Shown one piece after another: positions 1-64,000 of a stretch of DNA of 64,000 bases. The DNA is from Methylomarinum sp. Ch1-1 (lineage in GTDB: Bacteria > Pseudomonadota > Gammaproteobacteria > Methylococcales > Methylomonadaceae). Position 1 is the stretch's first letter. Every line of letters begins with the position of its first letter. The stretch is from assembly GCF_030717995.2 (NCBI RefSeq), contig NZ_CP157743.1, positions 2,320,501 to 2,384,500 of the forward strand. The letters run 5' to 3'. Under the pieces are notes generated by a model, which saw nothing but the letters and a program-made list of their open reading frames with translations, ran no database searches and had not been told where the DNA came from. Made by a program: the position numbers and the translations under genes.

Positions 1-741
1 GAAGATCGCATGCGGTCTTTAATGCCCGATGCAATGCGTAAGCCCCTGTTTGGTTTTCTTGGGCTAGCCTATCCAAAAGCCGATTGGGCGCCGAAAATAT
101 TTCGCGCCAAGTCCACATTGGAATCGATCGGACGGGACTCGCTGGAAGGCTATTTCCACAGCGTTTCGGTCAATTCCAACAGCATCCGTTCGGCCTTGTT
201 CAGCGAAAAACTGAAAAAAGACCTGCAGGGTTACCAAGCCGTCGAGGTATTCAGGCGCCATCAGAAAAATGCCCCTGTTGGCAATGCTCAATCCCTCGTG
301 CAATATTTGGATATCAAAACCTATTTGCCGGGCGATATCCTGACCAAGGTGGATCGGGCCAGCATGGCGCATGCCTTGGAAGTCAGAGTGCCGCTGTTGG
401 ATCATGAGCTGGTCGAATGGATGGCGAGCATGCCGTCAGGATTGAAGCTAAAAAACCGGGAAGGGAAATATATTTTCAAGAAAGGCTTGGAAAAGTATTT
501 ATCCGATGAGATTCTATATCGCCCGAAAATGGGTTTTGCTGTGCCGCTGGCAAGCTGGTTTAAAGGACCGCTTAGAGAGCAGGTCAGAGAGTCCTTGCTC
601 GGGGAAACAATGGCGGGGTGCGGCTTGTTCGATCAGAAATTTTTGACAAGAATGGTCGATCAACACCAAAGCGGGTTAAGGGATTACAGTTCGCCGATCT
701 GGTCGTTGTTGATGTTCGAGTCGTTTTTGGAAAACAGTTAG
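1..741 (+). CDS. Asparagine-synthase-like amidotransferase, C-terminal part (5' end outside window)
   Basis: The reading frame is open from base 1, so the gene begins upstream of the window; the internal ATG at 10 is not a credible start. What remains is the C-terminal part of an asparagine synthetase (ATP-dependent amide transfer) domain, with the conserved stretches LPGDILTKVDRASMAHALEV, VRVPLLDHELVEW and YRPKMGFAVPLASWFKG. The sequence resembles the exosortase A system-associated amidotransferase 1 family (TIGR03108), which sits in exopolysaccharide loci and is thought to amidate a sugar or surface component rather than make free asparagine. The N-terminal glutaminase domain cannot be judged because it is not in the window. 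Confidence 0.9.
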   Translation, partial: EDRMRSLMPDAMRKPLFGFLGLAYPKADWAPKIFRAKSTLESIGRDSLEGYFHSVSVNSNSIRSALFSEKLKKDLQGYQAVEVFRRHQKNAPVGNAQSLVQYLDIKTYLPGDILTKVDRASMAHALEVRVPLLDHELVEWMASMPSGLKLKNREGKYIFKKGLEKYLSDEILYRPKMGFAVPLASWFKGPLREQVRESLLGETMAGCGLFDQKFLTRMVDQHQSGLRDYSSPIWSLLMFESFLENS

Positions 742-930
742 CGTTTTATTATAAAATTGACAATTTACAGTTAAGTTAGGGCTGCATTGCGTACCATCCA
801 TGGAATTGAGTATCTCGAATGCTTGCCCATGGTATGCGATGCCCTAAATTTATCGATTAAAAGATCTCATAAATACTCCGCAGGCTTTCGGTCAGAATAA
901 TCATGGGAAGTCATGAAAATTTTGAACTTT

Positions 931-1034
931 AAGTGATCGGTAATAAGTGCAGTGGTATAAGTCGCCATCCATGACGGCCAACCATGCCGGAATGACGAAG
1001 CTCCTAAAGCCATCTGACTTATTGCTAGGCTCTT
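931..1034 (-). repeat. MITE-like repeat, copy 1 of the AAGTGCCTAG family (inverted)
   Basis: This element accounts for much of the 345-base gap between the amidotransferase and ugd. Its reverse complement matches the elements at 19994-21527 and 23722-23835: a start like AAG(A/T)GCCTAG, a central TTCGTCATTCCGGCATGG, then GTCATGGATGG, and an end TATTACCGATCACTT. The ends are near-inverted (AAGTGATC on one side, GCTAGGCTCTT on the other), as in a small non-autonomous transposable element. No convincing gene is present in the gap. Confidence 0.7.
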
Positions 1035-1086
1035 AATAACGCATTTTTTTAGATAATATTTAAATAACAAATCAGGGATAACTTTA

Positions 1087-2412
1087 ATGAAAGTAACGGT
1101 TTTTGGGTCCGGTTATGTTGGCTTGGTCACGGGAATATGCTTGGCTGAGGCCGGTAACGATGTCGTTTGCATTGATATCGATCAAGACAAAATAGACAAC
1201 CTAAATAAGGCAATCGTCCCGATTTATGAGCCGGGTTTGGACGAGATGCTGAAAGCCAATATGGATGCAGGGCGCGTTAAATTCACCACCAATATAGCGG
1301 AAGCCGTCAATCATGGCACCTTTCAATTTATCGCGGTCGGGACGCCGCCGGATGAGGATGGGGCAGCGGATTTACAATATGTGTTGGCGGTCGCCAAATC
1401 GATCGCGGAACATATGAATGAATACCGTATCATTGTCGATAAATCCACCGTCCCCGTTGGAACGGCCGATAAAGTCAAGCAAGAGATCTTAAGCGTTTTG
1501 CAGCAACGCGGCGTAGAAACCGAATTCGATGTGGTTTCCAATCCGGAATTTCTGAAGGAAGGGGCGGCGATCGAAGACTTCATGAAACCCGACCGTATTG
1601 TCATTGGCACCGATAACCCCAGAACGGCGGAGCTGCTGAAAGTGCTTTACGCGCCATTCAACCGCAGCCATGATCGCGTTATCACGATGGATGTGCGTTC
1701 CGCCGAACTGACCAAGTATGCCGCCAATGCGATGTTGGCGACCAAAATCAGTTTTATGAACGAATTGTCTAATCTAGCCGAACGCTTGGGAGCGGATATC
1801 GAACAGGTCAGAAACGGCATCGGTTCCGACAGTCGCATCGGTTATTCGTTTATTTATCCAGGCTGCGGATATGGTGGCTCCTGTTTTCCGAAAGATGTCA
1901 AGGCGCTGGAAAGAACGGCGCGACAAGTCGGTTATCAGGCGGAATTGCTCAATGCCGTTGAAAACGTCAATAACCGGCAAAAGCACGTCTTAGTCAATAA
2001 AATCAAAAAGCACTATAAAGATGACCTGCAAGGAAAAACCTTTGCCTTATGGGGATTGGCGTTTAAGCCGAAAACGGACGATATGCGGGAAGCGCCGAGT
2101 CGAGTGGTGATCGAGGCATTGATCGAGGCCGGCGCTCAGGTTAGGGCCTATGATCCGGAAGCGATGGACGAAGCCGCGAGGGTTTATGGCAACAAGGCCG
2201 GACTTAGGTTAGCCAGCTCCACCGAAGAGGCCTTAAATGGCGCGGATGCGCTAATCGTCGTGACAGAATGGAAAAACTTCTGGAGCCCGGATTTCGACTT
2301 CATCAAAAAGACATTAAATGATGCGGTGATTTTTGATGGCAGAAACCTATATGACCCACAGCTCCTTAAAAGCAAAGGCATTCGTTATTACGCCATCGGC
2401 AGAGGATTGTAA
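1087..2412 (+). CDS. ugd: UDP-glucose 6-dehydrogenase
   Basis: This enzyme oxidises UDP-glucose twice with NAD+ to give UDP-glucuronate, a precursor for acidic exopolysaccharides. The N-terminal Rossmann motif GSGYVG lies at residues 7-12. The catalytic cysteine is in GGSCFPKD (Cys266), and the family signatures VGTPPDEDG (84-92), KSTVPVGT (119-126) and NPEFLKEG (152-159) are present. At 441 residues it has normal length and all three domains. AGGGA at about 1074-1078 gives a good ribosome binding site for the ATG at 1087. It follows an amidotransferase of an exopolysaccharide locus, in line with supplying glucuronate for the polymer. Confidence 0.97.
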
Positions 2413-2992
2413 AGAAGTTTGTTCGATGTTGGTGTGGGAGAGAATCAGTAAAAGCATTGTTCTTGGTTCAATGCGAATGGCGTCCTTATTGTCAGAAAGT
2501 TATCAGGTTGGATGAGCACATGTTTAGTCGTTAAAGTTCAATTCTCTTCTGGAAGTTGCTCTGTTTGAGCCACCGCTCCCAAAAGACTGCGAAATGAAAA
2601 TTATAAATACTATCGGGCATGACGAATTTCTGTTAGATTGCCCACTACAGCATCATTATTGTAATGTCGAGCAAATGTATTAAAAAATATCTAAGAATTT
2701 ATGCACTTGCCTAAGGAGATAACTCGTCAGAGAAAAATGGACGCTGCACTAGTCATGTGAGGCCGTAAAAATTGAATTTTCTCTCGAATTATTAAGCATT
2801 GCGACAGAGGTTTATCGTTAAAAGCTTGTTTGTTTCGTCATCGTCTCATAGTCGTCCGGCAGCTAGGGACGCGCTAAAGGCGATAACTATAAGCATCCCT
2901 TTAACATGAAATATCCGGGCTAATGCAATTTTTCTCGCCTGAGGGGTAAAGCTTGATACTGTACTTAAGTACAGTTTATATGTTCATTTTAA
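2413..2992. other. Gene-poor intergenic stretch
   Basis: About 580 bases after ugd contain only short unconvincing reading frames. I see no recognisable RNA gene here. The stretch may hold the ugd terminator and decayed sequence. It runs into the MITE-like repeat beginning at 2993. Confidence 0.5.
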
Positions 2993-3179
2993 GTAACTAC
3001 TCACCCCCATTCGTAGAGTGGATAAGCGGAGCGCATCCACACCGGGTCGGCATCTTTGGTGGATGCGCCCTTCAGGTTTATCCACCCTACATGCTGACCG
3101 CTATGGATGGCGGAAATGCCGATTTTGCAGGGAGCAAAAATCGGCCCTGCCGCGTTCGATAAGTGGGGCGAGCAGTTAC
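2993..3179 (+). repeat. MITE-like repeat, long copy of the GTAACTACTC family
   Basis: A 187-base element begins GTAACTACTC and ends GAGCAGTTAC, giving near-perfect terminal inverted repeats. Inside are inverted arms (GTGGATAAGCGGAGCGCATC and, facing it, GATGCGCCCTTCAGGTTTATCCAC) that could fold into a large hairpin. A second copy in the opposite orientation is at 12730-12863. That copy lacks about 50 internal bases present here, which include a near-perfect hairpin GCCGATTTTGC...GCAAAAATCGGC. A short reading frame across this element is not a gene. Confidence 0.8.
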
Positions 3180-3427
3180 ATTTTAATTTTGATATAGTTG
3201 TCTAAACAGATAACTATAGATTTTGATATAAACGGCTGCTCAATATTGATCAGTTGTTTCAGTATCATGGAAAAATGAGCTGTTGTCCGAGATTTGAAGT
3301 TCATGCAATCCTATGTAGGATAGATTTTTAACAGACTAATGAATAGGGCGCGCGCTCAGCTTGTCTAGATTATATGAAAGTGTGGTTTAGGAAAATGTAG
3401 GTTCATAATGACATTCGGGTGAAGAAA

Positions 3428-4006
3428 ATGAACGATATGACACCATCAAAAAAAGATGAAACGGGTTCAGCTGGGAAACTAAACAAAATTTCTGGAAAGC
3501 GGCGCACACTGGTTAAAGGAGCAATGGGAGCGGCGCCTGCAATCCTTACGTTAAGAAGCGGGGCGGCTTTTGCGCTAAACAGTTCGGAAATTTGCAGGAT
3601 CAAGGATGCCTCAAAACAACCGGTGCTGTTGGTGGACGAAGATGATGAGTGGTTGAGAAAACAAGTATGGTGCATTACGCTTTCTTTAGATGGATCGAGT
3701 TTTAAGGTTTACAATCCAGACGATGTCCAAGAAGGTTGGATGCCAGAGGATTTTGGAACTATTGGTGGCGATGGGCTAATAGTTGAGGACACTTACGAAA
3801 AAGTAGGGAATTCTGGAAAAATGAAAAAAACAGGTGGCGATTCTAATGTACAGTATGACGCCACCGTTCCAGCTCAATGTTGGATCCTGTACAGAGTGGA
3901 TAGCGACGGAAGTGTCGTCGGTATTGGCAAGGCCACTGATGATACGTCATATATCACCGACAGTTGTTGGCATTCGGCAAGTCCGGGAGATCAATTGCCT
4001 GATTAA
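3428..4006 (+). CDS. Small exported protein with twin-arginine-like leader, next to PqqD/HprK-like genes
   Basis: I do not recognise a named function. Counted from the GTG at 3419 it has 195 residues. I prefer the ATG at 3428 (192 residues) because GGTGAAG lies just upstream. A lysine-rich start is followed by KRRTLVKG (RR at 28-29 in GTG numbering) and a hydrophobic run APAILTLRSGAAFA ending at a plausible AFA cleavage site, which looks like a Tat signal. The mature part is acidic, with four cysteines (59, 85, 154, 183) and tryptophan-rich spots. It lies 33 bases upstream of the PqqD-like gene, so it could be the substrate or cargo of the cassette that follows. At this length it is not a typical RiPP precursor. 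The function is unknown. Confidence 0.8.
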   Translation: MNDMTPSKKDETGSAGKLNKISGKRRTLVKGAMGAAPAILTLRSGAAFALNSSEICRIKDASKQPVLLVDEDDEWLRKQVWCITLSLDGSSFKVYNPDDVQEGWMPEDFGTIGGDGLIVEDTYEKVGNSGKMKKTGGDSNVQYDATVPAQCWILYRVDSDGSVVGIGKATDDTSYITDSCWHSASPGDQLPD

Positions 4007-4039
4007 ATGATTTAGTGAGGCAATAGTATTTTATACGAC

Positions 4040-4336
4040 ATGTTAGACGATCGGGTATGGACGGTTTCCTGCAATTCACCGATATATTCTGAAAAATGGG
4101 CTGACTTTTTCATTATTTATCATTCATCGTCAGGCGCGACACATCAGTTAAACGGGTTTGCTGGCGAAATATTAACGTTGATTCAAAAACATCCAGTGAC
4201 TCTGAAAGCCTTGCTTAAAGAAATCGAAAAAATTTTTGATGTAGAAAAATATGCTGAGGTTGAGCTGGAAGTCGAAAAAGTGCTCAACGATTTTCATGAA
4301 TTAGGACTGATTGAATCCGTTGGTCGTGAAGGTTAA
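4040..4336 (+). CDS. PqqD-like protein (RiPP recognition element fold), HPr-rel-A system type
   Basis: A 98-residue protein of the PqqD superfamily, small winged-helix-like domains that bind leader peptides in PQQ and other RiPP pathways. Visible family features are a hydrophobic N-terminal half with SSSGATHQLNGFAGEIL, where a small-residue/LNxxA(G)xIL pattern is typical, and a C-terminal helix with VEKVLNDFHELGLIE. It resembles the PqqD family protein that accompanies HprK-related kinase A (TIGR04353 as I recall). Its 3' end overlaps the kinase start by 26 bases, which suggests translational coupling. The substrate is not shown by sequence; the twin-arginine-type protein just upstream is the obvious local candidate. 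Confidence 0.85.
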   Translation: MLDDRVWTVSCNSPIYSEKWADFFIIYHSSSGATHQLNGFAGEILTLIQKHPVTLKALLKEIEKIFDVEKYAEVELEVEKVLNDFHELGLIESVGREG

Positions 4337-5246
4337 GGATATTACATTTGATGCGCTTATTAGCAAAGCGCGAAGCGATGCTGGTTTGTCCTTTGATATA
4401 GGACCCTTTGTGGTAAGACTGCGTACTCAGGATGTAGGCGTCTTACGCAATCTTTCTTTGCTTTATGAAGATTTCGACCTCGCCCAACAATCCTTTGTCG
4501 ATTTTCATGTCGACATGAAGCAACCGGTCGGCTTGCGTCGTTGGTTCAGACCGCAGATTTTGTTTTCCGTTGACGGTCATGATTTGTTTGAGCCTTTTCC
4601 TCTCAGTCATGCCTTGCCGCTTTTTGAGTGGGGATTGAATTGGTGTATCGCGCGCCGGGCACATCAATATTTGATGTTGCATTCGGCGGTTGTCGAAAAA
4701 ATGGGCAAAGCGATCATCTTTCCAGCGTTTCCAGGGGCGGGAAAAAGCACGTTGAGTGCAGCGCTCGGGCGTAGAGGTTGGCGTTTTTTGTCGGATGAAT
4801 TCGGTTTGGTGCGGGCGGAGGATGGCTTGCTTCAACCAATGCCCAGACCGGTACCCCTGAAAAACGAATCGATCCAGGTCATTCGAGAATTTTCATCTAC
4901 TGCGACGATTGGTCCTTTGTTTCCCAAAACTCGGAAGGGCACCGTCGCTCACCTAAAGTCTCCGAGTCCAAGTGTAGACCAATGCAAGCAATTGGCGAAG
5001 CCGGCATTGGTGATTTTTCCTCGATATCAAAAGGATTCTGAAATTTTAATACAAGAGTTGCCGAAGCATTTCGCCTTCGTCAAATTGGCCACTCACGCTT
5101 TTAACTATGAGGTGATGGGATTGACGGGATTCCAGCGGCTTAGGGATATCATCAACTCCTGTTCATGTTACAGCCTTACTTACGGCAATCTGGACGAGGT
5201 CATCGATCGTCTCGATCAACTGATTTCAGCAAGTCATGGTCAATAA
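4311..5246 (+). CDS. HprK-related kinase A
   Basis: A 311-residue protein related to the C-terminal kinase domain of HPr kinase/phosphorylase. The P-loop is FPGAGKST (residues 140-147 from the TTG at 4311), and FLSDEFGLV (159-167) matches the acidic metal-binding site after the P-loop in HprK. A conserved histidine precedes them in LMLHSAVVE. The best start is uncertain: TTG at 4311 with AGGA four bases upstream, or GTG at 4326. Such kinases occur with PqqD-like and nucleotidyltransferase genes in exopolysaccharide loci and in kinase-containing lasso-peptide clusters such as paeninodin. The target here is unknown. The gene overlaps its upstream neighbour by 26 bases and its downstream neighbour by 11. 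Confidence 0.88.
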   Translation: MNPLVVKVKDITFDALISKARSDAGLSFDIGPFVVRLRTQDVGVLRNLSLLYEDFDLAQQSFVDFHVDMKQPVGLRRWFRPQILFSVDGHDLFEPFPLSHALPLFEWGLNWCIARRAHQYLMLHSAVVEKMGKAIIFPAFPGAGKSTLSAALGRRGWRFLSDEFGLVRAEDGLLQPMPRPVPLKNESIQVIREFSSTATIGPLFPKTRKGTVAHLKSPSPSVDQCKQLAKPALVIFPRYQKDSEILIQELPKHFAFVKLATHAFNYEVMGLTGFQRLRDIINSCSCYSLTYGNLDEVIDRLDQLISASHGQ

Positions 5247-6369
5247 GTCTTTGAATGCACAAAAGTTATTGCTTGCTGCATTAACTCGACCGGAAAGCTG
5301 CGGGCAATTAAAACCTAAAGAATGGGAACAGCTAATTCGTTGCGCTCGACCGGCTAAGCTCGTCGCCGCTCTTGGTTCCAAGTTCGCACAAACTGGGCTT
5401 CGGCAAACGATGCCTCGGCAAGCGCTAGACAATTTCTATGCGGCGCAAAAACTGGTTGAATATCGGCAGCGTTTGGCGATGTGGGAGCTGAACAGAATCG
5501 CTAAAGCCCTGGCAGGACTCGATGTCAATATCGTGGTTTTAAAAGGCGGCGCCTATCAATTGCTGAAGCTTGACATGGCGGAGGGCCGCTCTGTTTCTGA
5601 TATCGATATTTTGGTTGCCAAAAAAGATATTGAGCGTGTTGAGCAATGCCTGACTGGTCAGGGTTGGCAAACAGCTAAACTCGATGACTATGATCAGCAT
5701 TATTACCGAACCTGGATGCATGAAATTCCACCGTTACGGCATCGAGATCGTTTTATCGAGGTCGATATTCATCATACCATTTTGCCGCTGACCAGCCGGC
5801 TGCACCCAGAGCCGGAAACGCTATTAAAAGATGCCGTTGAGGTTGCGCAATGTGACTTTAAAGTGCTTGCTCCCTGCGATATGGTGCTGCATAGCGCCGT
5901 CCATTTATTTTACGATGCCGAATTGAATGCCGGTGATTTCAGGGATTTGGTGGATTTGCATGAACTTCTGACATTATTTGGAGGACAGATCGAGGGCTTT
6001 TGGGACAAGCTAATTATGAGAGCTGATGAACTAGAATTAGAGCGTCCTCTATATTACGCACTTTACTTTTCTAGCAAGCTGCTTAAAACACCAATTCCAG
6101 TACACCTGATAACAAGACACAAGGGTCGGCCCGCAGGCATTGTGAGGTTATTAATGGAGTATCTGGCGCCGCTTGCGCTGTTACCCGAAAATCCCGATTA
6201 TCCGAGTCAAAAAGTGGCATTTGCCAGGTGGTTGCTTTATGTTCGGTCTCATTATCTGCGTATGCCGTTAACTTTATTGTTGCCGCATTTGATGAAGAAA
6301 AGTAAGAAACGCTTGAAACAAAGAAGCATTGATAATTTAACCAATCAAGATCAATCCGATAGCGCTTGA
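5236..6369 (+). CDS. Nucleotidyltransferase family protein (PF14907 type)
   Basis: A 377-residue protein with the nucleotidyltransferase-fold signature VLKGGAYQLL (residues 101-110) followed by RSVSDIDILV (118-127). GG and the D-x-D pair are the nucleotide- and metal-binding residues of the family. The remaining two thirds contain HTILPLTSRLHPEPE and HSAVHLFYDAEL, typical of the uncharacterised nucleotidyltransferases that travel with HprK-like kinases. The start overlaps the kinase stop by 11 bases, so the three genes at 4040-6369 form a coupled unit. The modified substrate is unknown; in kinase-type lasso clusters a comparable protein is thought to act on the phosphorylated peptide. Confidence 0.87.
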   Translation: MVNKSLNAQKLLLAALTRPESCGQLKPKEWEQLIRCARPAKLVAALGSKFAQTGLRQTMPRQALDNFYAAQKLVEYRQRLAMWELNRIAKALAGLDVNIVVLKGGAYQLLKLDMAEGRSVSDIDILVAKKDIERVEQCLTGQGWQTAKLDDYDQHYYRTWMHEIPPLRHRDRFIEVDIHHTILPLTSRLHPEPETLLKDAVEVAQCDFKVLAPCDMVLHSAVHLFYDAELNAGDFRDLVDLHELLTLFGGQIEGFWDKLIMRADELELERPLYYALYFSSKLLKTPIPVHLITRHKGRPAGIVRLLMEYLAPLALLPENPDYPSQKVAFARWLLYVRSHYLRMPLTLLLPHLMKKSKKRLKQRSIDNLTNQDQSDSA

Positions 6370-6617
6370 GGCAATTATATATTTGAAAACATTGGCGAAA
6401 TAGTCAAATAGTTTTTGTTTATAAAAAGTCGCGTGAAGTTCGCTTTGCAACACCAATGTTAGGAGCGACGCCCTCGTCGATAGTAGAGGTTTAGTTACGG
6501 CATGATATTTATTCCGGAGAGTATTTTCGTTGCCTTTTTGTGTTAATGTGTTAATTGCTGAGGTCAGTTTTGTTCTTTAACCGGAGCGGGAAACGCTCTG
6601 GAGAGCTAAAAATAACT

Positions 6618-7820
6618 ATGAAAATTCTCCATATATTGGATCATTCCATTCCGTTACATAGCGGCTATACCTTCAGAACCCGGGCTATATTAGAAGAACA
6701 AAGAAAGCTGGGTTGGGAGACCTTTCATGTGACATCTGCCAAACATAATGCGACGAAAAAGCCGATGGAAGAAGTAGATGGTTTGATTTTTTATCGGTCA
6801 GAACAACCGGCGGTTATCTATTCCAAAATACCATTCATCAACCAGTGGGCGATCGTTAAGTCGCTGTCGAAACGGTTGGATGAAATCATCCCGGAAATCA
6901 AACCCGATATTCTTCATGCCCATTCGCCGGCATTGAATGGCTTAGCGGCCCTATCGGCCGCAAAAAAACACCAGATTCCGTTGGTTTATGAATGCCGGGC
7001 CTTTTGGGAAGATGCGGCGGTTGATCACGGTACGACTCGTGAAGGAAGTCCGCGTTACCGCATTACTCAAGCCTTGGAAACTAAGGTGTTCAAAAAAGCC
7101 AACGCCATCACGACGATATGCGAAGGCCTGCGCAAGGATATCGTGAGCCGTGGCATAGCGGAAGACAAGGTGACGGTCATTCCCAATGCGGTCAACATCG
7201 ATAAGTTTAGCTATGGCGCTGAGGCGGATCAATCGTTACGCCGGGAATTGGGATTGAACGATAAAATCGTTTTGGGTTTTATCGGTTCTTTCTATGCCTA
7301 TGAAGGGATTCCATTGTTGCTGGAGGCCTTACCCAAAATATTGGCAGAAAGCCCCAATGTCTGTTTGCTACTGGTTGGCGGCGGGCCCCAAGAAACGCTG
7401 ATCAGGGAAAAAACGGCTCAGCTAGGGCTTGAAAAACAGGTTATCTTCACTGGCCGAGTGCCGCATGATCGCGTGCAAGATTATTACAACCAAGTTGATA
7501 TATTTGTTTATCCACGTCTGTCGATGCGCTTGACCGATTTAGTCACTCCGCTGAAACCGTTAGAAGCCATGGCGCAAGGTCGTTTAGTCGTTGCCTCCGA
7601 TGTTGGCGGGCATAAGGAGTTGATTAAGCATGAACAGAATGGATGTTTGTTTAAGGCGGGTAATGTTGATAGTTTGACTCAAGAACTAATCAAGCTGTTG
7701 CAGAATAGGAATGTTTGGGAGACGCTACAAAGGAATGGACGTAATTTTGTTGAGCAAGAAAGGAATTGGCAAAAAAGCGTTGGTTATTATCAACATGTTT
7801 ATCCAAAATTGATTGATTAA
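6618..7820 (+). CDS. Glycosyltransferase family 4, XrtA/PEP-CTERM system-associated (TIGR04063-like)
   Basis: A retaining GT-B glycosyltransferase that probably adds a sugar to the lipid-linked polysaccharide at the inner face of the membrane. The N-terminus MKILHILDHSIPLHSGYTFR is characteristic of the exosortase A-associated family. The donor-binding half contains IGSFYAYEGIPLLLEA and the E-x7-E-type motif LKPLEAMAQGRLVVASDVGG. I start it at the ATG at 6618, preceded by GGAGAG, rather than at the in-frame upstream start at 6555, which adds 21 unconserved residues. This gives 400 residues, normal for the family. The next glycosyltransferase follows after 4 bases. Confidence 0.93.
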   Translation: MKILHILDHSIPLHSGYTFRTRAILEEQRKLGWETFHVTSAKHNATKKPMEEVDGLIFYRSEQPAVIYSKIPFINQWAIVKSLSKRLDEIIPEIKPDILHAHSPALNGLAALSAAKKHQIPLVYECRAFWEDAAVDHGTTREGSPRYRITQALETKVFKKANAITTICEGLRKDIVSRGIAEDKVTVIPNAVNIDKFSYGAEADQSLRRELGLNDKIVLGFIGSFYAYEGIPLLLEALPKILAESPNVCLLLVGGGPQETLIREKTAQLGLEKQVIFTGRVPHDRVQDYYNQVDIFVYPRLSMRLTDLVTPLKPLEAMAQGRLVVASDVGGHKELIKHEQNGCLFKAGNVDSLTQELIKLLQNRNVWETLQRNGRNFVEQERNWQKSVGYYQHVYPKLID

Positions 7821-7824
7821 AACC

Positions 7825-8943
7825 ATGACTCTAAAAGAGGATGCATTGAACATCGGCCTGATTGGCCCGCTGCCTCCACCTTTTGGTGGCATGGCTAACC
7901 AAACTAAACAGTTATATAAACTCTTACAAGGTGAAGGGATTCAGGTTACATTGGTGCAAACTAATGCTCCTTATCGATACAAAATAATCGAAAAGATAAG
8001 GGGGCTAAGAGCTTTATTTCGCATTGTTCCCTATCTGAACAATTTGTGGAGAGTAACAGCAAAGGTGGATATTCTGCATGTATTGGCTAATTCCGGTTGG
8101 TCCTGGCAGTTGTTTGCCGTGCCTGTTATTTGGATAGGGTGGATTAAAAAAAAACCGGTCATAATAAATTATCGAGGCGGGGAAGCGAGAAATTATTTTG
8201 AAAAATCCATACAATGGATCCGTCCCTCAATGAACAAAGCTTCAATTATTATTGTTCCCTCGGGATACTTGAAACATGTCTTTGCAGATTTTGGTTTTAA
8301 ATCCGAAGTCATTCCAAATATTATTAATCTGGAACGTTTTTCCCCAAGAGACAAAGGAGGGAAGCGTAAAGAAACTCCTCACCTTATCGTAACGCGAAAT
8401 TTGGAAGCTATTTATGGAATTAAAACAGCAATCGAAGCAGTTGCAATATTGAAACAATCACACCCCCGGATTAAATTATCGATTGCTGGTAGCGGACCGC
8501 AAAAAGAAGAGTTACATCAACTTATTCTTAAACTAGGACTTGAGGATAATGTTGTTTTTACGGGTAAATTGACGCCCATCGAAATAGCGGAACTGTATCA
8601 ATCAGCGGATATCATGCTTAATCCAACGACTGTGGATAATATGCCTAATTCGGTTCTCGAAGCTATGGCAAGTGGTGTACCCATAGTTACAACCGATGTC
8701 GGCGGTATACCTTATATAGTCAAGGACGGTGAAACCGCTTTAATGGCAAAAGTGAATGAAGCCGAATCAATGGCAAATCAAATAAAAAGATTATTAAATG
8801 ATCCTTTATTGTGTGAAACATTAATTACCAATGGGTTGCAGCAGGTTCAGCAATATACCTGGTCGAAAGTAAAATGTCAGTGGCTTGCTCTTTATCATTC
8901 TTTTGTTAATCATCCTGGCGAGATAGCATTACGAGATGAGTAG
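7825..8943 (+). CDS. Glycosyltransferase family 4
   Basis: A 372-residue GT-B protein. The N-terminal glycine loop is GPLPPPFGGMANQ (from residue 14) and the donor-site motif is NSVLEAMASGVPIVTTDVGG. An ATG at 7825, four bases after the preceding stop, is preferred to an in-frame TTG at 7813 that overlaps the upstream gene. The acceptor and the sugar cannot be read from the sequence. It is co-directional with, and almost touching, the preceding glycosyltransferase, so the two are very likely co-transcribed. The gene is noticeably richer in A and T than its left neighbour. Confidence 0.9.
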   Translation: MTLKEDALNIGLIGPLPPPFGGMANQTKQLYKLLQGEGIQVTLVQTNAPYRYKIIEKIRGLRALFRIVPYLNNLWRVTAKVDILHVLANSGWSWQLFAVPVIWIGWIKKKPVIINYRGGEARNYFEKSIQWIRPSMNKASIIIVPSGYLKHVFADFGFKSEVIPNIINLERFSPRDKGGKRKETPHLIVTRNLEAIYGIKTAIEAVAILKQSHPRIKLSIAGSGPQKEELHQLILKLGLEDNVVFTGKLTPIEIAELYQSADIMLNPTTVDNMPNSVLEAMASGVPIVTTDVGGIPYIVKDGETALMAKVNEAESMANQIKRLLNDPLLCETLITNGLQQVQQYTWSKVKCQWLALYHSFVNHPGEIALRDE

Positions 8944-9025
8944 GCTACACCTTGAAAATATCTTTTAGCCATCGAGCTCAATGCAATTTACGATTATTTT
9001 ATAAAGATTAATGAAGGTTGAAAAA

Positions 9026-10828
9026 ATGGGATTTATTGCGGGTTGGGTTGAAACGACTATTGACTATCAAAACAACGCACCGTTATGCCAGGATATCATT
9101 GAAAAAATTACCAAGAAACATCGCGGTCAATACAGCAAAAAAATGGATTCCTTTGTGGTGTGCGCCGCCCCTCATGGACAGCTTATCGAAACGGACGGTT
9201 GGTTATGTGCGGTTTCCGACGCTGATCATGGCCAACGGAGTCAGTTAAGGGAGAAAATTTCAAGGTACCAGGATATGGGGGAAAGCTGCCTTCCAACTAT
9301 AATGGGGAAAGGCGCCCTGGCATTGGCCGATCTGAATAACAGAAGATTGATTCTGGCGACCGACCCTATCGGGCAGACCAATCTTTATTATGCCGAAACG
9401 AAAAGCGGTCTCGTATTCGGTTCGAGCGCTGATAGTGTGATCGAACACCCGGAAGTCAATGCGGAGATATCCCCCCAAACGATTTACGACTATGTTTATT
9501 TCCATCATTGCCCTAGCCCAAATACTATTTATAAACAGGTCAAAAAACTAGAGGGTGGTCAGGTTCTGGTTTATCAGAACGGAAAAATACAAATCAGCCA
9601 TTACTGGTTACCCGAGTTTTCCGAGCAAGCGATTTCGGTAGAAGAAGCTGGGCAGCAGTTGATGCAAATGATTGACGACTCTGTAAAGGATTTGTCCAGT
9701 TCGGCTGAAGAAACGGGGGCTTTTTTAAGTGGTGGTCTGGACAGCTCGACTGTTGCCGGCGCCTTGGCCAATGCTTTTCCTGGGGGAGCGAAAACCTTTT
9801 CCATCGGTTTTCCTGTCGAAGGTTACGATGAAATAGACTATGCGCGTATCGCGGTCGACCATTTTAAAACCAAGGCGCATGAATATTATGTCACCCCGGA
9901 TGATACGGTAGCTGCGATACCTAAGATCGCGGCTTATTATGACGAGCCGTTCGGCAATTCATCAGCGTTGGCCGCCTACTATTGCGCTAAAATGGCCAAG
10001 GAAAATGGTATTAAGGTACTGTTAGGAGGGGATGGAGGAGATGAGATATTTGCCGGCAATGAACGCTATGCCAAACAATTGCTGTTTCAGAAATATTACC
10101 AAATTCCTGGTTTAGCCAGGCAGGTTCTGAAAACAGGGCTTTATCACGCTCCAGACATCTTCCTAAAAAATAAAATCATCTTCAAGGCAAAGCGTTATGT
10201 GGAACAAGCCGAAGTACCACTACCCGATCGTTTGCAGGATTATAATTATTTAAACCGGCATCCAGCTGAAGAGATCTTCGCGGAAGATTTTTTACAGGAA
10301 ATCAATGCCGAGTCTCCGCTGCAGACTCTAAGGGATTGCTATAACCGGCCGATGCAAGCCTCTGCACTGAATCGTATGCTCTATATGGACTGGAAAACAA
10401 CGTTACATGACAATGACTTGGTCAAAGTCAATAGAATGTGTGAAATGGTCGGTGTCGATGTGCAATATCCCTTATTAAGCCAAGCGATTGTCGAGTTATC
10501 CTGCAGAATTCCTTCGAACGATAAATTGAAAGGTCAACAATTGCGTTGGTTTTATAAGCGAGCGATGCGGGATTTTTTGCCCAAGCCTATTATCAATAAA
10601 TCCAAGCATGGTTTCGGATTACCTTTCGGAATTTGGTTAAAAGATCATCAACCGCTGAAAGAGCTCGCATATGACAGCATTAATTCATTAGCTAAGCGTG
10701 GTTATTTTCGTAAAGAGTTTTTTGATCATGCTATCAACATGCATCAGAGCATCCATGCCGCTTATTACGGCGAATTAATATGGATATTGATGATGCTTGA
10801 GTTATGGCTGCAAGGGAAAGACAAATGA
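9026..10828 (+). CDS. Asparagine-synthase-like protein lacking the glutaminase cysteine
   Basis: A class II amidotransferase-plus-synthetase protein of about 600 residues. The ATP pyrophosphatase loop SGGLDSS is intact (240-246 counted from the upstream ATG at 9011), as are LLGGDGGDEIFAGNERY and NKSKHGFGLPFGIWLK. The N-terminus, however, reads MGFIAGWV where active glutaminase domains have MCGIAGWV, so the nucleophilic Cys2 is missing. I prefer ATG 9026 because AAGG lies 9 bases upstream and because this puts the first residues in register with the family. Loss of the cysteine is typical of lasso-peptide cyclases and other amidotransferases that no longer use glutamine. Its closeness to PqqD-, HprK- and nucleotidyltransferase-like genes raises a peptide-modifying role; amidation of a sugar is the alternative. 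Confidence 0.9.
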   Translation: MGFIAGWVETTIDYQNNAPLCQDIIEKITKKHRGQYSKKMDSFVVCAAPHGQLIETDGWLCAVSDADHGQRSQLREKISRYQDMGESCLPTIMGKGALALADLNNRRLILATDPIGQTNLYYAETKSGLVFGSSADSVIEHPEVNAEISPQTIYDYVYFHHCPSPNTIYKQVKKLEGGQVLVYQNGKIQISHYWLPEFSEQAISVEEAGQQLMQMIDDSVKDLSSSAEETGAFLSGGLDSSTVAGALANAFPGGAKTFSIGFPVEGYDEIDYARIAVDHFKTKAHEYYVTPDDTVAAIPKIAAYYDEPFGNSSALAAYYCAKMAKENGIKVLLGGDGGDEIFAGNERYAKQLLFQKYYQIPGLARQVLKTGLYHAPDIFLKNKIIFKAKRYVEQAEVPLPDRLQDYNYLNRHPAEEIFAEDFLQEINAESPLQTLRDCYNRPMQASALNRMLYMDWKTTLHDNDLVKVNRMCEMVGVDVQYPLLSQAIVELSCRIPSNDKLKGQQLRWFYKRAMRDFLPKPIINKSKHGFGLPFGIWLKDHQPLKELAYDSINSLAKRGYFRKEFFDHAINMHQSIHAAYYGELIWILMMLELWLQGKDK

Positions 10829-10965
10829 TTATTCAACTTATGAGTGTAAATTAAGTTAGCCGCTCCCCTGTTGCAGCATTGACGTTCTTATTCATAACTT
10901 AATATGACTATGAATTAACCACAGATGACTTTGACTCTGGCTATGGTTCAAGGGTAAGCACACAT

Positions 10966-11103
10966 CGTTATACACAAATTGCGGGATGTCTTAAATTTGT
11001 GTAGGTTGAGTTGAATAAAATGAAGCCCAACAAATTGAGGCGCGCCGGAAATGTTGGGCTTCTCTATCGCTCAGCACAACCTAAGACATACTTGTGCATA
11101 ACG
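10966..11103. repeat. MITE-like palindromic element (CGTTATACACAA ends)
   Basis: The 583-base gap between the asparagine-synthase-like gene and the ligase contains no convincing gene. It holds an element bounded by CGTTATACACAA (10966-10977) and its near-complement TTGTGCATAACG (11092-11103). Nested inside are inverted arms GTAGGTTGAG/CAACCTAAG and GAAGCCCAACA/TGTTGGGCTTC. The outer ends match those of the element at 52034-52184. The right end runs directly into a tandem octamer array. Confidence 0.65.
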
Positions 11104-11136
11104 GCATAACGGCATAACGGCATAACGGCATAACGG
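11097..11136. repeat. Tandem octamer CATAACGG x5
   Basis: Five perfect head-to-tail copies of CATAACGG. The first copy overlaps the right end of the palindromic element (GTGCATAACG), so the array looks like slippage amplification of that terminus. No function is implied. Confidence 0.9.
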
Positions 11137-11411
11137 CAAGTAATAAGCCATATGTTTACGCGCTTTGCGATAGAAAGTTCGTTAAACAGTGTTCTGTAGC
11201 AATAATAAATAAAATACCGGATCGAGAGCCAATTAATCCCTGCATTTATGGGCTGCCTTCCAATCAAAAACATCAGGCCGTTAGCACAAGACAACTGTCT
11301 GAAATATCGTTATTACCATAAAAGGTATTCCAAATTGGTTCTAGGATCTATTGTCATGTCTCAATCTTCGAAAAATAATATACACGCAATTTCTAATAAA
11401 TTGCCTCTAGC

Positions 11412-12707
11412 ATGAGAGATATATTTGTCACACTAGTTGTTTTTGGCACGCTTCCCTTTATTTTGCAGCGTCCATACATTGGTATTCTTTTGTGGGAATG
11501 GCTGGGTTATATGAATCCGCATAAACTTTCATGGGGATTCGCACATGATTTTCCGTTCGCACAAATTACAGCGATTACCATATTAATTAGCATGTTTCTT
11601 TCTAAAGAACCTAAAAACATACCGTGGACGATAGAAACGCGTGTGCTCATGCTTTTTATAATCTGGATGTTTGTTACTACCATATTCTCGATGTATCCGG
11701 CTTTTGCATGGATGCAATGGGATAAAGTGTGGAAAATACAACTGATGACCTTTGTCACAATTATTCTGATGCAAAGCAAATGGCGAGTTCAGGCCATGAT
11801 TTGGGTTACGGCTTTATCGATTGGTTTCTACGGGTTTAAAGGAGGAATCTTCACCATCCTCACGGGAGGCAGTTATGCTGTATACGGCCCCAGTGGAACG
11901 TTCATTTATGGGAATAACGAAATTGGTTTGGCGTTGATCATGGTGATCCCGTTGATACGATATTTGCAATTAACAACCGACAATAATTTTCTCCGCCAGG
12001 GACTGCTAATCACTATGTGGCTATGTGTGATTTCAGTTATCGGTACTCAGTCGAGAGGCGCTTTAGTGGGACTTAGCGTTATGGGGATGTTTTTAATCAT
12101 AAAAAGCCGGAAGAAGTTTTTTTTGATTCTGCTGGTGATTATTTTAATGCCCGCAATTTTTAATTTTATGCCCGAATCCTGGCATAGCCGAATGAGTACC
12201 ATACAGTCTTATGAAAACGATGCATCCGCCATGGGCCGAATCAATGCCTGGTGGATGGCTTATAATTTGGCTAAAGATAATTTTTTTGGTGGCGGCTACG
12301 AATGCTTTATATATCCTAGTTTTGTTTTATATGCGCCAAATCCCAGGGACGCACATGATGCCCATAGCATTTATTTCGAAGTGCTGGGGGAGCATGGTTT
12401 TATTGGCTTGAGTCTATTCCTGTTATTGGGGATGTTGACATTGCATTCGGCTAGAAAGATTATTAAGGAGGCGAAACAATTTGAAGAAACAAAGTGGATG
12501 TCCGATCTGGCTGCTATGCTGCAAGTGAGTTTAATCGGATATGCTGCTTCCGGGGCTTTTTTAGGATTGGCTTATTTCGACTTATACTATCATATGGTTG
12601 CAATAATAGTTATTTGTAAGGTCTTGTTATCAAAGCAACAATTGGAATCTTCTCAACAGGACATGAAAAATAATTATCGGGTTAATGCATTAAAGGCCGA
12701 AATTTAG
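11412..12707 (+). CDS. Putative O-glycosylation ligase / O-antigen polymerase, exosortase A system-associated
   Basis: A 431-residue polytopic inner-membrane protein with about ten hydrophobic segments. It resembles TIGR03097 (putative O-glycosylation ligase, exosortase A-associated), a branch of the Wzy/WaaL superfamily. The N-terminus FILQRPYIGILLWEWLGYMN and the internal VIGTQSRGALVGL and DAHDAHSIYFEVLGEHGFIG are typical; the last corresponds to the conserved His-containing periplasmic loop. It probably polymerises or transfers lipid-linked glycan on the periplasmic side. A MITE-like element begins 22 bases after its stop. Whether it acts on protein or on polysaccharide is not decided by the sequence. 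Confidence 0.9.
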   Translation: MRDIFVTLVVFGTLPFILQRPYIGILLWEWLGYMNPHKLSWGFAHDFPFAQITAITILISMFLSKEPKNIPWTIETRVLMLFIIWMFVTTIFSMYPAFAWMQWDKVWKIQLMTFVTIILMQSKWRVQAMIWVTALSIGFYGFKGGIFTILTGGSYAVYGPSGTFIYGNNEIGLALIMVIPLIRYLQLTTDNNFLRQGLLITMWLCVISVIGTQSRGALVGLSVMGMFLIIKSRKKFFLILLVIILMPAIFNFMPESWHSRMSTIQSYENDASAMGRINAWWMAYNLAKDNFFGGGYECFIYPSFVLYAPNPRDAHDAHSIYFEVLGEHGFIGLSLFLLLGMLTLHSARKIIKEAKQFEETKWMSDLAAMLQVSLIGYAASGAFLGLAYFDLYYHMVAIIVICKVLLSKQQLESSQQDMKNNYRVNALKAEI

Positions 12708-12729
12708 AATTTATAAGCTTGAAATAAAC

Positions 12730-12863
12730 GTAACTGCTCGCCCCACTTATCGAACGCGGCAGGGCATGTAGGGTGGATAAGCCTGAAGGGCGCATCCACC
12801 AAAGATGCCGACCCGGTGGATGCGCTCCGCTTATCCACCCTACGAATGGGAGTGAGTAGTTAC
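12730..12863 (-). repeat. MITE-like repeat, short inverted copy of the GTAACTACTC family
   Basis: The reverse complement matches the element at 2993-3179 nearly base for base, except that about 50 internal bases are absent. Both ends are kept (GTAACTGCTCG at 12730, GAGTAGTTAC at the right end). It ends 21 bases before the next start codon, so the promoter or leader of the downstream gene may include it. The short reading frame across it is not a gene. Confidence 0.8.
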
Positions 12864-12884
12864 AAATAAACAATAATTAGACTG

Positions 12885-14123
12885 ATGACTTTAATGTTGA
12901 CCGCTATTTTAGTAGCAAGTTGGTTTTTTATTTGGTGCTTTATCATCATTGGTCGTTACCGCAATGAGATTGCTTCATACTGGAAAGAGCCGGTTTTAAA
13001 ATTTCCGGTATTGATATTCGAAAGCGACGATTGGGGGGCGGGCCCTTTAATTCAATTTCGCTCGTTAGCTCGAATTAGTTCAATACTGAGCAAATATGTC
13101 GATAAATATGAACATCATCCGGTGATGACAATAGGAGTGGTGCTGTCTGTTCCGGATAGCGAAAAAATCAGGCAAGCGGAATTTAAAAAATATAAAGAAA
13201 TACGACTCGATCATCCGGTTTTCTCTCCGATAAATAAAGCCTTGATCGATGGCTTAGACCAAGGTGTGTTTGATTTGCAGTTACATGGAATGGCGCATTA
13301 CTGGCCTGATAATCTAATGCGTGCGTTAGTTTCAGATGAGCAGATTCGGCATTGGCTGGACCAGGATAAGTTTCCTCAAACCGAAACGCTTCCGTCCGTG
13401 TTGCAAAGCCGATGGGTAAATGCTGAACAATTGCCGACATCGCCTTTAAGTCAAGATGAAATCGATAAGGCGGTTGATGAAGAAGTCGGTTTTTTTAAAC
13501 AGCTATTCGGTTTCTATCCTAAGGTAGCGGTGCCGCCTACATTTGTTTGGGATCTATCGGTAGAAAGAAGCTGGAAGCGCCATAATATTGAATATCTGGT
13601 TACGCCGGGACAATGTTTCAATGGTCGAGATAAAGAAGGCAAGCCTAATGGAGCACGTCAAAAAATTGTCAATGGACAATTATCTGATTCCGGCTTAATT
13701 TATATGGTAAGAAACGATTATTTTGAACCTAGCCTTGGACATACATCCGATATGGCGATCAATACGTTGATGAAAAATACAGAATTAGGCCAGCCGACAC
13801 TGTTAGAAACTCATCGTTTTAATTTTATTCAGGATGATGACGCAACGAAAAATGCAATAGCGGAATTGGAGAAAGTAATTTCCGGAGCGCTTGCAAAATA
13901 CCCTGAACTCATGTTTTTATCGACTCATGAGTTAGCCGATAAGCTGGCGTCGAAAAATGAAAACTTTATAGAGCGTTCCTTTGGCGCCCGCTTGTTCGTC
14001 TGTATGGATAGATTGTGGGCTAATCAATCGATCAAAAAATGGTTGTACATCAGCGGATTATTTGTTCCGCTTCTTCTCTTTTTAAACGTACGCAAAAAAA
14101 CATGGAATCAAAGAATGTACTAG
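12885..14123 (+). CDS. Membrane-anchored polysaccharide-deacetylase-like protein
   Basis: A 412-residue protein with an N-terminal transmembrane anchor (residues 3-23), a large soluble domain and a second hydrophobic segment near the C-terminus (about 381-397). The domain starts with PVLIFESDDWG, whose Asp48-Asp49 correspond to the metal/catalytic Asp pair of NodB-type deacetylases. LQLHGMAHYW supplies histidines 134 and 138 for the metal. VAVPPTFVWD and LLETHRFNF look like later active-site motifs. This placement in the glycoside hydrolase/deacetylase superfamily is by motif only; the substrate is unknown. It overlaps the next glycosyltransferase by 22 bases. Confidence 0.75.
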   Translation: MTLMLTAILVASWFFIWCFIIIGRYRNEIASYWKEPVLKFPVLIFESDDWGAGPLIQFRSLARISSILSKYVDKYEHHPVMTIGVVLSVPDSEKIRQAEFKKYKEIRLDHPVFSPINKALIDGLDQGVFDLQLHGMAHYWPDNLMRALVSDEQIRHWLDQDKFPQTETLPSVLQSRWVNAEQLPTSPLSQDEIDKAVDEEVGFFKQLFGFYPKVAVPPTFVWDLSVERSWKRHNIEYLVTPGQCFNGRDKEGKPNGARQKIVNGQLSDSGLIYMVRNDYFEPSLGHTSDMAINTLMKNTELGQPTLLETHRFNFIQDDDATKNAIAELEKVISGALAKYPELMFLSTHELADKLASKNENFIERSFGARLFVCMDRLWANQSIKKWLYISGLFVPLLLFLNVRKKTWNQRMY

Positions 14124-15244
14124 TTGTTACAGAATTATTTCTACCCACCAAGGGAGGCACGGCGGTTTGGTTTGACGAGGTCTATCGTCGCTTGGGAGGG
14201 AAGGATATTCATGTCGTAACGGCTGATGTGGCTGGTGCTAAGGAATACGATGACGCGCACCCTAATAGCATCCACAGGGTGGACTTAAAAAGAGTGCCCT
14301 GGCTAAGGCCTGAGTCGCTGGGTATTTATGTTAAGTTGTTTGCTAAGGCTGTTTCGATTTGCTTTAAGCATAAAATAGACGCCATTCATGCCGGGCGAGT
14401 CTTACCGGAAGGTCTCGTTTCCTGGTTAGTCGGCAAGCTGTTTTTTAAACCGGTGGTAATCTATGCGCATGGAGAGGAGATTACAACCTGGCGCCAGCCG
14501 GCTAAATTTAAAGCAATGTGCTTTGCTTATAGGCATGCGGATAAGATTATCGCTAATAGTGACTTCACAAAAAATGAACTGTTAAAGCTCAATATAGATA
14601 ACCAGAAAATCAAATTAATATCGCCTGGCGTCAACATAGATCGGTTCAAACCCGGACTGCCTTTTGGTGATTTACATCAACAAATTAATTTGAATAAAGA
14701 ACAACAATTAATTCTGTCGGTAGGTCGTTTGAGCCGGCGTAAAGGATTTGACCAGGTCATCAAAGCATTACCGGCCCTTATCGAAGCAGGGATAGAGGTT
14801 CAATACGCCATCATCGGTATTGGTGAAGATGAACAATATTTACGTGATTTAGCACAAAAAAATGGCGTCTCTGATCGTGTTCACCTATTAGGCCATGTGG
14901 ATATGGATGACTTGCCGAGATGGTACAACGCTTGTGATGTGTTTGCCATGCCTAATAGGGAAATCAACGGTGACACCGAAGGTTTTGGTATGGTTTTTCT
15001 CGAAGCGGCGGCTTGCGGAAAACCGGTAATCAGTGGAAGCTCGGGAGGGACAGGCTCGGCTGTGTTAGATAGAGTCACAGGATTGAGAGTTGATGGCAGC
15101 TCGATCGAAAGTGTCATAAAAGCACTCAAAGAATTATTCAGTGATGAAAAATTTCGGCAAGATCTTGGTCGTGAAGCTTACGATAGGGCCCATAAGCGTT
15201 ATTCGTGGGAATATGTCGCTAAATTAACATCTGAAGAGGTGTAG
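14102..15244 (+). CDS. Glycosyltransferase family 4
   Basis: A 380-residue GT-B glycosyltransferase. The N-terminus VLVVTELFLPTKGGTAVWFD carries the glycine-rich acceptor loop. SVGRLSRRKGFDQVIKALP marks the start of the donor domain, and GFGMVFLEAAACGKPVISGS is the E-x7-E donor motif. I choose the ATG at 14102, which lies inside the end of the preceding gene. The in-frame start at 14039 would add 21 residues that do not look conserved. It probably builds the same polymer as its neighbours. Confidence 0.9.
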   Translation: MESKNVLVVTELFLPTKGGTAVWFDEVYRRLGGKDIHVVTADVAGAKEYDDAHPNSIHRVDLKRVPWLRPESLGIYVKLFAKAVSICFKHKIDAIHAGRVLPEGLVSWLVGKLFFKPVVIYAHGEEITTWRQPAKFKAMCFAYRHADKIIANSDFTKNELLKLNIDNQKIKLISPGVNIDRFKPGLPFGDLHQQINLNKEQQLILSVGRLSRRKGFDQVIKALPALIEAGIEVQYAIIGIGEDEQYLRDLAQKNGVSDRVHLLGHVDMDDLPRWYNACDVFAMPNREINGDTEGFGMVFLEAAACGKPVISGSSGGTGSAVLDRVTGLRVDGSSIESVIKALKELFSDEKFRQDLGREAYDRAHKRYSWEYVAKLTSEEV

Positions 15245-15246
15245 CT

Positions 15247-15849
15247 ATGATGAAGAAATTTAAAGATACCTTATTAAATTGCGTTTTTTTTACTTTCTTG
15301 ATGTTTATTACTTTTCCAGCATTTGCCGTTAGATATTATGGTGATATCACTGAAGCGGAACTTAGAACTTTGCCGCCATTTTGCACCAGCTGGGCAAAAA
15401 AAGATCGAGAGTTGTTGGCGAGACATCAGAAGCGTTATGACTTCAGGAATCCTCAGCATCTGTGCCCCGGTTTGAATGCTCTGAACAATGCTCAAAAGAT
15501 GTTTAACGATAAACGCGCTCAGGGGTATGCTTTGAGTGTCGCTGTCAGTGAGCTGAGTTATGTCCTTGAGGCGAAGAATAACCAATTTGCGTTGCGCCCA
15601 ACCGTGCTTAGATATCGCGGCAGAGCCTATGAAATGCAAGGAAACTTAAGCAAAGCGATAGCCGATTACGAAGAAGCAATCCGTCTTAAGTCAAACTATA
15701 CGCAAGCTCATATAGGATTAATCGATATTTATCTGAAAATGGGCAACAAAAAAGAAGCGCGTAAAAGGCTGGAGCAAGCGCTAGAGAAAAAACCTAATTC
15801 AAAATTATTGCTTAAAAAGAAAAGACAGATTAAAAGTATGAGTCAATAA
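15247..15849 (+). CDS. Exported TPR protein
   Basis: A 200-residue protein with a classical signal peptide (basic MMKKFKD, a hydrophobic core, then FPAFA as the likely cleavage site near residue 27) and at least two tetratricopeptide repeats toward the C-terminus, seen in LRYRGRAYEMQGNLSKAIAD and AHIGLIDIYLKMGNKKEARK. The region between has two cysteines (CTSW, LCPG). It starts two bases after the stop of the glycosyltransferase and is presumably co-transcribed. TPR proteins in exopolysaccharide loci often act as periplasmic scaffolds for assembly; a specific partner cannot be named. Confidence 0.85.
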   Translation: MMKKFKDTLLNCVFFTFLMFITFPAFAVRYYGDITEAELRTLPPFCTSWAKKDRELLARHQKRYDFRNPQHLCPGLNALNNAQKMFNDKRAQGYALSVAVSELSYVLEAKNNQFALRPTVLRYRGRAYEMQGNLSKAIADYEEAIRLKSNYTQAHIGLIDIYLKMGNKKEARKRLEQALEKKPNSKLLLKKKRQIKSMSQ

Positions 15850-16151
15850 ATGTTTCCCCTACCTTGTTTAATTCGTTCTTGTCGATATTTCAAAGGCGCT
15901 CAACCCGGACAACGCAAGTAGCAAAGAAGCGTTGTGGGGGATTGTGAAGTGCAATTTTCGATAGGTTCATCCCTGCAGATTTCACTTGCGGGGGTATGAG
16001 TCGGTATTTTACATTACCGGCGAGACAAAACTCCTTTAAGCATTCCAGGGTACCCAACCAAAATAGATTCAGACGAGTGGTTGATTTCCCTATAGAATGA
16101 GAAGGAATGCCGTAGATGCTGTCATTCATAAAGAGCCGGACCGATTCCGCT
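15850..16151. other. Convergent intergenic region
   Basis: About 300 bases separate the end of the + strand block from the end of the - strand operon. A 79-codon reading frame on the - strand (15890-16129) has no recognisable domain and I do not call it. No clear two-sided terminator is evident, although one is expected here. Confidence 0.4.
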
Positions 16152-17379
16152 TCACATCGCTTTGTTCAGGGCTAATTTACCATTGTGTAGCAATAAATCT
16201 CTCTGTTTGATCTGATTGTTTAGATGTTTTTCTATAACGATGTCATTCAATCGGACGCCTAACGGGACTGAAAGCTTGTCCGATACGCAATCCTTGCCAA
16301 AAAACTCTTCAAGCATGATGTCGCCGAGTTGTGCGGTATAATGGGCGGGCTCCCAGAACCAGCGTAAGCGAATATCTTCGCCTTTATTCGGAATGGGGGT
16401 AGCCGTGTATTCCGAATAAAGGGAAAAATCCCAAAGTTCAATATTGGCGTTTCCGTATTCCGATACTAATTTCGTTAAGCTACGCTTGAATTCCATCCCA
16501 ATAACCGGCCTCACGAATACTTTCCAGATAGCTATAATGGTAAGGATTGATGAATATAATTAGATGAATGTTATGTTTTTGAACGAGTTTTATGGTTCGC
16601 TTTAGAGCTTCGAGTTCGATCGACCAGCGGTAAGGAGGAGTATAAATGCTCATACCAGTCTTGGAAAAGTGAGATTTAAGTTCGCTTAATTTTTGATTAA
16701 ATAAAACCCATGCCCCTTCGTGTTGAATCACTTCTTGGTAATCTCTGGCTGGATTGAAGCCTAAACGGGTCCTGTCCGGGCTGTTCGGCGATTGTAAAGC
16801 GATGGTATAGAGGCTGTCGATCACCGCATTCAACGAAAAAAGTGCCATGAACGAATCACTTAACTGGGTCCTCCAAAAGCGGTCGTTTTCTTTTAAATTT
16901 TCATCCACAAGCAATCGGTCGAGGAACTCCGAGCTCTTGTGAGGCCAGGCAAACGGATTATCATTGTTTCTTCTTCGATATAACACATCGTAAAAGTCTA
17001 CCCCCAATAATATATGGGAGACGTTACTACTCGATACGCCATGAAACAGAGCGCGAATTTGCTCATAAGCACTCAAACCGGGAAAGGTTAAGCTATATAC
17101 GGTCCCATGTTCGCTTTTCCAGCAGCTTGATTGGGGGGCTAGTCCCATTTCAGGACGAGAATTGCCCACGATTAAGCTGTTGGGTGTGACGCGCATTACT
17201 TCATATGACTTATATAGCTTGGTACGATTAATTGAAGTGGGTTTTTTTTCGTTGAACCCGGATATTCTTTCGCTGCCAAACAACAAATAATGGTCAACCA
17301 GCATATTGAATGTCGCCAGCAAACCAGACAAGACGATAACTAATGCGGCATACCAATATAAATATTTTTTGGGCGACAT
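16152..17379 (-). pseudogene. SGNH-hydrolase-like partner of MBOAT acyltransferase, broken by one apparent frameshift
   Basis: Two adjacent frames read as a single protein of about 408 residues. The first (start 17379, stop 16480) has an N-terminal membrane anchor (about 8-27) and LIVGNSRPEMGL, whose Ser74 looks like the SGNH nucleophile. It ends REAGYWDGIQA. The second frame picks up with MEFKRSLTKLVSEYGN and carries EPAHYTAQLGD, the expected catalytic Asp/Glu-x-x-His region. Removing one base from the CCC run at 16497-16499 (GGG on the coding strand) fuses them as EAGYW-MEFKRS. As read, the product lacks its catalytic histidine. The gene starts two bases after the MBOAT stop, and such pairs O-acylate exported polysaccharides. 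Either the mutation is real or it is a sequencing error. Confidence 0.8.
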
Positions 17380-17381
17380 GA

Positions 17382-18965
17382 CTAAAATTGGAAATACAAA
17401 AATTCTGAAACGCGTGTTAAACCAAAAATGGAGAACACGAACATGCCAGCCATGACAAAGGCCCAGGCTCTATTGAATTGAAAAGTTAATGCTTGCGATG
17501 CGATGCCTTGATTAAAAAGTGCATAATGTGGTTCGGTATGAGAAGAATAATCGAAATACCGCTTCATAATTTGTTGTGTATTAGGCATGACGAGTACGAT
17601 GATCAATAAGATTCCGACCCAAGTATAGGTATAAACAAATTGCGTGCCTCCACCAATATAACTGGTAATATTCAAGCCGCTTAGCAGATCGCTTGCAAAG
17701 TGCAGGCGGACGTAAATTGCGTTAGGTAGCGCGATGCCATTAAAACCGTACATGCCTTTGAAAATTTCTAAGGCGTCGGCCAAATTCTTGGCACGGAATA
17801 ATACCCAAGCATTGACGATCGAGATAAAAGTGATTAACCATGCCACGAGATTCCACGCAGGACTATTATCTAACCACTGTAAGTTAAACAGTCTTTTTAT
17901 AAAATGCCAGGCATGATTGATGATTAGGTACACGCCATGTAATCCTCCCCACAAAACAAACGTCCATCCCGCCCCGTGCCAGATCCCGCCAAGCAGCATC
18001 GTCGTGAACAAATTGATATAACGTCGTGTATCGCCTTTACGATTGCCGCCTAAGGCGATATAGACATAATCTCTCAAGAAACGAGATAACGTCATATGCC
18101 AGCGGCGCCAAAATTCAATAATACTGATTGATTTATATGGCGACGCGAAGTTTATTGGAAGAGATATGCCGAACATGAGAGAAAGGCCGATAGCCATATC
18201 GGAATAACCGGAAAAATCAAAATATAATTGAAAGGTGTAGGCGAGAGCGCCGCCCCATGCGATAAAAAATGATAGGTTTTCAATCGAATCTATCGAGTCA
18301 AACACAGGCGTGGCGTATTGGGCCACGCCATCGGCAAGTACAACCTTTTTGAATAATCCCATTGAAAAAATAGCGATTCCGCTGGCTATTTTTTCTAAAT
18401 TTGGCCTCGTATTTTCCAAGTGCAGAAATTGCGGCAGCATTTCTTTATGATGGACAATGGGCCCGGCGATAAGCTGTGGAAAGAACGTGACAAACAATGC
18501 GTAATGACTGAGCTTAAACTCTTGAGTCTCTCCTTTAAATGCATCGATGAGATAGGCGATCTGCTGGAATGTGAAAAAGGATATCGCCAAGGGTAGAACA
18601 ATAGGCTCTAGTTGAATGTTCGAACCTAACAGATTATTGATATTATCAACTAAAAAATTCGTGTATTTGAAATATCCTATAAGGCCTAAATTAAAGCTAA
18701 CGCCGGCTATTAAAAAGATTCTTGAGGATCTTTTATTGCCTTTTTTTCGTTGTTTAGATATTGTTTCTCCTAATGCATAATTGATTCCTATCGAACATAA
18801 AATGAGGGCCAGATAAGCGGGGTTCCACCAGGAATAAAAGAATAAAGAGGCTAATACTAAAAATCCTATCGCACTCTCCCCATTTTTATATTTGGCCAAG
18901 TAAAAATATAGAGAAAAAGTAATTGGCAAAAATAAAAAAATAAAAACGTAGGAATTGAATAGCAT
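17382..18965 (-). CDS. MBOAT family O-acyltransferase (AlgI-like)
   Basis: A 527-residue polytopic membrane protein of the membrane-bound O-acyltransferase family, which passes acyl groups across the inner membrane for attachment to polysaccharides such as alginate. Characteristic stretches are YFDFSGYSDMAIGLSLMFG, WRRWHMTLSRFLRDYVYIAL and LLGGIWHGAGWTFVLWGGLHG; the last contains the conserved catalytic histidine. It is directly followed by an SGNH-type partner (frameshifted), the usual two-gene acylation module. Its promoter side faces the sulfotransferase gene at 19108-19953. Confidence 0.95.
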   Translation of the reverse strand: MLFNSYVFIFLFLPITFSLYFYLAKYKNGESAIGFLVLASLFFYSWWNPAYLALILCSIGINYALGETISKQRKKGNKRSSRIFLIAGVSFNLGLIGYFKYTNFLVDNINNLLGSNIQLEPIVLPLAISFFTFQQIAYLIDAFKGETQEFKLSHYALFVTFFPQLIAGPIVHHKEMLPQFLHLENTRPNLEKIASGIAIFSMGLFKKVVLADGVAQYATPVFDSIDSIENLSFFIAWGGALAYTFQLYFDFSGYSDMAIGLSLMFGISLPINFASPYKSISIIEFWRRWHMTLSRFLRDYVYIALGGNRKGDTRRYINLFTTMLLGGIWHGAGWTFVLWGGLHGVYLIINHAWHFIKRLFNLQWLDNSPAWNLVAWLITFISIVNAWVLFRAKNLADALEIFKGMYGFNGIALPNAIYVRLHFASDLLSGLNITSYIGGGTQFVYTYTWVGILLIIVLVMPNTQQIMKRYFDYSSHTEPHYALFNQGIASQALTFQFNRAWAFVMAGMFVFSIFGLTRVSEFLYFQF

Positions 18966-19107
18966 TTCTAATGTACACTATGCTCGTTATTGTTATACGA
19001 ATCCAATCTATTGGCTATAGCATCTTGGTAAGTGCATCGCAATAAGTCCTTATCAGCTACCATTAGACGATAACATGTTATTTAGGGTCGAAAGGGGAAG
19101 AAATATT

Positions 19108-19953
19108 TTACCAGGAAAATTCTTTACTAAACATTTCTTTTAATTTTTTATTATATGGTGTATAAAATGATTTAAGAAAGTCGTTGCATGGGATACTTTT
19201 AATGTTGTAATTACCTGAGTTGAAAGCTTTAAATTCTATATTATCGTAATCTTCTAGTTCTAGAAAATGTAAAGCTTCTTTATAGGTTGTTTTAGGTTCA
19301 TTAAAGAGAGTTTCAGAATCAATTAATAAAATTTGGTTTATGTCGAAATATTTTAATAAAATTTCCAAGTACTCTGAATATATACTGCCAAGAAGAAAGG
19401 TGTCTTTCAGTTGAGGGTGGGAATATAAGTTCTCATGTAATAGAATTCCTTTCTTTTTAAACATATTGTACTCATATTGAACTAATTGTTCAAACTTTTG
19501 ATTTATCCTACAAGCTCTTTTTTCATGTTTGTAATAAGAATAACTTCTCTTTATTGGGTTTCTGACTAAAATAATTATTTTGGCGTTTGGAGCGGTCGAT
19601 TTTATAAGCTTGATTGATTTTTCTCTGAAAATATAGTCAGGAGTTCCGTCACCCAAAAGCAATTGTCTGTTTTTTATGGTCTTATGTATAAATTTATCAA
19701 TTCGGAATGGATAACGAAATTTATAATATTCGATCGGTTCAATAGGGAAGGTCGAAAAATACCATTGTTCTTTACCATCAGCTTTCATTACTTCAGGATG
19801 CTGAATTAGATAGTTATACAATGATGTTGTTCCACACTTAGGAAAGCCCATTATAAAAAAATCTGGAATAACTCCTAAAATACTTCTTACTTTAAGTGAA
19901 ACACGCCATGGGAGATGATTTGATATACTCAATAAAGTACTTCCAAAATTCAT
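19108..19953 (-). CDS. Sulfotransferase domain protein
   Basis: A 281-residue cytoplasmic PAPS-dependent sulfotransferase by motif. The 5'-phosphosulfate loop is MGFPKCGTTSLYNYL (residues 35-49) and the 3'-phosphate-binding motif is VRNPIKRSYSYYKHE (130-144). It probably transfers sulfate to a hydroxyl of a glycan or glycolipid intermediate. The gene is strikingly A+T-rich compared with its neighbours, which hints at separate acquisition. It lies between the MBOAT gene and an insertion sequence and may be cut off from the operon promoter by that insertion. Confidence 0.9.
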   Translation of the reverse strand: MNFGSTLLSISNHLPWRVSLKVRSILGVIPDFFIMGFPKCGTTSLYNYLIQHPEVMKADGKEQWYFSTFPIEPIEYYKFRYPFRIDKFIHKTIKNRQLLLGDGTPDYIFREKSIKLIKSTAPNAKIIILVRNPIKRSYSYYKHEKRACRINQKFEQLVQYEYNMFKKKGILLHENLYSHPQLKDTFLLGSIYSEYLEILLKYFDINQILLIDSETLFNEPKTTYKEALHFLELEDYDNIEFKAFNSGNYNIKSIPCNDFLKSFYTPYNKKLKEMFSKEFSW

Positions 19954-20069
19954 TACTATGCCTATTAATATAAAAAATTATTTCTTCATGGCATAAGTGC
20001 CTAGAAAAAATTCAGACGGTCTTAGGTGCTTCGTCATTCCGGCATGGATTGCCGGAATCCAGTTATCAT

Positions 20070-21478
20070 CACACGATTACCCACATCTCACCCCGAAGCG
20101 AAAACAGCCTTTCCAATCTCCAGGCCAACGGCATAATGCCTCACTTTTTCCATCCCTTCCCAAATCGCCTTAGGGCCGGGTTGACCATCGCTCTTTCGCC
20201 CCAGAAAACCACCAAAACCGGCAATAATCCGGATCATGTCGTTTAACGACGGTGTCGTTTCGGGTGGCTGACTGCGATGCTTGACAATCCAGGCCGCTTG
20301 CCATTCTTCGGGGTCGAACACCACATCACAAGGTAAATCGGGGCACTGTTGCCCCAATGTGACAACGTGTAATATACGCCAAGCAATGATCAAATAAATC
20401 ATCAAAGCGCGTTGCAACCGGTCAATTTCAGACAATTGCAACTTTTCGACTCGGCAACCGGTTTTGAGAATCCGAAAGAAGATTTCAATCAACCATCGAC
20501 GCCGATACCAATCGACCTGTTCCGCCGCCTGTTCCAAGGTGTCTATCAACCGGTTGGTGAGCAAGCGCCAAACAATCGGTTCAACGCCTTCTGGCGGATT
20601 GTCTTCTTGCGCTAAAATGATCGTGACCGATAAGTCGGAATCCGTTTTGCGTTTGCGTTTCAACGTCACTCGTTGTGCGTAGAGGCTTTGCCTGACCTGA
20701 CGCGCTTTGCGCTCACCATTCGCTTCCAGGGTAAACTCAATTTGACCCAGCGGCGAACTCGCCGCTACGCTATCCCACAGCTTATCGTCTTCATCGGCCA
20801 GCTTGCGGTTGTGTCGCGCCCGGATTAAATAATCGGCGGCATGGTGACGACGCTGGGCTTCTTCCAGCAAGTCTCTCAGGTCGCCCTCTCGATCCGCCAC
20901 ATAAACAAAACGCGTGCCGGGTGTTTGTTCGGCCAGGTCGGCAAGCCTGCCATAGCCTTCTATCCAACGCAGACTCTCTTTGATGTCCGGTTCATCCTTC
21001 GGTTTGCGCGACCACATCCAGGCGTCGGTTACCCCCAGTGCTTGACCGTCTGGCGTCACGAGCAAGGTGGGATGCACATAAAAACCTTGTCGCGCTTCGT
21101 AGTTTAAGCGACCCAACCCGGCAATTCCCGGTTGACTACTGAAGTCCAATTCGGTCGTATCTTGAAGGCCCAACACAACGGGATGGGCTTGCGCTCTTTC
21201 CAGGCTACGATCCGCATGTCCTTTGAGAATATCCAAAGGCTCAATCGCTTCATTACCCAGCAAACGATAGGCGGCCTTCGTTTCGCCCCAACCCATCGCC
21301 GCTAATGGCAAACTCGCCTGTGGTTGTACGGCTAATTGCTCTGTCAATTTGATCAACCTATTCGTTCTCCGTGCATCGCCCAAATCGACGCCCCCAATTC
21401 CTGTGCTACCCAACTCATCTTAATTCAGACAAAAACATCTATTTTATCGAATGTTTCCAATTTGTGGGTAATCGTGTG
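20070..21478 (-). mobile_element. IS4/IS50-type insertion sequence, complete ends and 9-bp target duplication
   Basis: A 1409-base element is bounded by 16-base perfect inverted repeats CACACGATTACCCACA at both ends. It is flanked by the 9-base direct repeat AGTTATCAT (20061-20069 and 21479-21487). Target duplications of this size are normal for IS4-group elements. The empty target is preserved in the related repeat at 23722-23835, which confirms the boundaries independently. Confidence 0.95.
20088..21413 (-). CDS. IS4 family (Tn5/IS50-like) transposase, N-terminus probably frameshifted
   Basis: A DDE transposase with catalytic acidic residues in LGLQDTTELDFS and YVADREGDLRDLL, and the IS4 signature Y(2)R(3)E(6)K in YRRRWLIEIFFRILK. 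The frame is open from a TTG at 21413. A natural ATG at 21418 lies in another frame and would encode MSWVAQELG, which matches how this family normally begins (WVxxELGGxxLGDARR). The C run at 21391-21395 has five bases; six would join MSWVAQEL to GGVDLGDARR. One base therefore seems to be missing near the N-terminus, so the transposase may be inactive or translated weakly from TTG. Confidence 0.92.
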   Translation of the reverse strand: MGSTGIGGVDLGDARRTNRLIKLTEQLAVQPQASLPLAAMGWGETKAAYRLLGNEAIEPLDILKGHADRSLERAQAHPVVLGLQDTTELDFSSQPGIAGLGRLNYEARQGFYVHPTLLVTPDGQALGVTDAWMWSRKPKDEPDIKESLRWIEGYGRLADLAEQTPGTRFVYVADREGDLRDLLEEAQRRHHAADYLIRARHNRKLADEDDKLWDSVAASSPLGQIEFTLEANGERKARQVRQSLYAQRVTLKRKRKTDSDLSVTIILAQEDNPPEGVEPIVWRLLTNRLIDTLEQAAEQVDWYRRRWLIEIFFRILKTGCRVEKLQLSEIDRLQRALMIYLIIAWRILHVVTLGQQCPDLPCDVVFDPEEWQAAWIVKHRSQPPETTPSLNDMIRIIAGFGGFLGRKSDGQPGPKAIWEGMEKVRHYAVGLEIGKAVFASG

Positions 21479-21685
21479 AGTTATCATGGATGATGACTTA
21501 TACAACTATACTTATTACCAATCACTTAAAAATTAAAATGCCAGTTCATTTTTATGCTTTAATATCAAATTATATAGAACTTTTTTATTGGTTAAAAAAA
21601 TCATAGTGTCCATAAAAACAGATATTATTTGGATAAGATTTTTTTTCTTATTTTAAACTGATTCTAAATAAGAATTTTGCCGCAT

Positions 21686-22786
21686 TTATTTAGTTGGGTG
21701 GACATAACTCAAAAGTAATTCTTGAAATTGTCTTACGGGCTGGGCGGTGAATTCATTTTCCACCAGGCGCCTACCGGCCTCTCCCATTCTGTGCCGCAGA
21801 TCCGGGTCATTGATAAGTTGTTCAACACGGGCTTTCAAGGTTGATGTATCGCCAGGATCAACCAGAAATCCATTATTGCCATCATGTATGACCTCTGGAA
21901 TGCCGCCCACACGGGTAGCCACCACCGGTTTGCGGCATGCTCCTGCTTCCAGATTAATCAGCCCTAAAGGTTCCTGCCAACGCGAAGGTACAACTATAAT
22001 ATCCGCAGTGTGATAGACATTTTCTACCTTCTTTACATAACCGATATAGCGGATACGGGAGTCATCCGCAAACAGTTCCTGTAGGTTTCGTTCAGTATAG
22101 GAGCCCGCAAACTTATTGGGATCACGGCATTCGCCGGCGATCAGGAAACGAACATTGGGATTTTTAATTTGATGAGCCATCTCGATGAAATCGGCGACCC
22201 CTTTAATTTCTCTTATTTGACCAAGAAAGGCCACCACTATATGTTCGGGATTAATTGCCAGTTCCCTACGCATGCTGTTTCCGGCATCAAATCTAGTAAG
22301 GTCAATTGGGTTATAGATGACCGGTTTTTGCAATTTGACGGGTAAGGAATGCTCGGCAGTATATTTGGAAACACTTATGGCGGCTTGACATAAGTTTATA
22401 AATGGAGAAGGCTCGTCATTGATGACGTGGTAGTGAACAATAATCGGGATGCGAAGCACCCGAGCGGCCAATAATTCCGCTGGTCTCCAGAAATTGGAGC
22501 TATTGATATGGATGACCGAGACTTCTTCTCTGCGGAAAAAAAACAAAGCCCTAAAAAAAGCACGTAGATAATTTATAACTGAACCGGGCTCGGTAAGCTT
22601 TCCCCAAACAGAGTAACGGATATCTAATTGTTTCAATTCATCTTCGATAGGGCCATGACACGGTAAAAGCAGAAGTGGCGTAAGTTTCTCTCGGTCGAGC
22701 GAAGGTAGGCTCGTAAACAGTACTCTGCTTGCTCCGCCCCAATTTCCTGCGCTCATGCTGAAAAAGCATACAACGGGTTTTTTCAT
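21686..22786 (-). CDS. Glycosyltransferase family 4
   Basis: A 366-residue GT-B glycosyltransferase. The N-terminal loop is GNWGGASRVLFTSLP, the donor domain begins VAFLGQIREIKGVADFIEMA, and EPLGLINLEAGACRKPVVAT is the E-x7-E motif with VGGIPEVIHDGNNGFLVDPGD after it. It is in the - strand polysaccharide operon downstream of the TylF-like methyltransferase, with a 167-base gap that holds no gene. It is the last glycosyltransferase before the insertion sequence. Confidence 0.92.
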   Translation of the reverse strand: MKKPVVCFFSMSAGNWGGASRVLFTSLPSLDREKLTPLLLLPCHGPIEDELKQLDIRYSVWGKLTEPGSVINYLRAFFRALFFFRREEVSVIHINSSNFWRPAELLAARVLRIPIIVHYHVINDEPSPFINLCQAAISVSKYTAEHSLPVKLQKPVIYNPIDLTRFDAGNSMRRELAINPEHIVVAFLGQIREIKGVADFIEMAHQIKNPNVRFLIAGECRDPNKFAGSYTERNLQELFADDSRIRYIGYVKKVENVYHTADIIVVPSRWQEPLGLINLEAGACRKPVVATRVGGIPEVIHDGNNGFLVDPGDTSTLKARVEQLINDPDLRHRMGEAGRRLVENEFTAQPVRQFQELLLSYVHPTK

Positions 22787-22953
22787 GAATTTATCACCTG
22801 GCGCTTGTTCTTGAGTAATTCTATTGTTAAAGTATTTCCTTAATCTCTACATAATAAGCAGCGACACTAAGTATCAGTGTGATTATGTATTTTTTCTAAA
22901 AGCCGGAAAACTCTTGCGATTAAAAAGAAACGGAAAAAAACTTGATTAGTTAT

Positions 22954-23664
22954 TTAGTGCTTAACGATATAGTATTTCCAGGTACATTTTTGATGTGATT
23001 GAATCACTTCTGGCTTGTCACTAAGAAACTCATCTATCGCTTTGGTTGCCCCAGGCCAGCGGTTATCACGATACTCATCGAACATAATTACTCCTCCCGG
23101 CTGAACCTTATCATATAAATTTTCTAGGGCAAGTGTGTAGGATTCATAAAGGTCACAGTCAAGATGAAGCAGGGCGATAGGTCCTTGGTACTTTGGGAGT
23201 GTTTCGTCAAACCAACCCTTAAGAAGATGTATACGCTCGTTAATAAGCTTTTCGTCTAAACGGCCATCACGCAGAACCTTCAATACTGTTTCCGGTGGGT
23301 TTGCCCAGAAACCTTTGCTTGTAATTGGCGTACTTTCGTCCTTCTCGATAGGATCAGGAAAACCTTCGAAAGAGTCGAACCCATAGTATGTTCTGGGCTT
23401 ATCTATATAATCACTTAATAAGGTGAATAAAAGGGCCCCATGTCCTATTGAAACGCCGCATTCTACGATGTCCCCATTTACGTTTTGGACCATGCAAAGC
23501 ATATCCTTGAAATAGAGATAACGATCTAGTGCCCCCCGATATATACGGGGCAAAAAAGGTGAATGGTTGTAACCAGCGGGGATGCTCTCTTCAAGAGGAT
23601 CGATTTTCTCAATTTTATAGTCTAATATCCTAAAGAATTTCTTAAATAATGATTTGATAGGCAT
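22954..23664 (-). CDS. TylF/MycF-type O-methyltransferase
   Basis: A 236-residue SAM-dependent methyltransferase of the macrocin-O-methyltransferase (TylF) family, which methylates sugar hydroxyls. The SAM loop is DIVECGVSIGHGALLFTLL, and the metal-binding region is LLHLDCDLYESYTLALENLY with GGVIMFDEYRDNRWPGA. Length is normal. It probably methylates a sugar of the exported glycan. A MITE-like repeat lies in the 176-base gap between it and the upstream sulfatase-like gene, so operon continuity across this gap is uncertain. Confidence 0.92.
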   Translation of the reverse strand: MPIKSLFKKFFRILDYKIEKIDPLEESIPAGYNHSPFLPRIYRGALDRYLYFKDMLCMVQNVNGDIVECGVSIGHGALLFTLLSDYIDKPRTYYGFDSFEGFPDPIEKDESTPITSKGFWANPPETVLKVLRDGRLDEKLINERIHLLKGWFDETLPKYQGPIALLHLDCDLYESYTLALENLYDKVQPGGVIMFDEYRDNRWPGATKAIDEFLSDKPEVIQSHQKCTWKYYIVKH

Positions 23665-23721
23665 CTGTTTTCTTCCTATTATTATGAATATATCCAGTCA
23701 ATTTACCATTTGGCTAGCTAT

Positions 23722-23835
23722 AGTACCTAGAAAAAAGTAAGACGGTCTTAGGGGCTTCGTCATTCCGGTATGGATTGCCGAAATCCAGTTATCATGGATG
23801 ATGGCTTTTGCAACTAAAATTATTACTAGGCACTT
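23722..23835 (+). repeat. MITE-like repeat of the AAGTGCCTAG family, intact copy
   Basis: A 114-base element starts GTACCTAG and ends CTAGGCAC, as complementary ends, with the internal hairpin-forming CATTCCGGTATGGATTGCCG. It contains the intact site CCAGTTATCATGGATGATG that is split by the insertion sequence in the copy at 19994-21527. It nearly abuts the stop codon of the sulfatase-like gene at 23841. Confidence 0.8.
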
Positions 23836-23840
23836 ACTTT

Positions 23841-25919
23841 TTATTTTTCCCAGTATTTAATCATTAATTTCTTATGCGCGGTTAAAAGTTTTTCTACAAT
23901 ACCAAAATCCTTTTCAGCGATATTATTTCTGCAGAACGGATCATTGTCGGTATTATACAGCTCATAATGTGGCCCATTATTTAAAGCAAAGCATTTCAAC
24001 TTCCATGGCCCTCGCCATATAAGCCAGTCGCGGGCGGATTCTATAGTTTCAACGTATTCAGGGCTAATAGAGAGCGTTCCGCTTTTGGGATTGGGTATTT
24101 CCAGTAGATTAAAGATATCGGGATAAGTGATATGGCCGGCCTTTTGTTTTGGCGGCGTCGACAGCCATATACCGGTTTCATAAAGAACCGTGAGTTCTTG
24201 GTTGATAGCTTCGCCTTCAATTACCGGCTTTAACGAAACGCCTTGAACTGTTTCCGGAATATTTACACCGCACAAATCCAATAGTGTCGGCATGATATCG
24301 ATGCTTCTGACTTTTTCACGATGTACGGTGCCTAGCTTGGAGTGATGGGAGTGAATAATTAAAGGGATATGCGCGCTTGAATCGCCGTTGATACTGTTTC
24401 CCTGTCCCCAGGTGTCATGTTCAAATAATTCCATGCCATGATCGCTGTAGATAACAATTATTGTATTATCGTTAAGTCCACATTTTTCTATATAGTTAAA
24501 TATTTGTTGAACTTCGTCATCAAATTGCCGAATCGATCCATCGTAGAGCGCAATGATTTGATCAAGATCGAAGGCGTCTCTGGGTTCTTGCTGGCTTTCA
24601 ATAATTTCTTCCGGCGAGGTGAGTCTCGACATACAGAATTTGGAACGACCTTGGTAATTTGGGTCCGAAAACAACTGATAATAAGGATAATTGCTAGAGA
24701 AAGGAGGGTGGGTTGTTCCCATAAAGAGATTTAGCAGAAAAGGGCGATTCTCTTTCGATAACTTTGCCAATTCATTGCGGGCTTCAAGTCCTAGTTGCCG
24801 AGTCAAGGGAACGCCGGCTAAATAATAAAGCTCCGGCAATACAATTTTGCCGAATTTATTATGGCAAAAAAGCGATAAGAATAATCGAATATCCTTGGGA
24901 CCTTGTTTGATTAAATATTTTAAATTCCATTGATCCTCAGGCAGTTTTTTATTTTGGAAGCCCAGCTTAAATTTGCCTAAATCACCGCCCGCCCAATCAC
25001 TAATAGTACTCGTTTGATAACCGGCTTTTTCCAAGCAAGCGGCCAGAGAGGGTAGGTTCATATTTTGAGTCTGAGCATCCGAAATAAAATTGTCTTTTAT
25101 TCCGTGAGTATCAGGCCAGCAGCCTGTGAACAGAGACACCAGACTGGGAGCGGTTCTTGCCAAAGGCACATAACAGGATTGAAATAATGTACTTCGTTTC
25201 GTCAGTTTGTCTAAAAATGGGCTGGTAGGTCGGTGGTAGCCATAGGCGCTTAAATGATCCGCCCGTAAGGTATCCGATCCGATCATGACGATGTTGGGAT
25301 ATTTTTGATCAGCTTGGTGAGGGACAGCAGACGGTTCTCGCTGCATACTATTCCAAAACAGCGGCAGGCAATAAACTAGCGATAGCAAAAATAAAAAGAT
25401 AAGGTCATGCCATTGACGATCGAGCAAAAAATCGGCTAAGAAAAACAAGTCAGGACCGGCAAATAAACAAAGAAGGATAAAGTCAATGCTTTTTAAATTG
25501 TTAACGGTGAGTTTTTGCCAGATGCTATGGAGCCGTACGATCTCAAAATTAGCGGAGGTTGCAATGATTCCTGGGGTGTGACGCAGATGATTAAGGAATT
25601 GCCGAACAGTGAATAATGCAAAGCTGATTATCCCGGCTAGGGTAGAAATGATAAGGGAATTATTCGGGCCAAAAGATTGACAAGTCAAGGAGCTTAAAAG
25701 CGAGCCAGGAAAGGCAAGATAAAAAGCGACTAGACAACTCCAGAAAGCCAGTCTGGTTAGGGCGTAAACGCCATAAATAAAGAACTTTTCTTGAACTTCC
25801 TTTCTGATTTTGGGCCCCGTTCTGGAAAAATTCAATAAAGAGCGAATAAGCAGTATTACGCCTATAGTAATGGCTACCCAGCCCGCAGAGAAAAGGGATT
25901 CGCTCAGGATTGAGGCCAT
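23841..25919 (-). CDS. Sulfatase-superfamily membrane protein with threonine at the nucleophile position
   Basis: A 692-residue protein with about five N-terminal transmembrane segments (roughly 12-30, 47-72, 88-106, 144-165, 171-190) and a periplasmic alkaline-phosphatase-superfamily domain. Metal-binding motifs are MIGSDTLRADHLS (Asp216) and IYSDHGMELFEHD (about 488-500). The sulfatase motif C/S-x-P-x-R is replaced by TAPSL (Thr256), so no formylglycine can form in the usual way. Membrane-anchored phosphoglycerol and phosphoethanolamine transferases use a threonine and the same five-helix layout, so a phospho-substituent transferase is at least as likely as a sulfatase. The start is two bases from the upstream glycosyltransferase stop. 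Confidence 0.85.
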   Translation of the reverse strand: MASILSESLFSAGWVAITIGVILLIRSLLNFSRTGPKIRKEVQEKFFIYGVYALTRLAFWSCLVAFYLAFPGSLLSSLTCQSFGPNNSLIISTLAGIISFALFTVRQFLNHLRHTPGIIATSANFEIVRLHSIWQKLTVNNLKSIDFILLCLFAGPDLFFLADFLLDRQWHDLIFLFLLSLVYCLPLFWNSMQREPSAVPHQADQKYPNIVMIGSDTLRADHLSAYGYHRPTSPFLDKLTKRSTLFQSCYVPLARTAPSLVSLFTGCWPDTHGIKDNFISDAQTQNMNLPSLAACLEKAGYQTSTISDWAGGDLGKFKLGFQNKKLPEDQWNLKYLIKQGPKDIRLFLSLFCHNKFGKIVLPELYYLAGVPLTRQLGLEARNELAKLSKENRPFLLNLFMGTTHPPFSSNYPYYQLFSDPNYQGRSKFCMSRLTSPEEIIESQQEPRDAFDLDQIIALYDGSIRQFDDEVQQIFNYIEKCGLNDNTIIVIYSDHGMELFEHDTWGQGNSINGDSSAHIPLIIHSHHSKLGTVHREKVRSIDIMPTLLDLCGVNIPETVQGVSLKPVIEGEAINQELTVLYETGIWLSTPPKQKAGHITYPDIFNLLEIPNPKSGTLSISPEYVETIESARDWLIWRGPWKLKCFALNNGPHYELYNTDNDPFCRNNIAEKDFGIVEKLLTAHKKLMIKYWEK

Positions 25920-25920
25920 A

Positions 25921-26826
25921 TCAGGTTAACGGCCTTTTAAACATAACCGCAAATAATAGTCCCAGACATAGCCGGCCTTTATGCAGAGGGGCGTAAATAA
26001 AGGCTTCCAATAGATGAAGAATGGCTTGTACGTTGTCTCCACTTCGGGCCTCCCATTTAGCATAATCCGTTAACATGCTGGCATAACAGGATCGCCAAAA
26101 ACTTTTCTGCGCAGATTGGTCCAATAATGATCTGTTTTTTCGTAATACTTTAATGGCATTATCTCGCATTGTTTTCAAGTTACGGCTCATACTGTCTGGG
26201 CGTTTGGTGATGACGGTTACTGTTTCCGGCAAGCAGGCATATTCGGCAAGTGCCGCATAGCGCATCCACATATCTATATCTTCAAGGCTGGCTAGCGATT
26301 CGTCAAAAAATCCGGCCTGCTGTTGTAGTTTTTTTCTCGCCATAACGCTGGAGCCGCTGCCGGCAATGGCGGCATTTTGGGCAAAAATGGTATGCAAGGT
26401 AGAAGTATTGATATTAGGGCAAGGCCAGTCGTTAATAAATTCACCTGTCGGTGTTTCTACCCGAGTCCGAGTAGAGCAAAAACCAATTTCAGGATGATGA
26501 TTTAATAGCTCTAATTGAAGAGCCAGTTTTTCAGGCATCCAGTAATCGTCGGCATCGAGAAAAGCCAGATAATCGCCTTTGGCGGAGCGAATACCGGTAT
26601 TGCGGGCATTACTTAGTCCTCCATTCGGTTGTGATATTAGCCTTATTCTTGTGTCATCATAACTTCTAGCGATAGTTTCGGTGTTATCGGTGCTGCCATC
26701 ATTTATGACTAATACTTCAAAATGGCGATAACTTTGAGTCAACACACTATCGAGTGCTTTTTTTATGTATGTTTCAGCATTATAGGCCGGGATGATTATG
26801 CTGATTAATGATTGAGAATGGGGCAT
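25921..26826 (-). CDS. Glycosyltransferase family 2
   Basis: A 301-residue inverting GT-A glycosyltransferase. It has the nucleotide-binding start ISIIIPAYNAETYIKKALDS, the VINDGSTDNTE motif and the metal-binding FLDADDYW; LEDIDMWMRYA is the acceptor-side ED motif. It is followed after one base by the sulfatase-like gene and preceded by a sulfotransferase gene across a 107-base gap. It contributes to the operon's glycan; the sugar is not known. Confidence 0.93.
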   Translation of the reverse strand: MPHSQSLISIIIPAYNAETYIKKALDSVLTQSYRHFEVLVINDGSTDNTETIARSYDDTRIRLISQPNGGLSNARNTGIRSAKGDYLAFLDADDYWMPEKLALQLELLNHHPEIGFCSTRTRVETPTGEFINDWPCPNINTSTLHTIFAQNAAIAGSGSSVMARKKLQQQAGFFDESLASLEDIDMWMRYAALAEYACLPETVTVITKRPDSMSRNLKTMRDNAIKVLRKNRSLLDQSAQKSFWRSCYASMLTDYAKWEARSGDNVQAILHLLEAFIYAPLHKGRLCLGLLFAVMFKRPLT

Positions 26827-26933
26827 TGTTAGTATTATGTCGATAATGTAAGTTTAGTACCGGCGTATCACTCAAGGTTAGTGTTACTCATTGTTTAAAA
26901 TAATCACACCAATACAATAATTCCAATTAGAAT

Positions 26934-27872
26934 TTACTCGTATCCCAATTCCTTCAACATAGGTTCAATGACCGGTAGAATCTTCTCTATGGCCTCAGGA
27001 TTTTGGCTTTTCCATTTTTCTTTTTTCGGCGGTCCGCTGACTATGCTGGTAGGGCGTTTATTCAGAGTGGCGCAATGTGACTTGAGTTTTTCGGAGAATG
27101 GCAGTTGCAACCGTTCAAAAACGCTTTTAAACATTTCGACGGGATCTTCGAAGATATCTTCATAGCGAAGATGAATCCATTTATCGTCGGAAATAAGGGT
27201 TCTAGCTTCCAAAGCCATACGGTTTGCCGTCAACCATTGATAGGCGCAAACCTCTTCAAGGGAAGCGTTGTTGTAATCTCGCCAGCCGGGAGGGAGAAAA
27301 AAGCACCAGTCTTTGAATTTACCTTGATTAATCTGTACTGTCTCAGGCAGTTTGCCCAAGTACTGGTGTAAGTCAAAACGTCCACGTTGCTTCCATCCTT
27401 CCATCAAGGAACTGATATTGTCGCGGCCATCACGTTGGATATAGATGAAATAAGCATTGGGAAACAAGGCTTTCAGGTAAGGTATGCGCATGACATTGAT
27501 GCAGCTTTTATCCAGCACTAGACCCTTTCCAAGCCTGGAATAAAAATAAGCAAACGCCTGCTCTCGATGCTGAGAACGAGCGTCATGACTCGATGCGGCC
27601 TCTGAATCCCAGTCTTTATTCAAGGGGCCTACCAAGCTGTGCCAAAATTGTGGGATTTCAAAAGGAAATGAAAGAAGGTCTGGGGAAGTCCGGATCGTTT
27701 CAAAAGTGACGGTTGTGCCGGCGCGCGAACAGCCGACGATAAATACTGGATCGGGCATGAAAGGATGGGTAAGATAATAGATATTTTCTTTCACCCGATA
27801 ATTAAGTTCGATTAAATTCTTCCGAATGATTTCTCGATCAAATAATTTTGCGGTTTTTGTTAATGCATTCAT
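26934..27872 (-). CDS. Sulfotransferase family protein
   Basis: A 312-residue PAPS-dependent sulfotransferase by motif, with P-loop VGCSRAGTTVTFETI and 3'-phosphate motif YIQRDGRDNISSLMEGW. The C-terminal KKEKWKSQNP resembles the family's last conserved loop. Its start overlaps the stop of the upstream family 2 glycosyltransferase by 4 bases, so it is translationally coupled. It is one of four sulfotransferases in the operon, which suggests several sulfation positions or diversified acceptors. Confidence 0.9.
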   Translation of the reverse strand: MNALTKTAKLFDREIIRKNLIELNYRVKENIYYLTHPFMPDPVFIVGCSRAGTTVTFETIRTSPDLLSFPFEIPQFWHSLVGPLNKDWDSEAASSHDARSQHREQAFAYFYSRLGKGLVLDKSCINVMRIPYLKALFPNAYFIYIQRDGRDNISSLMEGWKQRGRFDLHQYLGKLPETVQINQGKFKDWCFFLPPGWRDYNNASLEEVCAYQWLTANRMALEARTLISDDKWIHLRYEDIFEDPVEMFKSVFERLQLPFSEKLKSHCATLNKRPTSIVSGPPKKEKWKSQNPEAIEKILPVIEPMLKELGYE

Positions 27873-28846
27873 GCCTTTTTCCTTTTTGCCATGAGAAAGC
27901 CTTTGATTTCTCCCAGCGTAGCCGCAAGTCTCACCAGGTAAAATCTGCGAGCTGAGCAGGATAAACTTAATAGGATATAAACGGAATACTCCATTAATTT
28001 CCTGATTAAATAACGGGGAAACAATCCGGCATAATTTCGCGCATCATCTTTTAGCCTGATAGTCGATGATGAGCGTTCATACGCTTTCTTCATTACATAA
28101 CAAAGCGTCATTCGTTCTGAGTCCACATAATGATATTGAGCCATATTAGGAATATATTGCAGATGCGCTCCGGCTTTGTAAGCTCTAATAACCCATTCGA
28201 GATCCTCCGCTCCGCCTAGGTTATGACCAACAGGTCCAAAATCGGTTGAAAAGTCGCCAATCAGTTTAAACAGTTTTTTCTTGACTACCAGGTTCCCGCC
28301 GCCCGGTACGGCGATGTCGCGCGTGACTTGAATGGCTTCGCCGCCTAGCTCGAAGCGAGGCACCGGTAGCGGATAAATGCGGTATTTTCCTTGGTCATGC
28401 ACCCATTGGGGTTCGGAACCGTTCCAGTCCGGAATGATTTTTCCGCAATAAAAATCAGCATCGGGATATTGTGTTAAAGCCTGATCGATAGCCATAAAAT
28501 ATTGCGTATCGACTCTATGATCATCGTCTACCATGGCGATCACCGAGGCCGTCAACTTAGGTATCGCACTGTTCAAGGCGTTGGATTTGCCGGGGAGGGG
28601 CTCTTCCAGCCATTTCAATGGAAGTAAGTCGGGATCGGATTCTTCCTGGTAATGCCTTAGAAACTGATGGGTTTCATCGGTGCAGGCATTGGCTACAATA
28701 AATAGCGAAATTTCTAAATGGCGGGGGCGTTCGGCTTTATTTAAAAAATTGATGGCTCGTTGTAAAAGCTCCGATCTGTTATGTGTGCAGATCAAAACCT
28801 CGATAGCTTGAAATTCAGGCGGCATCAGCTGTATGTTTTTTTTCAT
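27869..28846 (-). CDS. Glycosyltransferase family 2
   Basis: A GT-A glycosyltransferase of 325 residues from the ATG at 28846; an in-frame start 16 codons further upstream, at 28894, is less likely. Key motifs are AIEVLICTHNRSELLQRAI, IAMVDDDHRVD (metal-binding DDD) and GGAEDLEWVIRAYKAGAH. Its start overlaps the previous gene by 32 bases and its stop overlaps the next sulfotransferase by 4, so it sits inside a tightly packed operon. Confidence 0.9.
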   Translation of the reverse strand: MKKNIQLMPPEFQAIEVLICTHNRSELLQRAINFLNKAERPRHLEISLFIVANACTDETHQFLRHYQEESDPDLLPLKWLEEPLPGKSNALNSAIPKLTASVIAMVDDDHRVDTQYFMAIDQALTQYPDADFYCGKIIPDWNGSEPQWVHDQGKYRIYPLPVPRFELGGEAIQVTRDIAVPGGGNLVVKKKLFKLIGDFSTDFGPVGHNLGGAEDLEWVIRAYKAGAHLQYIPNMAQYHYVDSERMTLCYVMKKAYERSSSTIRLKDDARNYAGLFPRYLIRKLMEYSVYILLSLSCSARRFYLVRLAATLGEIKGFLMAKRKKA

Positions 28847-29765
28847 TGCGAGCCAGGAATTTTCCCCAGATGCTGCCCATGGCATGGGAGGCATTCATCG
28901 CTTGCCGTAGTGCGCCGGGCTTGTTCCGTAGATATAAGTTCAGCGTCTTGCCGATTTGCTGCAGCAATTGCCGGATCATAAAAGGGGGAACGCCAAGTAT
29001 CGTGCGATCATAATCATCCATCTGAAATTGGCCGTATTTTCGACCGGCGATGAAGTGAAGCTTTAAAAAATAACTTCGTTTCATTTTCCAGTCCTCAACA
29101 AAATGATCGACAGCCATGTCCGGCTGATAGCGGATTTTAACTTTCCTTTTCAATAATTCCTGAAACAGAATACCGTCTTCACCTCCGCCAATTCCTTTTC
29201 CTCTCCGGTTATATCGATAATCAAAACGCAGATCGGGATTATTTCTAAATAAATCCATATTATAAGCGACGATGCTAGTCCAAACGGGGGTCGATGCATC
29301 ATCTATCCAAAACGGTTTTGTTCCATAATTTATTTCCGCATAAAAAGGTAACAAATCGTCAGTTAACCAATTTGGCCTAATATATGCTCCAAAATTGATG
29401 TTTACACGTCCACCAACACATTCAGCGCCTTCGACATCCAGTGAATGAACAGCCGATTCCAGTGTGTGCGGCCAAGGCAATTCATCATCATCGATGAATA
29501 GCATATAATCACTATGCAAGCATTCAGCTATGGCCCGGTTACGGGCGAAAGGTATACCCTGTTCGTTCTCGATAACTGAACGGACAGGAGCGCCCTCGTC
29601 ATGTGATAATTCGGCCACAACCGTTTGCGTGTTGTCGGTGCTGTTATTATCGATAATCAGGATTTCAAACGGGACAGAGCAGGATTGCGCCCTTAAAGCA
29701 CGAATGAGTTCGGGTAATCGTTGCGCACGGTTATAACTGCATATGGCGACGGTCAGCTTTTTCAT
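28815..29765 (-). CDS. Glycosyltransferase family 2
   Basis: A 316-residue GT-A glycosyltransferase with KLTVAICSYNRAQRLPELI, LIIDNNSTDNTQ, FIDDDELPWPHTLESAV and GIGGGEDGILFQELLK. It resembles the preceding gene product in its overall plan and may be a diverged paralogue of the enzyme at 27869-28846. Its ATG overlaps the stop of the upstream family 2 gene by 4 bases. Confidence 0.92.
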   Translation of the reverse strand: MKKLTVAICSYNRAQRLPELIRALRAQSCSVPFEILIIDNNSTDNTQTVVAELSHDEGAPVRSVIENEQGIPFARNRAIAECLHSDYMLFIDDDELPWPHTLESAVHSLDVEGAECVGGRVNINFGAYIRPNWLTDDLLPFYAEINYGTKPFWIDDASTPVWTSIVAYNMDLFRNNPDLRFDYRYNRRGKGIGGGEDGILFQELLKRKVKIRYQPDMAVDHFVEDWKMKRSYFLKLHFIAGRKYGQFQMDDYDRTILGVPPFMIRQLLQQIGKTLNLYLRNKPGALRQAMNASHAMGSIWGKFLARNEKKHTADAA

Positions 29766-30703
29766 GGTGTGGAATCCATTTTTTCAATAAGCGCGCGATG
29801 TAATTGATAAGGCAGTAATGACGGTAGCATATACTTCCAGTCCCGCCAAGAACCATAGTGGTTTTTCATGACGGATCTGAAAATGGTGCGGGCCGCTTTT
29901 AAGTCTCTTTTCCAGTAGCACTCGTAGCCGCGTCTTAAAAGTTCGCCGTGCATTAATTTACGAAGCTGTTGTGTGTCAAAATTTTGCGAAAACGTTTTAT
30001 TTTCTTTAATAAAGAGTTGCTGGGCAAGCCAATGGTTTATCGCGGTTTTTTCTGAATTTTTGGTTGCTTGCACACCATCATGGTGATGATAGTATGCCAA
30101 TACTTCAGGCACTAAAGTTATTTGGTGTCGAGTTCCAATTTTTAACCAAAGCAGAAAGTCTTCCGAGGTCAGTAAACGCTCGTCGAATAAACCGGCTTCT
30201 TCAATGGCGAGACGGCGTGTCAAAGTCGCATGAATAGGCCAACGACAGTTTTCGAACAACAATGCTTTTTTATTTTCTAATAATTCGTAGTTAGGGGGTA
30301 TAAAAGGTTTGCCCTGGCCACCGGTTAAACCGATATTTTGCCATCCGCAATAAGCGAGAGCCGCATGAGGGTGATTAATGAGCCCTTGATAAAGTTTAGA
30401 TAAACAGTCAGGCGCCCAGGTATCATCGGCATCTAGAAAAGCAATGAATTCTCCTTTTGCGGCCTTTAGTCCATTATTTCTGGCTTTACAGACACCGGCA
30501 TTTTTCTGGTTGATAACCCATAATCGGTTATCTTCTATGGTATTTAATATTTCTAAGGTGTTATCCGTAGAGCCGTCGTTAACAACTATTAATTCCAGAT
30601 TTGTGAAGGTTTGATGCAAAACACTGGATATACTGTTCCATATATGTTTTGAACCGTTAAAACAGGGCATAATCACTGAAATAAGGGGGGAAGGCAATTT
30701 CAC
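29762..30703 (-). CDS. Glycosyltransferase family 2
   Basis: A 313-residue GT-A glycosyltransferase with ISVIMPCFNGSKHIWNSISS, VVNDGSTDNTLE, FLDADDTW and LTSEDFLLWLKIG. Both ends overlap neighbours by 4 bases (ATGA junctions), indicating translational coupling with the deacetylase upstream and the next glycosyltransferase downstream. Confidence 0.93.
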   Translation of the reverse strand: MKLPSPLISVIMPCFNGSKHIWNSISSVLHQTFTNLELIVVNDGSTDNTLEILNTIEDNRLWVINQKNAGVCKARNNGLKAAKGEFIAFLDADDTWAPDCLSKLYQGLINHPHAALAYCGWQNIGLTGGQGKPFIPPNYELLENKKALLFENCRWPIHATLTRRLAIEEAGLFDERLLTSEDFLLWLKIGTRHQITLVPEVLAYYHHHDGVQATKNSEKTAINHWLAQQLFIKENKTFSQNFDTQQLRKLMHGELLRRGYECYWKRDLKAARTIFRSVMKNHYGSWRDWKYMLPSLLPYQLHRALIEKMDSTP

Positions 30704-31509
30704 TGTCTTTTTAACCTGTCTTTTATTCTAGAAAAAGAATAATGGGTCATTTTTTTCCAGCCCACACTGTTGTCTGCAAATGCCAATTTTCGGGCAAAAG
30801 TAGCCAATGAATCACTTGCCATTATCGAAATACGCCGGACTTCAAGAGGGTTGTGATTAACGAGTCCGAAACCGGTGCGGGTAGTAAAGGCAGTTTTATA
30901 ACCGGCGTTTTGCACCGCGTTAATTATGTCTTGATTATAAAGCCCGTAAGGATAAGCAAAAGCGGTGATGGGCTGGTTTAATAGATTAGACAAAAACTTC
31001 TTTGATTCTGAGGTCTCATGCTCCATTTGTTGCTGGCTGACTTGAGTCAGGCGACAATGGGTAAGAGTATGTGAGCCGATTTCCATACCCGCATCCCGCA
31101 TTTCCAATAACTGCGATTCAGTCAGCAAAGTGCTGGAGGGGACACCTTCATCGATCCATGAAGACATTTTTCCGATGTCTTGGGTAACCACAAACCATGT
31201 GGCTTTCATATCGCGTTTGGCCAGTTCTTCAAATGCTTGATAGTTATCCGCATAGCCGTCATCAAACGTGATTAAAACGGACTTTGCCGGGAGTGTCCTA
31301 AGATCCACATACAACCGATTAGCACACAAGGTTGACCAGCCATGATCTTGTAATAAAGTAAGCTGGCCACAAAATTTCTTAAAACTCAAAGCCCATGGCC
31401 AATCAGGTTGAGAAGTCCCTGGTGTAATGGCGTGGTACATTAACGAAACAGGACCGTTGTGACCGGCTCCGCACAAAAGTCTTTTTGATAACGGATCGAT
31501 AATCGGCAT
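30700..31509 (-). CDS. Polysaccharide deacetylase (NodB-type)
   Basis: A 269-residue carbohydrate esterase family 4 protein that removes N- or O-acetyl groups from glycans. The NodB motifs are all visible: SVLITFDDGYADNYQAF (Asp-Asp), MEIGSHTLTHCRLTQ (His-x3-His metal site) and FAYPYGLYNQDI. There is no obvious signal peptide, so it may act on the lipid-linked intermediate in the cytoplasm. It lies two bases after the sulfotransferase stop, inside the coupled block. Confidence 0.93.
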   Translation of the reverse strand: MPIIDPLSKRLLCGAGHNGPVSLMYHAITPGTSQPDWPWALSFKKFCGQLTLLQDHGWSTLCANRLYVDLRTLPAKSVLITFDDGYADNYQAFEELAKRDMKATWFVVTQDIGKMSSWIDEGVPSSTLLTESQLLEMRDAGMEIGSHTLTHCRLTQVSQQQMEHETSESKKFLSNLLNQPITAFAYPYGLYNQDIINAVQNAGYKTAFTTRTGFGLVNHNPLEVRRISIMASDSLATFARKLAFADNSVGWKKMTHYSFSRIKDRLKRQ

Positions 31510-31511
31510 TT

Positions 31512-32318
31512 TTATTTACTTGGACATTGATAGTGATAAGTCTTTAACTCAGTCTTAAGCATATAAGATAAAACTGTTTTTTCAATTAGAGATAATTCAA
31601 CTTGAGTATTTGATTCCCAGTCAGCATGGCTTTCCTGAATGAAATCGTGTGGAATATCAGATAATTGAAGATAGTCGCTTAGCTTGTTTATCGTTGTCGG
31701 GTCGTTCACTAAGTCTTCGTATTTGATCGGCAAACCAAGCGTCGCCGTTCTGAATTCATTGGCTAGTTTTTTCCAGTGCTTTAGATAAAAAAGCAACGGA
31801 GCAGGATGATCAACATAATCCATCCAATTACGCTTCTTGATGGATAAAATAACATCAAATGGATTCCTTACTAAAAATATGAATTTCGCATCCGGATATA
31901 TGTTTTTTAGGAAATAGGCGGTTTCAATACCAGAGCGAACCTCTTTTACACCCCACGATGAATATCCTAGATCAAAGGCAGGCTGTCCATATAGATGATC
32001 GAGAAAATTTTTATACGTTGAGGCGATATGTTCGGCCGGAGGGTTCATGCAAGCACTCCAATGGTGGTTTCGTTTGTCTCCCGCCTCGATGAATCGAGAA
32101 AATTCTTTGGCGCCATTTCCACCAAATCCGTGCTTAAACCGTTGGTTTCCATCGCCAAGCATCTGTCCATAGCGATCAAAGGAGTCAGAGAAACAATCCA
32201 AAGCGCCGCCGGCCTCCCCCCAAATCAATACCTTACCGGATGAGGAAATGAGACGCTGCAGTAATGTGCTTCCGGAACGCCATCCTGCTGAAAAGATAAA
32301 AATGGGGGAGTTGCTCAT
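31512..32318 (-). CDS. Sulfotransferase family protein
   Basis: A 268-residue sulfotransferase by motif, with P-loop IFSAGWRSGSTLLQRLI and 3'-phosphate motif FLVRNPFDVILSIKKRNW. I use the ATG at 32318, which overlaps the WbsX-like stop as ATGA; a longer in-frame start at 32399 would add 27 unconserved residues inside that gene. The likely substrate is an intermediate of the operon's glycan. Confidence 0.88.
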   Translation of the reverse strand: MSNSPIFIFSAGWRSGSTLLQRLISSSGKVLIWGEAGGALDCFSDSFDRYGQMLGDGNQRFKHGFGGNGAKEFSRFIEAGDKRNHHWSACMNPPAEHIASTYKNFLDHLYGQPAFDLGYSSWGVKEVRSGIETAYFLKNIYPDAKFIFLVRNPFDVILSIKKRNWMDYVDHPAPLLFYLKHWKKLANEFRTATLGLPIKYEDLVNDPTTINKLSDYLQLSDIPHDFIQESHADWESNTQVELSLIEKTVLSYMLKTELKTYHYQCPSK

Positions 32319-33379
32319 TTTTCCAAACTGCTTTTTAAGGCTTCGAGATAAGCATGACCGTATTTCAGATCTGGCTCCATATGGTTTCCTTCCGCCCATT
32401 CGTTCCAGGATTTGAGAAAGACAAGCTGGTGAGAGGCGGGTTTAGCCGAAACATTTTCAAATGCTTTATCTAAGCTTTGTTTAAAAAGTTCCGGACTCGA
32501 ATCTTCAATAATCAAGCCATTGATACCGCTACGCGGTGAATTGTCCCAGTTAGGGAGCACGCATGGCAGGTATTCTAATTGTTTGGTTTTATCAGGGATG
32601 AGACTGTTTAATACGTCTTTATAGCGGTATATTGAGAGCCGGCCGTCCTTGATCTTGGACTTCAACTTAAGCAGTGGGTGGCGCCATGGGATTGACCCCG
32701 TTAAGCCCGGTAAGTTTTGCATAATTGCCGCATCGAAGCCATTAACTTTTGGATCCCATCCATCGTGATGTGATACCCCGACAAGATAGATATCCGGAAA
32801 ACCGGCTTTTATTGCCATCTGGCGAAATAGCCGAACCATGTGTTGAACATTCGGGATATCCTTTGGCTTATAGATGACAAACAATGGTTTGCCGTCAACT
32901 TTTAGATAGCGCTTGTCTTTAAAGGCTGGCAATAGTTCGCGGAAATGTGCCTCGTAGTCTTCGGTGCCGGGATAAGATTGCTCTATCAGAATCCGGTGGG
33001 GATTGCCGTGCCAGATCCCTGACCATGTCGCGTTCGCCCAACATAGACAAAACGGGAAATCCGGTTCTCCCGACTGCAGCACCTCATTGAATGGGCGTTC
33101 AAGTAAACGTTTGCCGGCGAACCAGTAATGGTAATAGCAGAACGCTTCGATACCATACTGCCGGGCCATCTCGGTCTGCGCTATTCTCGTTTCCGGTAGG
33201 CGTAAGTCGTAGAAACCAAGATCGGCGGGAACATGGGGTTGGTAATGTCCGTGAAACAGCGGTTTGGCTTTAGCCGTATTGGTCCACTCGGTAAAACCTT
33301 TGCCCCACCACTCATCATTTTCCGGGATTGGGTGGAACTGGGGAAGGTAAAAGGAGATTACACGAGCTTTTTTTTTCAT
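32315..33379 (-). CDS. WbsX-like glycan biosynthesis protein (GH99-like domain)
   Basis: A 354-residue protein of the WbsX/glycosyl hydrolase family 99-like group found in O-antigen and rhamnan gene clusters. The start is typical: KARVISFYLPQFHPIPENDE followed by WWGKGFTEWTNTAKAKPLF. Later motifs are FCYYHYWFAGKRLLERPF, FPFCLCWANATWS and LKSWNEWAEGNHMEPD. I start at the ATG at 33379; an upstream TTG at 33406 is less likely. Family members are annotated as glycosyltransferases or hydrolases and the reaction is not settled. Confidence 0.88.
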   Translation of the reverse strand: MKKKARVISFYLPQFHPIPENDEWWGKGFTEWTNTAKAKPLFHGHYQPHVPADLGFYDLRLPETRIAQTEMARQYGIEAFCYYHYWFAGKRLLERPFNEVLQSGEPDFPFCLCWANATWSGIWHGNPHRILIEQSYPGTEDYEAHFRELLPAFKDKRYLKVDGKPLFVIYKPKDIPNVQHMVRLFRQMAIKAGFPDIYLVGVSHHDGWDPKVNGFDAAIMQNLPGLTGSIPWRHPLLKLKSKIKDGRLSIYRYKDVLNSLIPDKTKQLEYLPCVLPNWDNSPRSGINGLIIEDSSPELFKQSLDKAFENVSAKPASHQLVFLKSWNEWAEGNHMEPDLKYGHAYLEALKSSLEK

Positions 33380-33402
33380 AACATTTGATAATAATGAGTA
33401 TC

Positions 33403-34434
33403 TCAATGAATTAACGTATTCCAGATACTTATGAGTGCCTGTTTTTCATTTTCAAGGGAGTAAGTTTTTGCAATATAATCAGCTGCCTGTTTTCTTTCGC
33501 TAAGAAAGAAGGTGTTATCTTGATTATATGCACGAATCACTTTCTCGATTGTATCCGCAAAACCAATGATATTTCCATCGTCGATTGGAAAGGAATGATC
33601 AGGCTTGAAAAACTCTTCACCTCCCCAGCCATGATAGCCTATTGTGATACATCCGCAGGCCATAGCCTCTGCCGGTGGTAGGCCAAAACCTTCGCGGTTT
33701 CCCAGGCTAAGAAAAATCAAAGACTCTTTCATTAGTTTGGCAACTTCTTTTTCCTGGATATTAACAAAAGGGATTATGTCAAAATTATCAAGAGCATTTC
33801 TGAACTTTAAAATGTTAATAATTTGCATGGCGTCCTGAGCGTTTTTTACCTTGGAAAAACAGATTTGTTTTTTCTTTTGCTCTTGATAGGAAAATAGATC
33901 GGGATCTACAGAAAGATAGAAACGATACAATTGCGTTTCAGGAAATGTGTAATGCAGATAATCTTCGCAATGCTGAGAATTTACCAATGCTCCCAAAGTG
34001 TCCTCATCCGTATAAGGATTAAACAAGCGATCTTTTGCAAAAGAATAACCTTTAAAAGTCATAAAACCATTTTGATTCAAGATTATTTTTTTTATACCTT
34101 TTCCAAATTGGGCGATATCAGGACCGTTCATTTCAGGTATTACGAGAATGTCGCCGACATCAATAAATGTCTGTTTACCCTGAGAAATTGGTATTTTTCG
34201 CATGGCTTCGGGTTGCAGCATCTTACCTACTTTATTATAAATTCGCCTATAAGGTTCCGGTTTTAAATAGGCTATACGAGTCCGATTATTAAACCAATTG
34301 CACCGGAAACCTTTTTTGTGATGTAAGACATACGCATCAAAGCCATTAGCATTCAACAGATCCACATGGCGGTAAATTATTTTTATGCCGCCGCAGGGAA
34401 ATTTGATGTCGGGACAGAGGTAATAAATAGTCAT
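33403..34434 (-). CDS. Glycosyltransferase (GT4/GT-B-like)
   Basis: A 343-residue protein starting MTIYYLCPDIKFPCGGIKII, with an acceptor-side glycine motif. It has a C-terminal donor motif REGFGLPPAEAMACGCITIG followed by GWGGEEFF, which marks it as a GT-B glycosyltransferase. I begin at ATG 34434, 11 bases after the FkbM-like stop, rather than at 34509, which would lie inside that gene. Compared with the two classical GT4 enzymes of the window it lacks a standard N-terminal loop, so the family assignment is moderate. Confidence 0.82.
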   Translation of the reverse strand: MTIYYLCPDIKFPCGGIKIIYRHVDLLNANGFDAYVLHHKKGFRCNWFNNRTRIAYLKPEPYRRIYNKVGKMLQPEAMRKIPISQGKQTFIDVGDILVIPEMNGPDIAQFGKGIKKIILNQNGFMTFKGYSFAKDRLFNPYTDEDTLGALVNSQHCEDYLHYTFPETQLYRFYLSVDPDLFSYQEQKKKQICFSKVKNAQDAMQIINILKFRNALDNFDIIPFVNIQEKEVAKLMKESLIFLSLGNREGFGLPPAEAMACGCITIGYHGWGGEEFFKPDHSFPIDDGNIIGFADTIEKVIRAYNQDNTFFLSERKQAADYIAKTYSLENEKQALISIWNTLIH

Positions 34435-34445
34435 CCCAATTTCCT

Positions 34446-35342
34446 TTAACAGGGGAAATTCTTTTCTACTGTTTCTTGCATTACCAATGGCACTGCCAAG
34501 TAATCCCATCCTGTGGGCTCCTTGTTAGTACCAATGGCCTCCAACAACACAAGATGTGAAAATCGCTCTTGATTTTTCTCTATTCTATATAGAAGATAAT
34601 TCATATCGTTAAAATATGTTTCAAGGCGAATATTCTTAGCAAAAGTATCTTCTTCGCTACTCATAGGGAGAATTTCTATCAGAATAATGGGGTGTTCGCT
34701 TTGAAGTAGATCAACTAAGCTTTCCAGTACTTCATATTCCCCGCCTTCAACATCAATTTTTATGATTCCGGGAGCTTCAGGTGAAAATTTCTGTATGTCT
34801 GAATAAGTGAAAACAGGAACCGTTTGACTGAATATAACCGGCCGTGACGGCCTAAACGCAGGGTTTTTTACCAGAGATGCCCCGCTGTCTACCGCATTGC
34901 CTTCAGCAAAGAAATCCAGTTGCAGCAAATCGCAAGAATTGTACAGTCCGATAGGAATCAATAACGACTTTTCGAAATTATTTATACGGATTAAATTGCT
35001 TAAATAAGCTGAACAAGCTGGGTTCGGTTCTAACCCAAGCCAAGGGGTTGTTTTTGACACGGCTCGTAATTTTAACAATGATTGACCAATATTGGCGCCA
35101 ATATCTAAAAAACTACCCGAATTTAAAGTAGAAACTCGCTTTAGCACTTCCACCATCCACATTTCGGTCATAAATACATTTTCATAACCAATGCCATTGG
35201 ACATAGGAATTCGAAAGGGGGTGCTATTAATGGATAATGTAACTACAAAATTTATTTTCCCCAACATTGAAAATTGTTTCAGTTTTTTTACGAGAAATCT
35301 TTTCAATTTTGGCGCTAACTTCCAATATATTGGTTTTAACAT
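34446..35342 (-). CDS. FkbM family methyltransferase
   Basis: A 298-residue SAM-dependent methyltransferase. Motif I is GSFLDIGANIGQSLLKL, and LGLEPNPACSAYL provides the acidic residue for the SAM ribose. APGIIKIDVEGGEYEVLESL is the FkbM signature. Such enzymes O-methylate sugars in polysaccharide clusters. With the TylF-like gene this gives two methyltransferases in the operon. Confidence 0.92.
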   Translation of the reverse strand: MLKPIYWKLAPKLKRFLVKKLKQFSMLGKINFVVTLSINSTPFRIPMSNGIGYENVFMTEMWMVEVLKRVSTLNSGSFLDIGANIGQSLLKLRAVSKTTPWLGLEPNPACSAYLSNLIRINNFEKSLLIPIGLYNSCDLLQLDFFAEGNAVDSGASLVKNPAFRPSRPVIFSQTVPVFTYSDIQKFSPEAPGIIKIDVEGGEYEVLESLVDLLQSEHPIILIEILPMSSEEDTFAKNIRLETYFNDMNYLLYRIEKNQERFSHLVLLEAIGTNKEPTGWDYLAVPLVMQETVEKNFPC

Positions 35343-35422
35343 ATGATTCTCAATGTTTTTATCTATTAAGTGATGTTTTAATTTTGTCAGTATATTATTG
35401 GTAAAATTGAAATATAATCAAG

Positions 35423-36766
35423 CTATTTGATGTGATTTACTAGTCTATTGCATAGGTCAGGGCTGTCACTTAAGATGCAATTATTTTTATCTAACCGGTA
35501 AAATCTATATATTTCTTCAATATTATGTTTATTATCTTTAACCAATATTATTATATTTGCTATTTTAGCCAAAAATAGCTCTCCAACTCTATGGATAAGC
35601 CAATGTCGAGATTTCTCTTGGTTGGGGTGCAGTATCCATACAAACCGGGTTCCCGTTATTTTAAATTTTAAAATATATATCAATGTTTTTATTAGATATA
35701 GAAAAAAAACTATAGAACTCTTTCTTTGATCAGGGTTGGGAAGAGGAATATCATCAATAATCCATAATGATGGCTGTTTTTTTGGAATATAATCATTAAG
35801 AGAATATGTCGATTCAAAAGTATAGGGGGGGGTAGTTTTGGCTATTGTATAAAGAATTGAATCATAGAGTTGTCGATGCTGCTTAGATAGCAATAGAAGC
35901 ACTGAGATACATAAAGTTTTTGGATTGTCGGAAGAAGCGTTTTCATATCCGTATTGGATAAGTTCTTTATGAGCAATCATCAATGCAGCTTTTTGCAATT
36001 CGGGTGTTAGGGATTTTTTCCAATTCGCTAACTTACTTGTGTCAATAGGTTCTGAAGCTTGATTCATATGATTTTCATGTTTAATTATCAATGCGGATTC
36101 AGACCCGTTTGGAGTTAATATTTCGTGGTTATATGTTATATTTAAAAATTTGCAAACTTCACGTATCGTTTTTTCAGGGTTCTGTATTAAATCTTCATAG
36201 CGTATAGTTATGTTGTTACCATCGTTTTCACTAAAGGAATTAAATTTTCTAACGGCATCCATCCACAACCAGAGATTTTCAAAAAAATTCTGACTTCCGA
36301 ATTTTACCTTGGTTAATGAATTTGAAACATCACGTCCATCCCTAACTATATGTATGATTGGAGATTTAGGAAATAATTGACGAATAAACGGTAAGCATAA
36401 AATATGATTTGGTGTTTTTTCTATCCAAAGTGGTTTTCCGTATCTATTGCAAATTATTTTTCCTAATGACATAAAAGCCTCTTTGCCCGAGACGGGGTGT
36501 CCATTCAAATAATCATAAACCTGCTTTGCAGGTTTGTTCCAATGGGCAGTGGGGTCCATTTTATCTATTATTGAATATAGTGATTGAGGCCAATCTTTTA
36601 TAAAGCCAGCATCTCCTCCAGGATAATTAAATAACTTATAAAGAAAATCAGTTTCCGGGGTAACACATACCATTGGATGTCGATTGAGCATGGCCGAGAG
36701 AAGAGTCGTTCCACTCCTTTCTTTTCCAACAATAAAAGCTGGAGGTTGAAATGCTTGGTTATTCAT
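35423..36766 (-). CDS. Sulfotransferase with C-terminal extension
   Basis: A 447-residue protein. The first 280 residues form a sulfotransferase domain with P-loop FIVGKERSGTTLLSAML (from residue 11) and 3'-phosphate motif IVRDGRDVSNSLTKVKFG. The roughly 150-residue tail is not part of ordinary sulfotransferases. It includes FVWILHPNQEKSRHWLIHRV and LAKIANIIILVKDN, which resemble the acceptor-side half of a GT4 glycosyltransferase (WTVHN-type loop followed by a la-x-ad-x-iiv stretch). This could be a real fusion or a remnant of a neighbouring glycosyltransferase gene. The gene is A+T-rich. It follows the Wzt gene after 36 bases. Confidence 0.87.
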   Translation of the reverse strand: MNNQAFQPPAFIVGKERSGTTLLSAMLNRHPMVCVTPETDFLYKLFNYPGGDAGFIKDWPQSLYSIIDKMDPTAHWNKPAKQVYDYLNGHPVSGKEAFMSLGKIICNRYGKPLWIEKTPNHILCLPFIRQLFPKSPIIHIVRDGRDVSNSLTKVKFGSQNFFENLWLWMDAVRKFNSFSENDGNNITIRYEDLIQNPEKTIREVCKFLNITYNHEILTPNGSESALIIKHENHMNQASEPIDTSKLANWKKSLTPELQKAALMIAHKELIQYGYENASSDNPKTLCISVLLLLSKQHRQLYDSILYTIAKTTPPYTFESTYSLNDYIPKKQPSLWIIDDIPLPNPDQRKSSIVFFLYLIKTLIYILKFKITGTRFVWILHPNQEKSRHWLIHRVGELFLAKIANIIILVKDNKHNIEEIYRFYRLDKNNCILSDSPDLCNRLVNHIK

Positions 36767-36802
36767 AGAAGGAAAATAGTATTTTCAAATAAAGAAAATT
36801 AA

Positions 36803-38095
36803 TTATAAATTATTAGATATTTTTTCACTTGGATAATCTATTCTAGAAAAACTTTCAGGAGTTTTATTATTATCAAAAAACCAAGAAGATTGAAGATCAA
36901 TCAATCTGAGCGGTGCTTCTTTCATTTCATTGCCTTTGGGTAAGACTGAGAAAATTTTCAGGGTCTCTCCAGCATAAATGATACGCCGATTCTGGTCGAA
37001 AATGGCGATACGTATGCAATAAACACCGGGAGCCATGGGGTAGGATGGTATGAAACAATTTATTGTATGTTCACCTTTGGAAAAGCTGGGATGATTGTCG
37101 ATGATGGCGGTAGAGCAGGCGGTGAGATATATAAAATCCGTCGTGTGGGTGCCGAAAACAAATTCGGGTTTTTCTACGAAGTTTTGAAAATTAAGTTCAA
37201 CTTGTAAATGTAAAGGATCCCCCGTCTTGATTTTTTCTATATGATTATTATTTGAGTCAAGGATGTCTATAGATTTAATTTCGATTTCACCCGAAGATTT
37301 GAAATCAGAGCGTTGCCGGCTTTGTTGATTAAGAGTTGTATTGTAGATTCTATCGTTACTATATTCATAAAACTGACCGCATACTGTATCGGGTTTTCCA
37401 TCAGAAACCGCATGTCCGTGATCAAGCATAATAACTCTTGAACATAAACGTTGAATTTGGCGAAGGTTATGACTGACTATCAATACAGTTTTTCCGCTGC
37501 GTTTAATTAAGCTTTCCATCCGATCAAAACACTTCCGTTGAAAAGCAAGGTCCCCCACCGCTAACACTTCATCCACTATCAAAATATCAGCATCCATGCT
37601 AGTCGCAATAGAAAAGCCCAATTTAACGGTCATCCCTGAACTATAACGTTTAACCGGCGTATCGATGAACTTCTCTAGCTCCGAAAACTCGATAATTTCA
37701 TCCAGTTTTTGCTTGATGACTTTTTTAGGTATGCCAAGAATAGCGCCATTCAAAAAAATATTTTCCCGTCCGGTCAATTCCGGATTGACGCCGGCGCCGA
37801 CTTCGATCAACGGGGCGACGCTGCCGCGCACGATCACTTCACCCTTAGTCGGTTTGCTGATGTTGGCAAGATGTTTCAACAAGGTGCTCTTGCCTGCGCC
37901 GTTGTGGCCGATGATGCCGACGACTTCGCCTTCTTCGATATGGAAGTTGACGTCGTCCAGGGCCTTGAAGCGCTCTCTTTCATGCGGGGTGCGAAAGGTC
38001 AGTCTTCTCAAAGAATTCAATGCGGTTTCTTTCAGGCTCGTTAAATGGCCGAGTTGATATTCTTTGGTGAGATGATTGACTTCGATGATGGGCAT
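36803..38095 (-). CDS. wzt: ABC transporter ATPase for polysaccharide export, with C-terminal carbohydrate-binding domain
   Basis: A 430-residue Wzt-type ATPase. It has Walker A GHNGAGKST (63-71), signature YSSGM (151-155), and Walker B ILIVDE (171-176) followed by VLAVGDLAFQRKCFDRM. Residues from about 255 to 410 form the extra beta-rich Wzt C-terminal domain that in known cases recognises the modified non-reducing end of the polymer before export. A long C-terminal domain fits a chain-terminated, substrate-specific ABC export mechanism. It is paired with the permease directly upstream in transcription. Confidence 0.95.
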   Translation of the reverse strand: MPIIEVNHLTKEYQLGHLTSLKETALNSLRRLTFRTPHERERFKALDDVNFHIEEGEVVGIIGHNGAGKSTLLKHLANISKPTKGEVIVRGSVAPLIEVGAGVNPELTGRENIFLNGAILGIPKKVIKQKLDEIIEFSELEKFIDTPVKRYSSGMTVKLGFSIATSMDADILIVDEVLAVGDLAFQRKCFDRMESLIKRSGKTVLIVSHNLRQIQRLCSRVIMLDHGHAVSDGKPDTVCGQFYEYSNDRIYNTTLNQQSRQRSDFKSSGEIEIKSIDILDSNNNHIEKIKTGDPLHLQVELNFQNFVEKPEFVFGTHTTDFIYLTACSTAIIDNHPSFSKGEHTINCFIPSYPMAPGVYCIRIAIFDQNRRIIYAGETLKIFSVLPKGNEMKEAPLRLIDLQSSWFFDNNKTPESFSRIDYPSEKISNNL

Positions 38096-38165
38096 GGGTA
38101 TAGGGTGTCTTCTTCTAACTTTGATGGTTTAATATTTTAAGAAATGTATGTTTTTCTATCGGATT

Positions 38166-38984
38166 TCAGATAACATCGGCAAACCAGTTTTCCGCCCGCT
38201 TGAAAAATAAGTAGCTAAAAGGGAGCATGGCTAAAGTTAATATCAGTCCGGGGTAAATAGCTTCGAAGTCTGGAGGCAAGCCTTTAAGCAATACCCGCTG
38301 GAAGCTGTCGATAATGCCGGCTAGAGGGTTTAAGGTGTACAGAGTATATAAATCATTGGACCAAATGCCAGCTGCCTGTTCTTCGATTAATTTTTTGTGG
38401 ACCAAGCTCAACGGATACATTACCGGAGAACCATACATTAACAGCGATAAAGCGACGGGTAACGCTTGAGCTATATCGCGGTAATAAACATTCATCGCCG
38501 CGCCAAAAAAGCTGATGGTAAGTGCTACGATCATCGTGTAAAGAATAATGGCGGGCACCCAACAGGCATAAATGCTGGGCATCATTTCGTAATAGATCAT
38601 CAAGCCGGCTAGGATGAAAAAGCTGATCGTCAGTTCGACTAGTTTAGTGACCATGGCCGTCAAGGGAAAGACTTCCCGGGGAAAATAGATTTTTTTTATC
38701 AACGCGGCATTAGAGGTAACGCTATTGACGCCTTCAGACGCGGATTCTTGAAAGAAAATCCAGGGTAGGAGGGCGGCAAAAGTGAGTATAGGATAGGGGA
38801 TATTGCCGGTTTCAATGCCGACAAAGCTCTTGACTACAGTGAAAATCAGCATGAGCATGACGGGTTTCAGCACCGCCCATAAAATACCCAAATAGGCTTG
38901 TTTATAACGGACGACGATATTTTTCCATGCCAGAGCGGCGATGAGTTCACGATAGGCGAAGATGCTTTTTTTTGCGGCTGACAT
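38166..38984 (-). CDS. wzm: ABC transporter permease for polysaccharide export
   Basis: A 272-residue ABC2-type permease with about six transmembrane segments. The N-terminal amphipathic region is LAWKNIVVRYKQAYLGILWA, and ISFFGAAMNVYYRDIAQAL and YGSPVMYPLSL are typical of Wzm/TagG proteins. With the ATPase 70 bases downstream it forms the exporter that carries the undecaprenyl-linked polysaccharide across the inner membrane. These two genes lead the - strand operon. Confidence 0.95.
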   Translation of the reverse strand: MSAAKKSIFAYRELIAALAWKNIVVRYKQAYLGILWAVLKPVMLMLIFTVVKSFVGIETGNIPYPILTFAALLPWIFFQESASEGVNSVTSNAALIKKIYFPREVFPLTAMVTKLVELTISFFILAGLMIYYEMMPSIYACWVPAIILYTMIVALTISFFGAAMNVYYRDIAQALPVALSLLMYGSPVMYPLSLVHKKLIEEQAAGIWSNDLYTLYTLNPLAGIIDSFQRVLLKGLPPDFEAIYPGLILTLAMLPFSYLFFKRAENWFADVI

Positions 38985-39131
38985 TAATTTTTAAATTCTG
39001 AGGTGGTATTTTCTTTAAGTGAATTATGTTCGAATAATCAAGTTAGTTGAACCATTTGATTTACGATGGTAAACAATATTTATTGAGTAAGCCATTTTTA
39101 TGTAGCATTTTATTTGCATGACACTTCTTTT

Positions 39132-40493
39132 TTAAATGCCTGTGGGTAGCGGTACATGACTGACGACATAGCGATGTTTGCCGGATTTTTCCGCAGAAAT
39201 CGCATCTAGCTGGTTAATCATAATATCAACGTCACCCAGGCGTTGCTGAAGTTGGTCGACTATTTGATGTCGGCAGCTTTGCTGCCATAATGCATTCGTT
39301 ACTATCTGCACTTCCAGTTCGCTAATTGTATGTTGAATAATTTTGAAGGCTTCTATGCCTTCGATGGCTCTCAGAACGTAGATAACCGCTAGTGCGTGTA
39401 CTATAGTGCCGTCTTTTTTTATGATGAAATCGGTTGAGCGCCCTAATGCTTCTTCGATGACATGTAATCCTCGGCCTTCTCGACAGGTATTATCTGTGGC
39501 CTTGATCATATCACCGGTTCGATAACGAATAAAGGGTTGTGCTTGCGAACATAAACCGGTTATCACGGCTTCCCCGATTTTACCTGGTTTCACCGGTTTA
39601 CCATATTGGTCAAGTATTTCCAGAATGTTGCTTTCGCTCATCAAGAGCATTTGCTCATTTGGCGATTCATGGGCAATAAAACCGCTGTCTCTACTGCCAA
39701 ACTCATTGGCTACAGGAGCTTGGAATGTTTCCTGAATTAATTTTCGCTGATCAGGGTAAAGCGGTTCACCGGTTGTAAAAACTCCTCTGAGTTTAGGAAG
39801 TCTTATGTGTTTTTTCTCAACTTGAGCGAATTTAGCTAATAGAGCAAGGCTGCTGGCATAGCCATAGATACAGCTTGGTTGAAATTTCTCAAGAAATTGC
39901 AAATAAGTTTTCATGTTTTTAGGCGACATTTCGAACGCATTCAAAATGACCTGATTCATGATACTGTCACGTAGTCGTTTGATCAGATCAGTTTTACCGA
40001 GCTCAATGGGGGCCCCCCATAGAAATACTTCTTTCGCTCCGATATCAATATTCCACCAACGTCTTGCCCGTATCCTACCGGCGGCATCGGAGGCTTGACG
40101 CCATTTGCCGTAATAAAAAATCAATGGCTGCCCGCTCGATCCGCCAGTTGTATATTGATAGGCGCCGCCCGGTACTTCACGCCATACCATTTGTGCGCCA
40201 TTGAGCTGGGCATCTTGTTTGGTCATCGTCGGCAGCCGCGCTAGGTCTTCGAAATCCGGCAGACTGTCCGGGTGTAAATCGATTCCGGAATTGATTATGC
40301 GTTCGGCATGCCAGGGCGTATGTTCGACGGCCAGTTGCAACAATTGTTTGAGTTTTTGTCGTTGCAGAGTTTCAATTTCTTGCCTGGATAGCCATTGGCT
40401 TTTTTCCAAGTCGTCGGCATATGCGATGGTCGGCCGTTGTAACAGCTTTTCGTGCAAAGGGAAGGCGATATTTTTAACTATCCAAGGCGTCAT
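39132..40493 (-). CDS. Phenylacetate-CoA ligase-like / CapK family adenylate-forming enzyme
   Basis: A 453-residue protein of the PaaK/CapK branch of the adenylate-forming superfamily. The ATP-binding loop is YQYTTGGSSGQPLIFYYGKW (from residue 112). VANEFGSRDSGFIAHE is the adenine-binding region, and PFIRYRTGDMIKAT is the conserved hinge-proximal motif. CapK homologues are common in capsule clusters, where they may activate an acyl or amino acid group for attachment to the sugar; the actual substrate is unknown. It stands 147 bases upstream of wzm. Confidence 0.9.
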   Translation of the reverse strand: MTPWIVKNIAFPLHEKLLQRPTIAYADDLEKSQWLSRQEIETLQRQKLKQLLQLAVEHTPWHAERIINSGIDLHPDSLPDFEDLARLPTMTKQDAQLNGAQMVWREVPGGAYQYTTGGSSGQPLIFYYGKWRQASDAAGRIRARRWWNIDIGAKEVFLWGAPIELGKTDLIKRLRDSIMNQVILNAFEMSPKNMKTYLQFLEKFQPSCIYGYASSLALLAKFAQVEKKHIRLPKLRGVFTTGEPLYPDQRKLIQETFQAPVANEFGSRDSGFIAHESPNEQMLLMSESNILEILDQYGKPVKPGKIGEAVITGLCSQAQPFIRYRTGDMIKATDNTCREGRGLHVIEEALGRSTDFIIKKDGTIVHALAVIYVLRAIEGIEAFKIIQHTISELEVQIVTNALWQQSCRHQIVDQLQQRLGDVDIMINQLDAISAEKSGKHRYVVSHVPLPTGI

Positions 40494-41062
40494 GGTGTTT
40501 GAGTGTTTTAAGATTTAACCTGGTTTCTTTAATTTGTTTTCACCGTTAATGGCGCAAAGCTAGGTTGGTAGCAGGCGATGAAAACCAATATTCAGATTTG
40601 TGTTGTGTGATGCTACATTCATATATCTTCCTGATTACCCATAAGTTTCCGCCAGCTTTAAAGAATAATGATTAACTGCATTAAACGTACTTGCTAAGAT
40701 AGATGAAAAACGAGCATTCGGTAACTTGCTCTGCAAGACGCTGTTCACCCAGCACCTAAATAAACGAAGATGATTTATCGCAGCCATTAGCCTATGGAAT
40801 TTAGGTGCTGGGTAAATATATCCCTATAAGCTTGGGTTCTGCATCCATGCCTCACACACTTGCAGATTAAGCCACCGAACACTCGCCAAGTAGCCGAGAG
40901 TTATAAGTAATCAAGTATTTCTTTTAGGATACAACCAGCCTATATCTACAGTGTTCTCTTAAATTCTTAAATCAAGCTATCAGTCCCTAGGTTAACGCCA
41001 AACGCATTTGGCAGCCACACATATTTACCATCTTACAAAGTGGGGTTCTATAGTATTTTAGT
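40494..41062. repeat. Intergenic region with a palindromic repeat (ACCCAGCACCTAAAT family)
   Basis: The 569-base gap holds no gene that I can support. CACCCAGCACCTAAA at 40747-40761 and its complement TTTAGGTGCTGGGT at 40800-40813 form a hairpin element around a 40-base loop. The same pair of arms recurs at 60031-60099. The flanks have weaker matching GCTCTGCAAGACGC-type sequence. Confidence 0.65.
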
Positions 41063-43243
41063 TCAAGGAACTGAAAGATTTATGGTTTTTTGTTTCAAGC
41101 CGTTACTCAATTTGATAGTTAGATCATGCTCGTTTTCTGCAAACAGGAATTCATGAGCGAGTGTGCTTCCTTCAATACGGCAACCGATTTGGCTTTGCGT
41201 TTCTAGCCGCTTGATCGACAGGTTTTCTCTATCGTTGGACAGTTTAGGATTATAAACGATTAAAAAGCGGTCTTTATTCTGAGCCGAGGGCGGCGTGATT
41301 TCCACCCGCCAGGAGCCCGGTTCGGGCGGATTGCGGGTGCGTTTTTGGACGACATCCCATAGCGTTCCGTTTTCGTCGTAATTTTTGCCGTCGACAAGAA
41401 ATTCAGCGCCCTTGCCGCCGATGATATTGATGTGGGCTTTCTTCGGAAACAAAACCGTCGCTTCGAGTTCGCCGCTTGGTTGAATAAAGAGGGGGGAGTT
41501 GGATAAGACGCGGGAAACGATTTTATTGTTTTCCTGCTGGGGCTGGTTGATGGTATGAAATATCGAGCGTTTGACGAAGTTTTTATCGGTCGAGGTAATA
41601 TCATCGTGGATGATGACGATGTCGAGCTTCTTGTCATAGATAAAGGTGCGCCAGTAATCTTCAACCCGTCTGCTCCGGGCGGAAAAAGCGCCGCTTCCTG
41701 ATTTTTGATTGGTGTAGGCGGGGGTTAAATCGGCGATGGCGATAACGAAGTTCTCATCGGCGTAGTATTTTTCGATTTTTCCGCTATGGTAGAGGTCTTT
41801 TTTGTTCAGCCATTCGTTCAGATCCATCGGCGCCGGTTCGACGCCCCAGCCGGAACCGATTCTCCGTTGGCCGCCGTCATTGGCGATGGGGCGGGGTGGT
41901 TTTTTGTCTTTGCCGGGGGCGGGAACGTTGTCTTGTTCGTCGGTTACCGTGATTACATTGTGGGCAATGCTTTGATAACTGTAGTTCATGTGATGATCGG
42001 AACCGTAACGAGGGCCATATAGGCCGCTGTCGATAATCAATGGCCCGCCTTTGTACAGCGTGAACGAACCTTGGTCAAGATGAGAGTGAGACCAGTAATT
42101 GTCGCCGGCTTTGAAAGTCACGTAGGTTGCATCGTTATCCCAGTTGCTGCGGGCGACGACCATGCCGATGCCGTCAAAATGTTTTTCCAGGGGGAGTCGG
42201 TGTAGGGCGTTTGAATCGCACAATCGGTCCGTGGTCAACGGTCCCCACGGATAAGTCGATGAGGCGAAGGGGCGCGGGCAGCCTTTAAAACTATAGGCGG
42301 CTTTATGGTTGTATTCGATGGCTAGGGCCAATCGATCCGATACGATGCGGTCAAAATAGGCGCCGTCGCCCCAGCGCATATGCGTCCCGTCAGGTCGGGT
42401 GCGGTAAATCAGGAAATCGAGAAAACCTTTGATGCCGGCTTCGGTTTTGAAAAGGTCTTCGCCGGTCGCCTTGCGCCACATCGCCGGCACTTGGTAGACC
42501 GCTTGGCCGATGCCGATGCCGACATATTCGAGGCCTTCGTGCCAGCCGCCGTTCTTGCCCATGATTTGCCGCCAAACGGGCAGCACCCGGTTTATCCAGA
42601 GATTACGGGTATAATGCATGCATTTTCCCCCATAAGGGTGATCCTGATAGAGCGCAATGGCCGTAGCCATCAAGGCTTGGAAAGGGCTGTTATACAAAAA
42701 CACGTTGTATGGAGAGAGTTGTTGTTTATCGATGACATCGATCAAATATCGACAGCCTTCGGCCAGTTTTTGTTGAAGGTTTTGTTTTTGTTCCGCGGAC
42801 CATGAGTCGTATAACCAGTCATAGGCTTGGGCCAGCGGTTTGGCTTGTCGGTCTCCCCTCCCAGAAAATTTTAGGTTGGTCATCAAACGATAAACTTCGT
42901 TCAATGAGGCCGGCGTCGGATGGAACGTTGTTTTGACGATGGTGCGATAAAGGTCGCGGGGGCTGTGTTTGTCGACATTGAGAGTGGCGCGGGCAACATT
43001 CGGGTAATGCTTCTGTATCTGGCTGATGTCATCGGCTGTCGGAGCTGGAAGTCTAGGGTGTTGTCGTCGAAAGTTGGCGATTTCGATTTTTGCTATGTTG
43101 TCGGCTAATGGAGGTTCTTGAGGCGTTTGATCATGCTCTGCGGTATAGACAAGGGTAGTTGCGATCAGGATGCCAGCGATGATTGTCGCGGTAAAGATAG
43201 CGAGAATGCTGATCTGCTTATGTCGACCGGGATGCTCATTCAT
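41063..43243 (-). CDS. Heparinase II/III family protein, exported
   Basis: A 726-residue protein with an N-terminal membrane anchor or signal (residues 11-34, ILAIFTATIIAGILIATTLV). An alpha-helical toroid domain includes AYDWLYDSWS and YNSPFQALMATAIALYQDHP. The heparinase II/III beta domain has NYWSHSHLDQGSFTLYKGGP (about 385-404), with its conserved His/Asp, and IAHNVITVTDEQ (about 428-440). It probably cleaves uronic-acid-containing polysaccharide by beta-elimination in the periplasm, which fits a glucuronate-bearing polymer made with the help of ugd. Confidence 0.92.
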   Translation of the reverse strand: MNEHPGRHKQISILAIFTATIIAGILIATTLVYTAEHDQTPQEPPLADNIAKIEIANFRRQHPRLPAPTADDISQIQKHYPNVARATLNVDKHSPRDLYRTIVKTTFHPTPASLNEVYRLMTNLKFSGRGDRQAKPLAQAYDWLYDSWSAEQKQNLQQKLAEGCRYLIDVIDKQQLSPYNVFLYNSPFQALMATAIALYQDHPYGGKCMHYTRNLWINRVLPVWRQIMGKNGGWHEGLEYVGIGIGQAVYQVPAMWRKATGEDLFKTEAGIKGFLDFLIYRTRPDGTHMRWGDGAYFDRIVSDRLALAIEYNHKAAYSFKGCPRPFASSTYPWGPLTTDRLCDSNALHRLPLEKHFDGIGMVVARSNWDNDATYVTFKAGDNYWSHSHLDQGSFTLYKGGPLIIDSGLYGPRYGSDHHMNYSYQSIAHNVITVTDEQDNVPAPGKDKKPPRPIANDGGQRRIGSGWGVEPAPMDLNEWLNKKDLYHSGKIEKYYADENFVIAIADLTPAYTNQKSGSGAFSARSRRVEDYWRTFIYDKKLDIVIIHDDITSTDKNFVKRSIFHTINQPQQENNKIVSRVLSNSPLFIQPSGELEATVLFPKKAHINIIGGKGAEFLVDGKNYDENGTLWDVVQKRTRNPPEPGSWRVEITPPSAQNKDRFLIVYNPKLSNDRENLSIKRLETQSQIGCRIEGSTLAHEFLFAENEHDLTIKLSNGLKQKTINLSVP

Positions 43244-44148
43244 TTTTTAGCGCTCCAGTGATAGGCTTGGCTAGGGCGAAGGCTAATTGTATCAGGGCTA
43301 CATCCGTTGCGGGTAGGGTGTGCTGACGATAGGAAGCGCACCGGTTTTGATGCGCTTCACGTTGTTCAGCACATCCTACAACGGCAAGGCTACATTGGCA
43401 TCGCAGCCGTAGGGTGGATTCGCCGCCAGGGCAATCCGCCTGGATGCGCATAACGGCTAATTCTGCCTTCGGTGGCGTTTTTTGGCGGCTTGCTTCGCGA
43501 AGCCGCCCTACGCGAAGCCGCCCTACGTTGGTATCGCAACCGTCGGGTCGGCCCACCGTAGGGTGGATTCGCCGACAGGCAATCCGCCTGGATACCACAA
43601 CGGCTAATTTTGCCTCCGGTGGCGGGGTTTGGTGGCTTGCTTCGCGAAGCCACCCTACGCGAAGCCGCCCTATGTTGGCGGATCCGCTGCGCTTGATCCA
43701 CCCTACGATGCGGTAGGGTGTGCTGACGATAGGAAGCGCACCGGTTTTGATGCGCTTGGGAACCCATACTTTGCCACCTTAAGCCCCGGTATGCATTCCC
43801 ACGCAGGAGCGTGGGAACGAGGGGCAATCCGTCTGGATACGCATAACGGCTAATTCTGCCTTCGGTGGCGTTTTTTGGCGGCTTGCTTCGCGAAGCCGCC
43901 CTACGTTGGCGGATCCGCTGCGCTTGATCCACCCTACGATGCGGTAGGGTGTGCTGACGATAGGAAGCGCACCGTTTTTGATGCGCTTCACATTGTTCAG
44001 CACATCCACAAAGGTAAAGTGGCGTAGGAGCGCCGCCCTCGGCGCGAAAAACAAGTAGTCCGCATGTTGCTATGCGAAGCAGGACAACGAGGTCCTGAAC
44101 GATTCAACCGTTCATGACGGGGTTACAAACTCCGTCTTGCTCAAGAAT
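43244..44148. repeat. REP-like repeat cluster
   Basis: About 900 bases with no real gene; several short frames on both strands are products of the repeats. The motifs are interleaved. (a) The palindrome CGTAGGGTGGCTTCGCGAAG and its reverse occur around 43491-43530, 43632-43675 and 43881-43905. (b) GTAGGGTGTGCTGACGA...GCGCTTCAC...CAGCACATC occurs at 43314-43375, 43713-43767 and 43945-44008. (c) TTCCCACGCAGGAGCGTGGGAA sits at 43797-43818, with GCATTCCCACG/CATACTTTGCC arms at 43768-43805. (d) The block at about 44024-44115, GCGTAGGAGCGCCGCCCTCG onward, recurs near 48341-48450. Confidence 0.85.
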
Positions 44149-47100
44149 CTAAGGTCTTTTTTCGTTTTTAGGATCTATTATTTGCAAACTTAAAAATATA
44201 ATCAAGTAAGAAATTAAGGCGATATTGGGCGCATCGAAACAGCTGTCAACGATACCTATGATGACAAGGCCGGATAGGGACGCCAGTATAACGGGGCTTA
44301 TCTGTCGATGGCCCAATTGCTTATAAAGGTTTAGAAAGGCCGACATAATAAGCCATGTGAAGAGGATGGCGCCCAACCAACCCTGTTCGAAAAGTATTTG
44401 CACCCACAGGTTTTCGCTGCGCCAGGGGATGTGGTCGTCGGCGGTAAAAAACCAATGATCCATATCCTGGGTGAAATCGCCGTTTTTGAGCAGATTGTTT
44501 TTGGAAGGCGAGAGTAAGGCAATGTTTTTAATGTCGATGACGCTGTCTGTTTGTCCATTATGCAGAATTAGCTTGACCGGCCTGACCCGCGTGCCTGCAA
44601 GTAAATTGTCTTTCTTGTTGCCTGCTTCCCTTGTGTTGATGGTTTGCTTGAACTGCCGCCAATTTTGACTATCGCCTGTATTGAATGACAGGCTTTGGCA
44701 GTCAAAAGAATGTTGCACCGCTTTTTCGCAGATATCGATGTTTAGACCGCTGTTGCTGGCGTAGGCTCGATATTCGAATGTTAATGGGTAATCGGTGTAT
44801 GCATCGACATCGATAATTTGTTCCAGATATAACGGAGCGCCGCCCCGGAGTTGTAAATAGGGCTCCGGTTCATCCTGTTTCAGGCTGAATGTGGCGGGCA
44901 TAGGCTGAACGATACTGTTCCAGAAATAACTTCTGGGAAATGTTCCCAGTCCCATGCCCCATAAGGCCGTAGGCCAGTCGGAATCCATCATATTGATGGC
45001 ATTTAGCCAATGTGAGCTGCGGATCTGCGCTTCCTCGTCGGATTGTTGAAAACGATGTTGAATGAAGCGGCCTTGTAATACCGGCGTCGATATCGCAATG
45101 GCCAATATTACCATCGCCGACGCCCATAACCACTTAGGCTGTTGTTGCGATAATAGTCGTTTATAACCGATCAGCAAGCCGATGAAGAGTGCGATGAATT
45201 CAACGCCCAGCGCGAGATAGGCGCCCCGGGAAAAGGTCATTAATAGCGTGTAAAGGCCGCCGCTAAACAAAATCAGGCCGAACAGGGCATGACTCGGCTT
45301 GTTGTTCAGCAATAAGTAGATGAATGGCAGGCCGATTAATAAAAAGGCGTCCAGGTGCGCGCCGCCGGTATGCATGCTGTAGAAGGTGGAAGTGATGCGA
45401 AAATCCGAAGAAAAATCGAACAGTCCGGTAAAGGCGGCGCGTTCGGCGATCGCAAACAAAGAGACGATGGTCAGGCCGCCTAGCAGGCCGTAACCGAAAT
45501 AACGAGTCGCGTTTTTTTGCCGGCTCAGGCTGAACGACAACATAGGAAGTAAAAGCAGCGCCCAATATAGCCCCTTGGCGATTCTTAGGCTATTGTAATG
45601 GCTGTAATAAGTGGAAAATGCGTTAGCGTCCAAAGGTTGTATGGGCAGTAGCCCCTTGATCATGCTTACCGTGTAAAAAATCGCATAGAGAAGCAGCAGG
45701 AGCAAAGCGCCCGATGAATAGTTTTTAAATGGCGAGGCTAATCTGTTTCGCCAGCAACTGATGGCGATGGTCGTCAGCACAAAATAATCGAATTCGGTGA
45801 AAAACAGCCGTCCGGTCCAGGGAGAGAGGTCGGATATCGGTAATAATGCCGGCAGGGCGATTAACCAGGCTTGTGGAAACCGGTAGATTAAAAGGCTGTA
45901 TAGCACAAGAACAATGCACAAGGCGGGCGAATTGCCCGGATAATCGATCAGTTTCCAGGCCAGGGCTGCGAAAATCAGCGCGGCGAGGGTTTTTCCCGCA
46001 ACGGAGGAAGATTGTCTGTCGGTTGACGGCGGTTTTTGATCGGGTTGTTCCGTTTCCGATTCATCGTTGTTGTTTGAGGCGTCAGGATGGGGTTTGTGTT
46101 GTTCCGGTTGTTGCTGATGAAACCATCCATACATGAGGTCGGCCATGGCATAAGTCAAATAGGCCGAGATAAAACTGATCAGCAGGTTGGTCGGGTCCGG
46201 GTGTTTGCCATTGAGAAATAATTTGCTGGTTTCTAGCGCAAACGCCAGGCCGGCTGCATATAAGCCGGCACTAAACTTTTTCGAACCGGCCAGCGTGTAT
46301 CCGCCCGAATTTTTCCATAGCCAGAGCCCCAGGCCTACCGGCATATACATGAACAAAACGCTCAGCAGACTGGTTAAGGCGACGGATTCGCTCGTGTAGT
46401 AGTGATAATAGAAGGGCAGCCAATGAATGTCGGACAGTTTGCCGGTCACATCGTCGCTATATGTGTTTGACCATGACCAGCCGTTTAGGCCGGCCAACAG
46501 CAGAACATAAGGTAGACATGCAATGACGATATATTTGCGCAGGGCGGGATTGATAAAGGTGCGTGACCGGCGGGCGCCGATATTTTTGTAGAGCTTTTCT
46601 CCCAGCCCCATGCCGAGTATGCGTGTCAATACCGAGATTCCCTGGGCGACACCGGAAACCAGAAGCACTTGACTGGCTTCGATGACGGTGCCGAAAATAA
46701 AGCCTATCAGCATGACTGCGGTGAGGCGTTGCGGATGCCATTTGAGGAGTGCGCCGAAGAATATGCCTAGAGGGACGGCCAGAACAATTTCCGATGTCAG
46801 TTTGGCGCTGCAGCGGATCAAGCCACCGCAGCTGGATGAAATAAAGAGACTGTCTTGTCCGCTTGCTAATTTGTCGCCGAGTTCCTGAAACGAAGTGACG
46901 AAGTCGTAAGGAAAGAAACTGACGGCCAGATAGCCTATGACGTATAGCCCGGCGCTGGCCAAGAATGCGCCTTTGCCGCCTGACAAAATATGTTGAAATA
47001 GCTCCAGCAGACGTTTGCCGTGTGTCAAGCCAAGCGCCAGGCCGACTAGGCTGCCGATCGTTTCCGCGATCAAGTCGTTTTGGGAGACGGTGCGCGGGGG

Positions 47101-47433
47101 GAAGAATTGTTGGCAAAATTCGATGGTGACGGCGAGAGCGAGGCTGAGTGTTAAAATGAGTGCGGAAAGCCAAACAATTCGCCAGGAGGATTGGCTTTTG
47201 TGGCGGCAGTAAACCGATAACGAGAAGGTCAGCGGGATGTATAAGACGATGTTGGCAATCCAGTCGGCTCTTGAAGCCGCGCCCAGGCTCAGATAGCGGA
47301 TGTTTTTAAAGGATTGCCAAGCTTGTTCGAAAGGGATGGGGCGGTAATCTAGCGGAACCAGGCTGCCGTAGATGATGAAGAGACTGTAAGTAACGGCGAA
47401 AAATAAAAATTTTCGCATGTTAATCGGTGTCAT
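44149..47433 (-). CDS. Fusion of three VanZ-like modules with an O-antigen-ligase-like domain
   Basis: A 1094-residue polytopic membrane protein. Residues 1-150 form a VanZ domain (LVPLDYRPIPFEQAW, DWIANIVLYIPLTF, IEFCQQFFPPRTVSQNDLI). Two diverged VanZ-like units follow at about 160-300 (SFFPYDFV, SEIVLAVPLGIFFG, IEASQVLLV) and 315-440 (IHWLPFYYHYY, LFMYMPVGLG, LETSKLFLNGKHPDPTN). A hydrophilic linker rich in Q, P, D and S (about 441-485) leads to a Wzy/WaaL-like domain with MTFSRGAYLALGVEFIALF. A roughly 130-residue beta-rich insert (about 845-975, containing LKNGDFTQDMDHWF) resembles a carbohydrate-binding jelly roll. It may polymerise or ligate the polymer. The start is the ATG at 47433; a second is at 47418. 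Confidence 0.85.
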   Translation of the reverse strand: MTPINMRKFLFFAVTYSLFIIYGSLVPLDYRPIPFEQAWQSFKNIRYLSLGAASRADWIANIVLYIPLTFSLSVYCRHKSQSSWRIVWLSALILTLSLALAVTIEFCQQFFPPRTVSQNDLIAETIGSLVGLALGLTHGKRLLELFQHILSGGKGAFLASAGLYVIGYLAVSFFPYDFVTSFQELGDKLASGQDSLFISSSCGGLIRCSAKLTSEIVLAVPLGIFFGALLKWHPQRLTAVMLIGFIFGTVIEASQVLLVSGVAQGISVLTRILGMGLGEKLYKNIGARRSRTFINPALRKYIVIACLPYVLLLAGLNGWSWSNTYSDDVTGKLSDIHWLPFYYHYYTSESVALTSLLSVLFMYMPVGLGLWLWKNSGGYTLAGSKKFSAGLYAAGLAFALETSKLFLNGKHPDPTNLLISFISAYLTYAMADLMYGWFHQQQPEQHKPHPDASNNNDESETEQPDQKPPSTDRQSSSVAGKTLAALIFAALAWKLIDYPGNSPALCIVLVLYSLLIYRFPQAWLIALPALLPISDLSPWTGRLFFTEFDYFVLTTIAISCWRNRLASPFKNYSSGALLLLLLYAIFYTVSMIKGLLPIQPLDANAFSTYYSHYNSLRIAKGLYWALLLLPMLSFSLSRQKNATRYFGYGLLGGLTIVSLFAIAERAAFTGLFDFSSDFRITSTFYSMHTGGAHLDAFLLIGLPFIYLLLNNKPSHALFGLILFSGGLYTLLMTFSRGAYLALGVEFIALFIGLLIGYKRLLSQQQPKWLWASAMVILAIAISTPVLQGRFIQHRFQQSDEEAQIRSSHWLNAINMMDSDWPTALWGMGLGTFPRSYFWNSIVQPMPATFSLKQDEPEPYLQLRGGAPLYLEQIIDVDAYTDYPLTFEYRAYASNSGLNIDICEKAVQHSFDCQSLSFNTGDSQNWRQFKQTINTREAGNKKDNLLAGTRVRPVKLILHNGQTDSVIDIKNIALLSPSKNNLLKNGDFTQDMDHWFFTADDHIPWRSENLWVQILFEQGWLGAILFTWLIMSAFLNLYKQLGHRQISPVILASLSGLVIIGIVDSCFDAPNIALISYLIIFLSLQIIDPKNEKRP

Positions 47434-47689
47434 GTTCGTCTTGGGTAACGTGCTGTTAATATGTCGCTGGTTAGTTTATCCATAACTTTGTATACAGATG
47501 TGATAACAACCCAATATACTCCTGGTCGAGCAAAAAACGTCTAATGATCAAGATGTTCAAGGTGTGTTGGGTTAGGGTGTCGGCGGGTTCGGGCTGCCGG
47601 CAAGTCCTGAGGATAGTTTCTCGGTTTTCCTCGTCTATTGCCGGCTTAGTGTCGCGGCTCATTCATCCTTTTAGTTTTCTCATGAGCGA

Positions 47690-48100
47690 CTAAAAGCCAC
47701 AACCGACGTTAACACCGCTAATAATTGTTGCCGTGACTATTTCGCTTGCGCCTTGGCAAAAGGAGTAACTGTTGCCGCCATTATAGTGTAGGCTGAAGGT
47801 GAAAGGACCAGAGGTATTGGTGCCGTCATCGTAATTATAAGTCACCTGGTCAGCAGCTATACCCCATGAGCCAATTTGTTTTCTTGGGTCAACAGGGTCG
47901 GAAGTATCGCCGGTTTTATAATCCCATAATTGACCTCCGGAATGGTGCTCTTCCTGGGAATCCGAGGTGCAGACCGTGTTGCCGGTGAGAGCATCTATAA
48001 GACTTTGCCCAGTAACACTAGGGGAGCTACAGTTGGCAGCCGCGTAGTTTGTAATAAGGAAGCTTAATACGATCGTAAAAAAATGATTGGTTTTAAACAT
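47690..48100 (-). CDS. Small secreted protein of unknown function
   Basis: A 136-residue protein with a clear signal peptide (FFTIVLSFLITNYAAA, cleavage near residue 22) and a mature part with cysteines at CSS, TVCTSD, SFCQG and GCGF, consistent with disulfide bonds. It includes DQVTYNYDDGTNTSGPFTFS and aromatic/glycine-rich strands, suggesting a small beta domain. I do not recognise the family. It stands alone between the VanZ fusion and a repeat-filled region, so neighbours give no clue. It is oriented away from the protease gene on the right. Confidence 0.7.
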   Translation of the reverse strand: MFKTNHFFTIVLSFLITNYAAANCSSPSVTGQSLIDALTGNTVCTSDSQEEHHSGGQLWDYKTGDTSDPVDPRKQIGSWGIAADQVTYNYDDGTNTSGPFTFSLHYNGGNSYSFCQGASEIVTATIISGVNVGCGF

Positions 48101-48696
48101 GGCAATACCCCCTCCATAAATTAAGAAGTACTATTAGTAAGTCTCGAGTATATGCAATATGGATTGAACATACAATTACAAACTGCTTTCAAAGCAGGGC
48201 TATCTCATTAAATGGATGAGTGGCAAAACAGAAAATTAACTACCGGATGTGAGTAGGGTGTGCTGACGAGAGGAAGCGCACCGGTTTTTGATGCGCTTCA
48301 CGCAGTTCAGCACATCGGAAGGCAAGACGATGCTTTGTTTGCGTAGGAGCGCCGCCCTCCTACGGGCAGACTTTGGCGGAGCCGTGGCGCAAGTAGTCCG
48401 CATGTCGCTATGCGAAATGCAGGTCAACGATGTCCTGAACGGTTTAACCGTGGCTAGAGTAAGTTAAACGTTCGGGGCGGGTTAAATAACCCGCCCCGCC
48501 CAGTAAGTCTCGAGTATATGCAATATGGATTGAACATAGAATTACAAACTGCTTTCAGAGTTTTTAATTGATTTTTTGTGTGTACAGAGAAATTAATATC
48601 AATTCGAAGCTAGAAAACGCAAGAAAATTATGTTTTTGCTCTTTTCGTCTGATGTTTTAAGATGGAGCATATGAGTTAACCGGTAAACTTCCTAAT
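48101..48696. repeat. Divergent intergenic region with a 56-base direct repeat around REP-like sequence
   Basis: The 596 bases between two divergent genes hold a 56-base direct repeat at 48136-48191 and 48502-48557 (one mismatch; it contains AGTAAGTCTCGAGTATATGC). Between the copies lie a GTGTGCTGACGA...CAGCACATC palindrome (48252-48317), a GCGTAGGAGCGCCGCCCTCC block (48341-48450) and the hairpin GGGGCGGGTT/AACCCGCCCC (48474-48497). The promoters of both flanking genes must lie in or beside this material. Confidence 0.8.
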
Positions 48697-49500
48697 ATGA
48701 ATAGAACTTTAAGCTGGGAACGCAATATTTTATGGCTGTTGACGTCGGCCTTAGCGGCGATTTCTCTTCTGATCATGGGAGAAGAGGCTAGCGCCGAGCA
48801 AAGTTTAGTTGCTACACTGGATGATATTAAACCAGGGATCGTCGCCGTCGGCACTTATATGCCTAAACGCTCTCCTAGGGCGCAGTTCAGGGGGACGGGA
48901 TTTGCTATCGGTAATGGCCGCTTGGTGGTGACCAATGCCCATGTTTTGCCGGAGTCACTGCAAGTGGAAAGGCGGGAGCGTATTGCCGTGTTTATCAAGA
49001 AAAACGGCAGAGATTCTCTATACTATGCGAAAGAAGTCGCCGTCGATACGAGTCATGATGTTGCGGTGTTAAAACTTGATAAGGGTTCGTTGACTCCTTT
49101 AAAGTTAAGCGGGAAGGATGTCAGAGAGGGGGAGTTATACGCCTTCACCGGTTATCCGATCGGCATGGTGCTGGGGCTTTATCCGGTCACCCATCGGGGC
49201 ATCATTTCGGCGATCAGCCCGGTCGCGATACCGATGATCAATTCCAGTCAGTTGAACGCAAAAGTCATGAAGAGATTGCGCGCTCCCTATAATGTCTATC
49301 AATTGGATGCGACCGCCTATCCCGGCAATAGCGGCAGTCCCTTGTATCACCTGCAAACCGGGGAGGTCATCGGCATTATCAATAAGGTTTTCGTCAAGGA
49401 GAGCAAGGAAAATGTGTTGTCCAAACCCAGCGGCATCAGTTATGCAATACCGATCGTTCATTTACGCAATCTATTGAAAGACAAAGGATTACTACAATAA
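48697..49500 (+). CDS. Trypsin-like serine protease (S1C-type), exported
   Basis: A 267-residue protein with an N-terminal membrane segment or signal (about 11-27, likely cut near ASAEQ). The chymotrypsin-fold triad is visible: His82 in VVTNAHVLP, Asp121 in TSHDVAVLKLD and Ser214 in YPGNSGSPLYHL. There is no PDZ domain, unlike DegP/DegQ. It lies 11 bases upstream of the initiating sugar transferase and is probably co-transcribed with it, so it may process a component of the exopolysaccharide machinery. Confidence 0.9.
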   Translation: MNRTLSWERNILWLLTSALAAISLLIMGEEASAEQSLVATLDDIKPGIVAVGTYMPKRSPRAQFRGTGFAIGNGRLVVTNAHVLPESLQVERRERIAVFIKKNGRDSLYYAKEVAVDTSHDVAVLKLDKGSLTPLKLSGKDVREGELYAFTGYPIGMVLGLYPVTHRGIISAISPVAIPMINSSQLNAKVMKRLRAPYNVYQLDATAYPGNSGSPLYHLQTGEVIGIINKVFVKESKENVLSKPSGISYAIPIVHLRNLLKDKGLLQ

Positions 49501-49511
49501 CGTAAACCATC

Positions 49512-50900
49512 ATGATAAGAATTTTTCGCCATTACATTTCCGGTGTTTATTTAGGGTTGTTCCTGCTGGAATACGCCCTGTTTTTTCTGTCGATGCGTTA
49601 TGGACATGACTTCCGTTTTATGTACACGGATTCCTGGTATTCCGATGAATATGTCGGCTTATCGAGCATCATCTTTGCGACCGTTTTGTCGTTGTCCAAT
49701 ATCGGCATAGGGCTATACCGGCGCTCCATCAGTTGGAATGACTATAAGCTGTTGTCCCGCGTCGGCATCAGTTTCACGGTCGCGGCCATCGCCTTGATCA
49801 TTGTTTATTATGCGATACCGGCATTTACCATTGCCCGCAGTGTATTGGTTTATGCGCTGGCTTTCAGTTTTGTCGGCATGTTGGCGCTTAGATATTTGTT
49901 TTACCGCTATGTAAAAGTAAACAAATTACAAAAAAAGATATTGGTCATCGGCGCCGGCCAGAAGGCGAAAAAACTGATTAACAGCAATGATCATTATTTG
50001 CATAAGGGTTTCCAGGTCTGTGGCTGCATGGCGTTGGAAGGCGCCGATAAAGCCGTTGATGGGGTCGATATCTTGACGCAGCCCAGCGAATTACTGCCCT
50101 TTGTCCGGGAAACGGGTGTCGATGAAATCGTCGTTGCGATCGACGACAGACGCAGCCGGTTGCCGATGGATGAGTTGCTCGATTGCAAGGTTTATGGGGT
50201 CGATGTGGTTGATTTGCTGACATTTTACGAGCGAGAAAAGGCCATTATCGATCTGGAGAATCTTTACCCTAGCTGGTTCATTTTTTCCGACGGCTTTGCC
50301 GGTGGCGATTTCAGGGCTATGCAGAAACGACTGGTGGATATACTCGCCAGCCTGTTTTTATTGGCGGTCAGTTGGCCTTTCATGCTGGCGGTGGCGATCG
50401 CGATAATGCTGGAAAGCCGTTTTAAGGGGCCGATACTCTATCGCCAGACCAGGGTGGGCGAATTGAATGAGAATTTTGAGGTGATGAAGTTTCGCAGCAT
50501 GCGCACCGACGCGGAAATGAATGGCGCCCGCATGGCCAGCGAGAATGATGATCGCGTCACCAAGGTCGGTGCGGTGATCAGAAAATACCGCCTGGATGAG
50601 TTGCCGCAGATCTGGAATGTGTTGCGCGGCGATATGAGTTTCGTCGGCCCGCGTCCGGAGCGTCCCCAGTTTGTCGATCAGTTTGCCGAAAGCATCCCTT
50701 ATTATCGTAAGAGACACCGGGTCAAACCGGGGATTACCGGTTGGGCGCAATTATGTTATCCCTATGGCGCCAATGAATACGATGCCATTCAGAAATTGCA
50801 ATACGACCTGTATTACGTCAAGAATTACAGCCTATTTTTGGACTTGATCATCATCATTCATACCGTCGAGGTGATCCTATGGGGCAAGGGCGCTCGGTGA
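49512..50900 (+). CDS. Initiating polyprenyl-phosphate sugar phosphotransferase, PEP-CTERM/XrtA-associated (EpsB_2-like)
   Basis: A 462-residue phosphoglycosyltransferase that transfers a sugar-1-phosphate to undecaprenyl phosphate, the first committed step of exopolysaccharide assembly. The N-terminal half has four membrane segments and a Rossmann-like domain (ILVIGAGQKAKKLI). The C-terminal catalytic part contains KGPILYRQTRVGELNENFEV, MKFRSMRTDAEMNG, KYRLDELPQIWNVLRGDMSF and VGPRPERPQF, the bacterial sugar transferase signature. It resembles TIGR03013, linked to exosortase systems. Confidence 0.95.
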   Translation: MIRIFRHYISGVYLGLFLLEYALFFLSMRYGHDFRFMYTDSWYSDEYVGLSSIIFATVLSLSNIGIGLYRRSISWNDYKLLSRVGISFTVAAIALIIVYYAIPAFTIARSVLVYALAFSFVGMLALRYLFYRYVKVNKLQKKILVIGAGQKAKKLINSNDHYLHKGFQVCGCMALEGADKAVDGVDILTQPSELLPFVRETGVDEIVVAIDDRRSRLPMDELLDCKVYGVDVVDLLTFYEREKAIIDLENLYPSWFIFSDGFAGGDFRAMQKRLVDILASLFLLAVSWPFMLAVAIAIMLESRFKGPILYRQTRVGELNENFEVMKFRSMRTDAEMNGARMASENDDRVTKVGAVIRKYRLDELPQIWNVLRGDMSFVGPRPERPQFVDQFAESIPYYRKRHRVKPGITGWAQLCYPYGANEYDAIQKLQYDLYYVKNYSLFLDLIIIIHTVEVILWGKGAR

Positions 50901-51089
50901 TCAGGGTTGTTTTCCCCGTACTTTAGGCCATTCGACGAAGGCGAAGGCCCACAGCATGATGATGTTGACCACCGGAATCAACAGAACGAGGGTCCAAAGT
51001 TTGTTGAGTCCGGCTTTTTCCAGAATAATGCTGCATAGCCATAAGACTAAGAGGGCGAATGCGGCGACCAATAAATAAAAAAATTCCAT
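50901..51089 (-). CDS. Small membrane protein, paralogue of its neighbour
   Basis: A 62-residue protein with two hydrophobic helices (FYLLVAAFALLVLWLCSIIL and LWTLVLLIPVVNIIMLWAFA) and a short cytoplasmic tail. It stops just after the stop of the sugar transferase on the other strand, so the two genes converge. It matches the 63-residue product encoded 11 bases upstream in layout and in the GLN...W and F(V/T)xWP positions. Function unknown. Confidence 0.72.
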   Translation of the reverse strand: MEFFYLLVAAFALLVLWLCSIILEKAGLNKLWTLVLLIPVVNIIMLWAFAFVEWPKVRGKQP

Positions 51090-51100
51090 AATTCGTCACC

Positions 51101-51292
51101 TCAATCGAGTTTCTGGTTGGGCCAGGGCGTGAAGGCAAGTTGCAGGCAGATTAGCAATAAACCGATGCCGGGTAGGAAGACCAGGCCAGCCCACCAGGGG
51201 TTCAGACCGGCGCGGTTATAGATTACGATCGCAGGAACCACAATCATCAGTCCCACAATGACTATGCGCAGCATTTCGGTGAAGAGAAACAT
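51101..51292 (-). CDS. Small membrane protein, tandem paralogue
   Basis: A 63-residue protein from the ATG at 51292 with two helices (EMLRIVIVGLMIVVPAIVIY and WWAGLVFLPGIGLLLICLQL). The frame stays open for another 830 bases upstream through repeat DNA, but that part is low-complexity and not coding. GLN-x-x-W and the TPWP ending align with the neighbouring 62-residue protein. The pair probably arose by tandem duplication. Confidence 0.68.
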   Translation of the reverse strand: MFLFTEMLRIVIVGLMIVVPAIVIYNRAGLNPWWAGLVFLPGIGLLLICLQLAFTPWPNQKLD

Positions 51293-51386
51293 ATCGAGTC
51301 CCGTTTTTTTTGTTTGCTGGATACAGCAAATAGTAATCGTTGCAAACGATAAGGGCAATGTTTTTAGATGAAATGCGGCAGTAGTT

Positions 51387-51521
51387 CGTAGGGTAGTTTC
51401 GCGTAGGGTGGCTTCGCGTAGGGTGGCTTCGCGTAGGGTGGCTTCGCGTAGGGCGGCTTCGCGTAGGGCGGCTTCGCGTAGGGCGGCTTCGCGTAGGGCG
51501 GCTTCGCGTAGGGTGGCTTCG
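51387..51521. repeat. Nine tandem 15-base units (CGTAGGGTGGCTTCG)
   Basis: Perfectly phased 15-base units differ only at one or two positions (GGGTAG, GGGTGG, GGGCGG variants). A period of 15 keeps one frame open on each strand, which produces the spurious LREA-type protein repeats. The unit is half of the palindromic REP motif scattered elsewhere in the window, so the array is a local amplification of one REP arm. Confidence 0.9.
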
Positions 51522-52033
51522 CGAAGCAAGCCACCAAAACACGCCACCGGGGCGAAAATTGACCATTGTGCATATCCAGGCGGATTGCCTGACGGCGAAT
51601 CCACCCTACGGTGGGTCCCCGACGGTTGCGATGCGTAGGGCGGCTTCGCGAAGCAAGCCACCAAACCACCAAAACCCGCGCCGGGGCCAAAAATGGTCGT
51701 TGTGCGGTATCCAGGCGGATTGCCTGACGGCGAATCCACCCTACGGTGGGTCCCCCACGGTTGCGATGCGTAGGGTGGCTTCGCGAAGCAAGCCACCAAA
51801 CCACCAAACCCCGCGCAGGGGGCGAAATTGACCGTTGTGCGATGTTGACCCTCGTTCCCACGCGCCTGCGTGGGAATGCATACCGGGCTTAATGTGGCAA
51901 AGTATGGGTTCCCACGGAGGACCGTGGGAACCAGGAAAATTGGCCGTTGTGCGATGTTTTCGGTGCATAAAATGCACCCTACGCCGGCGGTATTCGGTCG
52001 CGATGCGTTTGGTTGGCGTTCCCACGGAGAACC

Positions 52034-52184
52034 GCTCATCGTTATACACATCTTTATGTTATCCATGTCATTCCGGCAGGGATTGCCGGAATCCAGGCTA
52101 CATGGATGTATTTGGGCTGTCATCCTTGACCCTGGATACCCGCATCCCAGCGGGTATGACGAGACTTATGTATAACGATGAGCG
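52034..52184. repeat. MITE-like element with 16-base perfect terminal inverted repeats
   Basis: CGCTCATCGTTATACA at 52034-52049 is mirrored exactly at 52169-52184. The 151-base element also contains CATTCCGGCAGGGATTGCCG and GGATACCCGCATCCCAGCGG hairpins. It lies between the two members of the 74-base repeat pair. Its ends resemble those of the palindromic element at 10966-11103 (CGTTATACACA). Confidence 0.85.
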
Positions 52185-52286
52185 CTCCTGCGTGGGAATG
52201 CATACCGGGCTTAAGGTGGCAAAGTATGGGTTCCCACGGAGGACCGTGGGAACCAGGAAACCCTGAAAGATACTGAATAGTTACGG

Positions 52287-54026
52287 TTAATAAACGTCTC
52301 TGACGTAACGTTTGTCTTTTTTCAGCTGATTGACATAATCGGCGGCTTCGGCCTCGGATAGCTTGCCGTGTTCGGCGATGATGTCGTGCAGGGCCTTGTC
52401 GACGTCCTTGGCCATGCGGTAGGCGTCGCCGCATACGAAGAAATAGCCGCCTTGTTCCAGCCAGGCGAAAAGCTCGGCGCCGTTTTCACGCATTTTGTCC
52501 TGAACATAGATTTTCTCCGCCTGGTCTCTGGAAAAAGCCAGATCCAGGCGGCTCAATACGCCTTTTTCCTGCATCGCTTCCAGTTCTTCACGATAGATGA
52601 AGTCGGTGGCGGCGTTGCGGTCGCCGAAAAACAGCCAGTTTTTGCCTTTCGCCTGTCTCAATTCGCGTTCTTGCAGGAAGGCGCGGAAAGGCGCGACACC
52701 GGTGCCGGGGCCGACCATGATCATCGGCACGTCGTCGTTGTCGGGCACTCTGAAGATTTTGTTCGGCTGGAAGAACACCTTGACTTCGGTCTCCTCGTCA
52801 ACCAAGTCGGCCAGATAGGTCGAGCAGACGCCCTTGTGATCGCGGTCATGGCTGTGATAACGGACGCTGGCGACGGTCAAATGGACGTTGTCCGGATGCA
52901 TGTTGCCGCTCGATGAGATGGAATAGGCGCGGTGTTGCAACGGTTTCAGCAGCGCCAAGAATTCGGCCGCGGAGAATTCCATATCGGGGAATTGCAACAA
53001 CAGATCCAGCGTGTCGCGGCCCCAAAGATAGTCGGACAGTTTATCTTTGTCGCCCGATTCCAGCAGCGCATTCAGCTCCTGATCACCGGAACGTCGGGCG
53101 ATTTCCTCGAGCAGTTCCTTGCTGGGCAGCTTGATTTCGAAATGCGTGCGCAAGGCTTCGGACAGCGTCATCAGTTCGCCGTTTACCGGCTCGTCTTCGT
53201 CGCCATTACAGCCGATGGCCTCGATGATGTCGGCGACCAGCTCGGGGCAGTTGGTCGGCAGCACACACAGGGCGTCGCCGGCTTCATAGCTTAAACCAGA
53301 ACCCTCAATGGAAATTTCATAGTGGCGGGTTTCCTTCGATGAATCGGGGGAGGTCAACAGACGGTTAACCAATAATTTCGCCGGGAATGGATTTTTACGG
53401 TTATAAGTCGGTTTCGCGGGCTGGGCCTCGGTATCGATAATCGCCGTCGTGGCCGCGCCTTCCGCCATTAACGGGACGACTTCGCTGATCCAGCTTTCCG
53501 CCGGTTCCTCGAAATCGACGTCGCAGTCGATACGCTCGAATAATCTGTTCGCGCCTAGGGCTTCCAGGCGTCGATCCCATTCGATGCCGGCCTGACAGAA
53601 CTGGTCATAGCTGGTGTCGCCCAGCGCTAGCACCGAGTATTTTATCTGTTCCATGCTAGGGGCGTCATCGGCGGATACGTCCTCCCACAAGATCTGCGCG
53701 TTATCCGGCATTTCCCCTTCACCGTAGGTGCTGGTGACGATCAGGACATATTCCATTTGCGCCAATTGAGCGATATCAATTTCATCCATGCTTTTGACTA
53801 ACGGCACCAGGCCGTGCGATTTCGCCGCCGCGGCCACGTCCTCGGCGACCGACTCGGAGTTGCCGGTTTGACTGCCGTATAGAATATTGAGCTTTCTGGC
53901 GTCCGCCTGATTGACTGAACCGGCACTTTGCAACATATGGCTGTGCATGCCGGCAAAAAAACCGCTTAGCCAGGCCCGTTGATTGTCACTGTAGGGTGCG
54001 TTATATGGAATATAAGGTGCTTTCAT
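52287..54026 (-). CDS. cysJ: Sulfite reductase [NADPH] flavoprotein alpha-component
   Basis: A 579-residue diflavin reductase that passes electrons from NADPH through FAD and FMN to the sulfite reductase haemoprotein, producing sulfide for cysteine. The FMN flavodoxin domain has LYGSQTGNSESVAEDVA (from about residue 49) and VTSTYGEGEMPDNAQI. The FAD site is HRAYSISSS with GVCSTYLAD, the NADPH site is MVGPGTGVAPFRAFLQERE with FFGDRNAATDFIY, and the end KRYVRDVY is the usual CysJ C-terminus. No cysI is next to it. Sulfur assimilation would share precursors (PAPS or sulfite) with the sulfotransferases, but the genes are far apart. Confidence 0.93.
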   Translation of the reverse strand: MKAPYIPYNAPYSDNQRAWLSGFFAGMHSHMLQSAGSVNQADARKLNILYGSQTGNSESVAEDVAAAAKSHGLVPLVKSMDEIDIAQLAQMEYVLIVTSTYGEGEMPDNAQILWEDVSADDAPSMEQIKYSVLALGDTSYDQFCQAGIEWDRRLEALGANRLFERIDCDVDFEEPAESWISEVVPLMAEGAATTAIIDTEAQPAKPTYNRKNPFPAKLLVNRLLTSPDSSKETRHYEISIEGSGLSYEAGDALCVLPTNCPELVADIIEAIGCNGDEDEPVNGELMTLSEALRTHFEIKLPSKELLEEIARRSGDQELNALLESGDKDKLSDYLWGRDTLDLLLQFPDMEFSAAEFLALLKPLQHRAYSISSSGNMHPDNVHLTVASVRYHSHDRDHKGVCSTYLADLVDEETEVKVFFQPNKIFRVPDNDDVPMIMVGPGTGVAPFRAFLQERELRQAKGKNWLFFGDRNAATDFIYREELEAMQEKGVLSRLDLAFSRDQAEKIYVQDKMRENGAELFAWLEQGGYFFVCGDAYRMAKDVDKALHDIIAEHGKLSEAEAADYVNQLKKDKRYVRDVY

Positions 54027-54103
54027 GTTGTTGTTAACCGTTTAGCCGGACGCATCGTCATGCCGGCGACATGTAGTTGTTAAGTTTCTGCTTGAATAAA
54101 GCA

Positions 54104-54124
54104 CCCGCTCCGGTATGGAGCGGG
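54104..54124 (-). terminator. Probable intrinsic terminator after the glutamate synthase gene
   Basis: The 8-base inverted repeat CCCGCTCC/GGAGCGGG with a 5-base loop lies 10 bases past the glutamate synthase stop. On the - strand it is followed by TGCTTTATTC, a weak T-rich tail. The cysJ start is about 80 bases further on, so the two genes may be separate units. Confidence 0.55.
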
Positions 54125-54133
54125 CGGAATGAA

Positions 54134-57100
54134 CTAAGCGGCCTGATCTTGTTCCAGCATTTCCTGCACGATCCCTTGGCTGGCCAGGGTCGCCAGATTT
54201 TTCTCGACTGATGGAACGTCTTTAAGGGCCGTCCTGTTGATTTTATCCTGCTCGATAATCCAGGCGGTGGAGCCCAAGGAATAAATGCTTTGCACATCGC
54301 GTCGGATCAACGCCGTTTTATAATCTTTCAGGCGTTTTTCCGCAAGCAGGGCGGCTAGCTGTTCATCGCTATAGTTGCTATAGGCTTCGCGGACGGACTT
54401 GATCAGCGCATCCTGCAATTTACGCGGCCGTTCGGTTAGCAATTTATAAGCACGGTCGTTGATCAGGTTGTCGTCAAGCTGCTGAAGGCCTTGCTTCTTC
54501 AATTGCTCTTTGACGATCTGTTGCGCCTTGTCGATGACGGCGAAGCTGTTGATCAGCCTGAACGTCAAATCGGTGTCGGTCTCGCCGTAGGCAGGCGTCG
54601 CGCCGGCAAACAGCGGGCGTCCGGCTTGATAGCCTTGTTTGACCTGGTCGATCTGCTGTTGGGTGAAGGCTACGGACAATTCCTCGATTATCGCCTTGCG
54701 GTCTAAGTCTCGGCTCAGATACTCGGCGGTCTGAGTTTTGTACAACCACAATGGAATCGCAAAGCGGAAATGCTTACGTTCCTCGGCCCAATTATCCAGA
54801 ATCGACTGGGCTTTGCTGGAGCCGGTGTATTCGATATGCTGTTCCAGCATATGCAGTATGAACTGTTCGTGGCTGGCCGAGATCTCGCTTTCTTCGCTCA
54901 GGCTGCGGATTTCCACCGACGACTTGTCATGCAGGTTTTGCAGACGATTGTGCGGGTCGTATTGATAGGCGTTGCCGCCTGACATGCCGGTACAGAAGCC
55001 CTTGCCGAAGCCGCCCAGGTTCAGTACCGAACCGTTGATCATGTATTCGCAGGCAAAATCCCCGACGCCTTCGACGACGGCCATCGCGCCGGAGTTGCGC
55101 ACCGCAAAGCGGTCGCCGGCCTGGCCGTTGATGAAGGCTTTGCCGCCGGTTGCGCCAAACAGCGCGAAGTTGCCGATCAGCACATTTTCACCGTCTTTTT
55201 TCGAGCCGCCGCCGGGTGATTTGACGATAATGGCGCCGCCGCAGGCGGTTTTGCCGACGCCGTCATTGCAGGTGCCGGTGTGCTCCATACGCATGCCGTC
55301 ATTGTTGAACGCAGCGTAGCTTTGGCCGGCCGAGCCGTGGGTGCGGATAATGACGCTATCGGGGGCCAAATAACGGCGGCCATGCTGATTGGTATAGATG
55401 ATTTTCGAAGCCGCGGCCTGTTCTTCGCTGATTTGGTAAGCCAGGATGCGTTCGATATCGATCGCGGTTTGGCCGCCAACGGTTTTGTTGCGGTTGTTCA
55501 GCTTGTATTGATCGCCTTCGATGAGCAATTGCGTTTGCTCGCCGTCTATCAAATGCGTTTTTATCTGCTCGATGAACTGGTCGTCGACGCTGAAGTTCGC
55601 TTCCAAATAGATCGGATTGGCGACCTTGATTTCCTCGACTTGGGCCAGCAGTTTGGTGAAATCCAGTTGGCCGATCATGCTCGGGTGATCGATCAGGTGC
55701 AGCAAGTCGGTTTGTCCGCGGATTTCCGTCAAGCTGTTGTAGCCCAGTTCGGCCAGTATTTCCCTGACTTCGTGGGCCAGGTTCATGAAGAACTGCGCCA
55801 GCACGCGCGGGTCGCCCTTGAACTCTTCATGGGCGGTAGTCAGGCCGGCGGGGCATCTGACGTTACAGTTTTTCGCCATCACGCAACGCAGCATCATCAA
55901 GGCCGTGGTGCCGAATTCGAAGGAATCGGCGCCCAGGATTGCCGATTTAACCACGTCCATGCCGCTTTGGTGGGCGGAACTGCAGCGCAGCACCACTTTG
56001 TCGCGCAGACCGTTGGCCGCCAACGCCTGATGCACCTCGGCGATGCCGATTTCCGGCGAGCGCCCGGTGTTCTTCAGACTGGTGACCGCCGCCGCGCCGG
56101 TGCCGCCGGTATTGCCGGCGACGTTGATGACGTCGGCGCCGGCCTTGGCGACGCCGACGGCAATCGTGCCGATGCCTTCCGAGGACACCAGTTTGACGAT
56201 CACCTTAACCCGGGCAGCCTTGGCGTCGTGTATCAACTGCCCCAGATCCTCGATCGAATAGGTGTCGTGATGAGGCGGAGGGCTGACCAGTTCGACTTTC
56301 GGGGTGCCTCCGCGCAACGACGCGATTTCCACCGAAACTTTCGGCGCCGGCAACTGGCCGCCTTCGCCCGGTTTCGCGCCCTGGGCGATCTTGATTTCGA
56401 TTTCCTCGACATTGGGGTCGGCCAGATAGCCGGCCCAGACGCCGAAACGACCGGAGGCGAACTGTTTGATTTTGCTGGATCTCAGCGTATTGAAGCGGCT
56501 GGAATGTTCGCCGCCTTCGCCGGAATTACTCATCGCGCCGACGATGTTGGTGCCCATCGCCACCGCCTCGTGCGCTTCCGCCAACAGGGCGCCATGACTC
56601 ATTGCCCCGGACGCCAGCGTCGGGGTGATTTGGTGGGCCGGTTGCACATTGTCCAGCGCGATGCTGTTGCGCGCAGTCTGCACCGAGGACAGATAACGGT
56701 GCAATAGGTTGTCGCCGTCGGAAACGCGCACGGTCAGATGATCGCCTTCAACGGCGATGTTGAAATCCTCGCCGGCGAAACGGCCTTGCAAATGCGCGGC
56801 CAGTTGTTCAAGACGCTGTGGATTGCTGTCGTTGCACAGGCTGACGCTGAAGACGACGCCGTTGGTTTTATGGACGGTCAGACCGCGAATCAGGTAATTG
56901 TTGTTGCCGTGCAGATTCTGACTGCCCAGCAGGCGATCGAAATCCTCCTGGCTTTGTGCGGACGAGACATCGACCGGAAATGCCATGATGTCGCGCAGCG
57001 CCGCCGGCCTGTCGTGTCGTTCCAGGTACAGATTTTTCGTGAAGCTGCGATAAGCCGGGGTGATGCCGAAGGCGTCGATTTGTTCCGGCGTGCGTTTTTC

Positions 57101-59626
57101 GTAGCCGAAATCCAAATAGGCGGTATCGCTGACCTCGGAGGTTTTTTGTTTCGGAATATACAGGATTTCCTCGTCGGTCATCTTGATGTATTCCCTGACC
57201 GCGGTGTTGCCGAAGGTATGACCGGCGCCGTCCTGACGTTCCTTGAACAGACCTAGGAACGGAATATCGCCTTCGTCTTTGACAGTCAGCGCTTTATGGT
57301 GCCATTCGGTGGCGCTGGCGGCGATATCGGCATAGTGAGCGCCGCCAACCGGGGCGTTGATATTCGGAAAATACGGATTCAGTTTCGGTTCGTTGGTGTC
57401 CAGGTAGTTGGATTCAAAGATCTCGCCGCCGATATAGCTTTCCACGGTACACAGGCCGAATTTGCCCATCGTTTTCATCAGCGATTTGGCGATGCCTTTC
57501 TGGAAGTTATCCAGGATTTTCTGATGTTGTTCGCCGTTGAATTCGGTGATGACGCGGTTGTGCACGCTCAGCGGACAGATGGCCGATGCGCCGAAGCCCA
57601 AGATAGTGGCGACATCGTGCGGGCTGGCGGCTTGGCCGGTTTCCAGAATCAGCGATGAGTTGAAGCGTATGCCCTTGTTGACCATGTGTTGGTTGGCCGC
57701 CGCGACCATCAGTAAGGCGGGGATCGCCGCTTTGTCTTTGCCGATGTTGTAATCGCTGAGGATGATGATGCCGACGCCGCTTTTGGCCGCCGCCTCGATT
57801 TGATCGCAGACTGCCAGGAATGCTTGTTCCAGGGCCTGGGCATTTTTCTCTGCGTCCTCGAAGTCCGGGGTGTACAGCATGTCCAGCGTGGCGACCTTGA
57901 TCGCGGTTTGTCGGCGGATCTGCTCCAATTGCGTGCGCTGCAGAACCGGTGTCTCGATCATCAGCTGTTTGCTTGTTTCCGAGGAAAAGGTCGGTTTTCC
58001 GCCTAAGGCCACGCGCAGCGTCATGCCGTCGCTTTCACGCAACGAATCCAGTGGCGGGTTGGTGACCTGGGCGAAACGCTGGCTGAAATAGCGGGACATG
58101 CCGCCTTCGGCGCCGCTCAGCGCGTTCGGCGTGATGCCGTAACCCATTGCCGACACCTTTTCCAGGCCGGCGGTCAGGATCGGGTCGAGCAGGAACTTGA
58201 AGCTCTCCTGGTTCAAGGAATAGGCGGTGTGGCGTTGATCGATGTTGAATGCATGCTCGTTGTCGATTTCGTCCAAGTTCACTTCCGGCAATTCCGAGAT
58301 ATGGACACATTTTTCCTTCAACATCGCCTTGTAATCGCGTTCACTGGCTAGGCGTTCCATGACCTGGTAGCTGTCATAGGATTGCCCGGTGCTGTGGTCG
58401 AAATACAGCATGCCGCCGGCTTCGATGCGACCGCGTCGCAATACTTGCTCGGATGGGAAGTCGATTTGTCCGGCTTCCGACATGACCGCCAGATAGTCTT
58501 TCGTTTCCACCGAACGCAAAGGTCTTAGGCCCAGGCGGTCGAGGCGGGCGCCGACGCGGATGCCGTCGTTGAAGATCAGCGCGGCCGGGCCGTCGTTTTT
58601 CTCTTCGTACAGGCTGAAATATTCCAGCATGGCGCGGACATCCTCGGGCAGCGTCGTGTCGTTCTCCCAGGCCGGCGGCATCATCGCCAGGATCGCGGTG
58701 ACGATGTCCAGTTCGTCTTCATTGATGCGACGGGTCAGGGTTTGATCCAGACGACCGGAGTCGGATTGTCCGCAAGGGAAGACGATGTGTTTGTTTTTTT
58801 GTCGGGCGATGGCGTTTTCGCTTAACCGGCTTTTCTTATCGGTATTCAGTTCGCCATTGTGCGCCATATAACGGAATGGCTGGGCCATCATCGTCGCCGG
58901 CGCGGTGTTGGTGGAGAAGCGGGTATGGAAAAACAGCGTGTTGATTTCATGATCCTTGTCGTAAAGATCGGTGAAATACGGGATGACCTCGAACGAATTC
59001 AGGCGGCCTTTATAGACTTGGGTCCGTGAACTCATCGACAACGGGTAAAAGCCTTGCAGTTCGTCACGGCTGAAGCCGTCCGCCTCGATCGCTAATAACG
59101 CGGATTGAATATATTTTTCGAAAGACTGTTGAGAGTCATGCTTCAGCGCATGTGGACGGGTGAAAATGACTTGCTTGATCGGCAATTGCGCTTTGACCGC
59201 CTCCGGGTTCAATACGCTGTTGTCTACCGGTATGTCGCGCCATAGAATGACCGACAGGTCGAAATCCTGCAGGTGCTGGTCAACCAGGTTCTTGGCGACC
59301 GAATCGTAATGGGCGTGATCTTCCGGAAAGAAGAAGTTGGCGACGCCAAACTGACCGAGTTCCAGGTCGGCGATGCCGGTGATTTTGCGAAAGAACTTTA
59401 ACGATAAGTCGATGTTGACACCGGCGCCGTCACCGATACCTTCCGCGCTCATGCCGCCGCGATGCGGAATAGTGCAAAGCGCTTCGTGCGCCTTTGCCAG
59501 TAAGTCATGAGTCTGCTTGCTTTGCTTATGGGTAATAAAGCCTACACCGCAGCTGTCTTGTGAAAGGTCAGCGTCGTAAAGCATCGTTTCTGTGTCTTGT
59601 TGTTGGGAGTTTTTAGTCATCGTCAT
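54134..59626 (-). CDS. gltB: Glutamate synthase large subunit-related protein, long form
   Basis: An 1830-residue glutamate synthase, much longer than the roughly 1500-residue GltB. Cys26 in DSCGVGFI is the glutaminase nucleophile exposed by propeptide removal; an in-frame Met15 is an alternative start. The central domain includes GAEGGMSRYFSQRFAQVTNP. The FMN domain includes SGAMSHGALLAEAHEAVAMG, MSNSGEGGEHSSRFN and AQGAKPGEGGQLP. The iron-sulfur ligands are CVMAKNCNVRC, spaced x5 and x3 rather than the usual x5 and x4. The GXGXG domain is near 1480-1560. Extra material occurs before the FMN domain (about 860-1000) and at the C-terminus (about 1640-1830). No gltD is adjacent. Confidence 0.92.
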   Translation of the reverse strand: MTMTKNSQQQDTETMLYDADLSQDSCGVGFITHKQSKQTHDLLAKAHEALCTIPHRGGMSAEGIGDGAGVNIDLSLKFFRKITGIADLELGQFGVANFFFPEDHAHYDSVAKNLVDQHLQDFDLSVILWRDIPVDNSVLNPEAVKAQLPIKQVIFTRPHALKHDSQQSFEKYIQSALLAIEADGFSRDELQGFYPLSMSSRTQVYKGRLNSFEVIPYFTDLYDKDHEINTLFFHTRFSTNTAPATMMAQPFRYMAHNGELNTDKKSRLSENAIARQKNKHIVFPCGQSDSGRLDQTLTRRINEDELDIVTAILAMMPPAWENDTTLPEDVRAMLEYFSLYEEKNDGPAALIFNDGIRVGARLDRLGLRPLRSVETKDYLAVMSEAGQIDFPSEQVLRRGRIEAGGMLYFDHSTGQSYDSYQVMERLASERDYKAMLKEKCVHISELPEVNLDEIDNEHAFNIDQRHTAYSLNQESFKFLLDPILTAGLEKVSAMGYGITPNALSGAEGGMSRYFSQRFAQVTNPPLDSLRESDGMTLRVALGGKPTFSSETSKQLMIETPVLQRTQLEQIRRQTAIKVATLDMLYTPDFEDAEKNAQALEQAFLAVCDQIEAAAKSGVGIIILSDYNIGKDKAAIPALLMVAAANQHMVNKGIRFNSSLILETGQAASPHDVATILGFGASAICPLSVHNRVITEFNGEQHQKILDNFQKGIAKSLMKTMGKFGLCTVESYIGGEIFESNYLDTNEPKLNPYFPNINAPVGGAHYADIAASATEWHHKALTVKDEGDIPFLGLFKERQDGAGHTFGNTAVREYIKMTDEEILYIPKQKTSEVSDTAYLDFGYEKRTPEQIDAFGITPAYRSFTKNLYLERHDRPAALRDIMAFPVDVSSAQSQEDFDRLLGSQNLHGNNNYLIRGLTVHKTNGVVFSVSLCNDSNPQRLEQLAAHLQGRFAGEDFNIAVEGDHLTVRVSDGDNLLHRYLSSVQTARNSIALDNVQPAHQITPTLASGAMSHGALLAEAHEAVAMGTNIVGAMSNSGEGGEHSSRFNTLRSSKIKQFASGRFGVWAGYLADPNVEEIEIKIAQGAKPGEGGQLPAPKVSVEIASLRGGTPKVELVSPPPHHDTYSIEDLGQLIHDAKAARVKVIVKLVSSEGIGTIAVGVAKAGADVINVAGNTGGTGAAAVTSLKNTGRSPEIGIAEVHQALAANGLRDKVVLRCSSAHQSGMDVVKSAILGADSFEFGTTALMMLRCVMAKNCNVRCPAGLTTAHEEFKGDPRVLAQFFMNLAHEVREILAELGYNSLTEIRGQTDLLHLIDHPSMIGQLDFTKLLAQVEEIKVANPIYLEANFSVDDQFIEQIKTHLIDGEQTQLLIEGDQYKLNNRNKTVGGQTAIDIERILAYQISEEQAAASKIIYTNQHGRRYLAPDSVIIRTHGSAGQSYAAFNNDGMRMEHTGTCNDGVGKTACGGAIIVKSPGGGSKKDGENVLIGNFALFGATGGKAFINGQAGDRFAVRNSGAMAVVEGVGDFACEYMINGSVLNLGGFGKGFCTGMSGGNAYQYDPHNRLQNLHDKSSVEIRSLSEESEISASHEQFILHMLEQHIEYTGSSKAQSILDNWAEERKHFRFAIPLWLYKTQTAEYLSRDLDRKAIIEELSVAFTQQQIDQVKQGYQAGRPLFAGATPAYGETDTDLTFRLINSFAVIDKAQQIVKEQLKKQGLQQLDDNLINDRAYKLLTERPRKLQDALIKSVREAYSNYSDEQLAALLAEKRLKDYKTALIRRDVQSIYSLGSTAWIIEQDKINRTALKDVPSVEKNLATLASQGIVQEMLEQDQAA

Positions 59627-60557
59627 CCCGATCCTATCCTACCGTTAATGGATTACCTGAATGTGTCAGGCTGCAGCCTTTATGGTTTTTTTGTCAGTTG
59701 CGTGTTAGAGTCCACTACATAGAGTGAGTTCGATTGCGAACTGCCAATGCCGCTATAATTTCTTGGGCTAAGCTGATTAATTTCAGTTAGTGAAACTTCT
59801 CAATTGTACCATGAAAGGTAAGTGCTGTCATTCATGCGCTTTCTCTGGCGTCGTCGTTCGGCCCATAGTCCGCTGGATCTCAGCGGGCCGGGGTTTGTAA
59901 CCCCGGCCTGAGTCTTTCAATCGTATGCCGAACTAAAAACCAAAACGTTCAGGGCGGGTTGAATAACCCGCCCCGCACAGTATTTTTGCGGTGTTTAGGG
60001 CATGGGGTGTGTCTGTCGAGGAGCGCCGTTCACCCAGCACCTAAATTCCATGGCTACTGGACTATATTTTACATTCCAGGATAATTTAGGTGCTGGGTAA
60101 ACCCATCCCTGGGGGCTTGACGGCAGCATCCTTGCTGCCGACATCCTCGCCAAACACACCCCATGCCCTTTTTGAACGCCAAAGTGGGAATTGCTGGCAA
60201 TATAGCCATTATCCGACATGCGCCGCTAAATATGATGAGATATGAGCAGGACCGGTTAAATCCCTCCTTGAGCAGACCGGGGTTTGTAACCCCGGCCTGA
60301 GTCTTTCAATCGTATGCCGAACTAAAAACCAAAACGTTCAGGGCGGGTTGAATAACCCGCCCCGCACAGTTCAACCGAGCCCAAAGCAAGTTGAACGTTC
60401 GGAGCGGGTTAACTAACCTGCCCGCCTAGAAATGGATGCGACACCTTCTTTGGCGGCATCCTATCTGCCTGGCGCCTCTGCCGCGCGTACTTTCACGGTA
60501 AAATGGGCAAACTTCGGATACAATGATCATTGTCTTTTAGTTAAAAATTAATTCGTC
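59627..60557. repeat. Intergenic region with a 94-base identical direct repeat and a palindromic element
   Basis: About 930 bases hold no gene. Two identical 94-base copies (59888-59981 and 60277-60370) contain two hairpins, CCGGGGTTTGTAACCCCGG and GGGCGGGTTGAATAACCCGC. Between them is a large palindrome with outer arms AGGGCATGGGGTGTGT (59997-60012) and ACACACCCCATGCCCT (60154-60169) and inner arms CACCCAGCACCTAAAT and AATTTAGGTGCTGGGT. A third, diverged GGAGCGGGTTAACTAACC hairpin follows near 60400. The promoter of the hydroxylase gene must be in the last hundred bases. Confidence 0.85.
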
Positions 60558-61772
60558 ATGACTGAACAATTCGATGTCGTCATCGTGGGCGGTGGCATGG
60601 TCGGTGCGGCCGTTGCCTGTGGTTTGGGGGGCAGCGCACTGAAGGTGGCGGTGCTGGAGCGTTCTTTGCCGGAACCGTTTTCACCGGAACAGCCGCATGA
60701 TCTGAGGGTGTCGGCGCTTAGCATCGCTTCGCAAAAAATACTGCAGACCGTTGGCGCCTGGCAGGGTGTCAGTCAGCGGCGGCTATGCCCGTTCAGACGT
60801 ATGCGAGTCTGGGAAACCGCCGGCGACACCGAATTCAACAGCGACGACATCGATTACCCCGAGCTCGGCTTCATCGTTGAAAACCGGGTGACTCAGTTGG
60901 CTTTATTGGGGCGTTTGCAACAGTTCGATAATATCGAACTGATCGCATCGTCGACGATTCAGAAGATCGATTATCGGCCGGCGCAATCGCAGTTGCAACT
61001 CGACAATGGTCGCGTATTGCAAGCCTCGCTGTTGGTCGCGGCGGATGGCGGTCAATCGTTGGTCAGGCAGGCGGCAGGGCTGGGAGTGACCAGTTGGGAT
61101 TACAGCCAACATGCCTTGGTCATTTATGTGGAAACCTCTTATCCGCAGCAGGATATTACTTGGCAGCGTTTTGTCCCTAGCGGACCGCAGGCTTTTCTGC
61201 CGTTAACGGGCAATTATGCATCGCTGGTCTGGTATAACTCGCCGGATGAGGTCAAGCGCCTGAAGGGGCTTGATCAGGAAGCGTTGATACGGGAATTGAC
61301 TGCGACTTTTCCGGACTGTCTGGGCGGCATCAATAGGGTGTTGGGTGTGGCCAGTTTTCCGCTCAAGCGTCAGCATGCCCAGCATTATGTCAAGCAGGGG
61401 GTGGCGCTGGTCGGCGATGCGGCGCATATGATCAATCCGCTGGCGGGCCAGGGCGTCAATATCGGTTTGCTCGATGCTGCGGCGTTGGCTGAGGTGCTCG
61501 TCGAGGCCGACAGACGTGGGGAAAATATCGCCGATGTTGCGGTGTTGAAACGTTATGAAGAAATGCGCCGTCACGAGAATCTAAAGATGATGACGGTGAT
61601 GGATGTGTTTTACCGTTTTTTCAGTAATGATGTTTTGCCGGTCAAGTTCTTCAGAAACCTGGGCTTGGGCTTGGCGGAGCGCATCAAGCCGGCCAAAAAC
61701 AAGGTGATGCGCGCCGCGATGGGCTTGGAAGGCAAGTTGCCGAAATTGGCGCGCGGCGAAAGCTTGTTTTAA
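60558..61772 (+). CDS. UbiH/UbiF/COQ6-family FAD-dependent hydroxylase (ubiquinone biosynthesis)
   Basis: A 404-residue flavin monooxygenase that hydroxylates the quinone ring during ubiquinone synthesis. The dinucleotide-binding motif is VVIVGGGMVGAAVA (7-20), LRVSALSIAS is the second conserved block, LVAADGGQSLVRQAAG is the DG motif, and GDAAHMINPLAGQGVNIGL (about 286-304) is the FAD ribose-binding motif. The sequence is nearer to UbiF/VisC than to plant-type enzymes, but which ring position it modifies cannot be read off. A repeat cluster begins just after its stop. Confidence 0.92.
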   Translation: MTEQFDVVIVGGGMVGAAVACGLGGSALKVAVLERSLPEPFSPEQPHDLRVSALSIASQKILQTVGAWQGVSQRRLCPFRRMRVWETAGDTEFNSDDIDYPELGFIVENRVTQLALLGRLQQFDNIELIASSTIQKIDYRPAQSQLQLDNGRVLQASLLVAADGGQSLVRQAAGLGVTSWDYSQHALVIYVETSYPQQDITWQRFVPSGPQAFLPLTGNYASLVWYNSPDEVKRLKGLDQEALIRELTATFPDCLGGINRVLGVASFPLKRQHAQHYVKQGVALVGDAAHMINPLAGQGVNIGLLDAAALAEVLVEADRRGENIADVAVLKRYEEMRRHENLKMMTVMDVFYRFFSNDVLPVKFFRNLGLGLAERIKPAKNKVMRAAMGLEGKLPKLARGESLF

Positions 61773-61775
61773 AAA

Positions 61776-61960
61776 GGCGTAGGGTGGTTTCGCGCAGCAA
61801 GCCGCCAAAACCGCTGCGATGCCAACGTAGCCAATGTAGGGTGGCTTCGCGAAGCAAGCCACCAAACCCGCACAGGGGTGCAAAATTGGTATTGTGCGTA
61901 TCAAAGGCGGATTGCCTGTCGGCGAATCCACCCTACGGTTGCGATGCGCAGCAAACCGCC
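61776..61960. repeat. REP-like cluster left of the REP-associated transposase
   Basis: It contains CGTAGGGTGGTTTCGCGCAG (61778), GTAGGGTGGCTTCGCGAAGC (61836) and AGGCGGATTGCCTGTCGGCG followed by AATCCACCCTACGG (61906-61937). The last block recurs on the far side of the transposase at 62529-62562. The same motifs fill the clusters at 43.2-44.1 and 51.4-51.8 kb. Confidence 0.85.
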
Positions 61961-61972
61961 ACACCCGATGGA

Positions 61973-62500
61973 TCAATCTGGTGCTGTCGTTAAGTCGTCG
62001 GTATCCCCACACCAATTCGGCGGTAAAACGCCTTGTTCAACATAGCGATGGAATGAGGAATATGGCCAGTCTTGAGCCCGTGCCACATGGCCATGTTTTA
62101 ACGGGTTGGCGTGGATATAGTCCACATGACGGGCATAGTCTTCGGCGGTTAAAATCGTATGTTCCCAATAGCGCCGTTGCCAAATGCCCCGTTCCGAACG
62201 GCGTCGGCGAACCGCCGGTAATCGTTCGTTTTTCGGCAAGCCTTTGGAAAATAACAATTTGATTAACCGCCAGCGAATCGCATAATCATCGGTATCGTCC
62301 GGCAAAGTCCAAATACAATGCATATGATCCGGCAAGACCACCCAGGCGTCGATGTGAAATGGGTGTAGACGGCGTATCCGTCGGACAGAGTCGCGCAATA
62401 GATCAATGTGATCTGTCAGCAATGACCGTCGCCGATCCATTAGGTTGACCGTAAAGAAATAACAGCCGCCTGCCACCCAGTTGCGTCGATAATTGGACAT
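61973..62500 (-). CDS. REP-associated tyrosine transposase (RAYT)
   Basis: A 175-residue Y1-type HUH nuclease of the RAYT/TnpA_REP family, proteins thought to spread REP sequences. The HUH motif is VLPDHMHCIW (His59, His61), and the catalytic tyrosine is probably Tyr128 in YIHANPLKHG. WQRRYWEHTIL is another family motif. I start at the ATG at 62500 (MSNYRRNWVAGG), the usual family start, though an in-frame start at 62518 exists. It is flanked on both sides by the REP-like block described above. Confidence 0.93.
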   Translation of the reverse strand: MSNYRRNWVAGGCYFFTVNLMDRRRSLLTDHIDLLRDSVRRIRRLHPFHIDAWVVLPDHMHCIWTLPDDTDDYAIRWRLIKLLFSKGLPKNERLPAVRRRRSERGIWQRRYWEHTILTAEDYARHVDYIHANPLKHGHVARAQDWPYSSFHRYVEQGVLPPNWCGDTDDLTTAPD

Positions 62501-62520
62501 GTTCTGCTCCTCCTTCATAA

Positions 62521-62563
62521 GCCACTAGGCGGATTGCCTGTCGGCGAATCCACCCTACGGCTG
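62521..62563. repeat. REP-like block right of the RAYT gene
   Basis: AGGCGGATTGCCTGTCGGCG followed by AATCCACCCTACGG repeats the block at 61906-61937 in the same orientation. It directly abuts the stop codon of the DUF2207-like gene. Such flanking repeats are expected at a RAYT locus. Confidence 0.85.
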
Positions 62564-64000
62564 CTACCAACCGCCGCCGCCACCGCCTCCACCTCCGCCG
62601 CCCGAGAATCCGCCGCCACCGCCGGAACGTGAGCCCGGGGCGGTCGATGACGAGGCGATCGCCGTCGCCATGCTGCCGCCAATGGTCGAGGCGAAGCTGG
62701 TGAAATCATGCTGTCCATGATGACTGGAATGGTACCAGCGCGGCTGATAATCGGAGCCCAGGCTGGCCTGTTGCAAGATATCGGCGAATTTTTCCGACCA
62801 TTGTTGTTCCACGTCCAAAGCCAAAGCGTAGGGCAGCAGGTGTTCAAATAATTGCGGAGTTTTTTGTGGTGGGTGGAGGAAGTTTAATTCGTCTTTTTCG
62901 GCGACAGACAGATAAAGTTGCAGACCGTCAAACTTGTCCAGTACTTTTCGCCCGGCCAAGGTGGGCGCCTTCAACCATTGATAAAAACCATAATTGATCA
63001 GCGCCAGCAGGGGCAGGGTGATGGCGATGCTGAATGAGCCTTCTCTCGCCAGCATGCTCAGTCCAAAGACCTCGCCAAGAGCAAAGGGGATGGCGAACAG
63101 CGTGTTGATCAGCGCCGGCGTCAGCGTCAATAAGGTGCGGTTGGAAAAATAAGTTTTCCAGCGTCTGTAGGCGTGCATGCACAGCGCGAGCACGGCGATG
63201 CTCCAGATCGACAGCCAGACCAGGAAAAATAATACCGCCTCGATTTGAGCCCCCTCCGGCATCACGATCATCATAATCGCCGGTGTGGCGACGGTGAAAA
63301 CGAGGCCCGGCGCGAGATAGCTTGAATTGGTCAAGAAATACAGCTTCTGATAATTCCTTTGCAAAGACTTTTTATGCGCCTGCAGCGCTTTTTTTAGCTG
63401 TTTATGATTGCTGTTCTTAAGCTCGATGAACTGGCGGTCGAATGAGAACAGTTTGTTCAATAAGGCCTTTTCGCCGGGCGCCAGCGCCGCGCCGCTTTGT
63501 TTTCGGCTCAGCACGAATTTGCCGCTGGCGCCTTCCTCGATATTTAAATGGCCTTTGACGGCCAGATTGATCACCGCGGCGGCAAAGGTCTTGTGGTCAT
63601 AGCCCATGCGTTTGATAAAGCGCATCGAGGCCGGCGAAAATCCCGGCGGTGCTTGATAAAGCGGCGCGATGACGCCGGCTTCAGGGTCTTTACCTATTTT
63701 GGCCCAGGCCAATAAATAATAGCCTAGGATCACGGTCAGGCCGATCACGGCGACGACCGATTCGGGATTGTCGGCGAGAAAATAATGGAGCCGGGCGGCG
63801 GCGTCCGGTTCGATGACATGGTTTTTCGGCCAGCTGGCGACGATGGTCAAGCCTTGGCCGGGCGGGAAGGGGCGGGTCGATTGAAAAAAAGCGCTTTTCG
63901 GATTCGGTTGATAGGCCAGGTAATCACTGCCTTGTTGGCCGGTTTTTCCGGTATATGCGGCCAGCGCGACCGAGTTTTCCGGCATCGACGCCGGGAAATG
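62564..64000 (-). CDS. DUF2207-like membrane protein, C-terminal part (5' end outside window)
   Basis: The frame runs off the right edge of the window, so the start lies beyond 64000; about 478 residues are visible. It has a membrane segment ESVVAVIGLTVILGYYLLAW, then a cytoplasmic domain with APLYQAPPGFSPASMRFIKR and KTFAAAVINLAVKGHLNIEE (winged-helix-like). Further membrane segments occur in the middle, followed by WSEKFADIL. The tail is glycine- and serine-rich (GGGGGFSGGGG) and ends in W. This matches DUF2207/YciQ-type predicted membrane proteins, whose function is unknown. Confidence 0.88.
   Translation of the reverse strand, partial: HFPASMPENSVALAAYTGKTGQQGSDYLAYQPNPKSAFFQSTRPFPPGQGLTIVASWPKNHVIEPDAAARLHYFLADNPESVVAVIGLTVILGYYLLAWAKIGKDPEAGVIAPLYQAPPGFSPASMRFIKRMGYDHKTFAAAVINLAVKGHLNIEEGASGKFVLSRKQSGAALAPGEKALLNKLFSFDRQFIELKNSNHKQLKKALQAHKKSLQRNYQKLYFLTNSSYLAPGLVFTVATPAIMMIVMPEGAQIEAVLFFLVWLSIWSIAVLALCMHAYRRWKTYFSNRTLLTLTPALINTLFAIPFALGEVFGLSMLAREGSFSIAITLPLLALINYGFYQWLKAPTLAGRKVLDKFDGLQLYLSVAEKDELNFLHPPQKTPQLFEHLLPYALALDVEQQWSEKFADILQQASLGSDYQPRWYHSSHHGQHDFTSFASTIGGSMATAIASSSTAPGSRSGGGGGFSGGGGGGGGGGGW

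Follow-up and report, generated by a model that had tools for sequence, protein, structure and literature searches.

A conserved four-gene unit in Methylomarinum sp. Ch1-1 that may modify a small exported protein by way of its Tat-like leader

In the 64,000-nucleotide stretch of DNA that was analysed (the window), a small exported protein, a PqqD-family protein, an HprK-related kinase and a nucleotidyltransferase-fold protein (NTase) are encoded side by side. We think it rather probable that they form a leader-guided protein-modification cassette composed of a putative substrate, a PqqD protein for its recognition, an HprK-type kinase and an NTP_transf_5 enzyme. This reading draws on the conserved neighbourhood of the genes, on the co-occurrence of leader and kinase in genomes, on leader-PqqD pairs that occur without a kinase, on the finding of one leader before different mature parts, and on the intact catalytic residues. 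These four genes and an asparagine-synthase-like gene, all named in a preliminary description of the DNA, were found again as open reading frames and with family models:

3428..4006, + strand: small exported protein of class A, 192 amino acids, putative substrate (open reading frame, homologues, position, alignment A2, model)
3497..3574, + strand: conserved leader, a Tat-like signal sequence and proposed PqqD/RRE binding segment (alignment A3, genome survey, statistics)
4040..4336, + strand: PqqD-family peptide chaperone with the fold of a RiPP-recognition element, RRE (TIGR04353 PqqD_rel_X, alignment A6)
4311..5246, + strand: HprK-related kinase A (TIGR04352, alignment A4, HPr kinase structures)
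5236..6369, + strand: nucleotidyltransferase-fold protein, NTase (PF14907 NTP_transf_5, alignment A5)
9026 (ATG; open from 9011)..10828: asparagine-synthase-like protein with the N-terminus M-G-F-I-A-G-W

The small protein is encoded from the ATG at 3428 to position 4006, the frame being open already from a GTG at 3419, and the PqqD gene starts 33 bases past its end. The overlaps described earlier, that of the PqqD and kinase frames and that of the kinase and NTase genes, are real; the first start codon of the open kinase frame (4311–5246) is TTG, and GTG at 4326 is possible too. The PqqD protein scores 62.3 bits with TIGR04353 (PqqD_rel_X, cut-off 35), the kinase, over its whole length, 382.1 bits with TIGR04352 (HprK_rel_A, cut-off 200), and the NTase matches PF14907 with E = 5e-56. 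PqqD and kinase thus pass both curated cut-offs of the NCBIfam HPr-rel-A system, whose model names give no substrate and whose system name was found in no paper by a literature search. An Rfam scan of 2300–6700 gave only a sub-threshold match to naRNA4 (28.8 bits, gathering threshold 59.5).

Conservation of the unit was followed in 81 loci, namely the window and the top 80 among 269 confirmed relatives, the hosts of these 80 being mostly proteobacterial according to the record titles. In this set the NTase gene is present in all 81 loci and on the same strand as the kinase gene in 80, and PqqD is present in 78, the other three being cut by contig ends; the constancy of both across the set is more than chance. 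The leader protein adjoins the trio in 77 of the 78 of these loci that hold that place. The same holds for 30 of the 32 kinase loci L120–L151, a separately fetched set that was hand-chosen from 61 kinase-positive genomes, partly for absence of a leader match. There is no leader protein adjoining PqqD in L042 and L130, and in L113 the leader protein is present and PqqD not recognised. In the 32 separately fetched loci, the profiles missed PqqD seven times (L131, L138, L139, L143, L147, L148, L150) and the NTase twice (L136, L137). Leader-PqqD pairs without a kinase on the fetched stretch were found in L112, L114, L115, L116 and L117, and all five PqqDs of these pairs exceed the curated cut-off.

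A similar picture was obtained with whole genomes. A leader profile, made from related loci including the window's own and scored against at most 18 candidates per genome, matched at E ≤ 1e-4 in 32 of 398 genomes of the phylum, and 31 of these 32 are kinase-positive (base rate 61/398, in association tests that ignore phylogeny). PqqD_rel_X is over its cut-off in 52 genomes, of which 49 are kinase-positive. The near-constant neighbour and the tracking of the kinase by the leader support the earlier proposal of a distinct modification system with the 3428–4006 product as its likely target. The leader matches L118 and L119 (in G006 and G151) were rejected; they lie in longer proteins away from the system and seem to be ordinary Tat signals or chance matches. 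The exosortase family PF09721 was found over its cut-off in 32 of the 61 kinase-positive genomes versus 49 of the 337 others. An obligate dependence on exosortase was rejected, since 29 of the 61 are without it, several of these 29 being incomplete assemblies.

In the window protein, the twin-arginine leader comprises residues about 24–49, KRRTLVKGAMGAAPAILTLRSGAAFA. Directly past it are Ser52 and Cys56, and the C-terminal region contains T-x-S-C-x-x-S (Ser179, Cys180, Ser183). The twin-arginine motif, the hydrophobic segment after it and the AxA-like end are together the sequence features of a Tat-substrate signal. The twin Arg was counted by script in 71 of 73 leaders, [RK]R having itself been demanded in the selection, and the NCBIfam model TAT_signal_seq matched at E ≤ 0.01 only 1 of 67 leader proteins, a weak generic match. 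No Pfam model and no specific NCBIfam model was found for the 67 sequences scanned, and a literature search on the family found nothing. Alignments A1 and A3 contain 67 and 57 leader proteins, respectively, near-identical and some other sequences being omitted. A lipoprotein reading was set aside because the sequences, read by eye, have no lipobox at the first Cys.

Behind the common leader, the mature parts differ, class A (that of the window) being beta-rich and class B helical. The members of the class B alignment, A7, were picked by appearance, and its invariant columns therefore describe the selection. The structure predicted for class A is beta-rich at low confidence (mean pLDDT 62.7), and that for class B is alpha-helical with block-mean pLDDT values of 87–97 over residues 81–210; neither mature protein has a significant match among solved structures (best E 0.079 and 5.4). 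Of 99 leader proteins, 35 contain [ST]CxxS close to the C-terminus, 31 terminate in [FYI][LFI]xxT and 33 show neither, a count that omits L035, L038, L075, L076, L079, L110, L120, L122, L124, L126, L127, L137, L140 and L141. In class A, a Ser is conserved just after the leader in 30 of 35 proteins.

The kinase contains the P-loop PGAGKST and the invariant residues His124, Lys145, Asp162 and Glu163 (numbering from 4311), and the NTase contains Asp122, Asp124 and Asp177, invariant in 32/32. These catalytic residues do not vary in the 34 aligned kinases and 32 aligned NTases (A4 and A5), which are length-filtered subsets of the available sequences. For the NTase no solved relative was found by sequence.

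The preliminary description had read these genes, together with the asparagine-synthase-like gene, as resembling the parts list of a lasso-peptide pathway, in which the asparagine-synthase-like enzyme would cyclise a PqqD-recognised peptide and kinase and NTase would tailor it. This reading is largely refuted, and we leave it hardly any probability. It draws on the best solved relatives of the PqqD profile, which are lasso RREs (TbiB1, 5v1u, E = 1.6e-4; TfuB1, 6jx3, E = 0.005), and on the absence of the glutaminase Cys2, which was claimed correctly since the 9026–10828 product starts with M-G-F-I-A-G-W, and which extends to 7/7 aligned close relatives. A certain score with the lasso-cyclase model, and the location of close or distant relatives within the wider locus in 11 of the 81 loci, also speak for it. 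According to excerpts of PMC7533575, nucleotidyltransferase and HPr kinase genes occur in rumen lasso clusters. The 9026–10828 product scores 154.4 bits with the lasso-cyclase model NF033535, far under the cut-off of 525; its best-scoring family is the XrtA amidotransferase (TIGR03108), with which it reaches 302 bits at a cut-off of 816.9, and it shares 29.6% identity with the XrtA type of L031, which has Cys2. A transglutaminase-like leader protease (B2 protease, Transglut_core3, PF13471), already reported as missing near the genes, gave no match at E ≤ 0.001 across the whole genome, and the conserved upstream gene encodes a product of about 130–300 amino acids (exceptions are L079 with 85 and the split L035), a size that speaks against its being a short precursor.

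Nor did the asparagine-synthase-like gene prove to be a member of the system. In the window, two glycosyltransferases separate it from the trio. Close relatives occur in 7 of the 81 loci (window and best 80 of 269) and distant ones, 45–47% identical, in 4 of them (L068, L081, L088, L107; two of the four incomplete), the latter 8–10 kb from the kinase gene and on the opposite strand. In none of these 11 does the gene adjoin the trio. In a survey of 110 genomes with an N-terminal profile, strong matches (E ≤ 1e-30) were found only in G000 and G102, an undercount because this profile misses the distant type. The gene of G102 lies about 378 kb from the kinase gene, beside an exosortase-A-associated ligase. 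It had been stated that the link would be coincidental if homologues grouped across genomes with ordinary exosortase-associated sugar amidotransferases and away from the other three genes. Such a separation is seen in G102; elsewhere the gene shares the wider locus with the trio, and the separation is therefore only partial. Most likely the gene belongs with the surrounding polysaccharide genes. The partial gene at 10–741 encodes the last part of an XrtA amidotransferase of the ordinary kind; its incomplete product scores 371 bits with TIGR03108. In L132–L135, L142 and L149, an asparagine-synthase-type gene overlaps the NTase gene; these genes look like ordinary amidotransferases because their products start with MCG, Cys2 being present in 6/6.

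In the cassette that we favour, the PqqD protein would serve in the cytoplasm as an RRE-like adaptor: it would bind the small protein by its hydrophobic Tat-like leader and bring it to the kinase, and the kinase would add at least one phosphate to a conserved Ser or Thr. For class A, two places are candidates for the acceptor: the Ser that precedes the first post-leader Cys by four residues (Ser52 in the window), and the C-terminal [ST]CxxS with its Ser residues. By analogy with PsmN (see below), the NTase may transfer a nucleotide or a sugar onto the phosphate. Twin-arginine motif, AxA-like end and the presence of TatC in the genome suggest that the protein would be exported by Tat and its leader cut by an ordinary signal peptidase. 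From the neighbouring genes, a role of the product in the exopolysaccharide made by the locus around the unit seems probable. Such phosphate-tagging of an exported surface protein in polysaccharide-making bacteria seems to be undescribed so far. A more elaborate version appears to us quite improbable: PqqD would hold the Tat signal as a RiPP-type leader until the folded protein is phosphorylated and capped with a nucleotide or sugar and would then release it to Tat, the capped phosphate would be the acceptor for the exopolysaccharide of this locus, and the small protein, with several unrelated mature domains behind the same leader, would become a phosphoglycan-linked anchor that joins the cell surface to the matrix.

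Alternatively, the leader protein could be a mere Tat-exported matrix protein that accompanies the trio. PqqD would then serve only as an export chaperone, and kinase and NTase would have another target, be it a sugar nucleotide, a glycan on a lipid carrier or a regulator. Tat signal chaperones (REMPs, e.g., TorD and DmsD) are small cytoplasmic proteins encoded beside a twin-arginine substrate, as PqqD is here; PqqD differs from them in belonging to the PqqD/RRE rather than the TorD family and in being accompanied by a kinase and an NTase. We consider this explanation unlikely, although several findings agree with it: the leader-PqqD pairs without a nearby kinase, the presence of at least one polysaccharide-type gene in 40 of the 52 loci that span 15 kb or more, and a distance test in which leader-PqqD covariation beyond that with other genes was not found (partial r 0.008, P 0.41). 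Covariation of leader and kinase was seen in the distance test (partial r 0.34, P 0.001). Against it speaks that 10 of the 12 loci without a recognised polysaccharide gene keep all four genes in order (of the other two, the leader protein is absent from L042 and the NTase gene of L048 is on the opposite strand), and that the equivalent kinase of the published Bacillota cluster modifies the RRE-bound precursor (excerpts of PMC13381572). Much less likely still is a regulatory system, in which the kinase would have a signalling protein, HPr-like or other, as its substrate and the small protein would serve as an envelope sensor. The kinase family profile does match the HPr kinases 1jb1 and 2qmh among solved structures (E = 0.002; the single sequence gave no match with PDB sequences), but only with its P-loop segment, the whole protein scoring as HprK_rel_A. 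A response-regulator-like family, named by appearance, is found within 10 kb in 17 of the 81 loci (window and best 80 of 269); its absence from most loci, unlike the leader protein, argues weakly against a regulatory role.

As judged from excerpts of the sources, the closest known systems are the linear polyphosphorylated peptides (LPPs) of Bacillota (PMC13381572) and the phosphorylated lasso peptides. LPP clusters, stated to be restricted to Bacillota, comprise an RRE, an HprK-like kinase and an NTP transferase in capsule loci; LppK phosphorylates core Ser3, and for LppN the heterologous test described showed no detectable difference (PMC13381572). The main text of that paper does not name PF14907, the NTase family found here, and is without the terms Proteobacteria, Pseudomonadota, exosortase, twin-arginine and Gram-negative. 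Common to LPP systems and the unit described here are a discrete RRE, an HprK-like kinase and an NTP transferase in the absence of a lasso cyclase, precursors whose N-terminal part is conserved and whose remainder varies (35–200 amino acids in LPPs), a location within polysaccharide loci, and a Ser just past the leader, modified in the LPP tested and conserved in class A. However, the LPP leader is YxxPxVLxHQ, of which the twin-arginine leader shares only Px[VI]L; for the lasso/LPP recognition motif [YW]xxP, alignments A2 and A3 have no conserved Tyr or Trp three residues before the Pro, and many class B leaders lack the Pro as well. LPP clusters also contain a SipW-like leader peptidase and an MsbA-like exporter (PMC13381572), neither of which is among the eleven genes scanned (10–14120 of the window), and here the mature proteins are larger and the hosts mostly proteobacterial. 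The phosphorylated lasso peptides paeninodin and pseudomycoidin likewise involve an RRE, an HprK-like kinase and, in some, a nucleotidyltransferase; a Ser is modified, a C-terminal one by PadeK, and its phosphate may then carry a hexose, PsmN being linked to hexose addition on phospho-Ser (excerpts of PMC9266682). They differ from the present case, where the genome has no B2 protease, no cyclase is linked and the putative substrate is a full-size exported protein.

The putative substrate family had no prior specific model. Since a concrete family with its own leader is at hand, the system can be tested at once in cultured carriers, for example in Haliea salexigens DSM 19537 (class A, L108) and Rugamonas rubra ATCC 43154 (class B, L100). 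Confirmation of the modification would carry RiPP-type recognition beyond short peptides to larger proteins with Tat-type signals, and with it the NTP_transf_5 enzymes would gain a likely acceptor. For the LPP and phospholasso chemistry of Gram-positive bacteria, there would then be a counterpart in Gram-negatives with a link to exopolysaccharide, one that co-occurs with exosortase in 32 of the 61 kinase genomes.

The window (G000:C2:2320501-2384500, where G000 denotes the 4.77-Mb genome) sits in an exosortase-A type polysaccharide region, with an exosortase (G000:C2:2298400-2299149) some 21 kb ahead of where the window begins and with TIGR04063 and TIGR03013 glycosyltransferases and a TIGR03097 ligase in the window, all above their cut-offs. 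The genes for a small exported protein, PqqD, a kinase and a nucleotidyltransferase-fold protein follow one another in this order on one strand:

10-741, tail of a TIGR03108 amidotransferase (371 bits on the partial protein)
3428-4006, same strand as the next three, small exported protein
4040-4336, PqqD, NCBI HPr-rel-A system family, well over the curated cut-off
4311-5246, kinase, NCBI HPr-rel-A system family, well over the curated cut-off
5236-6369, nucleotidyltransferase-fold protein (Pfam NTP_transf_5)

The last three were already called in the preliminary description, and NCBIfam models (PqqD, kinase) and a Pfam model (nucleotidyltransferase) confirm them. Several other elements of the window were seen by the way. 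Between 1087-2412 and the small gene there is, by eye, an inverted-repeat-rich stretch (2980-3110) that looks like a REP-type element, with a sub-threshold minus-strand match to Rfam naRNA4 (28.8 bits, gathering threshold 59.5); the gene at 61973-62518 (-), which we take to be a small transposase similar to REP-associated tyrosine transposases, would fit this repeat. A transposase-like ORF, IS4-type by look, lies among the polysaccharide genes (20088-21413, -), and frames with short repeat units (LREAA, AKPPY) between coding genes (51101-52123, -) are probably repeat DNA rather than genes. An exported trypsin-like protease (48697-49500, +; PF13365) adjoins the TIGR03013 sugar transferase. In 22 of the 80 kinase loci (the best 80 of 269) it has relatives, whose start is often some 2.6 kb ahead of the kinase; it is possibly a periplasmic processing enzyme or a plain member of polysaccharide loci. 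Elsewhere in the genome, a second PqqD-like match (31.3 bits, sub-threshold) lies within a 767-aa frame (G000:C2:4045570-4045767, -).

The arrangement recurs in 81 loci, namely the window and 80 genome loci around kinase relatives (the best 80 of 269). With iterated profiles the nucleotidyltransferase was found in all 81, on the kinase's strand in 80, and PqqD in 78, the remaining three stopping before or inside its place. A small exported protein, here called the leader protein, is encoded beside the three genes in 77 of 78 loci, L042 having none; in 73 of the 77 its frame can be read immediately upstream of PqqD, at a variable distance. These 73 include L079, where the gene is short, and L035, from a methanotrophic symbiont of Bathymodiolus, where it is in two frames (76 and 178 aa; 8820-9720), either a broken gene or a sequencing error. 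In the other four the gene is on the opposite strand behind the nucleotidyltransferase (L076), lies at the contig start (L075) or is truncated by contig ends (L038 and L110). Among 32 further kinase loci drawn from other genomes (L120-L151), the leader protein adjoins PqqD or the kinase in 30, in L124 with only its C-terminal signature seen; inspection of L130 revealed none beside either gene, and the genome of L131 has a leader-PqqD pair elsewhere (L112). The profiles missed PqqD in seven of the 32 and the nucleotidyltransferase in two; visual inspection of L138 and L143 shows a frame resembling PqqD in the interval from leader gene to kinase. In six of these loci (L132-L135, L142, L149) a Cys2-bearing asparagine-synthase-type amidotransferase gene overlaps the 3' end of the nucleotidyltransferase gene as a fifth operon gene.

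The polysaccharide setting is common: one or more of seven families of polysaccharide type (own profiles) occur in 40 of the 52 loci of at least 15 kb from the best 80 of 269. In 10 of the 12 such loci without these families all four genes stand in order. Exosortase is found in 32 of 61 kinase-positive genomes versus 49 of 337 others; it is thus enriched alongside the kinase, yet not required.

The asparagine-synthase-like gene (9026-10828), which the preliminary description had tentatively counted as part of the same system, likely splits from it and most likely goes with the exosortase-A/polysaccharide genes. Its product reaches 302 bits against a cut-off of 817 for TIGR03108 and 154 bits against 525 for the lasso cyclase model. 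It lacks Cys2, as do six close relatives; counting the window, 7 of the 81 loci have the close type (the other six being L033, L034, L035, L037, L039 and L084). Distant relatives in four more (L068, L081, L088, L107; partial in the last two) are on the strand opposite to the kinase, 8-10 kb behind it, and are 45-47% identical to the window's protein and 26-29% to the Cys2-bearing XrtA type; counted from the likely start, the Cys of the L081 protein is residue 5 rather than 2. An N-terminal profile (E ≤ 1e-30) found only G000 and G102 among the 61 kinase-positive genomes and none of 49 exosortase-positive kinase-negative ones, counts that with so narrow a profile and such small numbers do not amount to a co-occurrence test. 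In G102 the gene, whose product likewise has Cys at position 5, is next to one for a TIGR03098-like exosortase-A ligase (466 bits, scored on a truncated stretch, against a cut-off of 592) and some 378 kb away from the kinase.

The leader proteins have an N-terminal segment in common, the leader, which is roughly [KR]RRx[FL]x[KR]xxxxAxPV[IL][LM]TLxSxxxxA with a Cys within a few residues after it and resembles a twin-arginine signal. By script, RR is present in 71 of 73 leaders, the other two being L087 (KR) and L079 (position mis-picked, RRR present); the general Tat model of NCBIfam reached E ≤ 0.01 in just 1 of 67 leader proteins. A leader profile from alignment A3, which includes the window's own sequence, matches 32 of 398 genomes of the phylum at E ≤ 1e-4, and 31 of these (all except G151) belong to the 61 genomes whose kinase exceeds the cut-off (Fisher P 5e-28, without correction for relatedness); in 25 of these 31 genomes no more than 2.5 kb separates the best leader from the kinase. 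At this threshold the remaining 30 kinase-positive genomes yield no leader; several of them do encode the protein once the locus is read. Of the 52 genomes in which PqqD_rel_X exceeds its cut-off, 49 are kinase-positive (exceptions G001, G052, G086). On five stretches (L112, L114-L117) the leader protein adjoins a PqqD, each over the curated cut-off, with no kinase on the fetched stretch, and in G268 kinase and nucleotidyltransferase are on a separate contig without PqqD. Leader protein and PqqD therefore belong together, and kinase and nucleotidyltransferase can probably act in trans. It should be noted that L113 has a leader protein and no recognised PqqD, that the leaders in alignments A2 and A3 are missing the aromatic residue of the known motif for the RiPP recognition element (RRE), and that a distance test was negative for leader and PqqD and positive for leader and kinase; PqqD is a short protein, and the test carries little weight in either direction.

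Behind the leader the mature parts vary. A C-terminal rule sorts 99 leader proteins into 35 of class A (L083 probably falsely), 31 of class B and 33 of neither; because one third are without either signature, a C-terminal acceptor cannot be universal. Class A, that of the window, has [ST]CxxS close to the C-terminus and, in 30 of the 35 members picked by this motif, a Ser four residues before the first Cys; M1, R25, R26, P37, A49, S52, C56, S179, C180 and S183 are invariant among the 16 members in A2. Class B is marked by C...SG..SG and, near the C-terminus, by a Thr that is invariant in the 28 aligned. The predicted models are beta-rich for class A (low overall confidence, mean pLDDT 62.7) and helical for class B (confident from about residue 80); neither mature part significantly matches a solved structure, and no Pfam family was found at E ≤ 0.01 for any of 67 leader proteins.

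The enzymes look intact. In the 34 kinases aligned the P-loop, the Asp-Glu pair after it and a His are conserved, and the profile of this family matches HPr kinases at E 0.002; all 32 aligned nucleotidyltransferases share Lys-Gly, DxD and a third Asp; and the top matches of the PqqD profile are the lasso RREs TbiB1 and TfuB1. These features are consistent with a working RRE-guided kinase and nucleotidyltransferase. The nearest worked-out chemistry is Gram-positive: in one report, LppK of the cluster for linear polyphosphorylated peptides phosphorylates core Ser3 and the peptidase of that cluster requires the RRE (PMC13381572), and in another, the Ser that PadeK modifies is C-terminal, and PsmN is linked to a hexose carried by phospho-Ser (PMC9266682). 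By analogy with LppK, PadeK and PsmN, the kinase would most likely phosphorylate a Ser/Thr of the leader protein, which the nucleotidyltransferase would then most likely cap with a nucleotide or sugar; Tat export would be in keeping with modification and folding of the protein in the cytoplasm.

The PqqD-kinase-nucleotidyltransferase trio already carries an NCBI name (HPr-rel-A system) and is best called a variant of the RRE, HprK-like kinase and NTP-transferase kind of system. New here are the putative substrate family with its leader, the PqqD copies, both paired and remote, and, likely, the split of the trio from the asparagine-synthase-like gene.
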